This document shows positions 1-64,000 of a stretch of DNA of 64,000 nucleotides, in pieces. Under the pieces are notes generated by a model. The model did not search any database. It was not told the DNA's origin and saw only the letters and a list, made by a program, of their open reading frames with translations. Every line of letters starts with the position of its first letter. Position 1 is the first letter of the stretch. The DNA is from Telopea speciosissima (taxonomy: Eukaryota; Streptophyta; Magnoliopsida; Proteales; Proteaceae). Made by a program: the position numbers and the translations under genes. The stretch is taken from positions 62,448,484 through 62,512,483 of the forward strand of contig NC_057919.1 in the NCBI RefSeq assembly GCF_018873765.1. Reading direction: 5' to 3'.

Positions 1-199
1 GGGGGGGGGGCAAAAATGGTTAGATTCAGTTGGGTGTCAATCACCTGCAAGTGTGGTATGTGTTGTACGAAGCTGTTTAAAATTTATGGCCGATTAACGA
101 TGTCATGGTTAAATTTTTATTTTTTCCCCCTTTTTAAGCCTCACTGTTCAACCTGGTTGTATTTTCCCGTTTTTTATGGAAATTTTCTTAATTTTGCAG
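1..199 (+). other. 3' part of an intron of the gene ending at 1102
   Basis: A T-rich tract runs into TTTTGCAG at 192-199, a good splice acceptor. The exon opens directly after it in the only frame that stays open to 1102. The donor lies outside the window. The short open frames here have no exon character. Confidence 0.7.
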
Positions 200-1102
200 A
201 GTGGATGGAGATCTGAAGCTAGTAGTGATCGTTTCTCACAGGCTAATTCAGCAGCTTACAGTGACGTGCCTGTGACTTCCACCATCCCTTCCTTGGGAAA
301 GCTCCCTCATACTGGTTCCATGCAGACCCAAATTCCAAGCACTTCCTTTTCGTCACTGCAAATACCAACAATGGCTAGTCCAGTGCCCCAACAACTTCAA
401 GCAGCAATGCAGCTACTCTCATCTCAACAGGTTACTGGTTCTGTGTTTCCTGAGAAACAACTATTCTCAATAACTCCCTCTTTATCTCTAAGCCAACAAT
501 CTCCCACCATTCCTCCTCTCTTACAAAGGCCTCCTATGAAGCAGTTCACACTGAATACTGATTCAATAGAGTTTGGGCAAATGCAGAATGTGAAGCCTGC
601 AACTGTTTCAATTGTTTTGAACCCACCAAAGGAGAGGCATTCTTTGCCAGCTTTGTTGCTGAATCCGCCAAGACCAAACCCGCCTCTGTTACCAAATCCT
701 CGACCCTTTCAGCCACCACACACCAGATGGCCTCCCAATGCAAATCCAGCTGCTTCTGGGAGGCATTCTTCCATGGCTGCTTCTGGGAATGTTGGGCAGT
801 TTTCTGCAACAAGTCGCCATTTCCAAGCTAACCATGACAATTATAATGCATTTTCACAAGGGCTTATTCCTCCCAACTCATATCACCCTCGCAGCAATGG
901 GTATGTGGGTGAGCCAGAGCTAGAGATGTGGAGTCCAGAGAGGAGTCCAGTGAGGTCCCCATCGTATCAATCTGGGTGGAGCTTTCACGAACCCAGAAAT
1001 GCTTATGGCTGGAATTCTAGACCTGATCGGTCAAGGCAACGGAATTCTGGGTACCAGGAACGAAATAGACATGGGAGAATGAGACGAGAACGAAGGCACT
1101 GA
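200..1102 (+). CDS. Terminal coding exon of a LUMINIDEPENDENS-like nuclear protein (partial)
   Basis: About 300 residues run from the acceptor at 199 to TGA at 1100-1102; everything upstream is outside the window. The exon is rich in Pro, Ser, Gln and Asn and has no membrane segment. A Gln/Met stretch (PQQLQAAMQLLSSQQ) is followed by a proline-rich middle (NPPRPNPPLLPNPRPFQPP). The tail has SP motifs (WSPERSPVRSPSYQSGW) and ends very basic, with many Arg, Asn and His (RPDRSRQRNSGY, then GRMRRERRH). In my memory this order (P/Q-rich region, WSPE..SP..SP, PDRS-type basic end) matches the C terminus of the homeodomain protein LUMINIDEPENDENS, a flowering-time regulator of the autonomous pathway. 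The homeodomain would lie upstream and cannot be seen, so the name is an inference. Another SR-like RNA-binding protein is possible. The 3' UTR follows 1102. Confidence 0.6.
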   Translation, partial: SGWRSEASSDRFSQANSAAYSDVPVTSTIPSLGKLPHTGSMQTQIPSTSFSSLQIPTMASPVPQQLQAAMQLLSSQQVTGSVFPEKQLFSITPSLSLSQQSPTIPPLLQRPPMKQFTLNTDSIEFGQMQNVKPATVSIVLNPPKERHSLPALLLNPPRPNPPLLPNPRPFQPPHTRWPPNANPAASGRHSSMAASGNVGQFSATSRHFQANHDNYNAFSQGLIPPNSYHPRSNGYVGEPELEMWSPERSPVRSPSYQSGWSFHEPRNAYGWNSRPDRSRQRNSGYQERNRHGRMRRERRH

Positions 1103-1318
1103 GTCTCTGTAAATTATTATTCACTGCCGCTTGGATCCTCTAATGACAAGTATAGAGATGTGTAGAGACTAAAACAGGTCAGAATTTAGATCCAAACGGG
1201 CAGTTGATGGTTAAAAAAGATTCCTAAGATTCAAAATTGGGATTAGTTGATACTCAAGATTTACCAGTCAAACAGGGTTGCCCTTCATTGCATATTCTAA
1301 CCTTATTTTATTATTTGG

Positions 1319-1399
1319 ATAAATTACATGTCACTCCCTAGTTTTCAAACAAAATTCAGATCACCCCTTGATTTTTTAAAAAACTCAATTCACCTATTG
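1319..1399 (+). repeat. Fragment of the GGGTAAATTACACGTCACCCC inverted-repeat family
   Basis: This stretch (ATAAATTACATGTCACTCCC, then TTTTCAAACAAAATTCAGATCACCCC) is a diverged copy of the terminal arm of the element at 13143-13743. Only one arm is present, so it is a truncated copy. Confidence 0.65.
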
Positions 1400-1770
1400 T
1401 GAGGGGGACATGTGGGAGCAACTTTTGGTCAGATGGATTTGGAAACACTCTCTTCAATAGGACAATGTAATAACGGTCCACAGATACTCAAAAAACTCTT
1501 GGTTCTTGCACGGCCCACCTAGGAAGGGCTTCAAGTGCAGCCCAAATATTGGCAACATATTGTGGACAGGTAAACCTTAAATCCCTTGTTCGAATATCAA
1601 TTTTCAACTAAAAAGGATTTTTTTCTAATGGTAAAATAGACCTATGAAAAATCCAAGAGCTTGGAATGCATGGTAATTGCTAGACTACTAGTATACATAC
1701 ATAGAGATGCATGCCAATACACAGAGGTACTTCGTTGAAAGGAAAAAAGTTCCTTCAATGTCAGAGTGGA

Positions 1771-2044
1771 AGAATAATTATCACCTCCGATTCGCGGGCA
1801 CCTCCAATTCTTCTAATAGGGGGAATGGATCCCACCTTGGACAGGGTTTTCGGGCAGGGGGTAGGGTGGCAATTTTTATCCTCTGCTGTTACAGCATGGT
1901 GTTGTAACGCATCGTGCGGCGGCTGTAGAGGTCATGTGCACCATATGGGGTCCGTTGTGCCACATGGCCTCTGTAGCGTCACACGATGAGTTACAACACC
2001 GTGCTGTAACAGGAGAGGATAACGATTTGTAAGGTGATTATTTC
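1771..2044. repeat. Foldback MITE
   Basis: Bases 1877-2021 are a near-perfect palindrome. ATCCTCTGCTGTTACAGCA and GTGTTGTAACGCATCGTG on the left pair with CACGATGAGTTACAACAC and TGCTGTAACAGGAGAGGAT on the right. The inner arms read CTGTAGAGGTCATGTG and CACATGGCCTCTGTAG. Weaker outer arms (AATTATCACCTCCGATTCG against CGATTTGTAAGGTGATTATT) extend it to about 1771-2044. The inner arm recurs in the foldback at 59236-59490. Confidence 0.7.
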
Positions 2045-3239
2045 CACCCCCATGTGAGGAATTGGGGGAATTAAAAGGGACAGCAAATTGGAGGGGACAA
2101 CGATTGACTTTCAAAGTGGAAAGTCTCTCAGAGTCTCTCTCTTCCTTAGTAGCCTTTGACAATTTACATTGTCTCTCCTCTGTCCCCTACTGATTAAAAT
2201 GATCATGTGCTTCCCATTAGCATAACCTTCCCATTCCAGCGTAGTAGGCGGCTATGAAATTTGATGTGTGGCTGATTCAAACAATGTCTTCTCTATCCAC
2301 TCGTTGGTATAATCATATAATTTGTCCAAGTGGCAAAATGCTTTTTTCCTACTAAAATCATGATTTTACTCTTATAATGTAAATTTCTCATATTCAATAC
2401 ATCTTTCTTTTTTTTTTCGTTTTTTTTTTGGGAGTGGTAGGTTGCAAGTCAATGCATCATGAACAGCATACATATAGTTTTGGTGAAAGTGTTTGGTAAA
2501 CAAAAACAAAAAAAACAAACAAAAAAAATCTACGAAATGATCTAAATAAACTAAAATTAAAAGAAAAATGTATAAAAGTTTATAGTCGACTTGACTTATA
2601 AAGGAACATCTCTAGATTGCACACCTAATTGTGTCGCATGGAACTGTGGAAGGATAATGTGGCACTTCCAAATATTGGATAGTTAGTAAAAATTTAGATT
2701 GGTCCATGTAGTGTGACACACAACCTCTCTGTAATTCTAGAATTTCCAATGCTTTATTTTGGCATTTGGTCAAGTTTTGATAGAGGCAAAATTTGATATG
2801 TATTCAAAGGACCATAGGGTGAATCCATCCACGAAATTCCAGCCCCATCTGAATTGCTACATGACAATATTTGTGTGTGGACTAGATATACCACTTCAGT
2901 TGGGTAGGCCAAAAAACTTTCCTAAGAAAATTGGCCAAATGTGAGACTTAGAATTTTAGGCTCCCCAATCTACATTTTGTAACCCTTATAGTTTAACACT
3001 AATTATGTGGCATTGGTTTTAGGAATCACATAGGAAGGCTTTCTTGTATAGCTCTAAGATCTTTCCTGCGGTAGATTCTGTGGGGTAGAAATTTTGCGGA
3101 TAGGTGGAATCCAAGGTCCGTTCAAAAAAATGTAATGATTAATCTCTAATGAAAATTTTTTTTTGTGGGGTTGGGGCCTTGGGGATAAACATCTTTGATG
3201 GAGTTGATTAAAGGGGGAAAAACTGTCGAAATTTCAAAT

Positions 3240-3890
3240 CGTTTAGTGTCTGAACAGAATCGGATTGGCCAATTCAATGTCATTTTTTTCATCTTCCGAC
3301 TTGGATCGGACCGATTCTTGATTCCAAATCATAGTTGGATAATTGGGGCGAGTTGCCCAAATCGAGTCAAAATTTTGAAAAACCTAGTCAAAAGTCGAGT
3401 AGACTGGGTCAAGGTAAAAAATGACGAGATTGGGTCATAAATCGTTCGAGTCATGTCAAGCTCTACGAGTTTAGTCGTTTTTCAAAAATTCAGGAAGTTA
3501 GTTCACTTAGAACCAAGTTGAATAAAATAGTAAATTTGTATTCTAAAACAATGAGAAACCCTCAACTCCCTTCTCGTGTTTAATGGTAAAAACTCAAAAT
3601 GTATTGATATGTGATTCCTTGATTTTTTTCTGGTTTTCTCATATTTATTCAGTATTTTTCTGATTTTTAACTAATTTACAAATATTTATTGTGTTAAAAA
3701 ATTAAAAAACGTGACTCGTTTTGATTGGGTTTGACAAGGCCGAGTCATCAGGTTTTTCTTAAAGAGGAGTCGAGTCAGAAAACCAGATTTTCCAACTATG
3801 CTCCAAATGGCTTGGAGTCGGCTGGATCAGACCGATTCAGGCCAATTTTGACTGATTCAATTCCCGATTCTGATATTTAAAACCTAGTGG
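3240..3890. repeat. Word-repeat foldback (GAATCGG word), split by a second element
   Basis: The left arm (GTCTGAACAGAATCGGATTGGCC) and the right arm (GGCCAATTTTGACTGATTC, then CCCGATTCTGATATTTAAAACC) are inverted relatives built from GATTCGG/CCGATTC words. The right end (ATATTTAAAACC) resembles the end of the element at 20077-21298 (ATACTTAAAACC). Ends are approximate and no clear target duplication was found. The copy is interrupted by the element at 3330-3800. Confidence 0.5.
3330..3800. mobile_element. hAT-like foldback element, CGAGTC-word body
   Basis: The element starts CATAGTTGG and ends CCAACTATG, a perfect 9-bp terminal inverted repeat. The flanks TTCCAAAT (3322-3329) and CTCCAAAT (3801-3808) match at 7 of 8 positions, an 8-bp hAT-type target duplication. 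The body reiterates CGAGTC/GACTCG words (CGAGTTGCCC, TCGAGTCAAAA, GTCGAGTAGACTGGGTC, GAGTCGAGTCAG) around an A/T-rich centre. It has no coding capacity. Confidence 0.65.
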
Positions 3891-4403
3891 AAATACATCC
3901 TAAAAATTACAAGTTGAATCACTGTAATATGATAAAAATGCGAAACAGTGACCATGTGCAAAACCATACTCATTTCCCCCTTCCCAGTCCTTACATTTTC
4001 AAGCTATCTTTCAGACAAATGAACATCATTTATTGATAATTATATAATAACCGTTTCCTGCTTTGTATCAGAGACATCACAGCACGGTGCAGAACAAGCT
4101 CAGAACCTCAGAGATTCCTCATACAAAATTTCCTACACATGAAGAAGACCTACACATGATTCCTCATCTTTTCCTCCAAATGATAGGAAAATCAACCATT
4201 TCTCTCATTCTCTGCTGAAACAGAATGAATAAATGAATTTCTTATGAATGGGTTATTCGAAATGATGAACAAGTATGTGCACAGAAATCCTGTATTTTAG
4301 ATATCCATACGATTAACTCATTTGGTCCTTCTGCTCCTCCTTTCAAGAGCTTCTCATCCTCGGAATTGTTAGAAGAGCCAGAGAAACTGAAGGCCACCTA
4401 TCA

Positions 4404-7400
4404 TCAGAGCCTGTCTTTCTCTTTGCTACTGTTTTCTGGAGGTAATGATAGGAATTGCAAGATCCTCTGAATCTGCACTGTGTCAACCCGGAACTTCTCG
4501 GCAATCTGGTGGATACCCATAGGGTCATCATGGACATCAGCCTTGCCTTCATGCAGAAGGATGATTTGCCGCAACTGGGCCACATTCAAAGTTTCAGGAG
4601 GAACTGGGTTTTCTTCATACCTCCCTGATCGGGGCTTTGTATCCCGTTGCTTAGGCAAGGGACGATTATACCTCTCCACAACAAATGCCTGCACCATAAG
4701 TTTGGAATGAACCAACAAACACTCAAAAGCATTGAATAAAGTATGCAGAAGGGTAATAAGCAGTTAAATGACAATTATGACTACCAGTAAAAGCATGCTC
4801 CAGCATGTTCATCGGGCAGCGTACTTGAATGTTAAACAGATTTCATAATGGAGCCCATTTGGATGAAAGTATGAATTGCAAATAGGCCTCCATTTATCTT
4901 TAGTAAAAAACACTACACAGGACAATTTTCAAGAAAACCCCCCCTTTTTTTCTTCAAATTGAGTTTACCTGATAATTTTTCTTTTAGCGGGTTTAGTTTT
5001 ACCTGTAAACCAACTGTAAGGGTTTTTATTTGGAGAGTACCAACAGGATTTACACTCTAAAGCAAAAGGATGAGAAAAGTGTGTAAATCAGAATATAAAA
5101 TAAAATGGACAAGACGAGGATAGAACCAACATCACACTAGTAAGTGTTTTAGGAATTATACCTAGCAGGATTGAAAGCATCAAGAGGACGGGCCTGGGTG
5201 CAATGGTAAGGTTGCTCCATTGTGACCAAGTGGTCACGGACTCATGGGTTCGAGTCTGGAAACAGCCTCTCTGCAAAAGCAGGGGTAAGGTTGCATACAT
5301 TATGACCCCCCCAGACCCCGCAGTGGTGGGAGCCTCGTGCACTGGGTACGCCCTTTAGGATTGAAAGCATCATATGTCTCCAAGTGGATAAGGCTTCTGA
5401 ATGTAACAACAAAACTCTTCCTTTCATACATCATATATAGAAACACAAGGGAGTACATCTAGGCTCTTGGGCTCCTAACTAAATGGGGACTTTACAACGA
5501 GGAATAGTTTGTACACCAAGAAGAAGAAACAGAAACAATGCAAAGGAGCCAAAATAAAAGAGGAACACAATAATATCCCAGTATGACATGAAATAGGAGT
5601 TGAGATCTTGTCAAAGGAGAAGAAATGTAGTCCAAGAGAGATCAGGAATAGAAGAAAGAAGAACACAGCGGAGAGTGACAAAAGCTACAAAACTTTCACA
5701 ATTATTTTAACTAACAAATCCAAACCACCACCACCACCAATCAGTACTTATATTAAATAGAACAGGAAAAAAAACATTTCTGAGAAATATCCAAATTGAA
5801 AGACAAATCAGTTATATAAGTTCATGTAACATGATATATTTCAGCAAAAAAGGTACATATACGGTCCCAAATTGACGAAACAGCATACAACAATTACTCC
5901 AGCCTCCGCATAACAGTTTTCTGGCCTTTCTTTAGCAACCTCACAGTCACAATGTGAAGAGCAACTAATCAGTGGCTCTGTATCAGAGCTAGATTTTGAT
6001 TCACTATAACTCCAATGGGGGAAAGAATAGTGAAACAAGATGATAGCATAGTGCTGTTGTACCATGTGCAAAAAAATTCCAAGAAACAAGAGTGCTACGG
6101 CTTAACACATGGCCATAATACAATGTTAAATAATAAATACATTGTACAACTCATTTCACTTAAGCCTTATCCCAACTAATTGGAATTGGCTACAAGCTAA
6201 TCATCCACTTTAAAGCCACAGCAGTTGTTACAAATTTATATCAAATAAAATGCAGGTAATAACAGCAAAATAGTAATTGTTGACAAGATTGTAGGATCAA
6301 CTATCTACGATAACAGGTAATAGTAGCAAATAATACTATTACATCTAATAATTAATAAGATGAACTCAAGGGGGCAAATTATCGACATTCCCATGAATGG
6401 AATAGCCCTAGTTGGCTAGTTCTATTAACTACAGCAGCCAATATTCCACCATATGCTACCTTAGTAAATTTATCAAATTCATCAGTTCAGTAACAAACCT
6501 TCCTATTCATATTAAATTAGTGGAAGAAAATGAAGCGAAAAGCTTAAAATTAAGTTTTTGCATCATCCGAAAGGAAAAAAAAATAAAAACTAGAACAAGT
6601 TAAATAACATATCTTGATGGATTACTGAAAAAAAAAATGTCAATGTCTTTCATAAACTCACCTCACCCATTTCAAGTTTCCCTCCAGGTTTTGATTTAAT
6701 TCTACCCACCATCTGATTAAGCATGGTGTCATATTGTGGATCTCGCTCTTCAAGGACATTATCAGTGTTCACCCTTGAGACATCAACTAGAATAAAGAAA
6801 GAAAGGATAACACCAATAACAGAATGTGAAAATTATGATTCTGAAGCATAACATCAATATCAACTTTTTATACACAAAATTCTAGCAATTATCAAGGTGG
6901 ATGTTCGAAAGACTCATTCATCTCAAGCTCAGTAGTTGAGAATGATGAACAATGCAAACAAGCAACGGCCCTATACACTTCATAAAAGTGCCTAGCATAA
7001 TATGACCTGAACTGTGAGTAAAAAAAATATTGTATAGAAGATTCATAAAATTTGGGTTTAAAGTTTGAACTTGAACTTCAACTTGCAGGGTTTCGGTTAA
7101 GATTTCAAACACAAAATTTGGTTCAAACAATTAAATAAAACATGAGTGGGTGCAAGACACCAGTCCCAGGTTTAATTTAGCATGTCACCCTTACCTGTGT
7201 TTGTCTCAGTTCCAAGCTAGGACGAAGGGGCAAAAGGAGATACAAACTAAAGTTGCTACTTGCTAGCAGAAGGAACAAAGGGAGATACATGCACATTCTA
7301 GAGAATTGCCCACATCATTACTCTCTCTCATGCTTTACGAGAGTATGAGCATCTTCTTCTTGCTGGGTAGCAAAGTTTGATTTTCATGGCGTTTGTGATC

Positions 7401-10400
7401 CCTAAGATGGAGTTGAGTTAGACAAGGAAAAGGTAAGAATTTTCTACTCTTATCATGGTCTAGATGGTCCATACTAAAAAGGAAATGCTAAATATAAAAG
7501 AACGTCCCCAAAAAAAAAAAAAAAATCAGTTTATTTGTTTAAACGTTCCTGGTATTTCCCTTTCTTGGTTTAGCTGACAAGACAACTTTTACATGGCCTG
7601 TAGAGGAGTAAAAAAAAAATTTATGAAAAAACTAACTTGGCTAACTAATCTAGGTTCCTTTTCTATACCAATGATATAGAAGAAAGGTTGGTCTAACCAT
7701 ATTGGGGACTGCAAGGGAGGGGAGGGGGGGGGGGGAGAGAGACAAAGGAGGTGGGAAGTGGAATTTAATTTTCAAAAGTACATATTCAGTGGGACAGTTT
7801 CTCTACACAGCCCATTCAGGAAGCCTTTCCTAAGCAGCCCCAAAAAATTGCTGTGTGGCAAATTAGATGGGACCCAAATTTTGTGGACACCCAAGGTCCC
7901 CAATTCATATGTCAAGTTTCAGCCCAAACGGAGCTTGTCAAGTGGCAAATTAGAGCTTTGAAAAATCCAGGACAATGGAACAGTCCATAGTAGTGGTCGG
8001 AGTAACATACACGTGGATGGACATACATGGGGATGCATGGGTAAAGATGGGAGGGAATTTGATTAAATTTGAGTATGAAAATTTGACACGTCTAATCCAT
8101 ACCAAATCCTCTCTATCCAATGGTCGGAATTTCCAGATAATCTGTCCACATAGGCTCATATGGTGGACCATTAGGAAACCCTCCCTAAATGGGGCCATGA
8201 GAAACAGTTTTCCCCTTATTGAATTTAAAGTATCAACCAAAAGTTGATGAAAAGAAGAGAGATCAAGAATTAAGAAAAATTAAATATTCCCAATCAGCCA
8301 CTTATTTGTTGAGACATAGGATGGTTGAAAAGCCCATAGGAGGTAATAGACAAACATGCTGGACTGGACAGTAACAGTATATCTGAGACTAATGCTAGCA
8401 AAGAAAGGATAGATAGTTAATTTAATCAGAAAGAAAAACTCCTGAGCAATCATTTTCATTATACACTAACTATTCATAAAAAAGGGGGTATTTGAAGCAG
8501 ACGTAGCCCACAGAACTATAGTAGGCAGCATTAAGCAAAGATATGCTAATGGAAAGCAGGGTGATCAACATAGAGATTGAAGAGTAAATTATGACATGGC
8601 CATAAAATAGCCCAGATTTTATGAAGTAGATAAAGTAATTAAGAAACAACGCATACTCACAATGAGATGGTTGAAATGAAAATGCCAAGATGGATGAGTG
8701 GCAAGAGTCAAAGCCACAGATCATAAATAAATACTGAGCAGAAAATTGATGGAAACACAAATTGGCAAAAAGATTAGGGTAAATCAATAGAGATGGTCCA
8801 GTCCATTCGCACTACTTAAGAGAAGTGTAGTAAAACTGTCACCTATGAGTTTGCAGCTACAGGTGGCTCCAGGCTCCAACTAGTCCCCGTGATTTTAAGT
8901 GATCGTTTGGTATTTTAGGTGGTTGACGGTATTAGATGATTGCCTAAAGTGTATTTTAAAGCTGGGTACCACCACAAAATTTATGATGCATTGCTAATTA
9001 ATAAACGGTTAAAGAGGTTATGGGAAGTAGCATTACAGTGGAAGGAAACAACCTTTCACTATCAGAGAAAACATGTATTTGGTCATTTGGGATCTTGTGG
9101 GTTTAAATTGTTTAGTTGTTGCGTCTAAATGGATATGGGGAATGGCAAACAGGCACATGTATTGGGTAAACAGAAAGGATAACAGGACTTGTGTTCGGAT
9201 AGGCCCTGAATTGAGTGGAATGGAAGACGGACCACTGTAAAGTTTCACAATTTGGAGTAGATTCCCATATGAAGTGCTCTGTGCAGATGGTTCTTCAAAA
9301 AAATTCAATGGATTTCGCCTTCCAAATAAAAAAGTCCCTAAGCATGTATCCATGCAACTGTTTGCTACTTGGTTCCACTGCTGTTCTCTTTTATACAGCA
9401 TTATAGATATGCCTCAAGTTTTGAATCCCTTGTGAGTATTTCTTTAAGAGTTTATTAAAAAAAAAAAAAAAATCAATTTTTCATTATCAAAGCATCACAA
9501 GCTTATATGCTATATCTTGAGAGAAATTCATTGTGGAACTATAGAAGCACAGAGATGGTAGATTGAAATGGAGCATGTATCAAATAAAGAAGGAAATTTA
9601 TGGAGGATATGAAAGACTACACTGTTTTCTTGAAAATTAAGGAAGAATTAAAGAACTTGGGGGAAAAAAATCGTTATCACTCAGTTTTCCGATAGGTTAG
9701 GAACTTCATGTATTTTCCATAAACAAAACGGCGTGAAAGGTTGGACATGATAGGGAGAAAGGAATCCGAAAGTATCATTGAATGACCGCTGGAAATGGGC
9801 CTAGAACTCTAGCTATGTCTATGAAACATTCGGCGAGGATCATCGAGTCTGATGAGAAAATCTAAGGAAGAACTCATCTTACATAAAAAAGGAATTCTTC
9901 AGTGGACCAAGTTCTTGCGTCTTAAATTTTGCAAGAGATAATTTCACAACATCCGAGATAAAATTCAGAGAAGACATGCCCTTAGGCTTTAGGTACAACA
10001 TAAACTTGCGGAGAAGGAGAAGAGTCAAGGAGGAACATAATCAGTTAGGCGCATGAATAAATCAAGCTTTAGAGTTTCAAAGGTCTATACTTACCTCAGA
10101 TCATATTGGCATCTAAGACTCTCGGTAGAGCCTTGTAGCATCAAATGAGTTCTAGATGGATCGAACTGACCCAAACATCAATTCCTCAAGAGGAGAAATT
10201 GATGATTATCGATGATTATGTAATGTACTTTTGGAATTTGGATTAACGTCCTGATATACATGTAAATGTGAGAATGCAATGGGAGTACACTGACCTGAAT
10301 CGGGAGCTCCAATGGCTCCATCATTGCCGCTCTCCGTTGACTCAATAAGAACAGCCGGTGGCCGCTGGTGCTCGACATTCTTCTTCACCTGCGAAATCGA

Positions 10401-10466
10401 TGTGGGCGCTGCGTCGGGGCTCCAACTCCGGCCACGCCCTGACGCTCGGCGCAAGGCCTGCCCCAT
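4404..10466 (-). CDS. NDUFAF4-like mitochondrial complex I assembly factor, three exons
   Basis: The exons are 10466-10295, 6786-6662 and 4688-4404. Phases close exactly: exon 1 ends ...GATTCAG|GTCAGT, exon 2 opens TAG|TTGATGTC and ends GAG|GTGAGT, and exon 3 opens CAG|GCATTTGTT. The product is 193 residues. It begins MGQALRRAS, a Gly-2 start suited to N-myristoylation. Residues 58-99 (exon 2) carry ERDPQYDTMLNQMVGRI. Exon 3 ends in a helical, helix-turn-helix-like segment (LNVAQLRQIILLHEG, then GIHQIAEKFRVDTVQIQRILQFL). Animal NDUFAF4 has the same plan: about 175 residues, an MG start, a DP motif mid-protein, and a C-terminal segment where a helix-turn-helix precedes LLKYF. In animals it helps build the complex I membrane arm. 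The family match is from memory, so the name is moderate in confidence; the gene model is firm. Intron 1 is 3.5 kb, and intron 2 (2.0 kb) carries a SINE. Confidence 0.72.
5183..5356 (+). mobile_element. Au-type SINE
   Basis: This 174-bp element is flanked by a perfect 16-bp target duplication, AGGATTGAAAGCATCA (5167-5182 and 5357-5372). The tRNA-derived head has a box A-like GGTGCAATGGTAAGG and a box B GGTTCGAGTCTGG. The body (AAACAGCCTCTCTGCAAAAG, AGGGTAAGGTTGCATACATT, ACCCCGCAGTGGTGGGAGCC) and the GTGCACTGGGTACGCCCTTT tail are typical of the plant Au family. It lies in intron 2 of the NDUFAF4-like gene, antisense to it. Confidence 0.9.
6787..10294 (-). other. Intron 1 of the NDUFAF4-like gene (3.5 kb)
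   Basis: No further exon is required because phases close across it. It contains a poor inverted-repeat MITE near 7788-8215, a G-rich tract (7719-7738) and poly(A) runs near 7509-7525 and 9457-9471. I see no coding region. Confidence 0.6.
7788..8215. repeat. Possible diverged foldback MITE
   Basis: GGGACAGTTTCTCTACACAG and CCCATTCAGGAAGCCTTTCC at the left are loosely inverted at the right (GGAAACCCTCCCTAAATGGGGC, then CATGAGAAACAGTTTTCCCC). The arms contain several mismatches and no target duplication was seen. Confidence 0.4.
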
Positions 10467-10846
10467 AAAATGTCGTCGGTGATTGGTTTGAATTACAGTT
10501 GCATTTGCTGCTGCTGCTGAAGCCTCAATGAACGAACTAGGTAGGGTTTCGGCTCTATAGGTCTATGGATTATTGATTCTTATATGAAGAAGAGAACGAG
10601 AAGCCACTGGTAATCAGTAAAAGTGATGAAGCTTGCAAGAAGAGCCGATGAAAGCAGGGGCAAGTCCTCCGATCGTGCACCAACTTGCGCTTCGAAAGCA
10701 AAAACACAGGTGCTCTGAGTCTGTGCTCAACACAAGTTAAAGTTGAGAATAGGACGTCCACGTATCTGGTTCATTTGCGAACCACGTTTCTTTTCTACAT
10801 TGATCATGTGGCAATTTTCAAGCCGTTTGCCAAGAGGTAAAATAAA

Positions 10847-12559
10847 GGAAAATTATCAACGCCACCCCTAACGTTTGCTTATATTTTAAAGCACACACAC
10901 TAACTACCATAATATCAACTATTACCTATTTTTTAACAGTGTTAATCTTTGAATTTCATTTGACCAAAATACCCTTTACACTAAAACATAAAAGGGCAAC
11001 ACAGTCACTAAATTAATCCATTTTTAGTTAGAATCTTCGTCGTCACTCCTTCAACGAGCCTAAGTAGTCTTCATCCACTCCGACTTCAGACTTCAGTTGT
11101 TGTTGTAAGGTCGCACCACCACCGCCGGCACTCTCCCTCACCACCTGTTCTCCTTGACGACTGCCACAGCGACTGTGACTCATCTTCATCGGTTATTGAT
11201 GACGGTGATATTGCCTCTTCCTCCTTCCGCAGACCCTTGCCTTTCGACCTCAATCCCCTGCCCTTGGATGACGTTGACGTCGACGTCGCCGGTGATGTCT
11301 TTGCTATTTTTTATGTGAGTTAGAATCACCACAAGATCAGTCGATTGGAAGAACTATCAAAACTGTGAAGTTCCCATCTATCAGCTTGTCGTACCATACA
11401 TCTGCAAACTAAAAACTTGCTCTGTGTGATTCTAGAATTTGACAGGTTTAAATAGAATAAAATTAATGTTTTAATCATCTATGATGCAACAAACTGAAAC
11501 CAGAATCAATAAAAGAAATCAAATTGAGAATATCAAACTAGAAAACTGAGATTTTGAAGAGTTGTACTTGAAATCGAATTAGTAACAGAACCTTTAAAAC
11601 ATAAACTGATCTCAGATTCAAGGGGGAATTCAACAGAGATGTTAGCACAATTTTATCAAAGATCTATGTTGTAATTGAAGTTGAAATAAAGCACAAACTA
11701 GAAGTTAAAATTTTTCCAGCAAACTAGATATCCTAGGGATGAGAATTGAAAGTTGTTACCTGGGAAGCAGAAAAGATATGAGAAGGGATAGAAGATCCAG
11801 TTCAGGAATCCACCCAAGCGAAGATCTAGAATCCACCGAAAACTTTTTATGGAATCTAACAGATTAAGCTGCGGAATCCACATCCACAGTAATCCACTGA
11901 GTAAAACCTCTTTAATTCAGAAGAGACGGCTGAAATCCATGGACCAAGTAGCAGCAAAGCTTCTTCTTCTTCATTCATTAAATCGTGGGGTAGGGCTTTG
12001 CCGTTCGTTATTTAAGAGAATCAATAACTTACCCCATTAAAATGGAGAAGGACCATCATAAATGTAGACTACTGCAAACAATTATAACTGGAGAAACCAA
12101 GGATATATTGCTCTCAAACAATGTGAAGCTGGCACAAAACTGAAAACCCTAACTATAAAACAACATCATCAACGAAAATATAACACAGTAAACAGAATAC
12201 TGTTTACGCTGGGCTTCATCGATTGACTCTTGGTCACCGGAGTAGGTCTCTTCTTCAGAAGCCAGTAGGTTGTAGTGGATATTCTCCAAGGTCGTCCGCT
12301 GAGTGTGAGGAAGAAGAAGGGTTTGTGGGTGTTTTAATTGAAAGGATAGATTAGGTACTTCGCTCTTTAAGAAGGGGCACAATTATCTTTTAAAAAATAT
12401 TAAATAACTGACATCACCATTGAATAGTTCTTAACTAACGGTAGGGGGTCTGTGTGGAATTAGTTTGGCAAAGCAAGGGGTGGCACTGAAATTATGGTAG
12501 TTGGTGGGTGTGCCTTAAAATATAGGCAAACGTCAGGGGGGTGGCACTGATAATTTCCC
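10847..12559. mobile_element. Mutator-like non-autonomous element (1.7 kb)
   Basis: A perfect 9-bp target duplication, TAAAATAAA (10838-10846 and 12560-12568), flanks long terminal inverted repeats. The left arm opens GGAAAATTATCAACGCCACC; the right arm inverted opens GGGAAATTATCAGTGCCACC. Both continue through an ACGTTTGC..TATATTTTAA segment to ACTACCATAAT, about 80-90 bp. A 9-bp duplication with long arms is diagnostic of Mutator-like elements. The 1.5-kb interior has GC-rich stretches (11040-11310) and short open frames but no transposase that I recognise, so it may carry host DNA (Pack-MULE-like). Confidence 0.88.
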
Positions 12560-12687
12560 TAAAATAAAGCATGAGAAAAAGAACGCCACCCGATCATGAG
12601 TTGTGGCGTGTACCTTTGCCCGACCAGAAACAGCTGGCCAAAAATTATCGCCCCGCCTCACCCCGCCCCTTTCTTTTCCCATAAAAC

Positions 12688-12689
<2 letters not shown>

Positions 12690-12721
<32 letters not shown>
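12690..12721. repeat. (GA)n microsatellite
   Basis: About sixteen uninterrupted GA dinucleotides, upstream of the MTP6 start. Confidence 0.95.
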
Positions 12722-12724
<3 letters not shown>

Positions 12725-13142
12725 TTATATAGTCGTGTATGACGCGTAACACTTGTGCCCAAACACAAGCCGTGCGAAATGACTTGTGAAATGACTGCCA
12801 TGCCTCCATAAAAAAGCGAAAATACCCGAGGGCATCATTTCGTGTTGCCTATATCTGGGTGTAGGGGCCGCATGCTACACGTAACCAGGTAGTGTTCTAA
12901 GGGCAAGAGAATGCTAACCAATTGTGTAGCCCCTGCACCAGCACGATAGCCAACTAAGGGCAAAATGATCTTTTCGACTTTTCGTGTATAAAGGCATTGG
13001 TTTGTGTGTAGGCACAGGAACTATGCTAACTGCGTGATTGGTTAACAACGCAATGGTGGGTTGGTTCAGGTTCTCCGATGGGAGCTTTGAGCCTTTGATC
13101 AAGATTCCAAAAAAGGAAGATACACAACTGTTATTTTATCTA

Positions 13143-13743
13143 GGGTAAATTACACGTCACCCCCTGATTTTCAAACGAAACTTAGATCACCCTCTAATTT
13201 TTGAAAAAACTCAAATCACCCCCTCGTTTAGACCCCAATATGACAAATTAGTTCCTACCGTTAGTTTTATGTTGTTAAATGATGATGTCAGCCAGTTAAA
13301 TAAATTTAAATCCCTAGACTACCCTTGACCACTGTTGAAGATGAAGGCTAGTATTGTAAATTTAATTCTAATGTTTTAGTACAAGGGTAAAATAGTTATT
13401 TCACACCAATAACAACGACAGACTAACACCGTTACTGTAGAGGGGGTGATTTGAGTTTTTTCAAAAATCAGGGGGATCTGAGTTTCGTTTGAAAATCAAG
13501 GGGTGATGTGTAATTTACCCAATTTACAATAGTACCCTTTCTTCATCTTCAACATTGATCAAGGGTAGTCTAGGGATTTTAATTTATTTAATTGGCTGAC
13601 ATCATCACTTAACGGCATAAAACTAACGGTAGGAATTAATTTATCATATTGGGGTCCAAACCAGGGGGTGATTTAAGTTTTTTCAAAAATTAGGGGGTGA
13701 TCTTATTTTCGTTTGAAAATCAGAGGGTGACTTGTAATATACC
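13143..13743. mobile_element. Compound long-arm inverted-repeat element
   Basis: Bases 13143-13225 (GGGTAAATTACACGTCACCC onward) are inverted at 13438-13520, an arm of about 83 bp. The following 13521-13743 is an inverted copy of the whole left part (13143 to about 13370), including GTCAGCCAGTTAAATAAATT and TAGACTACCCTTGACCA. The order is therefore L-m-R-L', and the outermost arms are about 220 bp. No target duplication was found. It is probably a Mutator-like MITE; a diverged single arm lies at 1319-1399. Confidence 0.7.
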
Positions 13744-14018
13744 AAAAAAAATAAAATTAAAAAGGTGGTCAAGGAGGTGGAGGGAGAACGGAAAAAAAGA
13801 GAGAAAAAAAGAGAAGGAGAGACAACATAGTCCTTTCTCCGCTGTCTGCTCTCTGCTCTCTGCTCTCCGGAAGAAGTGTAGACACGCAGTGTGTCTCGAG
13901 GCTTGGCCGTGTGATCCCCATTTCATTTTGCAAAGTGCAAACTGAAGAAGGCGGCGAAGAGGTCGGGAGGCTCGGGAGGGAAAAAAATTAAACGCCGGGA
14001 TCAAAGTAAAGTAGAATA

Positions 14019-17000
14019 ATGGGGTGGTTCAGGTTCTCCAATCTCGGCTCCATCTATAAACCCTACGTCTCAAGGATCTCTTCCTGTTCATCTCAACACA
14101 CGAGAAAGGGCTCCAATTATTTCTACATTTCCTTCGATTCTCATCTGCAAGACGATCATCATCATCCTTATTACAAGGTCCCCAGGAGATGGCATGTTGG
14201 CCATTCCCATCATCGGTCGGGAGAGGAGGGAAAGAACATATTTAAACTGGGTCTTGCTGCTGACATTGCTCTTGCTTCCGGCAAAGCCTTCACTGGATAC
14301 TTAACCGGCAGCACTGCTATTATCGCCGACGCCGCCCATTCTATCTCCGATGTCGTACGTTCGATTCCCATCCCAAGAGTCTCTCAATATGTGTCTTCAT
14401 TTACTGGATTTTTTTTTGAGGTTTCAGTTTATTCTTTCTTATTATAGTCATATTCATTTCCCAAACGAGTAACGAAGATCACTTAGTGTTAAAGTAGTGA
14501 TCCTTTCACGATTTTGCCGAAACGAGAGAATGCGCAGAAAAAAAAAAAAACTCTATGTGGATAGAGATCCCGTTCATTCCTTACTTGTCTAATTCATCCA
14601 CAAGAGAGTTCTAGAGACTGGGTAACCATAGAACTTGATGTTTACGAAGACATTAAGGCAAGTCTCTGAAATCAGATGGGAGTTAGATACTGGCTGAACA
14701 CACAAGTAGATGTTCATGAAGAAATTAAGAGCAAGCCTACCAAATCTGATGAACCAGTCTTAATGGACTGACTGAACCAGAAATAAGTCTGCAATTATAA
14801 CCGTTAAGATGTTCTCACTTCAGAAGAGATGGCTAACTGTCAGCTCATGTCATATCGACCAAACAAACCAACTGGAGCACAGTAAACATGTAATGTATAT
14901 TACCCATACTTCGGCGGTGCCTCCCTTGTAAAAAGTATATGGAGTTTCCAAACGGAAACAGTGTTTTGAGTTTAACTCTGTTTTTGTTTAAATTCCCTTG
15001 CTAATACATGAAATTCTTATAGAAATTATAGAGATGGTGAAAAATGTTGAAAATTTAAATGGCACATTGGAAAATGATAGAAACTAAAAATTGATACCAC
15101 AGGGTTAAATAGATAGGTCTTGATGTATGAGCCCATAATATCCATAGTTGTCACGTCGTCATGGCGATCCAAGTCTGTGGAGTGGTGTCATGTCGATATA
15201 TCGACATGTCGCCCGCCATGGCGATCATATCGACCATGTTTTATTTTTTATTTTCTCTATTTTTAATGTCATTTAGTATGCTATAATATATGCCCTATAA
15301 CATCAAAAATTAACATGAAAGTGTACTACTAATCTACTATGGTTTAATTCATGAAAGTGTAATATCCATTAGTGTATATGAGATCATGGATTATCAAATA
15401 ATTGATAGCAATAGTCTTGCTGATAATAAAGTTGAAAAATCATGAGAGTTGAGATATGATTCATATGAAAGTGACTACAAAAGTAATAAAACAAAAAAAC
15501 AATTACAAGAACGTAATTTATATTAAGTGAATAAAGCTAATAAACAACCCATCTAAATAAATAAAAAAAAATTGCTGATGTGAATATGTGATTGTGTATT
15601 AGTCAATGGTGTATGAGTGTTTTCTGTTTGATGTTTTTTTAATTTTTTTTATGTCAAGGAAAAAGCATTAAAATAAAAAATGGTTAAAAAAGATTATTGT
15701 TAAAAAATTAAGTATTATAATTTGAAACAACCATGTCGCCCGATATGGCCATATGTCGTGGTAAGGCGTCCATGGCGGCGCCATGGCGACGACATGGAGG
15801 CCATATCGGTCGATATTTTTACATCATCCATATCGGTGGTCGATATGCCCACTTCTCCAGCGATATGCGCGATGGCGTTGATATGGCGACGCCATGACAA
15901 CTATGATAATATCTAGGGATTCAGTTTTAGGATTCGTGATGTGGAGCACAACATTGTTGCAAGTTTTCTAGCACGATGTGGTTGGTAAAAATGATGAATT
16001 CAAAGTTGCAATTGTTGTCGACTGCTAGAATAATGGAATATTGTGTTCCAATGGAAGAAAATCTGGGATTATCAGTTCTAGATGCTCTCCCATCAAATAT
16101 ACGCCTAGAAACCATTACATAAGATAGAAACCTTTTGTAATGCTTTAACGAGATCAATACCTGGTGCCATCCTCACTATCATGCACAACCTGGAAGAATA
16201 ATCATATTCTGCAAAGATTATTAGAGTTGGTAGTTTCATCCTTTCTTTATTGTTTCAATCCACTTAATCTCTTTAATCACCATTGTCGCTCGAAAATGGT
16301 CCTACCCCCCTCTATATTGCAATTCTCACTTCCTTGAGTCAAAGATGTTGGACCAATTGAAATATTTTTTAATGGATTAGGAAACATTGTAAGATTAGCG
16401 TTTCAGTTATACATTTACTAATATGTATCTTTTAAAGCATAGTAAAAGCTTATATCTGTTTGCTTCCATGCTTATTGCTATTATATTTTTTGATTCTACA
16501 GGTCCTTAGTGGCATTGCTTTGTGGTCATTTCAGGCTTCGAGGGCTCCTAAGGATAAAGAACACCCATATGGTTGATTTGTACCTACGCGTTACTCTATG
16601 AATCTCAGGATATGCATGGCTTGCCTGTTAGTCCATCTGATATTATTCTGCATGATTATTATTCAAGGAAAGAGAAACCAGCTTATTTGCATTAGGGATT
16701 TTCTTCTGTTTTTTTGGCAGTTAGCTTTGGGCTGTCTGATACCTTTTTCATAGTTGGTATCTGGATGTGAGAGTTTGAATAGTTTTGTAGGGCACTTTTC
16801 AAATTAGGTATGCCAAGAAATTTCCCAAGAATAAAGTTCACATGATAATTATTGTTAACACAAAGATGTATATGAACTCCAGAAGCAATGTCAAAAATTG
16901 ACCTGGAAATCCTGAAATTTCCTTCAGTTTCTATGCTGGAACCTTATTGACAACTTATAATGTGGAGGAGGTTTAACATAAATTTACACCTTTTTCAAAA

Positions 17001-20000
17001 TTTCAAATGCTGACAACTTAGAGTAATAGTTTCTTTTTGTGTTCTGCTATCAGACTGTCTGTAAGATTCATAGGAATTATATTCTTGATAGCGCACTTCC
17101 TGATATGTTGTGGAAATCTATGGAATGATTGCCTTTTCAAACTGTACACAAACTTCACTTGTAGTTTTCCTTAATGAAGGACCCACCTTTTCTACAACAA
17201 CAAACTCAGCCTTATCCCAACTTAATGGGGTCGGCTACATGGATCCAAACAACACAAAGTAGAGAAAACAAAGATCTACCCAAAAAGAGAAAGAAAGATG
17301 GGAAAAGAGGGATGGGGAAAGAGATGAGAAATGAAAAAGGAAAAAAAAAAAGACAAATGGAAGGTGATAAATAAATAGAAAAATGAAAGATGAATAATGA
17401 AAGATAGTAAGAGGCAAGAGGCACAACCCAGCACGTCGGGGGAATCTCATCTAACCAGGATCTGCGACATGGATCCTTGCCCTCCAATAGGCTCTGTTTG
17501 AGGTCATACTTGGTACAAGACCTAGACTATGTATGTCCTTCCTCACCACTTCTCCTATGGTCATTTTAGGTCTGCCCCTAGCTCTTTTAGCTCCTTCAAT
17601 CGGGATCATATCACTCCTCCTTACTGGGGCGTCCCTAGGCCTCCATTGGATATGACCATACTACCTTAAACGACTCTCTCGGAGCTTGTCATTGATCGGG
17701 GCAACTCCCAAATCCACTCTTATATGTTCAGTCCGTATTTCCTTCCTTGTTTTTCCTCACATCCATCTTGACATCCTTATTTCTGCTACACAAAGCTTAT
17801 CAATATGACACTTGTCAACTGCCCAACATTCTGCCCCATACATCATGTTTGGTCGAACAAAAGTCCTATAGAACTTTCCTTTAAGCTTTAAAGGAATACG
17901 TCGGTCACACAACACTCCGGATGCACTTCTCCACTTCATCCATTCCACTTTAATTCTATGTGAAACATCATCCTCTATATCACTTTCTTTATTGATGATT
18001 GACCCTATATATCTAAAATAGTCACTTTGCGGTAGATATCTCTCTTTCCTCAATTTGCACCATATCAGTATCCATCATAGGACCCATCTTTTCTAAGGAG
18101 ACAAATTCACTGATGCATAGCAACCATGAGATGCTATAGATTGTTGCCTTTTCAAGCTGTACACAAACGTCACTTGTGGTTTTCCTTAATGAAGGACCCA
18201 CCTTTTCTAAGGAGACAAATTCACTGATGCATAGCAATCATGAGATGTTGGCCACTGTAACCTCAAATCTAGACCAAGATCTGCCAAATTTCAATGTTAT
18301 TTTGTTCCCATTTATGTCCTCTGTTCACGTTCATTGTGTGACATTAGAAGTTTAGTTTTCATATATTATGCACCCCAAAAACTTTTGGAAGCAAATTTGT
18401 CAATTAAGTTACAAAATTAACTAATATCCCAACTAATTTGGAGTTGATTTCAAGAGCCATGTTATGCCATTAAACTCGACTTAGTTACAACAATATGGGG
18501 AAAAGGCTAAAGGAACTGTAGAAGAAAACAAATTTTTTTTTTAAGAGTATTTTGACCATCACAGCTATTCAAATTAAAATGGCCTATAGAAGGAACTGTT
18601 AAGCTCCTTAGCTATGATGCAATCACTTGAAGTTGGGTGATCTTGGGTTTTAGCGAACTTCTGTGCTTGCTTTCTGTCAGTTTAGAGATCTTTCAGGTAT
18701 GTAGTACTGAAGTTCTAGATATTGCTTTACGAGCACATACCATGCTTGAATCCTATTTTGCAAACATTGTGATTCTTGTGCGGGATCAGCTAACCTTACT
18801 TGCTGATTGTTCTGCTGTGTGGTGTGCACCAGTTCTGTGGAATAAGGCAAAATTCCTTTTCAAGAAACAAAATCTATGTAGAGTTTCCTATGTTAACCTC
18901 CATATGAATTTTAAAGTGATACCACTTGCTTTTATGAACTTCAATAACTTGTTTCTGTTTATGCAATGGCAATTGCAGAATTATTTTCCCAATAATGGTC
19001 TTGGGCTTATTTGTACATTTCACTGTGAATAGCTCCTGCAAATTCATGTTTTGGTTATGTTGATATGTACTCTTTCTCTCCTTTTCTTTACAGGACATGG
19101 AAAATTTGAGACTCTAGGGGCTCTTGGAATTTCTTGTATGCTTTTGGCTACAGCTGGGGGCATTGCATGGCATGCTTTAGATATTTTGCAAGTATGTTTC
19201 ATTTTCCCTTTTCCTCACCCTTTACCTCATTTCATTGCACCATATTACTGATAATGAGTAGTTCTTGCCCCCTATATTGACTTCAGTTTCTTCTTCTTCT
19301 TATTTTTAACATCACGGTAAGTTGAAGCATTTTAAACTAATATCTTTCTGTGACAAGTTAATACATTTTCAACAACTTGCTGTGACACTTCAATATGTTT
19401 GTGTTGAAGTGTGGTGTTTGATTGATTGCATCTCTTAGGATTAAAGTTCCTTTCCATCTGCAGGGATTACTGATGTCGACCTCTGAAATGGTTAATCATT
19501 CTTCAGTACATGAGCATGGTAGCCATCACCATGGAATTGGCATGGAGCACCCAATCCTGGCTTTGAATATGACCATTGTGTCAATCGCTGTCAAAGAAGG
19601 GTATGGAGCATTTTCTCACTGTCTACTATGTTAAAGGGTTTGGTATTATGTTAGTTCTACTGCAGGGGTGTTTGGGGTATATGCTTCTTATATTTAGGGT
19701 TCTTTATGTAATATCTAGTTACTAGGGGTATTATTGTAAATCTTTCGATATTATGTTATGTAACTCACCCTTGTGCTCACGGTTTGGTATTCAGCCAGAA
19801 CAGTGAGTCTATTTTCTTCTCTAAGATTTGTGGCATCTTCTCCTCTACTTCTCTTCTCTCTCTCTCTCTTCTGTAGGACTGATAACCTGTTTTGGTGTTG
19901 TCACTTGTAACAAAAACAAAAAGTTTTGGTGTTGTCACATGGTATCAGAGTAGGTCTGATCAGTCACTACCATTTTTTTCCTTTCTATTTTGAGAGACTC

Positions 20001-23000
20001 TTCTTAGGGTTTCTCTCTGTGGTGTGCAGCCAACTATTGCTGCTAGTTTTTTTAATTATCATGAAACCCTTGTCAAGGATTTAAGTATCGATATCGGGTA
20101 TCGTATCGGAGATGAGGATGCTAAGATGGATGTGTGGAAAAACTAGGAAGGATAAAGTAAGAAATGAGCGGATTAGAGCTGACTTGGGAGTTGCCCCGAT
20201 CAATGACAAGCTCTGAGAGAGTCATTTGAGGTGGTATGGTCATGTTCAGCGGAGGCCTAGGGACCACTAGTAAGGAGGAGTGATATAATTCCAATTGAAG
20301 GAGTTAAAAGAGCTAGGGGCAGGCCTAAAATGTCCATGGAGAAGTTGTGAGGAAGGACATGCATAGTCTAGGTCTTGTATCAAGTATGACCTCGGATAGA
20401 GCCTATGGGAGGGCAAGGATCCATGTAGCAGACTCCATTTAGCTGAGATTCTCCTGACTTGCTGGGCTGTGCCTCGTTCCTCTTATTTACATATTTCATT
20501 TTTCCTTTTATTTTCCACCTTTCATTTGTCATTTTTCATTTTTGCATTTCTCATCTCATTCCCCATCTCTTCATCCCCTTTTTTTTTTTTTCTTTTTTCT
20601 ATTTAGACCTCAGTTTTCCCTACTTTGTTTTATTTGGATCCATGTAGCCGACCCCATTAAGTTGGGATAAGGCTGTGTTTGTGATTTTAAGAGACGTATC
20701 GTATCGTAGGGGTGATTTCAAGAGACGTATCGTATCGTATCGGAGAGACGCAAGATAGGCTAAGGATATGCATGGTAATGGTCAAGAAATGCATCGATGT
20801 ACTTATGATACATATAAAACACAGTTTTGAAACATAAAACACCTTATTATGCAATATGGAAATATATATATATCATCTTGATGCAAGGATTTGTGTTGTT
20901 TTTACCTAATCTAGTGATGCATAACCGCCAAAAAAAAGAGATCTGCAACTTTACCACTTTTTCAGCCAAATCTGTTTCGATCTGTGATTTGAGCACTGTA
21001 AGTCCCCAAAACTTGTTGAAATGAGGATCACTTTTTATGTTAGATGTTTCTCCCAACTCATATCGAAGAGAAAAACAAGTTTCAAGGCCTTCGGTTGCTC
21101 TCAGTTTTGTATCTCACTCACAATTTCTGTTTTACAGGTTTAAAGGAGGGCATATCAAGTGTATCTTACCTGTATCGGACCGTATCAGTCGATACAAACT
21201 TTATTTGAAAAAAAAGTATCGTATCGGTCCCCATCGATACCGATATGTATCGGTCGATATGATACGATAAGATACGATACATACCGATACTTAAAACCTT
21301 ATTAATTAGTATGTTACATTCCATGCCTTTGTGAGTGTAAAACCTGTCAGATTATCTGGTTTAAAGCACCGTTGATATCTGCAAAAAAATTTGATGCTGT
21401 TTCTTGCTAAGATAGCCTTCTTGTCTAGGATATTTGTAAAAGGGGTGTATAGAGCTGACAAGCTTGGGTAATCATAGATACATTTGTTTACTCATTATGT
21501 CATGCCTTTGTATCTTATGGTGACTCCTGACTTCTGTGAGGAATATGCTTACTACTGCTACACTATTCATTACTGTGAGGAATATGCGTACTACAGCTAC
21601 ACTATTCATTATGGAGTTACATGGACTGCACTATTATATTTAAAAATTAGTAATTATTTACCACAAAATTAATATCTTTGTGAATGAGCAAAATGTGATA
21701 TATTTGTATTCTATGACTGGACCTTTCTGTTTTTCTTTTTGCATATTAATTCTATTTGGCAGTGTGCTTCAGTTTTTCAGTATCTGGTTTTGGTATTGTG
21801 GGTACTTATGCTCTGTTTCTTTATCTTGCGAATAGTCTCTTTTGGGTAACAAAAAGAGCTGGGGAAAAGCAAGGAAGTGGACTAATGAAAGCAAATGCAT
21901 GGCATCATCGTGCTGATGCTGTCTCATCAGTAGTTGCTCTCATTGGGGTTGGTAAGAACTGTTGTTTTCAGACCCACTCTATTATGATAACTGTGATAAG
22001 GTTATTTGTTTGACTTAGCTCGATTTATTGAACTAATTAATGTCGGACAACTAGGGCTCTAGTACCTAAATTGAACAGATGCAATCTTTAGGGGGTTTGG
22101 GATATTTGGGTGGCTTGCAGAAAGTCTTGGGGTTTCAGCATTAGAATACTTCCTGTTCCCCCCCTCCCCTCTCACTAATGGTGCTTGTTTCCAATGAGGT
22201 GTGATGGTCAAAAGATTTTACTTGGGGAAGTTTAATTGCTTATTTGCCTCTCGATAAACTTTTTATGAGGAATCACCTCGTACAGTTCAACCTTGTGAAC
22301 ACTAACTGATTCTTTTTGAATGTAGGAGGTTCTATTCTAGGTGTGAAGTTTCTAGATCCTCTTGCAGGGCTCATTGTCTCAGGGATGATCCTAAAAGTTG
22401 GAGTTGAAACCGGCTACCAGAGGTATATCTGTAATCTGTTCTACTTTCTGTTTGGTTAATTTTAGAGGGGAGGGAGACCTATTTTTTTGTTTGCTAAGGG
22501 CTTGAACTGCCTTGGATGTTGGATTTATATTTCTGAGGTGTCTAAGTAGTAAACCTATGCAAGATCTTCCATATGTATTATTAAAATTATCTCTAGTTGC
22601 AATCTCTTTGCATGTTGAGCTGTAGAATTACTAATATATTTGCAAGCGATATTTTGAGTATCATTTGATCTTGCATTTAAAGGAAATTGTTATGCATGAT
22701 ATATACTGACAACATGGTTTATTACTTTAAAAATAAAATTCGGAGTGTTTTCTTCATCCATTCATTTTCTTGTTACTTTATGGTGGATATTGCATTTTTT
22801 TTTTTTTTTCTATTTCCAATTTATGGTAGAACTTTTGTAAGAGCTCACATGATCTCCTCATTTGACGTGTTTGTTGGTTAAACCATTTAGTGTCATGGAA
22901 CTGGTGGATGCTGGAGTTGAGACGCATCTTTTAGATCTTTTTAAACAAACAATACTCCAAGTTGAGGGGGTCAGGGTAAGTACTATGCTTTTCTCTCTCT

Positions 23001-26000
23001 CTGTTTTTTCAATAGGATAATTATGGTTTTTGTATTTGTGGTTTAGTCTCTGGCATCTCATAGTACGATGGACATGTTATTTCCCTATTTTGTTCTTTCT
23101 TCACATTGGATATTCTTATAATCTGGACCGTAGTTTCTTTTTAAATGCGTAGAGGTATTTAACAAGCCTCTATTTAGTCATTTACTTGAATAATTTAATT
23201 ATGTGCCAGTTGTTAAGATATGTATCACAAGTAGGGGGTTTGTCCCTATCGTGATTACATAGGTTAGTTGCTATTTCTTTGCTATGTTTCCTACTCTAGA
23301 TTAGATTCTCTTGTTTCCATATTAGATTAGCTTCCTATTTTCGCTCCTTGGTTAACAAGGAGTTTGTTTCCTTTGCTAATGTAACTTTTTGTTGATTTTA
23401 TTATAAACAAGACTAAGGGAGAAGAGACTACACTCACGTTACTGAGAGCTAACATAGTTGGCTGCCCTTCTCTTTACCAGGCACTGGTTACAGATCCTTG
23501 GGATTGTTACATATGTATCACGAGTAGGGGGTTTGTCCCTATCGTGATTACATAGGCTAGTTGCTATTTCTTTGCTATGTTTCCTACTCTAGATTAGATT
23601 CTCTTGTTTTCATATTAGATTGGCTTCCTATTTTCTCTCCTTGGCTGACAAGGAGTTAGTTTCCTTTTCTAATGTAACTTTCTGTTGATTTTATTATAAA
23701 TGAGACAAAGGAAGAAGAGACTACACTCACGTTACTGAGCGCTAACATAGTCGGCTGCCCTTCTCTCTCTCCTCTCTTTTCCAGGCACTGGTTACAGATC
23801 CTTGGGATTGTTACATGGTATCAGAGCTGTAACCAGTAGCTGTTTTGAGAGTTGTTCTAAGTTCTCCTGCTACTGCTGAAACCTTAGTTCATAGAAGAAC
23901 TGGGGTTTTGAAGACTGAAGTATTGTATGAAGAATATCATACCTGCTACTGCTGATTGATTCCTCTATTGCTGAAGCTCTATTGTTGGTGCTCTATTTCT
24001 GCCAAACTACCTCTACTTTAACTGCTGATGATTTCTGGACTTTTTCTATTGCTGAGACACCCCTGCTGCAACTATTTGATTTCTGGGATTTATTTCTCTG
24101 CTGTGGTTTTATTTTATCTTTTCTACAACTATTTGATCGAAGACAAAGATAAGCAGTTCCACCATATTGCTGATTTTATTGCTGTTTTCGTACATGGAAC
24201 CATCTCGGCTGCTATTGTAGTTACCGCTGCCTGGCTTTTCCCTGGAATTTCATGGTATTGAATGCTGTATTCTCCGCTTCATCACTGCAATTTGCCGCTG
24301 CCTTTTCCCTGGTTTCTGCCTCAACAATTCCTTTCTCGACTGCCACTGTTTGCACCCTCTGGTTGCGTCCCGAGGAAGGAGATGATGGAGTCATCTTGTT
24401 ACCTTCTCTCCTTCTCAATTCCTTACTGCTGAGAATCGTGGTTGAAGATGATGGTATTCCCACGATTTTCTGCTTTATTTTATTTCCTGGTTTCCATGTA
24501 TGCCCGTCTTTATGTCTATTTCAATCATTATCCTCATGAATTCCAATGTTGCGTGACAGTATTTTATCCCTTTTAAGTCCTACTTCCCAGGTTTGCCCCT
24601 ACACTTTACTATTACCCAATCTTCTCAAGTTAATTACAAGTTACTCTTTTTTTTTTTTTTTATTATTCCAATTCGCCCCTTCTTCAGTATTACTTGGACG
24701 ATAACGTCTATGTCTTCATTACTTTATCTAGTTTCCATATTTAACCCTTTCTTCAGCATTAATCCACCCATGTCCATATTTTATCATACCTTCCAATCCG
24801 TTTTTGCTTATATTTGAATTCCTCTAAATTACATTCATGCCATTTCTCCTTTGTTTTTCTATATTTACACTTTTACAGTATTGCCATTCTTCTCCTTTAT
24901 TTATAAATAGCCCCTTGCAAAATTCTGGTTATTTACCAAACCACCATTAACCCCTTGCATTATGCCTATTGTGTACTTTGGTGGGTCCATACCGAACTCA
25001 ATTGGGTATTTTGTTTCGGTTTCTGCATTACTTGGGGATTGCATGCAGTAATTACAGAATTGCCATTGGACTTATATATTTACCATATTATTATTTGGTG
25101 GGCCCGATGATATCAAATTAAGGGTTCCAATTTTTGAAGATTGATATTTGCATGGAATTGGAAATTATTTATTGGGATCGTACTTGCGTGTAGATTATTT
25201 CTACCGTGAAAGGGGTGAATTGGAGATTATTGGGATCTTGTTGCAGCGCTACTCTTGATTATTGGATTGTTTTTGTGATGCTCATCCTTTGAGATGCTGC
25301 TTATTGGTGGTCATCATTTGTCCACTTGTAATGCTACCCATGAGGGGGAGATTGAAGATTATTATTCTCTAATCTGCTATTGAAGATTATGAATATGGTA
25401 TTCAACAACAATTCATATTTATTTGATCTACAGCAACCTGATGTTGTCTAGTCCGCAATAACTTGTACTGCCTATCTGGTTTGCCGTAACCTATACTGCC
25501 TAATCTGGTCCACAGTAACCTATACTGTTTATCTGGTCTACATCAACCTGATGCTGTCTGGTCCGCAGTACCTATACTACCTATTTATCATTGGAGTTTT
25601 TATCTGAGACCTCTGTTTAAGGCTCTAAATCGGCCTTTGTTTGAGCAGAATACTATTTACTATCTGTGATCCTTGAGAAGCGCTTTTGATGTAGCCGTTG
25701 GAAACTGCGCTTTTATCTTTCTTTGGGAAGATTACTACCTACTACCTGCCGCTTATGATGTAGCTGTTGGATGCTGCACTTTTATCTCTCTTTGAGAAGA
25801 TGACTACCTATCTACTATTGGCCTTCTTGAGAAGTGTCTTTGATCTTATTGTTGCTGCTACAATTTGTGGATTGCGGTTCGTGTTCACTGGCGCCTATTT
25901 TACTCACTGTTGATTGGATTTGTTCGCCATGAAGATTATTATCTATTGAAGTTGTTGATGATTGGTTTGCTTGAGTTGGTACTACTCCTTGATTGATTGA

Positions 26001-29000
26001 AGTTCTCACTGTGTTCATTGGCGTCTACAACTACTATTCAAAACTGGTGTTGCTTTTAATATCTGTTCGTATTGTTCCAAGCTGGAGCCCTTGATATGTA
26101 TACTCCAGCTTGAGGGGGGAGTGTTAAGATATGTATCACGAGTAGGGGGATTGTCCCTATCATGATTACATAGGCTAGTTGCTATTTCTTTGCTATGTTT
26201 CCTACTCTAGATTAAATTATTTTTTTTCCTCATTAGATTAGCTTCCTATTTTCTCTCCTTGGCTGACAAGGAGTTAATTTCCTTTTCTAATGTAACTTTC
26301 TGTTGATTTTATTATAAATAAGACAAAGGTAGAAGAGACTACACTCTCACATTACTGAGAGCTAACATAGTCGGCTGCCCTTCTCTTCTTCTCCCTCAAT
26401 TTCTCTCTCTCTATACCAGGCATTGGTTACAGATCCTTGGGATTGTTACACCAGTCATAGTGGATAAACCTTTATGGATTATTAATTATTATGACTCATA
26501 TGAAACCTTTTTAGTTTTCTTCCATATGCTTGTTCCAACTTTAGTTTTGATTAGTCTATTTTGGATGAAATGACATGTTGGTAGTTCTACTTTTTATGGG
26601 CTTGTATACTTGCTAGATGCCGAGTTGGTGAGGAAATGCATGTTTCCAACATCAAAGTGACATTTCTAGCACTAAGGCCCTGTTTGTTTGGTGGACAAAA
26701 AGGGATGGGAAAAGAGAAATTCTGGGCCCCACATGTAATGGGGTTAAAGAATAGGAAAGAGAAGGAAAGGAAAGTAAACAATGGAATTTCATTATTTTTT
26801 ATTCCAATGTGTAATAAAGTTCTGACCCCCACGGCCCCACCTGTAATAAAATCATTCCCCTCTCTTCCCCACAAAATCCTATCCAAAGTGGTGGGACTTT
26901 GGAGAAGGGAGGGGTGGTATAAATGGCTTGCCATGTAGTAGACAGGTTTCTTTAATTCATGGATGGTTGTCTGTTTAGTTTCCCACCCCAGACAACCAAA
27001 CACCTACCTTTTTTGGAATTTAATGGGAAACCCTTAATGTAGAGATTTTAAATAATCAAACAGCCCCAAAGAACAGGATCTTATCTCAGAGAATGCTTCA
27101 GATCCAAGGGATAATGGCTGATATATTTCAGTTTCTGGAAAGGGAATAAAACTGAGATGGAATATGTAGGATAGGATGATTAACATATATTGGAAATCTG
27201 ATCCTAATCAGTTAGGCAGATCAACAATATTTGGAGAATCGAGTAACAGTAGGGCAGGCAGGGTATTGGTAGAACTGAAACCAAATTAGAAATTCAGATT
27301 TTAGGAGTTGATTATGTATTGAAAATCGGTTTGCAACATAATAGAAGTCAGAACCACAGGGGTCAATACAATATTATCAACAATAGAACTCCCTACCGAT
27401 TTCAAATAAGTCACAGTACAATGTAAAAACTCAATCTGGGCAGAATAGGAGAGATATCACATAGCAGGGAATCAGCAGATCGAGTGCCTCTGTTGAAAGG
27501 GGAATACTTGACCAGAAGATGGGGTTGGTTTGATGGCTGGATTGGGCTGGGGGTGATTGACTTGGGGAACAAGTCTAACACAAAACTCAAGAACATAATG
27601 TGCAACTAAGGAATTCTGTGACTGAACTTACTCGATAATGGGTTGAATGATGGTAGAGAACCTTAAGCAACAATAGAGCAGTAATAATATAAGAACACGA
27701 ACAAAGATGATCCACCCGGGCTCTCACTGCAGGGTGTCAACAGGATCGAACACTAGTCCCTTCCTCAGATCAAACACCAAGGAAACTTTATTAGAGAAGC
27801 AAGCATGCAACAACAACAGTGGTTATTCATCAAAATCTAGGGCTATGTCTATGCCAATGATTTGTTTTTATGGATATGAAATAGAAAGAGAGTCTAGTAA
27901 CCAAATTAGAAGGTTCCAAAATTGGAAGCTCTCAATCGGCACTTGTCTTGGAGTAGAAGGTTCCAAAATTGGAAGATCTCAATCGGCCCTTAGCTTGGAG
28001 TACAAGATACTACCAGATCTGTTCTGGTGTGAAGTTAACTAACTAAACAATTACTAAAAGTAAAAAGGAAAAGGAATAACTTAAATTGACTCAAACTAGA
28101 CCACGACTTAAACTGGACCAATGGTTCAACCAGCTTGAACCAGACAACCTAAGAATAAACTTATTGTAAGAATTTAAGCCCTAATAAGTAATTCTGTATG
28201 CAGCCTTAATACCCCTAGTTTAGGCCCATTAAAGTGGCCTATTACATTAAAAACCCCATGGACCAAAGGCCCAACATGTACACAACCCAACCCTAGACTT
28301 ATTCCTAATAAAACAAGCCCTTTTCAGTGATGAATCTGCATCAACCATACAATTATCCCACCCCTTTATTCCCACCCCACTATTTTCCGTCAAACAAACA
28401 GGGCCTAATAGGAAACATATGGACTATTTTCCAAGTTTCCAAAAGGTATCCTGGACAGTAGTCCATTTTCTACTTGTTTAAGTAGTTTACACTTGATCTG
28501 CTAGTTTAGCTATATTACTATCAGCTCATGTGCCTTCAAGATTTTCACTTGGGCCTTTGACTTGAAAGTTGCGGATTGAATTTTAGGCCATTGCTTCTTG
28601 ACTATCTAACCTAGAAATAGATTTCAGATCTGCCCAACAGGTAAGATTGCAGGACACAAAACCGGACATGCTTGGTTGAAACCTAGTGATTCTCGATCAG
28701 AGAGTCAAATCTCTCTGAAATTCTGGTCAAGTGTAGGAGACAAGTAATAGAAAGAATCCCCAAAATTTTGAATAAATCCAATGGCTAGATCAAGAGATAT
28801 GACAGTGTCTTTGAAATATAAAGTTCCCAAAACAGAATTAAAAACTGATCAGGAAATAGCAACTGAAAACAATTAGAAGGTACACTAATAAAAGTCAGAT
28901 TCAGAAACTAGGACTTAACAGGTTCAGGATGTAGAGATTCTTAGGAATTAGTAACCGAAGCTGGGTTTTGTTTGTCAACTGCAGGTGCTAGGCTTCTGCT

Positions 29001-32000
29001 CAGCAGAATTAGGAAAGAGCATATGCAGGCCACTCCAAACCCCAAGGCTGATGTCTAAGAAGTCTGAAACCAGAGGTGAGATCAGAATTGATTCACAACA
29101 ATAAAACCAAACTCATGGTCAGAACAATAGTAGGAATACTCAACGAGATTAATTATCAGATTTAAGGAATGATAACGAGAACTGAAACAGAATTGTATTC
29201 TTACAAGCCGTGGGTTTGAATCAGAAACTGGCTTTGAAGTTGAAGAAGAAAAAGAAGTGTAGAATATAGAAGGTTATGCTAGACCTCTTACCTAACTACG
29301 GAGAAGGAATCTCACCCATAGTTAACAAAAACGGAATGGAAAAAAAAAGAAAAGGGAAAAGGACAGTACTGGTCTTAAACAGTGCAAAACTCTGAACGAT
29401 ACGGTAAACGGTAAAAAATGGAAACGGACCCATAGGACAGTACGGGTTCTAAACGTATAGATTTAAAAGAAAATAATTGGCAGTATACTTATAAATTGAG
29501 GAATTATTACCTGAATGCCTGCATCTAATGTTCAAAATGACGATAACATTCAACATTAATGCATATATTTTCCACAACTCATTTTAAATTCCAAGACATA
29601 TCATTCAACATCAATTCCAAATTCATACACCATAACAAAAAAACATGTCCAAAGTCTTGTTGAGTAATGTGGCTTGGCTATGGTGTTGTTCATTGTTGTC
29701 AACACAGCCAATACAAGCCTAGAGAATGTTCAGTTGGAGTTGGGAGTCATCGCTTTAGAAATCCTTTTCAGCAGATGCAACAGTTTGTTGTTCAATTTTA
29801 GGGTCCGTCCATTTTTTTTTGTGGGTGAATAAAAAATTCATTACCAAAGGAAAAAAGGGGGGGGGGGGGAGAGGATACAAACAAGCACGAACCAATTACA
29901 AAGCTCTACCAAAAAAGGCAAGAACTTGCAAAAAAGAGGGCAAAAACCCCAACAAAAAGCATCACGCTAAGGAAAGGGCAAACTCTTGGACTGTAAGGGA
30001 CACCCAAACCAGCCTCGACGAACTCACTCTATCCCGGGTCCAAAATCTCGCGGCAAAAAGCATGATCTCTGATATCCAAGCTTAGGGGCAAATCTTCTCC
30101 GGAGTCTGGACGGGGAAGGGAGTAGGCTATGTAGGGGCGATTCTTAGGGAAAGAAGGGGAGCTGGGGTTGCGAAGACGAAAGACTCTAAGGGGAGGGGGG
30201 CACAAATGGGGGCAATAGGCTGGGGCACAAAGGGGGGTGATCCAAACTTGGGAGTAAAGGCCCAAACTAGGGTGGGCGAGGAGAGGAGAATTAAAACAAT
30301 GGGTTGAAAGGGAAGAATTTCTAGGCCTATTAAGCCCAGCGGGAATAGCTGAAGAGGAGGGGGAGATGGGCTTGGGCATAGAGGGAAAGGGGATAAGAGT
30401 AGGGACCACAGAGGGGCCCACAAAGGGAGTATCGCAAGGGGAAGAAGGGAGAGAGGTACGAGAGGTCAAAAAGGATTTCTTTTGCCCTTTGAGGAAATTT
30501 GAAATCCCCAGGTTCAAAAGGATAGGATTGGGAGAGGACAAGACGGTGATGGTAGGGGCCAACTCGAGCACCATAGAAGGAAGAGCAAGGATGGCAGGAG
30601 CGTCAGAGGGATCAGACGAAGAGTCCAAGGGGAGGAAACAATTGTGACCAGCGGACCTTAGGCCATTAGAGACCAACAGACAGGAGGGAGTAACAGGGGG
30701 AGATTGGAGGGGGAAGAGGAGGCGGAGACATAGCGGCAAGCATGATTACGAGACTGCCGCCAACGACGATCTCGAGAGGGGGAAAAAGAGGGGGCACCGT
30801 CTCCACCAGGGGAGGAAACGATGGGAGAGAGGGAAGAAAGGGACTTTTGAGAGCCCAAGCTAGGGTTACCAGGGGAGGCGATAAGGTCAATGGCATGGGT
30901 GAGAGAATATGGAGGAGCGATAGGGTTGACGGGTTCGAGAGAGGGTTGGGGGTTGGTTTCAGAAGCAAGGGAAATGGAAGGAGGACAAGGCAGGGACTAA
31001 CATTTGCCAAGGAAGTGACTAAAAACTTTGCAAGAAGCAGGATGGGGAGGAGACCAATCGAAGTTCATGGATTGTTGGAAGGAAAATCCTTCGTTATCAG
31101 TGACGGTTATAGAGGTCGGTAGAGGGACATTGGCAGTAACTTCGACACAGATTCTGGCGATGGCGAGCCTATCTTGCTTCTTTGTTCTTCCATCTGAGAA
31201 GAGAGGCTTCCCTAGGACAGAGCCCACCATGCTGAGACCATCCTCACACCAGAAGTGAAGTGGAAGCCTTGACAGAGAAACCCAGAGAGGGATAGAGCTG
31301 AGATCGAGTTTGTTGAGTTGCAGGTATCGATCCCATTGCCTGAGGAAAATTGGTTTCCTGCCAACATTCCAAGGACCACCTTCAAGAACACGAGATTTGT
31401 CTAGCTCCTCAGAAAATTTGAAGATAAAGAGGCCGTTCTCAAGCAAGTCTCAACTGAACCCAGAAGTTTCCATTGCTTGGAAAGGGAGGTTCTGACAATG
31501 GGGAAGGGGGGACGACTATCAATAAAATGCCCAACAAGGCATATTTCCCATTTGCGAGCTTCATTGACCAGGAGGATAGAATCGTACTGGGCAACCATGG
31601 TGGAACCGATAAAGGTGGGGGGGGGGGAACAAAATGTAAACAATGGCCATCTCCAGTAGGAGACTTGGAGTTGCCGAAAAGGGAGGACCAAGACAGGCCA
31701 GAGATTAGGGGACCAGCAAAGGGATGGCGGGAGGTAGGAGAAGATGGGAGAGAGGGAGGGAGAGGGTCCTCGGGTGGTGGCGGTGCCACCCCAGGAAGGA
31801 CGGACATGGGAGACTTCAGAGCATCGTCAAGCAAGCTGTTGATTGGACTATTTCCCGGGGTCCGTCCATTGAACCTGAGTTGAAGGTGATATCATGAGAC
31901 ATGTAGCCATTCGAGTCAGCTTTTATGTCAGTGAAATATCAGGTCGATCGGAGTTCAGGAGAGAGAGATATGGTCAGTTAAGTAAAGCCATTGTGTTCAA

Positions 32001-35000
32001 CAAGTCTAAGATCTTAAAAACGACAAAAAAAAGGGAGCATGTTTAAAACACTTTAAAACGGTAGAAAACGGAACGCTGTTTTAAATGTGTTTTAAACGCA
32101 TTTTTGCTAAGAGACATCCCACCAACTCCAACCTTAGCATCCCACCAAGATTTCCGTACTGCATCCCACAATAGGGCAGTTCTGAATCCCACAGAACCAT
32201 GCTCTGTCTCTCACAGAACTCAACAAGCTCAAGCCTAAATTGTTTTCCAAATCGTGGGGGGTGGTGTTACGACCCCTTCTTTATTTATAGGCTAGCAATA
32301 GTACCAAGAAAAATAGCAACCCTTTATGCACAGGTAAAAAGATTTCTAGTGAAAACAAAGTCGAAAGTTTTCTAAACTGGTCACAAGGAATAGAAACTAA
32401 GACCTAAGGACTAGGATTGAGACTTAGACAATTGTCTAGCCTTATAGAACACTAAAAGAAAAAGAAAATACATAATAAAAATAACCCACGACTTGCTAAT
32501 AACAAAATACAGAAAAATATTCAACTGTTCCTGCGTACATTATGACCCTCCCCAGACCCCGCATTGGTGGACCTCAGTGCAATGGTAAGGTTGCTCCATT
32601 GGTTACAGGTTTGAGTCGAGAAACAACCTCTCCGCAAAGTGGGGGTAAGGCTGCATACATTATGATCTTCCCCAAACCCCACAGTGGCAGGAGTCTCGTG
32701 CTCTGGGTATGCCCTTTTTTATTAGACTGTTCCTGCACAAGATTTGAAATTTGGTTCAACCAAACCATGAACCAACCATAGACCAGACCTAGGATCTGGT
32801 TCAACTAAAACCACAAGACCAATTCACTATTTCCTACAACCGTAGGTCCTTCTCCTCTTCCCTTGTGATGAGATCTGCATCATCTCTCCCCAGTTTGGAG
32901 AGTCAAGGAATGAGCTTAGTATGGTGCACATCCAACTTTAACCTGTAGCAAAACTTTGGCAGGTCTAGAAAGTAGGGAATTTATCTTCCAGGCATGGAGC
33001 TTACACTTTGAAGTATTCGGGTGGAATGACGAACTCGACGTGTTTAATGTCACAATCATCATCAAGAGTAAAGGATGTACCCTAGTAGTCTTCTGCATTA
33101 TTATCGTCGACTTCTGCACCCTTTGTTTCAACTTCCATTGTAGTACCAATGCCTTAGACTTCTCACCACTACCATTCTCAGTAACCTCCATCAGTTAAAC
33201 CAAACTGTTGTAATTTGGGGTACAAGGGTATTTTTGTCCCTTACGGGTATTCTTGTACTTGTGCCTATTCTAGAACATTCTCTAGTCTATTATAAATAAA
33301 GTGGGTTGTGGACATAAGGTCACAAGCCATTATCCTCTAATTCTTTATGGTATCAGAGCGAAGATCATCATGGGGATCTGAACCCTAATGCAAAAACCCT
33401 AGCAGCCTTCTCTCTCTCAACGTTGCCACTACCCAGCACCAGCGCCCCCTCCCTCCCTCGGTATCAGCGCTGCTGCCCCCTCCATAGTTGTCAAGGCATC
33501 GCCTAGGTGCCTTGGTCGCCTAGGCGGACGCCTTGGACGCCTAGTTGGTGCCACCTTGATTTTGGACCCTCTCCAATGCCTTGAGTCGCCTAGACGCAGT
33601 GACAACTATGCCCCCCTCTCGGTTCTGCCTCTCTCTTTCTCCTATCGGTCTCTTTTTTTCTCTCGGTTGCACCAAATACCGCCTCTGCCAGCTTCTAGTG
33701 ACTCCCCGTCGTGGTGCTCCTTTGTCTCACCCCTTGGTGGTGATTCCTTCCACCGAGGGTTCCTTTTTTTGGTGAATCTATAGTGTTTGAGAGATCTCCT
33801 ATTTTTCCCTTTTTGAGATCTATGTTTTAATGTAGTCCTAGGTTTTAATAGTGAAACTAGGAACCAAACATAATGTAGTCCTAAGTTTGAATAGTCAAAC
33901 TAGGAACCAAACCAGGATCTTTTATCAAAAGGTGAATCACTTTAGGGTAAATCCAGGAGAACAATGGAGTGAGAAATCGTATGAGGAAACCCAGAAAACA
34001 ATGGGAAATAAATCATATGAGAAATCCAAGAGAACAATGAGAAATAAAACATATGGGGAAACCAAGAGAACAATGGGAACCCAATTATATTAGGTTAGGG
34101 ATGGGTTATGAGTCATAGATTTTGTTAGCAGAAGAATTACCGCCAACCTCAACCATAGAGTCAAATTCAAGTAGAACAATAATGGAGAGCCTCAAAAGAG
34201 AACCAAAACAAACCACTTGGGTTTCCCACCGCAAGGTATCAATTGGATCAAACACCAATCCCTCCAGCTTTGATCAAACACAAGACAAATCTTCAATGGA
34301 AGAGAGCAGCTAAAAACATTTTTATTATCAAAATTCGTGTTCAATACTTGCCCCCCTTTCAACCTTATGTAAAAGACTAAAAAATAGACTCCTACACTGA
34401 AAGGAAAGGCCTAACCTAATCCTTAACCTATTAGGTAACTTAAACTGGCTAAGAAACTGAAATATACTTAAAATAGAGTCCTAATCCAGCCCCACTAAAC
34501 ACTTAAAAGAAAACTACTAAAATCACTTAAATTGAACCATTGGTTGAACCGGTTCAATTTATGAACAAAAACACCAAAATAAAACTAAGTATGGAACTAA
34601 AACAACTAATCCCGTATTCAATCTTATTACCCATACTTTAAGTCCATAAAAGTGACCTATTACATAGAAAACCCATGGGATCAAAGGCCCAAAATGTATA
34701 GAACCCAACCCTAGACTTATTCCTAATAAAACAAGACTATTTCGGTGATGAATCTGCATCATGTTTCTCTTCCCAGAAATTGTTTGATTTGCCTGATTTG
34801 GCTATGCCCTTTTCAGAGGCCTTTAGTTTGAAGATTTTTTGATTTCTGATTAGCAACTATGTCAGGCGTGACCACCGATGTGGCTTCTCCGGACCATAGT
34901 TGTCCAGACGGCTGCCGGCCTACCGCCTTATTGTAGGGCACCCCCTTGTACTACTTTAATTGGTATAGCACTTATTTATGCCAAATATCATTTAAGTGAA

Positions 35001-38000
35001 ACACATTTGCTTAAGATATTTTTCATAAATAAGCAAATACCCCCTATTTGAATCCAATAAAAATTGTTAAAAAATCAAATTCCAAAAGGATAAAAAGTCA
35101 ACCCCCCTCCCCAGTCAAGAACACAAACTAGATTTTTGGTGGTAAGTGAACTTTTTAACTTTCTAATGCTAGGGTTTTTCTCAAATCTAAAAATTCCATA
35201 AATCTTAAAATGGTAAAACATTGCTAAAAACCAAAAGTGCTATAAAATATTCATTTGTTTTGATATTTAAAAAAAATATTTTCATGCAGACCAATTTTGA
35301 CAGCATTTGTGCACACCAAATAAGGTTTGACCGAAACATAACTCCTTCAATATAAACCGGATTTAAGCAATCTTGGATTTGTTGGAAAGCTGGTTTTGTG
35401 CTTTGCCTAATACAAAAAGTCTCATGTAAAAATAAAATCATTTGATCAATCAAATTTCTTAGAGAACAAGAACATTTCTCTAAATCGAGAGCAGGTTAAT
35501 TACTTATTGATAAGATCATATTTTCTAAGAACAATATAAACCAAATATGTGACTAGGTATACCTGAAAATGACTAATTCCGAGAACATATAAAACCAAAT
35601 GTATGTTTTGATTGTTTCAAACTTCCAATAACTTGCTTCTTCAGTTCTGTTGTCTTTTATTTCTATGTTGATTTCTGATGACCTGATGCGGCTTAATATT
35701 GATTTTTGATGACTTGATGTGACTTAATGTTGATTTTTGATGACTTGATGTAGCTTAATATTGATTTTTGATGATATAAGGTACATATCATACTAAATAA
35801 TGTTAGAAAAGAGGGGAAATAAGAAATAATACTTGGGCGCCTTGGTCACCTAAGCGCTTAGACACCCCTCCACCGCCTTGGGTTGCCTACTTGCCTTGCC
35901 GCCTTGACAGCTATGCTCTAGACACTAATTGTGATCGTTGCTTTCCTACGTTCCTTGTTTGTTCCATTAAATTGGATGGGAACAATTATTTGATGTGGTA
36001 TTGTTCCTGCTTCCTTTCCATAGCGTCCCGTGGATTTTCTGGCTAACTTACCGGGGATGCTATGAAGCCTAAAGAAGCTGGTCTTACTCAGAACAAATGG
36101 AATTCGGACAACTATCTGGTAATGTCCTATCTTATTAATTCCATGCACCCAAATATTGCGCGGGGTTATCTCTTACTGGATTCAGCGGCCAAAATCTGGA
36201 AAGCAGCTAATGATATCTACTCTCAAGTGGGTAATGATGCTCAAGTCTATGAACTCCAGAAGAAGATTCTTGAGACGAAATAGAAAGAGATGACATTATC
36301 CCAATATTTTTCTGAGTTGTGAAGTATGTGGTAAGAGTTAGACTATTATGAGGATTTCTCTGCTTCTTGCACTACTGATGCCTTGAAGTTCACCAAAATG
36401 GAGTCATGGTCGTGGTCGTGGTCGTGGGACCGGTTCGGTTCAGGCACACCAAACCAAAACCACTGAAGTTGCATTGAAGGTTACACTGATGTTGATTGGG
36501 CTGGTTCTCCTCACAATAGACGTTCCACCTCCAGATACTATACTCTGGTTGGTGGAAACCTCGTTACTTGCCTCAACAAGAAGCAAGCAGTGGTTGCTCA
36601 TTCTACTACAAAGGCTGAGTTTAGGGCTATGGCCCATGGTATTTGTGAACTTCTCTGGCTTCAGGGTCTTCTCCAATATCTGTGTGTCCCTGTTCAGCTT
36701 CCCATGCAACTCTTTTGTGATAGCAAATCAACCATCAATATTGCCTACAACCCAGTTCAGCATGATCGGACGAAGCATATTGAGATTGATCATCACTTCA
36801 TCAAGGAGAAGTTAAAACAAGGCCTCATTTGTGTTCCTTTTATCACTTCTGCAGAGCAACTGACAGATGTGTTCACTAAAGCCTTATCTAGTAAAGTTTT
36901 TCATCCAATTATTTCCAAGTTGAGCATGATTGACATCTATGCACCAACTTGAGGGGGAGTGTTGTAATTTGAGGTACAAGGGTATTTTTGTCTTATTTTA
37001 TCCCTTAGGGGGTATTCTTGTACTTGTGCACATTCTAGAATAGTCTCTAGTCTATTATAAATAAAGTGGGCTGTGGACATAAGGTCACAAGCCATTATTC
37101 TCTAGTTCTTCAAAAACATACAACATGAGTGACATGAGTCTCCGGACCGTCCTTATCACCAACATCAGCAGGCTGCTCCTTAATCTCCTCCTCAGGAAGG
37201 ATTCCATTATATAATTTTACCTTCACATGGGCTTGAACGGCTGCCACACTAGCAATCTCCGGGTGTTGAGGGCAGAACTTGGCGAAGTGGCCATGGTTGT
37301 TGTAGTGGTAGTACTTCGTTTCACTGCCACTAACCATAAAAGCCTCTCCCTTCTCTGTAGCAGTAGAAGCACCTGTCTATCGAACTGTAGGACTATCCAA
37401 GGCAACAGTGTTTGGTGCCCTACTGTACTCACAAACTTGGAAACCATAGTGCCTGGCTGCGGATTTCAATAATTCTTTGGCACGTAGAGCCTTTCGGAAA
37501 CAATCTTGAAGATTAAATATATCAGTGACATCAATTGCCATATTGATCTCTGGTTGCAACCCTAACCTGAATCTGGCAATCAGTTTTATGTCCTCTATTT
37601 CGATACCCGTGCGAGAAGAAAGGGATAATCGTTCCATGTGCTCAGCTCCAGATAGAGACCCCTGTCATAGAGAGTTGGTAGTGCAATCGATCTTTAAACG
37701 TCTGAGGGAGATACTCTTGAGCTCTTCTTCCATCGCAGCTCAAGTAGTCGGTGCTGTACCACGCTGCTCTAACTTCCGTTCATATGTTATCCACCATTCA
37801 CGTGCAGCCCCAACCAAGTTGTTCATGTCAGCTTCAGTTTCCTGACCTTTGGTAGGTCGTACCAGTTGTAGAACACCTGGGGTCATGCTTCCCGCTATAC
37901 TCCTTCAGCTCCAACTTCAACTTGAGTATCATTGAAGCGCCACTGAGGAGTGCCAGTAAAAACGCATGGCGATGTTCAAGGGATAGTGGTGTTATGTTCC

Positions 38001-41000
38001 TCTGTGCCCCCTTACCATAAATGTGTGAGTGTTGTTAGCTGTGGAATAAGCTGGCTGCCCTACCTAAACTCCTTGATGTTCAAAACTGCCAAGCATAGGG
38101 GTGGAGAACTAATCCTCTGTTCCCTAAGAGTCATTCTTCAGACAGTTGCTGCATCATCTCAAACATTCGAGTGAAAGGATCAGGGGTTTGATCTGGAGCC
38201 GTTGTATTGCCCTCTGTCATGCTCTGATACCAATTTAATAGAATCTGGTTTAACCTAGAAATAGGTTTCAGATTCTGCTCAACAGGTGGGATCGCAGGAC
38301 ACAAAACAGGACATACTTGGTTGAAACCTAGTGACTCTCGATCAGAGAATCAAATTTCTCTGAAATTCGGGTTGTGTAAGAGATAAGTAATAGAAAGAAT
38401 CCCCAAAATTTTGAATAAATCCAACAGTTAGATCAAGAGATACGGCAGTGTCTTCGAAAGTAGAAAGCTTCCAAAAACAGAATTTGAAGCTCTCAGAAAT
38501 TAGTAACCAAAGCTGAGTTCTGTTTATCAACTGCAGGGGCTTGGCTTCTGCTCTACAGAATTAGGAACCCGCATGCACAGGCCACTCCAAACCCCAGGTC
38601 TGATGTCTAAGACTTCTGAAACCAGAGGTGAGATCAGAATTGATTCACAGCAATAAAACCAAACTCATGGTCAGAACCATAGTACTATAACTCGCGAAAT
38701 TTCGGTCGAGATATCGAATATTTCGAGTATCTCGACCTGTCCGAAACGAAACGTAAGTCCGATATGAAAAAATGCAATATTTCTAATATTTCGGAAATTT
38801 CAATGAAATTTCGGTCATCTCGTTTCGGAAATTTTGGAAATCTTGGTAATTTCGGTAATCTCGTTTCGAAAATTTCGGAAATCTCGGTCATTTTTGGCAT
38901 TTTACACCCACAAAAAAATACCATATTTCGACGAAATTTCGGTATCTCGGAAATTTTGGTCAGACCGAAACACTGAAATGAAACGAGATTTAGTACCATG
39001 GTCAGAACAATAGTATGAATAATCAATGAGAGTAATTATCAGATTTTAGGAATGATATCCAGAACCGAAATAGAACTATATTCTTATCAGCTGTGGGTTT
39101 TAATCAGAAACTGACTTTGAAGTGGAAGAAGAAGAAGAGTAGAAGATAGAAGGATATGCTAGGACTTAAAAGTTCTGATTTAATTTAAAGGTTAAACCAG
39201 TACTAAAAAACAGAATCGAAACAGAGACATAAAATTCCAGAATTGGGAGAAAGCAGATAGTTTAAAAACTGTTAGATCAGGCAATATGCCTGGTCGAGTT
39301 CTCCTCTTGGGGGTTATAAACCTTGCTGAAAGTTCCAGCAAGATCCAATGGCTGGATCTGAAGATATGAAGGACTGCTAGTAACAGTAGGACAGAGTCAA
39401 ATCTGTCAAACTACAATTCTGATTAATGATCAGATTATAGAATTATAAAATCCAATTAAAACTTGATGTATGATATTAAAATCAGATGAAATAGATCAGC
39501 ATATGAGGAGTATTGACTTCAGCATTCAAACCAGCGAAACCCAATCCTACTTGAAGTAGGACTATAGCAAGTAGCCAACAGAATCTGGGTCTGAAAACAG
39601 ATTATGAAAGAGGACAATATCGATTGGAGATTTCCGAAATCAGATTTTAATTCAGAGTTGTAAATCACCTTCAAATCAGCAGTCCTAGTGAATGACCCCC
39701 AACGCTTCTTATTTATTAAAGTCCACAAAATAGAGTTGGAGTTGGGCTGGGAAACCCCCTAGCTGACTCCTACAACATGGCCAAATCCTCTTTGAAGTCT
39801 AAATGGCCTTTAAGAGGAGATGGACTCAACTAAAAACACTTAAAGACAATGTACAAAATATCTAACTTAAACTGAATCAAACTGAACAAATTGAACCACT
39901 GGTTCAACCGGGACTGATTTAAAAAACACTTAAAACAGAAAAGAACAACTTAAACAAGAATCAAAGTGGACCCAACCCTTTAAAATAGGCTGGGCCACAC
40001 TATGACTGAAACTTCTTGGACTTCCTACACTGGTAGGTCTTCAATTCTGCATCAACTCTCAAGTCTCACCTAACTGTGGAGAAGGAATCCCACCAAATCC
40101 AGCCTTAGCATCCCAGAGTAGAGCATGTTTTGAATCTCGTAGAATCATGCTCTCTCTCTCACAGAACTCAACAAGCCCAAGGCTAAATTGTTTCTCAAAT
40201 CATGGGAGATGTTATGACCCCTTCTTTATTTATAGACTTGCAATAGTAGAAGAAAAATAGAAACTCTTCATGCACAAGCAAGAGCGTTCTAGTGAAAACA
40301 AAATAGAAAGTTTTCTAGACTGCTTGCAAGGAATAGAAACTAAGACTTAAGGTCTAAGACTGAGGCTTAGGCAACTGTCCAGCCTTCTAGAACACTAAAA
40401 GAAAAAGAAAATACACAATAGGAATAGTCCACAACTTGCTAATAAGAAAATCCAGAAAAATATTCAACTGTTCCTGCGCAAGACTTGAAATTTGGTTCAA
40501 CCAAACAATGAACCCACCCATAGACCAGATCAAGAATCTGGTTCAACTAAAACCACAAGACCAATACCCTATTTCCTAAAACCGTAGGTCCTTCTCCTCT
40601 TCCCTTGTGATGAGATCGGCATCACTATCCTAGCCGTTGCTGATACATGACAATAAATATGGTATTATTGGTTGTATATGCTTGTTATTTGATTGTTTCC
40701 ATTTATTAGTCTCTTTTAATGCTTGCTGCTACTGGATTTGGTTGGCTGTTTATTCTACTTTGATGATTCTAGCGTTATGTTTCACTGTTCAGAACATATT
40801 GGTGATGTTTGGGTTCTAATAACCTGTTGGCTTCTTCAGAACTTTGTTTAGAAGGGGGAAAAAGAAGAATGTCACTTGTGGGATGAATTCAGGACTAATT
40901 TTTCTTTTTGCAAAATTTACTTGTTTTTTGTTTGATAAGAATTTCTGTAATACCTGTAGGGATGCCACCGCTTGAGGGGAAGGAAGGCTGGATCTTCTAT

Positions 41001-44000
41001 ATATCTTGATGTACACATTGAGGTCAGTCTTCATGATTCTTGTGCTATTCTAAATGCTAAGACGGACTAGTTTAATTTGAGTACTGCATCTGCATGAGAT
41101 AGCTGGACTCTATCTCCTCTCTAGCTTTAGCAGCTTGGTTTTTATTATTTTTCTTGCAGGTTGATCCGTTTTTGAGTGTGAGTGCCGCACATGAGATTGG
41201 TGAAAATGTTCGTCGTCAAATCCAGAGATCCCATACTGAGGTAGCTGAAGTCTTCATACACATAGGTACAGTCTTTATTGTTTCAGATGAGAATTTTGGA
41301 AATGGCCCATCAATGTGATGCACCTGAATTGTTTAACTGTGAATATACTAGCATCGGCTCACTCATTTATGCTAGTTTCACAGAAGAAAAAGAAAATAGG
41401 ACAGCTGTTATCGTAATATGAACTATATATGTTATAACCAATTAATTGGAGAAGAATGGTGTACAAACCAAAGAATATGTTCAGTTTCTTTGAGGAATAT
41501 ACAATCTTTGCTAATTGAGAATGTCTAGCACTCTAGCGACCATAACGGCTGCAAATGGGCTTTTTCTTTCTTTCTTCTTTTTCCCCTTTTTTTTTGGTCA
41601 ACCACAGAAATAACAGGTATTTTACAGAAAAAACATATGAAACAGAGAACTGTAGGGCCTCCGGCCAGATCAGTGACTATTGCAGTTACGTTTTCCGCTC
41701 TTTGCTGGTTGTTGGTACCTTCAAAGTATTCTTCCATTTTTCAAGAGTTGGCATGCAATTAGTGGATGGTCTGCATGATACTCATGGATCAGAATTTGGA
41801 ACTGATCCATCCATAATACATTCCCCTAAGACAAAATACATTAATTCCGAAGATTTTAACTTGAATTGGGGTTTTTTTTCCCCTGGTAAAAAACATTATT
41901 AAGATGAAACTTTATTTTTTGGTATTCTGGGCGCAGTACAGCTGTATAGGACAGCTTAAGATTTGTGAAACCACCCAGCAATGGGCTAAAGGAAACCCAA
42001 TGAGGGAGGCCTCAGTATGGACATTATGTCATATTTGGTTATAACAAAGCCCACATGGATGCTCAAGTGGGGGTGCCAGTTGGGTGGAATAGCAGGCCAA
42101 ACCCAGTTACATCTGTTATTAATGGGTTGGGATTGGTGGGCTAGATGATATGAATTGAGAACTGCTACTGCAGGGCCTAGTCTTGGCCCATCTTTCCATG
42201 CCCAAGCCAAAAACTAGACACAAGAAAGACCCATTGTGAGGACCAGTGATTAAAAAAAGCCCATAATATAGTTTCTGTATTCAGCTGTCAACTTGTGAAA
42301 ACTATTTGGTACACTATGTCTTGCATCAGATTTGAAAAGAAATCCAGAAAAAAATTCTACTCTCTTCTATATGAAGTTGTTTAAATGAAATTATAGTTAT
42401 GCAGATACAGATTTTGGAAGAGTCTGGTACCAGTGTAAGACTTATCATTGTATTCGAAATTATTGGATTACCTGAAGTATGGAGCATTCATGATCTATCA
42501 CATAGACATTGGATTGATATATTGAGAGGGCTGGCTGGGTGCACTATCTTTCTGATAAACAGATCACAACCCCCCCTCCCCTCTAACCACCACCCCAAAA
42601 GGAAGAAAAAGAAAAGAAGATATCATGGTGGCATGTCCTCAGCCATACTTTTTCAGTCTCAATTGACTTTTGGCTTTCTTCTGTGTGCTAGATCCTGCGA
42701 TTTCACAATTTTCTCCCAGTACAACAGACCTATCGGAAAATGCAAAGGGTATGGATCCCGTGAATTTGAATGTCTGTTCCAAGAATAATGATGTTGAAGC
42801 TGTTGTATCTGACATTCTCGCATCTAAGTTTTCAGAGGTATCATTTCAGTTGCTTTGATTCAGTCTTTTAGTTTACGGATATATCTTCCATTTTGTTTAC
42901 TACTACTCACTTCTTCCCTCCTACCATTGTTGCATTGTTGCTGCTGTTTGGTAAATTATAGAAATTCCCCCCCAGTTTGAGACAATTACCATCAGTCCCT
43001 TGTGAGTTCAATACCTGAGACAGCATCCATCGACAATTCATGTAAGGTAGCTAATGGCCATATCATTATAATGTGAAAACTGAAATGCCTAGTGGAAAAA
43101 AAAAAAAAAAAAGGGTGAATATAACCCAATTTAATTGCCAAAGAAATTGTTCAAGTCAACTCCTACTTTCAGTTTTATAATAGGTATGACTCATAGAAGA
43201 GAGGGTTTCAAGAATCTGTGGAATCATTACCTCTTATTACCTAGAAAATCGACTCTCTTCATCTCACCTATCACATGGACCAATGGAACTCTAACCCTAG
43301 GAAGTTAAGCTTTAGGTTGGTGCTTGTTTTGTTTTCAAATGATTTTTGCTAGTTTCTGTTGGTATCCATCTCCCTCCTTTTCCATTTTGTGTTACTGATA
43401 AAGGAGTGTTTTTCATTGGTATCCTGTCCTCTTCTCCAGCTCATGACAACAGTCAACAGATCATCTTTCTTTGGCAATGGAGTTTTTCTTCGTTTTTTTT
43501 TTTTGGTTTTAGGCATTTAGGTTAACAGTGTGAAAAATGGATTTGCACTCTCTTCCTCTTTCTTTTTTTTTTTTTTTTGGGGGGGGGGGGTGGGGGTTTG
43601 GGGGAAGAAATAAGGTTTATATTAGGTGACTGTAACAATTAGTTTAGTGGGTCTTAATTTTAAGATCTAAAAATAGGACTTTGCTTAGAAGCAGACTTTT
43701 GGGCAGCTTTAAGCTTTTCAAGAATGACCAGAAAATAAAACCAGCAACTAGAAGATGGTTGGTGGGGGCAATAAGGATATAGGAGTTGGATCTGCTGGTG
43801 CTGGGAAAGAGAGAGAAAAAGGAAAGTCCCAAATCATGAGGGGAGTGAAGAGAGAGGAGTGAGAAGAGAAAACCATCTCAACTCATTAACTAACTAATCT
43901 AATTCCTTTCCAACAATCAAATCGTATTTATAAAGCTGAACAGAAAAAGGAAATAAAACAGAATTCTAAATTTTGTTAAACTCTCCAATCATGGGCTGCT

Positions 44001-47000
44001 GTTGGAGAGTCCTTACTTGACTAAAATAATAGAAGAAATCAACCAAAAGGAAAACTCCTCTCGTTGGCTGACTTGGAGTGTCCAAATCTATCTTAACGAC
44101 TTGATTAATAAATAAAAAACTAACGCACTTATAGTTTCCTAATCTAGCCCCACTTTTACAATAAAAATCTGTTATAAAGTATTACACAACCTGAAGTGAT
44201 AAGATTTCAGAAATCTTGGAATCTAGAAACCGCAAGCTGTTTTAGAAGTCTTCAAACTGGGTCCCACTTCTAATGGCAGCTGTCTAAAACACTTTTAAAA
44301 TAAAATAATCTAATAACAACAAGTAATGGATTCCACATAATCTTATCTATATACTTAATCCTGTATACAGAATTAAGACCCCAGATATGAGATTAGAAAA
44401 GAGGCCTGTTACATCAATAAACCTAAAGATAAGAATTCCACGGTCCATAGAAACCACCTTGGGCTACAATAAAGTCTTCCAAGGCCTCATTGGCCCAATT
44501 GGACAATCTTAACTGCATCAACTGTCTTGTTGCTTAAAGAAAGCTTATAAACTGATGGAGTCCAAGTTTTTGCCTTTCCGCTTGGACAAGCATTCAAACA
44601 ATGCTGTCAGTCCTATTAGGAAAAAGGATATCTAGTTTGCTGTCAGAAAGAAATTAGTATGCTGTATAGATGTTCATAACATTGCATCTCAAAGTAGAAA
44701 CTGTCTTGGATCTTCCAATTTTCAATTTCAAGCATTATCCCAAAACTTTTTGACCTATTTTGATATTTCAACTTAATTAGAACAACAATAAAATTAGATA
44801 CATTCTTTTTTGGGGGGTAGGGGGTAATGAAATTACTAGTAGCTGAAACAGGATGGTTAAACTGCATGTCTTAAGACAATTACTGACCAATTACACTCTG
44901 AACCTCACTTGGCTAACAGGTTTGCCTGGAATAATTAACCATGTAACTTCATTTAGTGGAGAAGACAACTCAACCAATGAGCACACCTCTCCCTCTGCTC
45001 TCTAATGTCGGTCGACAACTCATGCAATGGGCTGGGTGTATCAATGAGCACACTTCTCTCTCTGCCCTCTAATGTCTGTCAACTTTTGAATAGCACAAAG
45101 TTTAAGGTGGGTCCTTTCTTTTCAATTTTACCTTCCACTAGTTTATTCCTTCATCTCATAGGATTGATTTTAAAAATGAGTTGTTGTAATCAATGCAAGG
45201 AGTAGAATGGTAAAGTTGATAAGAAGTTAGGGAGAGGGATGGATATGCTAGCTGTATACCGTAAGCTAGCACCCTATGTGTCTATCTCTCTCTTCCCCTC
45301 TTTTGAAATGACTCCCTTACCCCTCAAAGGGAGGAAGAGAGAGATAGACACATAGGGTGCTATCTTACTGTATACCGCTAGCATACCCAGCCTTTTCCCA
45401 AGAAGTTATTACCCAATTAATAAGGTGGACAAACATTTGGGGACATCCGAAGGAGAGGAAGTCAATCTTGTTGGGGGGGGGGGGAGGGAGTATTTTTGCA
45501 CTGGACTGTAGCAAATTCAAGATTGGATGTTGAAAGTTGGAGGCTTGTGTGAGTTCATTGTGAGGCATTTGTAAGCTATTATCAAGTTATGGAAAAGTTC
45601 ATCAATCCTTTGACCAGTACAACTTACAGATTCCCATCTGACTTTACATTTAACACAGTTATGCTGTATGCTTATTACTTAACTTTGCAGTGTGAGGGTG
45701 CCAGCTAGCTCAGCTGGTTCTTTGGGTTGTCATAAACCAGACCTGCGATTGAGTCCTGCCTTCACCCTTCCGTCTCTTACCCCCATCCTTCTCACTCTAT
45801 TTGAGTTGATTTGGTCTAACTTGTATTCTATACAGTAGAAAAGATGTTTAAAGTTAAATGACACATGCATCATCAAGCATGGCATGAAAAATTATTTCAT
45901 AAAAAAAAATGGAATTTAATAAAAATAAAAGCGAATTGTTATTATAAGAGTCGTTTAATGGAATGGTTTCTCACGTTCTCAATCGTGAGTTTCTTGTATA
46001 TTTATAATACTGTGAATTAGTTACAATAGATGTACAAGAGATAAGTATAAAGGAGTTGTACAGGAGAACAAGATGGAACTTGTTATGGTGGTTGCATTAT
46101 CGTATGTGAGTCGGTTTGTTTAACCAGCTCAGGAGACGTCTTATGAGAGGTTGCTGAGTCACTTGCTGAGTCATCAGAGTGACGTGTTCCATTACACCCC
46201 CTCAAGCGCAACTGTGGGTCGGTGACAGTAAGCTTGGAACGAAGAACACCGAAGCAAGAAACTGCAAGGGGCTTGGTCATGATGTCTGCAGTTTGCTCTT
46301 GAGTTGGAATGAAGCGAACCTCTAAGACCTTCTTGGCAACTTGATCACGAATGAAATGATAGTCAATCTCCACGTGTTTTGTGCGTGCAACCCCAATATT
46401 GTCACACCAAATGACCGGTGGGCAAGGTGGTGAGTAGCCAATGTCACGAAGGAGATATTGGAGCCAGAGTAACTCGGAGGCAGAGTTAGCAACCCCTTTG
46501 TATTCTGATTCGGCGCTAGACCTAGCAACGGTGGGTTGCTTCTTGGAGTTCCAGGAGATCAAGTTGGGTCCAAGGAAAATACAAATCCACTGGTGGATTT
46601 GCAATCGTCGGGACAACCCGCCCAATCTGCATCGGTGAATGCAGTTAATGTAGCTGAGCGAAAGGGTTGGAGATAAATCTCATGATGGAGTGTGGCCTTG
46701 ACATAATGAAGAATGCGCTTGACAGCAATCCAATGCTCAGTGGTGGGGCAATGCATGAAGTGACAGACTTTGTTGACAGAGAATTCCAGATCTGGCCGTG
46801 TAAGTGTGAGATACTGGAGAGCACCTACAGTGGTACGATACAAAGTGACATCAGACAAGGGCTGGCCGGATTCCTTTGAAAGTTTGGAGGAGGAAGGGGC
46901 CATAGGAATAGAACACGGCTTTGCCTTGAGCATGTGGGTGCGTTGAAGGAGGCTGGCAGCATACTTAGATTATGTGAGGTGCAAACCTTGAGAAGAGCGA

Positions 47001-50000
47001 TGAGATTCAATGCCCAAAAAATAACTTACAGTGCCAAGGTTCTTGATCGTGAATTCCTGTCCAAGGGTGGTGATGAGAGAGGTAACCGAGTGGGGGTTAC
47101 TGCCGGTGATGACAATGTCATCCACATAGATGAGGAGAAGTAGAATGGCATTGGAGGTGCGATGAATGAATAGTGATGAATCAGCCTGAGATGTGACAAA
47201 GCCAAGAGAAATGAGGTAGGTACTCAGGCGATGGTACCAAGCCCTAGGGGCTTGTTTGAGGCCATAGAGAGCCTTGCAGAGCTGGTAGACATGGTTGGGA
47301 AATTGTGGATCAACGTACCCTTGGGGCTGTCGCATGAAGACTTGTTCGGTAAGGTTCCCACGAAGGAAAGCATTTTGGACGTCAAGTTGGCGTAACGTCC
47401 ATTTGTAAGTGACGGCAAGGGAGAGAACAACCCGTATCGTTGCAGGCTTGATAATCGGGTTGAAAGTTTCATCATAGTCCAAGCTAGCCTGTTGGGTGAA
47501 GCCTTTGGTGACAAGATGCGCCTTATAACGATCAATAGTACCGTCAGCCTTTGTTTTAATCCGATAAATCCATTTACAATTAACCAGATTCATGGATAGG
47601 TTATGGGGAACTAATCCCAAGTGCCATTGCAAAGTAACGCATTGAACTCAGATGCCATTGCGTGGCGCTACCAGGGATCTTTGTTTGCAGTTGAGAAACA
47701 TGTCGCCTCAGGTTCGGTAACCATGGAGTGGAAGCACTGACAAATGGGGTGCTTAGATGTGAGCAGCACCTTAGGCTTTCTTATATTATTTTTTAGCCTA
47801 GTGAGCATAGGATGGGATGGTGTGGGTGGGGGTGGTAGAGCTAAAGTGGGAGATGGGTTCGGTAGTGGAAAGGGAGCCATCTCGGTTGGGGTAGGGGAAA
47901 TTGGGTCAGTGGAGGGTGGTGAAGTAATACCTAAGGGGTTGAGTGGGGACGGTGAGGTAGGCACCCCCTGAATGGGAACCAGGGGACTAGGGAATGGACC
48001 GAGAACGATGGGTTTGTTTGGCTGTGGTGGTGATGGAGTGGAGGTGGTAGGGAGGGCAAATGGAAAAAATTCTTCATTGAAGACCACATGGTGAGAGACA
48101 TGGATCCGACCAGTTTGGCGGTCAAGACATCGATACCCACGCTTTTTCACGTCCTTCCTTTCGGGAAGGGAGGCTTGTCGACCTATTGATTACAGCTTTC
48201 TCCAGACCTCCGGAAAAGCATAAAAAAAGGCTCGAATGGTATGATCCCTCCGCCACCCCAGAATGGTGAGGTGCGTAGCCAATAAACACACTGTTTGGAG
48301 CGATCCTCCAATTTGTGGTGAGTGTAAGGCCGGAGCCACGGGTAGCATGCACAACCAAAAATTCTTTACTGTAAATAATCGGGTTGCTGACCAAATAATA
48401 TTTCATATGGCTTGGCATTGTGAAGCATTGGAGTCGGCATGCGATTAATAAGAAATACAGCTGTGAGAAAAGCATCATCCCAGTGTGTGCGGGGAACAGA
48501 GGCGCGGGTAAGTAAGGTGACACCAGTCTCAACGATGTGCCTGTGCTTGCGTTTGGCCCTGCCATTTTGAGCCTGAGTATGAGGGCAGGAGAGCTGATGT
48601 AAGATGCCATGTTGTTCCAAATAATGACGAAAAATGTGATATTCACGACCACCCTCAGATTGTATTGCCTTAATTTTGGAACCAAAAAATTCCACCAGTG
48701 TCTTGAACCTGATAAAGGTAGGAAGAGCTTCTGATTTGACAGTAAGTGGAAATAACCAGGTATATCTACTGTAAGCATCAATAAAGCTAATATAATAGCG
48801 AAAACCAGAAGGGGAAGGTATAGGAGAGGGTCCCCACAAATCCGAATGAATTAATTCCAATGGTGCAGTACAGTAATTTAAAGAAGAAGAAAATGGAAGT
48901 CAATGCGACTTTCCCAAGTGACAAGGTTCACAAAACCATGAGAAGAGGATGTTGTAGTCGGCAATGCATGCTTGTGAACAATAGAGGAGGTGACGCGATT
49001 GGTAGGGTGACTGAACCGATCATGCCAGACCATGATTGGAGCACGTTCACCAAGACAAGCGGAAGGAGAAACACTGGAGCGCAGCACATCCGTAAGAGAG
49101 GTAGAGACTTTATTGGTGTGGGCATCTTGAAGCTGATATAACCCACCTTTATTCTGGCCCCGCAGCAGGATATTCCCCGAGTATCGATCCTTAGCACAAC
49201 AGAAAGTCGGGTGAAACTCAAAAACCACATCATTTTCTTGTGTAAACTGAGATACAGAAAGCAGGTTCTTCTTGATATGTGGGACATGATAACTATGACG
49301 TAGAGAAAATTTAGAAACTGGTGTGTATAATGTGGAGGATACAATATGAGAGATACGCAAACCTGAACCATTGGCGACCCGAACGTGATCAGAACCAGTG
49401 TAGTCAGACCAAGTGCTCAGATTTGCCATGTCAGAGGTAAGATGATGCGTGGCACCAGGATACCAGTAGGGATCCGAAGCCGTAGGAGTAGTAATATACT
49501 GTCCACAGGGAGGAGAAGATGGCGGCTGGGCAGCATACATAGCTGCTGGTGGTGAAGAGATGCCTTGACCAGAGGGCTGTTGTGGATACTTATATGCAGG
49601 ATTAAAGCGTTGATAGCACTGTAGAGCAGAATGACCCGGCTTAGTGCATACCTGACAAGTAACACGGGGCCGATTATCAAAATGCTGGGAGAAAGAGCGA
49701 GCACGGCCGTGACCGCGACCATTACCCCTTCCACGATTATGTGAAATTGAAGAGGAAGTATTGGAAGAGCGTATAGCAGCATGAGCAGTGATGGAGGCAT
49801 CAGGTTGGAGATCAGTAGAACGGCTTTGAAGCAGTATCTCCTGATTGAATAGCAAACCGATTAAATCATCAAGTTCTATAGGGTCAATCCGAGAGGTGAC
49901 CGAGGTAACGAAGCCATCATATTCGGGACCGAGGCCACTGAGAATACTAAGAATGAGCTGAGAATCCGGTACAGGGTAAGCAACCGCAGCAAGATGGTCA

Positions 50001-51904
50001 GCCAAAGTCTTAGCCTTTTGGATGAAGTCGGCGACGGGGAGAGAACCCTTTTTGATAGAACGGAGTTGAAACTCCAATTGCATGATGCGAGCCTGGGATT
50101 GAGGAGCGTACAGTTTTTCTAACTTACACCATACCGCATAAGAGGTGTCGAGGCCAACGATGTTGGAGAAGACAGATTCAGTAAGTGTGGAGAGAAGACA
50201 GCATAAAATAAGCTGGTCTTGGTGTTGCCATTCCGTGACTGCAGGGTTCACAGTGACTTGCGCATCAGTGGAGATGATGGTTGGAGGAGGACAAGGATGA
50301 GTGCCGTCGACGAAGCGGAGATAACCATGTAGCTGAAACAAAGGGAGGAATTGAGCCCTCCAAAGAAGGTAGTTGTTGCGATTGAGCTTGATCTGAAGAA
50401 TGTGGGATATGTTGCCGAGGGCAATCGGGGTGGCGACGTTGGATGACGCCATAGCAGACTGAGAGGAGAAAGAGGAGACAGTCGTGGAGGATTCTGTTGT
50501 TGCAGAAGCGGAAGAAGCCATAGCCATCGGAAATTTTTTTTTGTGTTTTTAGAGGAAAACCAGGTTTGCTCTGATTATCATAAAAGAGTCGTTTAATGGA
50601 ATGGTTTCTCACTTTGTCAGTCGTGAGTTTCTTGTATATTTATAGTACTGTGAATTAGTTACAATAGATGTACAAGAGATAAGTAAAAAGGAGTTGTACA
50701 GGAGAACAAGATGAACTTGTTATGGTGGTTGCATTATCGTATGTGAGTCGGTTTGTTTAACCAGATCAGGAGACGTCTTATGAGAGGTTGCTGAGTCACT
50801 TGCTGAGTCATCAGAGTGACATGTTCCATTTGTTATTATTTAATTCTGATCAATTTAAACTAGCTGAAAGTTTTAGTATTATCGCTAAAGACAAATGAAG
50901 TGCATATAACCACTTGCTAGTTGCTCTTTATAGCATGTTTACCAGACATGGCTTAAGGATACTACGTAAGTGCATAAAAAATTTCATTTCTTGCATTCAT
51001 TATATGATGTGTCAAACACGGATATGACACGACTCATTATTTGAAGTGTCCAGATAAAGATCTCCATAAAAGGGGTGTGGGAATTACTCTATTTGAGTCT
51101 ATTCTGAAAAAAAAACCTCAGTTTCATTGTCCTTTAGTTAGATGTGTTTCATCATCAAACCTCATATTTATATGATGTTGAAGATCACATGCAATCCAAT
51201 AAATTTGCAGTATTTCTGTTAATTCTGTCAGGGTGGTTGGGATTATCACTTAGCAAGTACATGTCAATGTGATAAATGTGGCACGAATGGTTTTGATACT
51301 ATCTTAAGGTCTTAATATGTCTGATTTATCGAAACAAAAAATATCTTAACACATCACTTTTCCAATAATCTATATTCAGAACCTTGAGGCATTGGTTGTG
51401 GTGTTCTCTTCTGATACCATATCTCTGTCCTTGAATATGCACATTATGCAGGAGCTTTGATCACTTTCCTTGTCTTGTATTTTTTCAGCATATTATTGTT
51501 GTTGTGTGAGTTTTATTTAAGGGGGGTGGGGTGGTTTGTGCCATTTATTAGTTTCTTACTATTGGTGTATTAAATTAACTGGAATAAATTTCAGAAGATG
51601 GTTGTTGAGCACATAACACGCCACTCAATACAAGGCAAAATTTTACTCCAGGTTGAGGTCTCCATGCCTCATGAGATGTTGATCAGGTATACTTTCCCTG
51701 GACCAATGCTCGTTAAGTTAATTTTATAATTGTTGTTAACCTTTAGGAAACTACTAATCTTTAGTTTGCCATCACAGGGGTGCAATTGATGTGGCAAAAA
51801 AAGCAGAAAAAGAAATTTTGAAGGCAGCCCCTACTAATGTAAACCAAGTGAACATCCTATTGAGGTTGGGGCATCCAATAGCACCACCAATAGGTCGTGG
51901 GTAA
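14019..51904 (+). CDS. MTP6: Cation diffusion facilitator, metal tolerance protein 6 / C1 type, twelve exons
   Basis: The exons are 14019-14354, 16502-16571, 19094-19191, 19464-19600, 21836-21951, 22326-22422, 22891-22975, 40960-41022, 41160-41265, 42692-42837, 51595-51686 and 51778-51904. All introns are GT-AG, every phase closes, and the sum is 1473 nt (490 residues plus stop). A His-rich N-terminal segment precedes the membrane domain. TM2 carries [15 protein letters not shown], with D104, H107 and D111. [12 protein letters not shown] follows. A His-rich loop (HEHGSHHHG, residues 184-192) lies before [14 protein letters not shown], and TM5 carries [12 protein letters not shown] (H237, H238, D241). 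These are the metal-binding positions of the CDF family. Exons 7-12 encode the cytosolic-type C-terminal dimer domain. The length and the [14 protein letters not shown] and KEGLFWVTKR segments fit the plant MTP6/MTPC1 clade, studied as mitochondrial Fe/Mn carriers. Introns 7 (18.0 kb) and 10 (8.8 kb) are swollen by retrotransposons. Confidence 0.88.
14355..16501 (+). other. MTP6 intron 1 (2.1 kb)
   Basis: Between the donor GTC|GTACGT and the acceptor TCTACAG. It holds the foldback element at 15143-15905. I see nothing else coding. Confidence 0.85.
15143..15905. mobile_element. hAT-like foldback element, ATGGCGAC-word body
   Basis: It is flanked by a perfect 8-bp duplication, ATAATATC (15135-15142 and 15906-15913). 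Ends are CATAGTTGTCACGTCGTCAT and ATGGCGACGCCATGACAACTATG (inverted). Both arms are mosaics of ATGGCGAC, CGATATGG and CATGTCG words, densest at 15730-15905. The centre is A/T-rich and has no open frame. Eight-base duplication and CA-type ends point to the hAT superfamily. Confidence 0.75.
17194..18078 (-). mobile_element. 5'-truncated RTE-type LINE
   Basis: On the minus strand 18053-17757 reads [19 protein letters not shown], then [15 protein letters not shown] and the start of MRISRWM, the end of an RTE reverse transcriptase. The 3' tail carries the typical GGATCCATGTAGCCGACCCC, then TTGGGATAAGGCTGAGTTTG and short GTTGTTGT repeats (plus strand 17194-17240). The flanks AGGACCCACCTTTTCT (17178-17193) and AGGACCCATCTTTTCT (18079-18094) form a 16-bp target duplication with one mismatch. 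Several frame breaks follow. Confidence 0.8.
18080..18247 (+). repeat. Local tandem duplication, about 114-bp period
   Basis: GGACCCATCTTTTCTAAGGA and the next 30 bases at 18080-18133 recur at 18194-18247. The spacer 18134-18193 repeats 17128-17177 (TGCCTTTTCAAACTGTACAC). The LINE at 17194-18078 sits inside the first unit, so the second unit is its empty site. Confidence 0.75.
19629..19951 (+). mobile_element. 5' LTR and primer-binding site of a truncated LTR retrotransposon
   Basis: A 311-bp block starts TGTTAAAGGG and ends GTTGTCACA (19939). It is followed at once by TGGTATCAGAG, the initiator-Met tRNA primer site of Copia elements. The remaining element is missing; the foldback at 20077 begins about 130 bp further on. 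Confidence 0.65.
20077..21298. repeat. Word-repeat foldback, TATCG-word body, with nested LINE tail
   Basis: The left end (GGATTTAAGTATCGATATCGG) and the inverted right end (GGTTTTAAGTATCGGTATG) match. The body reiterates GTATCGTATCGG and CGATACGATA words at 20077-20110, 20690-20760 and 21160-21298. I could not find a convincing target duplication. A LINE fragment occupies 20112-20680. Confidence 0.6.
20112..20680 (+). mobile_element. RTE-type LINE 3' fragment nested in the foldback
   Basis: Translation shows broken RTE C-terminal signatures: [18 protein letters not shown], then [11 protein letters not shown] and KRARGRPKM. The 3' tail GGATCCATGTAGCCGACCCC, then TTGGGATAAGGCTGTG, is the same family as 17194-18078 in the opposite orientation. 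Stops and frameshifts make it non-functional. Confidence 0.75.
23211..26450 (+). mobile_element. Non-coding LTR retrotransposon with a doubled 5' LTR
   Basis: Three copies of a roughly 310-bp LTR (TGTTAAGATATGTATCAC ... GGATTGTTACA) lie at 23211-23511, about 23504-23815 and 26122-26450. TGGTATCAGAGC, the primer site, follows the second copy at 23816. A polypurine tract (TTGAGGGGGGAG) precedes the third. The 5-bp duplication CCAGT (23206-23210, 26451-26455) bounds the whole structure. The 2.3-kb interior shows no gag or pol motif, so it is LARD-like and needs proteins from another element. Confidence 0.85.
26676..28405. mobile_element. Tourist-like (PIF/Harbinger) MITE interrupted by a solo LTR
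   Basis: The ends GGCCCTGTTTGTTTG and CAAACAAACAGGGCC are perfect inverted repeats, flanked by TAA on both sides (26673-26675, 28406-28408), the 3-bp duplication of PIF/Harbinger. The arms continue as a diverged inverted repeat rich in GGGATGGG/CCCACCCC. The centre from about 27035 to 28343 is a separate LTR insertion, so the MITE itself is roughly 420 bp. Confidence 0.7.
27035..28343 (-). mobile_element. Probable solo LTR (TGATGCAG family) inside the MITE
   Basis: On the minus strand it begins TGATGCAGATTCATCACTG, as do related LTRs at 34761 and 40624 in this window. The flanks ACCCT (27030-27034) and ACCAT (28344-28348) are a 4-of-5 target duplication. It shares ACCCAACCCTAGACTTATTC and CTAATAAAACAAG with the solo LTR at 33828-34761. 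The left boundary is less certain. Confidence 0.5.
29814..31857 (-). mobile_element. L1-type LINE remnant with ORF1 but no ORF2
   Basis: A 13-bp duplication, GGGTCCGTCCATT (29801-29813, 31858-31870), bounds it. Its minus-strand 3' end is a poly(A) run (T tract at the left edge) preceded by a TTTATTCACCCAC tail of the plant L1 type. The insert reaches the tail shortly after ORF1, so the reverse transcriptase is missing. Confidence 0.85.
30029..31834 (-). pseudogene. LINE ORF1 (DUF4283 gag-like) remnant
   Basis: The frame 31446-30997 (minus) carries the DUF4283 pattern: [18 protein letters not shown], then [33 protein letters not shown] and LGKPL. It ends with [22 protein letters not shown], a degenerate zinc knuckle. 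A Pro/Ser-rich frame follows to about 30029, and a proline-rich N-terminal piece lies at 31834-31439 in another frame. ORF1 proteins of plant L1 elements bind the element RNA. At least two frame breaks make this copy inactive. Confidence 0.75.
32535..32725 (+). mobile_element. Au-type SINE with a partial second copy at its 5' end
   Basis: It is flanked by ACTGTTCCTGC (32524-32534 and 32726-32736). The full SINE body (AGTGCAATGGTAAGGTTGCT, box B-like GGTTTGAGTCG, TGCATACATTATGATC, GCCCTTTTTT) starts near 32575. In front of it, 32535-32574 repeats SINE 3' sequence (TACATTATGACCCTCCCCAG). The sister LTR reads ACTGTTCCTGCGCAAGAC at 40469, the empty site. Confidence 0.85.
33483..33610. mobile_element. 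Small hAT-like MITE, GCCTAGGCG-word body
   Basis: The ends CATAGTTGTCA and TGACAACTATG are inverted. Flanks GCCCCCTC and CCCCCCTC match at 7 of 8. The 128-bp body is made of GCCTAGG, CCTTGG and CGCC words. Confidence 0.7.
33828..34761 (-). mobile_element. Solo LTR, TGATGCAG family
   Basis: A perfect 5-bp duplication, TGTTT (33823-33827, 34762-34766), flanks a 934-bp LTR. On the minus strand it starts TGATGCAGATTCATC and ends CTACATTA. No internal region is present, so the body was lost by LTR-LTR recombination. It is nested in the gag region of the Copia copy. Confidence 0.78.
34895..35915. mobile_element. hAT-like foldback element, GCCTTGG-word body
   Basis: The left end is CATAGTTGTCCAGACGGC and the right end GCCGCCTTGACAGCTATG, inverted. 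Flanks CTCCGGAC and CTCTAGAC match at 6 of 8. The right end is rich in CACCTAAGCGC, CGCCTTGGG and TTGCC words. The central 800 bp is A/T-rich and non-coding, with a short tandem near 35690-35775 (TTGATTTTTGATGACTTGATG). Confidence 0.6.
35940..36951 (+). pseudogene. Copia gag fragment joined to the RNase H end of pol
   Basis: The gag part (36062-36283) includes [20 protein letters not shown] and [19 protein letters not shown], the UBN2-type gag of Copia. Just past it, at about 36400-36460, the sequence jumps to RNase [49 protein letters not shown] and [12 protein letters not shown] (to 36951). Protease, integrase and reverse transcriptase are missing, and frames shift. Confidence 0.85.
37113..38220 (-). 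pseudogene. Gag remnant of the gag-only LTR element
   Basis: The reading starts with ATG abutting the primer site (TGGTATCAGAGC then ATGACAGAGGG, minus strand), the usual gag start. It opens [16 protein letters not shown] and soon meets stops. A central segment (37637-37377) reads [19 protein letters not shown], then [11 protein letters not shown], as in Gypsy-type gag. The knuckle region (37337 on) reads [17 protein letters not shown]. Here the CX2C pair of CX2CX4HX4C has become Tyr, so zinc binding should be lost. Confidence 0.7.
38678..39000. mobile_element. hAT-like foldback element, AATTTCGG-word body
   Basis: It is inserted in the right LTR with a perfect 8-bp duplication, GTCAGAAC (38670-38677, 39001-39008). 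The ends CATAGTACTATAACTCG and CGAGATTTAGTACCATG are inverted with a few mismatches. The body is almost entirely TTTCGG, AAATTTCGG and ATCTCG words. The sister LTR at 29113-29132 reads CATGGTCAGAACAATAG with no insertion, a direct empty site. Confidence 0.85.
39167..40054 (-). mobile_element. Probable solo LTR, TGATGCAG family, nested in the right LTR
   Basis: About 888 bp are absent from the sister LTR, which passes straight from ATATAGAAGGTTATGCTAG to CTTACCTAACTACGGAG. The right end is ATTCTGCATCA, i.e. TGATGCAG on the minus strand. The target duplication is degenerate (ACTTA against ACTCT; ACCTC in the empty site). The left edge is uncertain by a few bases. Confidence 0.6.
43634..44520 (-). 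mobile_element. Solo LTR, TGATGCAG family
   Basis: A perfect 5-bp duplication, ACTGT (43629-43633, 44521-44525), flanks an 887-bp block. On the minus strand it starts TGATGCAGTTAAGATTG. It has no primer site or coding region. Its length matches the copy at 39167-40054. Confidence 0.75.
45246..45389. repeat. Foldback MITE
   Basis: TATGCTAGCTGTATACCGTA, then GCTAGCACCCTATGTGTCTA and TCTCTCTCTTCC, pairs with its inverse at 45330-45389. Arms are about 60 bp and the loop about 25 bp. TA at both outer edges could be a Stowaway-like duplication, but this is unproven. Confidence 0.75.
45703..45775 (+). other. tRNA-like sequence, probably a SINE head
   Basis: GGTGCCAGCTAGCTCAGCTGG resembles box A and GCGATTGAGTCCTGC resembles box B at tRNA spacing, with an anticodon-like hairpin between them. 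The acceptor stem pairs weakly (GGGTG with CACCC). I do not call a functional tRNA; a tRNA-derived SINE is likelier. Confidence 0.4.
45943..50828 (-). mobile_element. Full-length Copia retrotransposon, recently inserted but mutated
   Basis: The LTRs are about 45943-46191 and 50576-50828. About eight differences over 245 bp can be counted by eye. On the minus strand the LTR starts TGGAACACGTCAC, and the primer region next to the 5' LTR reads ATCAGAGC, a partial match to TGGTATCAGAGC. Candidate duplications are ATTGT (left) and TTTGT (right); the junction is blurred by TTGTTATTAT on both sides. The body encodes gag, protease, integrase, RT and RNase H in Copia order, antisense to MTP6. Confidence 0.88.
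46083..50527 (-). pseudogene. Copia gag-pol polyprotein, frameshifted and with damaged active sites
   Basis: An intact frame 50527-48878 (549 residues) carries UBN2-type gag ([17 protein letters not shown]), a CCHC knuckle ([14 protein letters not shown]), protease and the pre-integrase zinc motif. The protease reads WYPGATHH where the family has a DSG triad before ATHH, so the catalytic Asp-Ser pair is missing. The integrase core (48860-48366) reads SEGGREY and [10 protein letters not shown]: two of the three D,D,E residues are replaced (D to E, E to K). RT keeps YVDDIVITG (47632-46970), and RNase H follows (46625-46083). Frame breaks lie near 48880, 48370-48150, 47640, 46970 and 46600. Confidence 0.88.
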
Positions 51905-53642
51905 ATGCTTGTTCATGTCATACTTAATGCAAATAATGTAAAATCTTGATTTCTTTTAAAGTAGATGTTAAATTTGCAGGACCAAAGGGGGGCTAGGTCT
52001 CCCCAATCCATTTTCTCTTTTATCATGCCCAATTTTGATTTCCTACAATTTTTTTTTTTTTTTTTTGAGTTGAGCTATGGATGTATTTTGATTTCCTGCT
52101 AGATCTTTCCAATCCATTTTCTAGTGTTCCGAATGATTTATACGGATCCAATCTGATTCCAAGCTTTTAAGCTTTGGCATGTATGCTAGTTCTTGGATAG
52201 ACCCTGATCCTTTGAATGTGGAAACATTCCTAAATGACTATGGCCTGTAGATCCATTAGGCTCCATTTGTTTAGAGGTGATTCATGTGGGGGTAGGAAAA
52301 TGATGATATAACCATGTTTGGTTACCTTGGAGTGGTGAACTTACAAAGCTAAGGTAAAGGCATAACCTCTGACTACCAAACTATAACAAAACTATACCAC
52401 TAGAATATTTAGAGAATAGGCTAATTATCCTTGGATCTTAGATGCAATTGAGAAAGTTCGAGTTCATCGATTATAAAATCAGCCTCGTGATATATATGAA
52501 AAAAAAATCATTAAATGTTTTATCCACTGATGTGACATTTCAAAATCCCACTTTTTATCTCAAGTACATGGTTAGGTTGGAAAAATAAAACTACCTCAAC
52601 ATCCAGATTAAATTGCCAGAATAGTTGGTATGCTGAACCAATTCTGATGGTGCAATTTCATTTGTCATAATACTTTGGAATTGGTCTTACCAAAAAAAAA
52701 TATACTATGGAATTGGTGCTCAAGAACCCTAGAATGAATCGGAATGAAATCGATGCTCAATTGGCGTTGAAATCAATACGGAATTTTTAGGGTTTTTTTT
52801 TTTTTTTTTTTTGGGGAGGGGATAGATGGAATTTTTAGGGTTCATCCTCCTAGTATGGGCATTGTCTGATTCCAATACCTGGCCTATCCCATATTCGTGG
52901 AAGTCTAGATAAGGGTAAAACTGTAAACAACTGATTTTGAAGGAAAATTAATGGCAAAACCCATGAATATACTGTTTCGTTATAATTTGGAATGGAAAAA
53001 TAATCACTTTTTGGGCAACAAAGAAAATAACATTAAGGTGAAATAGTAGACTTTTTTCTTTTCAAAAAAATCAAAAGTGGTAGGTGGGTGAAGAAAATTG
53101 AGTACAAATGAAAAAAATGAACAAAATGAAAAGAAAATGAAAATGACATTAACTTGAGAGTTCTAGGTGTTGTTATTCTTCTTTCTTCTCGGCAGTGATT
53201 GCTTCGAGATTTTATCTTCGGGATTCAGAAAATATTCAAAAAAAAAAAAAAAAAAAAAATGAAAAACCAATGCAGAATCGATTCTAACACCTACATATTG
53301 AGAAAAGAAAGCGAAGAAGCTTTTTGAAAATATGTATGAATGATGCCGTTGATCAGATAATTGTAGTCTGATATAATAATCGACATTTTGTAAATTTCCG
53401 AATCACTTTATCATCACTTCAACGGAACCTTACGAATCAAAAAAAAAAAAAAAACAAAACTAAAACTAAAAGAGAGATGAGAAATGAAAAACTGAAAAAT
53501 AGAAGAAGGGAGAGATGATCGATGATCGATAAGGAGGGCTCAGAAGGATCCATTGGTTTGATTTATAATCAGAAGAGAAACTTTTACATTCCCTTCAGAA
53601 AATAGGTAGTTCTCAACATCACAGCCTCCTTTTCTTTATCAT

Positions 53643-53643
<1 letters not shown>

Positions 53644-53673
<30 letters not shown>

Positions 53674-53675
53674 CC
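53644..53675. repeat. (AAC)n microsatellite
   Basis: About ten AAC/ACA triplets followed by an A-rich run. Confidence 0.95.
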
Positions 53676-54024
53676 AAAAAAAAAGAAAAAAAGATCAAAA
53701 TTCACATCGTTACTAGGGTTCACGAGTGGTTACTGAAAAACAGAAGAAGATAGACACAAAGTAAACAGAATGCCTGAGTTTCTATGGACCATACATACAG
53801 GATACAGACATAAAACTCCTGCAACCAAACCTTCGGTAGACTTCGCTAACGATTTTGCATCTCTGAGTCTTCTATTCTTTATATAGATGGATTGATAAAA
53901 TATTTCTGCTTGAACGAGGCACAGCCGCACGGAACAGACGAGTTAGGGTTAGGGTTTTCCTTTTCTCATAATCATAATACCCAAATTACCCCTGTTATTT
54001 TTCTGTAATTACAATTTTATTAAA

Positions 54025-54403
54025 GGTGTTCTTTGCGGATCCGGCTCCTGTCCTGCAGTGGCGGGAGCTAGAGCATCCAACTCAGCAAAACCACCTTAAA
54101 ACGAGTTCAGATCTGCTACCCACATGGGGACGGGTGGGGACAGATCTGAACCCTCCATGGGGTGTGGGACCCATGCCCCATGGAGGGGTCAGATCTGTCC
54201 CCACCCATCCCCATGTGGGTAGTTGATCCGCCCTAAAAACCGAGGGTGGGGTGGTCATTTCACATGTGGAGCCCAGGTGGGACCCACCTGTGAAATGACC
54301 ACCCCACCCCTGTTTTTGGTGTTGTTTAGCTGGGCTGGTCCGGCTGGATGCTCCCGCCACTGTAGGACAGGAGCCAAATCTCCCAAGGAGCAAAGAACCG
54401 ACA
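54025..54403. repeat. GC-rich foldback element with nested palindromes
   Basis: The outer arms GGCTCCTGTCCTGCAGTGGC and GGGAGC are inverted at 54340-54375. Inside, CTACCCACATGGGGACGGG and CAGATCTGAACCCTCCATGG pair with their inverses, and CGAGGGTGGGGTGGTCATTT pairs with AAATGACCACCCCACCCC. The end arms read TTCTTTGC and CAAAGAA. No target duplication was recognised. Confidence 0.75.
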
Positions 54404-55379
54404 CGGATTTAAAACAATGAGTATCGAAAGAAGAAGGGAAAAAATACAGTAGAATATTTGAAGGAAGAATGGGAGATCCTTTTCAACAATCCGTTTTGAA
54501 ACCGACCCCTATCCAAAACCAGTTTATAACCAGTTTTCAAACCAAGCGACCTGAATTGAAACTGTTATCACAAATCGAATTGAACCCGAGTCCAACCTGA
54601 ACTGAAATGAAAGTCCTTATTGGTCCGGTTTTGATTTCTCTGAAACTCACACTAAAACCGAAAGTCGAGCCACCCAATTGACACCTTTACTCCTAGATAT
54701 CTACCCAGGGGATATGTTTGTCATTTCATTGTGCCTTGTGAGAGGGCGTAGGGGGTGCCACTAAGCAAAGATCTTTTCCTTTAAAAATATTGGAAAAAGA
54801 ACATTAACCAATCGCATGGTTAGAATGGTTCCTCCGCCTTGACAAAAACTAATGCATTTGTGCGCAAAAAGACCGTTTAGCCCCTAGTGAAATCGAAAAT
54901 CGCATCCAAACCAATGTCTTTGTGCGCATAATCATTGGCTACAACACTGGTGCAAGAGCTCCACGTCCCGTTAGCACTCGGTTACCCAAAAATATTATGA
55001 AATATCAAATCCAATAATTTTTTGGCTGATTTTTCCAGTTTCGATTGATCTAATTGTTTTAGATTGAGATCCAACCGAATAAAAAAATTTGTAAAAAACT
55101 AGAACTGAAGTCAAACTGTAAGTTTTTTTTTTTGATAAAGAGATATATAAATTGGCAAAAGTTTTCTTGTACGGTCGTGTATGTACACGACTTGCATTAA
55201 ATGCAGTCAGATTGGCATTTATGTCCATCTGAAATGTCATATAAACCCTTAAGACCCCTTATTTGATGGACTAGATGGGAGAATCTTCTGTATATGAATA
55301 CCTTTCCCATATAAATTAAAGAGAAGTAGGAGATAAGTACATATTAGTCTTAAGAGTATCTAGCTTTGGTTGCCAACTC

Positions 55380-57523
55380 GTGAGCTGGCTGAATAACACA
55401 TCTGTCCTTTTTAGAGATACAAAAATTTGGAAAGGAATTCAAAATATGCTTAATATCCCACGAGACAGAAAACAATTCCCCTGGCCATTGCATTGTAGAC
55501 TGAGTGAGCCATTGTATCAGTTCATGGCAATCAGACTAGATGTTGAGCGTGATGCCTTGCAATTTGGCCTATTTGTTGTAGTCCAAGTAGAAGTCCTTTT
55601 GCCTCTACTTCTTGTGCTGATCATGCAAAACCAAAATCAGAACAAGAGCATAAAACCTGTTTGTTTCTTATTAAAATTGCTGTCCAACCTGCATTCCTTG
55701 TTTCATTTTGGAAACTCCCATCACAAATAACAGTCAATGAATCAAGAGTGGTGAAGTTAAAGATATTTGTCAAAGATGCAATAGTTTGAGTGGAGGGGAG
55801 GGGGGGTTGTGGTTCATATGGAATTTGGAATTCATGAGGGATGAGATGTAGGTCACCTATCCAGTGTTGGATGTTGGTAATAACTGGGGTGGGGTTTGGA
55901 GAGGAATTGGATACCCAACATTTGTTCCTTTCATTCCAAATGAAGTAGCAAGTGATAGAAAAAATGGCCATCATGAATTTAAGATCGAAGGAAGACAGTG
56001 GGGGTGTGATTTTGAAAGAAAGAAAGAGATGGAGAAACGAATCTGCCATTAAAGCTTCAGTCCGCAGACCCAGTGGTCCAACAGACCAAATGTGCATGTT
56101 TAGAGAAATCACAAGAAAGGAATAAGTGCCATGGTGTTTCACTGTGGGATTTACAAAAAAGGCACAGGTCATGAATGTAAGGGTGTCTAACGGTGCGGTT
56201 CTGGTTATTCGGTTCGGTTGCGGTGGTTTATATTTTGATAAGGTGAAATCAAAATCAAACCGGATAAGAATCAGTCAAAATCAGAATCGTTTTGCATACG
56301 GTCTGGTTTTATCGGTTTCTATTCGATTTTCATTATCCGATTCACAACCGGTTTACATGCGGTTTGTGTAATGTCGTTTTGGGAAATACTAATGAAGACA
56401 ACCTTGGTTTTCAAGGCCTTTATATTCCCGTGTTTCCCCATTCTCTCCCGGTCTCCCTCACTCATCATATTTCCTATGCCTACGTGATAAAAATAAAAAA
56501 CTTTTCATCTTCACCCGTCATTTTCCTTTCCTATTCTTTGTTTTTCCATTTTTTTTTTCTCCACTCTCACATGATGAATAAACTATTTCTTCTATTAAAA
56601 AGTAGGATTTTGTTAATCCATTTTAACATCATCTATAATTTTCAATTCATACTTGAACAAATATAATATATAGTTAACCCATGGAATTTTACTTATTTTA
56701 TGTTTCATGTTGATGCAATAATTATATTTATTAAATTAATTATATGTTATTAATTAATCCAATTGATGCATGGGTTAGTATTAAAGTAAGAGGTATAGGT
56801 TTCTATTCGGTTTTTCCGGTTTCTTATTCGGTTTAGAACCGCGATTTTGCAGTGAACATCAAAATCGAACCGGGAAGAGAACCTATAAAATCAAAACTAG
56901 ATAATTTTTCTGCGGTGCGGTTTGGTTCAATCGTAAACGGTCGGTTTCGGTTCTGATATTCGGTTGCGGTTCCATTTTGACATCCTTACATGAATGAGCA
57001 AAAATTTTGCCAGGACAGACCGAGTACTTAATCCATTCTTGAGAATTTTCCAGAGAAAGATCTTGAATTTTGGGTGTATCTTAAGAGACCAGATCAATTT
57101 CCAGACCGGTTTAGAATGGTCAACATGATTGTTCTGATTTGGAATGAATGATTGGTCATCTAAAAGTCTAGCTGCCACTTTGGTGGTGAGATTCCTAGTC
57201 TGAGTAAAAGGGCAGAAAATGAAATCCTCATGAGGATTATTTGATAAAGGGATTGTGGTGATGAAGTGTGCTATGTGTGGTGGGATAATGGAGGAAAGAA
57301 GAGGGAGATTCCAGCTTCTGTTTGGGAGAAGGTCAAAGACAAAAATGAAAGGTGGTATATGATGATTCGGGTAGATGGAAGAGGGGTGGTGGATTTTAGG
57401 TATCCAATTGTTCCGGCCCCAAAGAAAGATGAGGGATCCATGCTGATTTTTGACATCCCTAACTATAAGTGCTAATCTTTGCCTCAGCAAAATTTTGTGG
57501 CCACCTTCAAACATTGACGCCAA
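55380..57523 (-). pseudogene. LINE ORF2 C-terminal remnant (zf-RVT and RNase H)
   Basis: The frame 57523-56927 contains PVWKLIWSLKIHPKFKIF and LWKILKNGLSTRSVLAKF, the zf-RVT region of plant LINE ORF2. After the inserted element the frame 56172-55621 resumes with NMHIWSVGPLGLRTEA, and then an RNase H-like start, LTVICDGSFQNETRNAGWTA. Stops and shifts follow. Only the last part of ORF2 is represented. Confidence 0.78.
56178..56988. mobile_element. hAT-like foldback element, GCGGTTCGG-word body
   Basis: A perfect 8-bp duplication, CATGAATG (56170-56177, 56989-56996), flanks inverted ends TAAGGGTGTC and GACATCCTTA. Both arms reiterate CGGTTCGG, GCGGTT and AACCG words (GGTGCGGTTCTGGTTATTCG left, CGGTTTCGGTTCTGATATTC right). 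The centre is A/T-rich and non-coding. It interrupts the LINE zf-RVT frame. Confidence 0.82.
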
Positions 57524-57727
57524 GAAATGGGAGAGAGAGAGAGAGAGGTTGTGAACAAATATTTCCCAGATCTAGTTTCTCTACATCATGGGTGTGGAGA
57601 TTCCCTCCACACCCTAGCTCTTCATTATGATGGGATTGTCAAAAACTAGTAGGGCATTTTGGACCTTCAGTTAATAGGGAGAGTTAAAACGATACTAGGA
57701 ACTGGCTATGGTGTAGACCTCCTATAA

Positions 57728-59115
57728 TTTTTTTTTTGATGAAAATAGAAAAAGCTACAAAGTAAAATTTACAATGGTTGGATGTCCTGGCTACTGACCC
57801 TATACATGTGAAAAGTTAAATTACGAAAGTGTTCAGTTACCTCAGCAAAGTGAACAAAGAGAGGTAATATGTTCAAAGATATAGGGGATGGGGATTGATA
57901 AGTTACAAAGTTAAAAAGTATGCTATTGCATAATCATATATCTCTAATCTCGATTCCTACTTGTCTTGTTCTATGCCATCCTTCCCACAAAGCAACAAGT
58001 TTCGCTTCCTTCTATCCTGTGTAGCGCATCTACCTGCATCTGTTAGGACACTCTGACCATCTATCAAAACATAATAAGCCCACTGAGCTAAATTAAGATC
58101 TGGTTCAGAAATTCCTGTGACCAACAAACCAGATATATTGGAATTAAGAGGTGTCAAAGATAGGTAATTTATTTTTAAATGGGAGGAGCTAGCCAGTTGC
58201 CGCTCAGGAGGGGTGATATCCATATCTGATAACCATCTTGATTCATTGTTTAGGACCATCCGAGGGTCAACTGGAGCATTGCACATAAGAACTTTGTTTC
58301 TTACAATCCAAATAAAATAACAAGTAATAATAAAAACAGAAAAGAACTAAACTAAAGAAGCCTTGTCCAGATAAGGAGAATCACGCATGGAGGTAACAAG
58401 ATCGATGAAAGAGGGAGTAGATAATTGCTCAGTTCTCAGACCCAAAGGACCAGAAGCCCACATGTGCTTAGTCCAATCACAAGATAAGAAAAGGTGTCGG
58501 ATGGACTCAACACAAGAGCCACAAAGAACACATTGAGGCTCGATAGCCATACATTGTGAAAGGGTGCCTCGTATGGGAATCCCTGCATGTAAAACACGCC
58601 AAAAAAAGATTTTAAATCGAGGGTGAATTTTTAATTTCCAAAAAAACATCCACCATTTGGAGAGAGAGGAGTTGTGGGGGTTAGAAGTAGTAATAAATGT
58701 AGCAGCCTTCTTGGTTGAGAAACTGCCATTCTTAGTTAGAGTACACCTCCAAGAGTCCTCGCGTTGAGAAACATGTATTCCAAGAATTGCATTTACATTG
58801 GAAGGGTGGAAACAAGCAATCAACTTGGAATAATCCCACATATTATTAAGTAATAAATCATAGACAGAATGAAAATTAGGAGAAGGATGAATAACCTGAG
58901 GAGAAGATTTACCTGGCTCTGCTGGAATCCAAGGGTCATGCCAACAGGAAGTTGATAACCCATTGCCAATTTGCCGGAAAGAGATTTTCTTAAGGTCCGG
59001 TAGTACCTTAGCAATACTATTCCAAGTCCAAGATCCTGTTCAGTTTGGGCCAGAGTCCTTAAAGATAAGTACTTCCCTAAGTCTTCTTTGTTTGACCCTA
59101 AAATTGGTCGCAAAA
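57728..59115 (-). mobile_element. Second 5'-truncated L1-type LINE
   Basis: A T run at 57728-57737 and GATGAAAATAGAAAAAGC mark the poly(A) end. The frame 58841-58347 reads WWMFFWKLKIHPRFKIFFW, CVLCGSCVESIRHLFLSC and ASGPLGLRTEQ, the zf-RVT domain. It is related to the LINE at 55123-57560 but is a separate copy. A degenerate RNase H part follows (58286-57957). The 5' limit near 59115 is approximate. Confidence 0.75.
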
Positions 59116-59235
59116 GAAATAAGAAAAAAAATCCCTCCCCAAACCGTGCTTACATCTTTCTATGCACGCAGCTTTCTCTACGTATACATTTAAAACTCAG
59201 TTCCCTATACAAGACTGTAAAAAAGAATGCATGAA

Positions 59236-59490
59236 AATCCTCTGCGATGCGGGGGCGCAGTGCACATCCGAAAGACAGTAGAGGCCATGTGTGCCATGTG
59301 TGCCACCTGGCCTCTGCTGTGCCGTCGGATGTGCACTATCGCCCCGCCGGTACTGCAGAGGATCTTGGTCCAAAAAGAATCCGGATCCTCTGTCGTATTG
59401 CAGGGTGTACGATGCACATCCTGCGGTACCATAGAAGCCACATGGCACACATGGTCTCTGTTGTGCGCCGCGCACAGCTTGCAGTACGGC
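59236..59490. repeat. Double foldback
   Basis: The first palindrome, 59236-59361, pairs ATCCTCTGCGATGCGGGGGC and GCAGTGCACATCCG with CGGATGTGCACTATCGCCCC and CAGAGGAT. A second, related half follows (59386-59490: GATCCTCTGTCGTATTGCAG, GATGCACATCCTGCGG and CAGTACGGCAGAG). The inner AGAGGCCATGTG/CACATGG words are shared with 1771-2044. Confidence 0.7.
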
Positions 59491-59939
59491 AGAGTATTTT
59501 TACACGTAAAGAAATAGAATACTCAATTGATTTTTTTGTGTGGTAAGAATACTCAATTGATTAACCATTAATGCAAGAGTATTACCGAATTGAAATGAAT
59601 GAAATCTTTTTGTTCTTTGTTCTTCATTTAGGGATGATTTCCTACAGTGTATACTGTATAGAGAGTGTACAATGTACATACACTCTTGGCTTGATGCCCA
59701 AGCTTGGGCTGGGTGAGGTAAGCAGCAGCTTAGCCCAGCTCCTCCCTAGCCGCAGCTAGAAAGCTAAGATTTGGCCCATTTATGTATTAGTTTAGGCCCA
59801 TTAACACTCCATGTACTCCAAAACTGCTCAGGTTCAACTTCCCAAGTCCAAAACTGTGTACCAACTTCTATGAATTGGATAAAACGTCTGCATCACTACA
59901 ACCCTACCTAAACCATGATGATGAATATGTATGGGCATA

Positions 59940-60176
59940 AAGGTTTTAGGAATCGGTATTGGATGTGGGATTGGTCTCAGTCGATACTAATTTGGATTGA
60001 CCCGTATCGAATAGATTTGACCTTGGTTTTCAATAAAAATCATTTTATAAATATTTTTACCCTTGGTCCATGTCGATCCATTGGTATGGGATCAACCAAG
60101 AATCGGTCTCGTCGACTACCAATATCAATATACATCGGGCAATTCTAACGATCCGATATCGATTCCTTGATCCATG
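59940..60176. repeat. Short word-repeat element, ATCGGTAT words
   Basis: Direct repeats ATGGGCATA (59931-59939, 60177-60185) flank AAGGTTTTAGGAATCGGTAT...CGATATCGATTCCTTGATCC. The body is made of ATCGGTAT, CGATAC and CCGTATCG words. It is probably related to 20077-21298. Confidence 0.55.
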
Positions 60177-60353
60177 ATGGGCATAGATTCAAATATCACG
60201 TAGGCTGAAATTGAACCAACCAATACCTGCCAATGACTCATAGGATCGGGTAATGATCGGTTTGGATCAATTAATCCTAGTCGGCGTGGTAAATCCCATA
60301 TCTAATACAACTCAACTCAATCAAACTTAGTTTTATTCCAACTAAATAGGATT

Positions 60354-61825
60354 TTTTTTTTTTGAGTAGAAAGAAGGTTATTCATTCATGGGCGCCCAAC
60401 GCCAAACAAAGGAAATCGAGAAACATAAAATAGATAGAGGACATGATAAACACAAGGCATGGATATTCCAAAACCAAGGATCGCATGGAATTTGACCCAG
60501 TCTCATAGGCCATTGACTGGGTCATCCAGACTAGGGGATGGGTCATAACCACTTCCCTAGATAAAAAGCCGTAAACACAGCTAAAGTTAAGTGCATGCAC
60601 AGGCATATCAATAGAGGGGGGCCCATACGTGCCGAAAAGACCAACGCCAAACTACCCACGTGTGTCGTCACACTGCCACAACCTACTTTCAAACAGACTT
60701 GCCGGATCGGCACAGGTCTGTTGGATCGACGAGTGGAGCTTCGACCGACGACAAGAAGACCACCAGAATCGCTGCCACAACCTTCTTTCGAACAAATCTG
60801 CAAGGATCTGCTGGATCGGCGAGTGGAACTTCGTCCGACAGCAGGAGAAGGATGGTGAAGATTGAATGACAGCTGGAGCTTCGGAGCCGATGGTAACCTC
60901 GGTGCCACCAGCACCTGAGTCGGCATCGCCTGTAAACACAAACAAAGAAAAAAGAAAAATTGAAGCTCCCTTGTTTGGAAGCCTCTCGGTGTTGTCCACA
61001 GAGAGCCCAGAATCTGAAATGATGAAGTTGTGGATGACGACGATGGAAATGCGAAGCCAGACACAGGAGCTAGGGTCGATAATACAGACTGAAATGAGGG
61101 AGAGATTGTCGAGATGTAGGGTAACTAGGAACCAGGTCTTTAGATCTCCGGCATCTGCAGCGGTAGAACCCCTTTCATCGCCGGTTCCATTCTCCCTGCC
61201 TATGTAATCTCTAGCTAGCGCCTCCCACCGAGGAAACTTTACCAAGATCCGACATCAGTGCCAAGATCTGAAACAGATTTGAAATGAAATAAGGAGAGTG
61301 AGAGTAGGAGACAGAGCCCTGGTTAGAGTGGTATTTGAGATGAGGCGAGCGAGAGAAGGAGAAGAAAGGGAAGGAAAAGGGGAACCAAAAAAAAAAAGAA
61401 AGAGAGGGAACGGTGGAGTTTTAGAACATATCTGAAATTAAAAGAGGAGAGTGAGAGTAGGAGACGAAGCACCAAGATCTGAAACAGATCAGAAATTAAA
61501 TGAGGCGAGTGAGATATAGATCTGAGATGGGGCCAGGGAGAGAAGGAGAAGAAAGGGAAAGGGGGAAAAAAGGGAAGATGGAACATGCCACCGGGGGCAG
61601 AGGTGGTCACACCACTGTGGCGGAGAAGGATCATGCCACAGGGGCGGAGTAGCTACATCGCGAGCCGGAGGTCATGCAACTGTCGGTGAAAATTTTGAAA
61701 TAGGAGACCGCTGCAAGTGAGGGTTTTCTCTATCGACGGGAGTGGATAGGGTTTTTTTGAGAGGCTTAATGTTTTCTTTCTAGATCACTTGGTCGTTGCA
61801 CCGTCTGAGATCCAATTGGGCAGAT
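60354..61825 (-). mobile_element. Retroposon of unknown type with a perfect 14-bp target duplication
   Basis: AACTAAATAGGATT flanks it at 60340-60353 and 61826-61839. The left edge is a run of T, so the poly(A) tail marks the minus strand as sense. The minus-strand 5' part (from 61825) begins with a CT/A-rich leader (TCTCAAAAAAACCCTATCC) and the interior is GC-rich. The longest frame (61245-60652) matches nothing I know. No reverse transcriptase is visible. It could be a LINE without ORF2 or a retrocopied host transcript. Confidence 0.8.
60672..60850. repeat. Two-unit tandem repeat of about 100 bp inside the retroposon
   Basis: CTGCCACAACCTACTTTC...GGATCGACGAGTGGAGCTTC at 60672-60763 recurs, diverged, at 60772-60850 (CTGCCACAACCTTCTTTC...GGATCGGCGAGTGGAACTTC). 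Confidence 0.75.
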
Positions 61826-61839
61826 AACTAAATAGGATT

Positions 61840-64000
61840 GGCTATAAAGATCTTCGGTATTTGATCAACTCTATTCAAAGTCATACTTGTTACTAGTCAA
61901 TCCCATGTATCTGGTACCAAGCTTTAAATCATTGTATATGAAACACTTCCTACCCCCTAGGGTAGGTTGGAAGATAACATGGGATCTCATCAGAATTAGA
62001 TGGAGCTGGCTTAAGCTTCTTGGAAGTAGAAATATGCATCTGGTACTGGAATATGGTTGGATATTTAGGGGACAAAAGCCTCAAATGGGTAAGTTCACCA
62101 CTTTCCTAATTCTCTTTTGGGAAAAGGTTCTCTTAGTCGACTGTGGAGAGCACAGTAGCATTATCTCTCTCCTCCTTAATTGAGAAATCGTTTCATCACT
62201 CTTCATTGGTGTGCTCCCCTATGACACTGGCTTAGAGAACCATATCCCTTCCCTTTTTTTTGAGATTTGTCTTTGGCAAGTTTGCATCGTAGCTCTTTCA
62301 GTTAATTAAGGGAGAGGGATGGGCACACGACCCATGTATATAGGTATCATGCACGCAAGAGAGAGGGAGAAGGGGTTTTGATGGATTACAAACCATATAT
62401 AGGACCGACACATTAAATGAGGAGAGACCAGAGAAGGATGTAAGGGGTGTGTATTAGGAACTCATGTGCCCGTTTTTATCCCGTTAATTAAATTGGAAGG
62501 GGGATGGATCTACACACTAGCATTGTGTAATGGAACTCAGTGTTGGTGATGTGGGAAGCATCTCAATCTTCTATTGCCATTGCCCTACATCACCCATACA
62601 CGATCCACCGCTGTGCACCCAACCATGACCGTGATCGAGCTTCCCGCTACCACCAGAGTCTACGAACCACCAATACTTCCCTCCTCTACCACTAAAACTC
62701 ACTGCTACTGCAACCCATGAGCTACGTCAGGACTCCCCCTCTCTACATCTCTTCCAACAGAAGTGGAAGAGCTTCCGAAGACTATCGTGTGTAAGGGGAT
62801 GAAAAAAATATTATCTCCTAGTTATCCAATGAAGCAAAAATGTCTATTAATAGAGACCCTCTCCTTGCTTTCTTTGATAGTGCTAGGATCATCATTTGTT
62901 ATCTCTTTGCGCTACGTAAGAGCCTTATCTCTGGATAATCATCTCACTCAACAAGGTTCTAATCTTGGGTTTCAACAGATTCCGAACAGAGCAACTCCTC
63001 CAACTCTCCCTTTCGCGACCCACACAACCCTTGCAACTACCCTCTTCCAAAACTCTTGTGCCCACCCCTTGAACCCCACCCAACCACCTCCCACCTCCCA
63101 CTGCCTCCCTGCCACCCTTTATCGATCTCCCTCACCCTAGCCACCTTTGCCTTTCTCTGCCACAATACCCTAGCCTCCTACTTGGCACTCCAGATTGATC
63201 TCTGAGGATCTTTGCAACATAAAATATCTCAATCTCTCTCCTACCTCATTTTCCCCTCCCTCTTTTATTGTTCCTCAACTAGAAGTTGCTAAACTCCTTT
63301 GAGTTCTTCTCAGTTCTATGCAATTATTGGCAATGGAGAAGAAGTTTGAGAAGATCCATCACCGGCACTAAGTGGCACTTGTCTAAAATGATAAAATGTG
63401 CCATCACTCAACCCTAGATGGAGAAGATCATCCTGAGAATCCTCTTCGAATCAAGGCGACATGGGAAATGTTGCAATTTGACAAAGGGCAAAGAGAGGTG
63501 GCTATAAGGAGAGGGAGGGGGAGCCAGATCAGATGGAGAGAAAGGGGATGGGAAGAGGGGATGCAGGTAATACAACAATAGCAAGAATGAGTGGCTGAGA
63601 TGCCTTCCGTCCCATCCGATGATCAATACAATGCTAACATATAAGATTCTATTATACCCCATTAGTGTGTAAATCATTTTCCCAAATAAGTATGTAATAG
63701 TTTTGAAGGTTAAACTTGAGCTGGGCTGGGCCCATCAAATGCCAAATGACCATGCAAGACTGAAATATTGTTTTCTTTCTAAAATGCAAGAAAGTATTCC
63801 CACCCACTCCTCAAAAATAGATGGAGTGGAGTTGGTCTTTTGCTTCATTCTTAAGGTCAACCATATACTAAAACTAACTAAAAATATCTTGTCTTCCCTG
63901 CAACCAAGGCAGGCCCTCATTACTTCCTTAATTACACTCTTTTTGAGTGCTTCCTCCTTCCTTGCATGATTGAAATCATTGGAAAGCTCATAAAGATCAT
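61840..64000. other. Unassigned region at the end of the window
   Basis: No protein family, RNA or clear repeat is recognised. The frame 62763-63140 (125 codons) ends Pro/Thr-rich without a known pattern. The C-rich tract 63000-63130 and purine-rich 63490-63560 are low-complexity. Confidence 0.4.

Follow-up and report, generated by a model that had tools for sequence, protein, structure and literature searches.

We analyzed a 64,000-nucleotide stretch of the Telopea speciosissima genome (hereafter the window), which contains two LTR-like direct repeats and, in the right repeat only, a short element bounded by target duplications. The features at this locus are as follows.

28607..29282, minus strand: left direct repeat (LTR-like), without the element; from the alignment.
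29118..29125, no strand: empty target GTCAGAAC in the left repeat; from the alignment with the right repeat.
38251..39162, minus strand: right direct repeat (LTR-like), bearing the element; strand taken from a PBS-like motif.
38670..38677, no strand: left 8-bp target duplication GTCAGAAC; from the alignment and copy comparison.
38678..39000, plus strand: 323-bp non-autonomous element; from the alignment with the sister repeat and from ends common to the genome copies.
38678..38694, plus strand: left terminal inverted repeat (TIR) CATAGTACTATAACTCG; 14 of 17 bases match the right TIR in the window copy.
38704..38737, no strand: left subterminal quasi-palindrome GGTCGAGATATCG...CGAGTATCTCGACC; from the sequence, paired in the DNA fold.
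38780..38893, plus strand: AAATTTCGG / ATCTCG word array; TRF periods 9, 23 and 41, length variable among copies.
38984..39000, minus strand: right TIR CATGGTACTAAATCTCG; from the alignment, the genome copies and terminus counts.
39001..39008, no strand: right 8-bp target duplication GTCAGAAC; from the alignment and copy comparison.

The two repeats (38251-39162 and 28607-29282) are homologous on both sides of the insertion, with 512 of 578 aligned bases identical (88.6%). Both flanks align, and the objection that a sequence-only reading of this DNA had raised against itself, that the repeats might not be homologous beside the insertion, can be set aside. As that reading had claimed, the right repeat carries an extra 331-bp block composed of the 323-bp element plus one 8-bp GTCAGAAC, the element begins and ends with CATAGTACTA and TAGTACCATG, and the left repeat reads through the site, where a single GTCAGAAC at 29118-29125 forms an empty target without a footprint. 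The expectation of a single 331-bp gap held only in part: the block is present, but the alignment also contains five gaps of 1-3 bp and one of 93 bp, which corresponds to a segment of the left repeat (28846-28938) that is missing from the right one. Since CATG both precedes the left duplication and forms the last four bases of the element, a 12-bp repeat is created at this locus (38666-38677 and 38997-39008) and the boundary of the element is uncertain here by 4 bp; this ambiguity is settled by other genomic copies, which fix the ends. A further copy (L093) is also flanked by GTCAGAAC, but its flanks do not match the window and we regard the agreement as a coincidence. An Rfam scan of 38500-39200 returned nothing at gathering score.

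A PBS-like motif on the minus strand (38222-38232), together with the two direct repeats, suggests that the pair may represent a minus-strand LTR element, whose 5' LTR would be the right repeat. Between the repeats, 11 translations (10 distinct frames) were scanned with Pfam. The sole match above the cut-off among these translations was a DUF4283 ORF (30997-31446, minus strand, E 7.7e-28), which is possibly part of another retroelement; two further matches were weak and below the cut-off, and gag, protease, reverse transcriptase (RT) and integrase families matched none of the 11. The 'gag-only' label given to this retrotransposon from the sequence alone is therefore not confirmed by the translations scanned. 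On the plus strand, the PBS-like motif recurs at three places, 19940, 23816, and 33348. The last of these directly follows the first copy of a 117-bp repeat pair (33229-33345 and 36994-37110, 88% identical), and a small plus-strand LTR-like element (33229-37110) is probably nested inside the larger repeat pair. We also noted a tandem repeat with 31 bp spacing (35665-35774), an ORF within the nested element (36467-36952) that resembles Copia RNase H by eye and has no Pfam match, and minus-strand fragments of a Copia-like polyprotein at 46083-50548, whose ORFs resemble RT, integrase, and gag by eye.

Searching the genome from which the window comes (822.9 Mb, 1,287 contigs), we obtained 1,379 candidates, of which the best 40 were scored: 38 span positions 1-323 and two miss one or two end bases. 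The copy comparison used 40 copies (39 fetched plus the window copy), and these are the best-scoring ones, so their duplication quality is biased towards young copies. Among these best copies, 31 of 40 carry exact 8-bp duplications and 36 carry duplications with no more than one mismatch in the 8 bases; with shuffled partners (200 shuffles), the average was 1.0 and the highest value 4. The genome search for common ends with 8-bp duplications, which had been proposed from the sequence alone, thus gave the predicted outcome. Four copies (L012, L016, L022, and L047) have no good duplication. For every other duplication length from 2 to 13, at most one exact match was observed in the 40 copies, and none of them shows an exact duplication of 9 or more. 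The family ends are CATAGTACTAAA...TTTAGTACCATG, and the left TIR in its family form (CATAGTACTAAAACTCG) matches the right TIR at 15 of 17 positions. Allowing up to one mismatch, the 17-bp terminus CATRGTACTAAAWCTCG is found 3,442 times in the genome (1705 forward and 1737 reverse), compared to 18 times (9 and 9) for a reversed-pattern control. Among 100 termini listed, 22 adjacent pairs less than 450 bp apart delimit elements of 255-361 bp.

These data bear on the possibility that the sequence is a locally expanded low-complexity or satellite sequence and not a mobile unit, an explanation that would suit the TRF periods of 9, 23, and 41 inside the element. The excess of termini over the control speaks against it, as do the common ends and target duplications, which were seen on each of the 11 largest contigs and in themselves refute it; we therefore give it next to no credence. 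The earlier proposal that a sequence with the appearance of low-complexity DNA is in fact a discrete mobile unit is upheld by the fixed ends, the 8-bp duplication, the presence in one repeat only, and the thousands of termini.

The 36 good duplications favor the sequence nTYnnRAn. Specifically, position 3 is C or T in 34 of them and position 6 is A or G in 30, while positions 2 and 7 are most often T and A, respectively (20/36 each). Additional empty sites were found outside the repeat pair, one of which lies in the window:

17812..17819, minus strand: paralogous empty site for copy L034; window sequence that is LINE-like by eye reads through the L034 target.

The flanks of L034 and this uninterrupted relative are 79.6% identical over 618 aligned bases. 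We note that these flanks match two related window fragments, 17467-18080 and 20110-20426, both LINE-like by eye. Two other copies, L033 and L042, are inserted about 7 bases apart and in opposite orientation in related sequences that resemble Copia RT by eye, and each provides the empty site for the other. A preferred site is a possible explanation for this near-identical insertion point.

The divergence values address when the window copy arrived. Compared to the family majority, it shows differences at 6 of 256 non-CpG positions and 7 of 66 CpG positions, whereas the divergence of the repeat pair is K2P 0.125 (0.107 outside CpG). Together with the clean empty site, these values fit an insertion of the window copy after the direct-repeat pair had formed, in agreement with the order of events read from the sequence alone, with the majority being only a stand-in for the source element. 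Alternatively, both repeats may once have contained the element, and excision or conversion may then have removed it from the left repeat; the empty site would in that case be secondary. hAT elements do excise, and the comparison here rests on two repeats. However, the left site consists of one clean target copy with no footprint, LTR pairs start out identical, and the divergence of the copy from the majority outside CpG (2.3%) is less than half that of the pair. On balance, such a loss seems very unlikely to us.

The body of the element consists to a large extent of short CpG-containing words. TTTCGG occurs nine times in the window element (both strands), whereas 1000 dinucleotide shuffles yielded 0.82 on average and never more than 4. 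In the family majority (322 nt), we counted 13 TTTCGG and 8 ATCTCG, compared to shuffled means of 1.1 and 0.5, respectively. The CpG observed/expected ratio is 2.7 throughout the family majority and 0.46 in the window. Copy lengths range from 307 to 346 in the best 40; the commonest, 326 (5 copies), 335 (4), and 344 (4), are spaced by 9 bp, and many intermediate lengths occur too. Most of the length differences fall within the AAATTTCGG array, and 20 of the 40 copies contain a second variable block, 12 columns wide. Copies differ in their word units, probably via slippage. The assignment to the 'foldback' class made from the sequence alone was not supported: the element strand folds far better than its shuffles (z -5.7), yet this strong fold contains no single long inverted repeat. 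Foldback (FB) elements have long inverted repeats of tandem units that fill most of the element, and they create 9-bp duplications, whereas the 323-bp element has a TIR of only ~17 bp and 8-bp duplications.

Based on the 8-bp duplications, the abundance of the termini, and the nTYnnRAn preference, we conclude that the element is a high-copy, non-autonomous DNA transposon of the MITE type that most likely depends for its movement on a hAT transposase acting in trans, and we assign this reading a probability of roughly 0.84. The element is short and non-coding, has terminal inverted repeats, and is of high copy number and fairly uniform size, with duplications in 36/40 copies and empty sites in the left repeat, for L034 versus the window, and mutually for L033 and L042, as is characteristic of MITEs. 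An 8-bp duplication whose second and seventh bases are most often T and A, respectively, is characteristic of Ac-type hAT elements. Their target preference is nTnnnnAn, a string that co-occurs with 'hAT' and 'transposon' in 9 papers. The hAT TIR consensus is (C/T)A(A/G)NG, which is a tendency and not a definition; the family TIR starts with CATAG or CATGG and fits this consensus at four of five positions, departing at the third. Membership of the hAT superfamily is thus probable and not proven, because the third TIR base departs and an incomplete search found no autonomous partner with these ends. The same two observations would be accommodated if the MITE were moved by another superfamily with ~8-bp duplications (Mutator-like, P, or Merlin). 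This seems improbable to us, given that 36/40 copies have duplications matching over 8 bp and none has an exact one of 9 or more, that the site preference is palindromic with its commonest T at 2 and A at 7, and that CpG-enriched ends are also found on hATs of the same genome. The hAT-type MITE that we favor is a new family of a known kind, ordinary except for its striking composition and high copy number. We found no earlier description of it among the paper titles and abstract openings listed.

The closest known counterparts are found in maize, in Drosophila, and among the transposase-bearing hATs of this genome described below. Ds1 elements in maize are shorter than 500 bp and have both their 11-bp TIRs and their 8-bp duplications in common with the autonomous Ac (PMC3260210). 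Like the 323-bp family, Ds1/Ds elements are short and non-autonomous with 8-bp duplications, and some have a transposase-binding hexamer near their ends (PMC3260210). They differ in their TIR and in that the word of the 323-bp family is TTTCGG/ATCTCG, not AAACGG, and fills the whole element; moreover, most Ds1 have fewer than three hexamers and the autonomous partner is known there, unlike for the 323-bp family. Mar, a Drosophila hAT (Buster) MITE, was placed by its duplication consensus nnnTAnnn, and is similarly recognized by 8-bp duplications and short TIRs (PMC3517528). It differs in that consensus, the 323-bp family having nTYnnRAn, and in its TIR, CAG(G/A)GGTAGGC (PMC3517528).

Longer relatives with the same ends were also found. 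We fetched 1.5 kb for each of ten termini without a listed partner, and eight of the ten led to an element with a duplication (at most one mismatch), of 313, 316, 325, 332, 813, 935, 943, and 976 bp; L095 and L097 showed no duplication within the 1.5 kb. The three relatives of 935-976 bp have the left ~100 bp in common with the 323-bp class (85-87%) and the right 84-102 bp (76-85%), and differ from it in between. Their interior is repeated in the genome (best 40 of 2,388 candidates, 93-97% identical excluding the query itself). The right end of this long class occurs 272 times with up to two mismatches, versus 0 for the control, and all six loci fetched from 100 long-class right ends listed contain elements of 793-925 bp, four with exact and two with one-mismatch duplications. 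Four long elements were measured, and in these both the words and the CpG cluster in the terminal 150 bp (CpG observed/expected 1.1-2.8 versus 0.6-1.1 in the middle). The 323-bp class resembles a pair of such ends with the middle left out. The longest stop-free frame is 79 aa in L095, 112 aa in L097, and 78-93 aa in the four complete long elements. When the long-class interiors were compared by tblastx to nine 10-kb hAT loci, the matches listed included two in L084 that were short and weak, and others in L079 and L087 that coincided with MITE-like stretches or lay close to them.

The genome also contains hATs that bear a transposase. Seven of these (L080, L081, L082, L083, L085, L086, and the host element in L079) resemble the 323-bp family in having exact 8-bp duplications and CpG-enriched terminal regions (CpG observed/expected 0.9-2.1 at the ends versus 0.3-0.65). 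They differ in that they are 4.5-5.8 kb long, all enclose a hAT dimerisation match, and start with TAAGG, TAGGG, or TAGGC, unlike the CAT[A/G]G of the family, and in that their words are other ones or missing. TTTCG/TCTCG words are dense, at the right end only, in L080, L081, L082, and L086, are sparse in L083 and L085, and in the L079 host element were not found within the terminal 150 bp; the word design common to these hATs is therefore only partial. The four with dense words (L080, L081, L082, and L086, flipped) are 4.8-5.4 kb long with TAGGG(G/A)TGTCAA ends, and have 4-11 CCGAAA in their last 300 bp, with this word nearly absent mid-element.

Because the sister elements of 793-976 bp and the seven hATs concentrate words or CpG at their ends, we consider the words TTTCGG and ATCTCG to be probable subterminal binding sites for a transposase, by analogy with known systems. 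Short motifs near the element ends are reported to be bound by the Herves, Ac, Tol2, and Tag1 transposases (PMC3143072); for Ac, the motif is an AAACGG hexamer that is repeated within the terminal 200 bp (PMC3260210). Hermes is bound at its left end via BED domains and at its right end by no BED domain (PMC10368747). We propose that a BED-type hAT transposase would bind the CpG-containing words near the ends, would then pair the ~17-bp inverted repeats and excise the element, and would insert it at an nTYnnRAn site; in the 323-bp class, an array of the same words would link the left end to the right one. The AAACGG hexamer itself is absent from the element. In maize, mobility neither requires this hexamer nor is ensured by it: three or more hexamers occur in only 17 of 331 Ds1, some Ds1 without hexamers move, and the tested Ds-l elements with hexamers did not (PMC3260210). 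This two-sided maize evidence tempers our confidence in the hAT reading, as do the partial word design and an end-like match in L064. We also considered a broader idea, in which several hAT lineages with unrelated TIRs would share one design of CpG-word-array ends that keep CpG far above the genome, with the 323-bp family as the limiting case and the words as a tunable, methylation-sensitive landing array for the transposase with turnover of 9-bp units; this we regard as speculative and rather doubtful. The element offers no new mechanism. It nevertheless belongs to a well-delimited mobile family that could be mistaken for low-complexity DNA although its termini number in the thousands, and the family's natural variation in the number of putative binding words between fixed ends makes the relation of word number or CpG methylation to transposition success testable.

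A transposase-bearing element with CATRGTACTAAA...CTCG ends was not found in an incomplete search of the genome's hAT loci. Neither the 100 listed termini nor the 100 listed right ends of the long class include one within 10 kb of any of the 150 hAT dimerisation matches that were scored. In L064, the first 10 bases of a match at 3170 fit the family end and CTCG is absent; at 1e-20, this locus is not similar to any other hAT locus fetched. A weak end-like match lies at the edge of locus L055. Several other end-like matches were rejected. Those in L050, L052, L062, and L063 lie where similarity to other hAT loci continues through them, those in L053, L076, and L087 (at 4396) are the aligned counterparts of these, and the match in L059 falls beyond the limits of the hAT that was delimited in L080. 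The family terminus itself was present in two of 30 hAT loci scanned, L054 and L069, of which the latter (at 2872) points away from the hAT gene. L054/L079 was considered as an autonomous partner, with 227 bp of the family's right half ~700 bp beyond the hAT dimerisation domain, and was ruled out since the duplication CTCATTAG bounds a separate 403-bp relative (L079, flipped 7157-7559). This relative is nested within the L079 host hAT (flipped 3812-8304), which is 4,493 bp long and has perfect 12-bp TAAGGGTGTCAA ends and a GGTTTGTC duplication; Pfam matches in the L079 ORFs include hAT RNase-H and dimerisation, with zf-BED just below the cut-off. A full copy of the 323-bp family lies outside this host hAT, at 9250-9555 (flipped).
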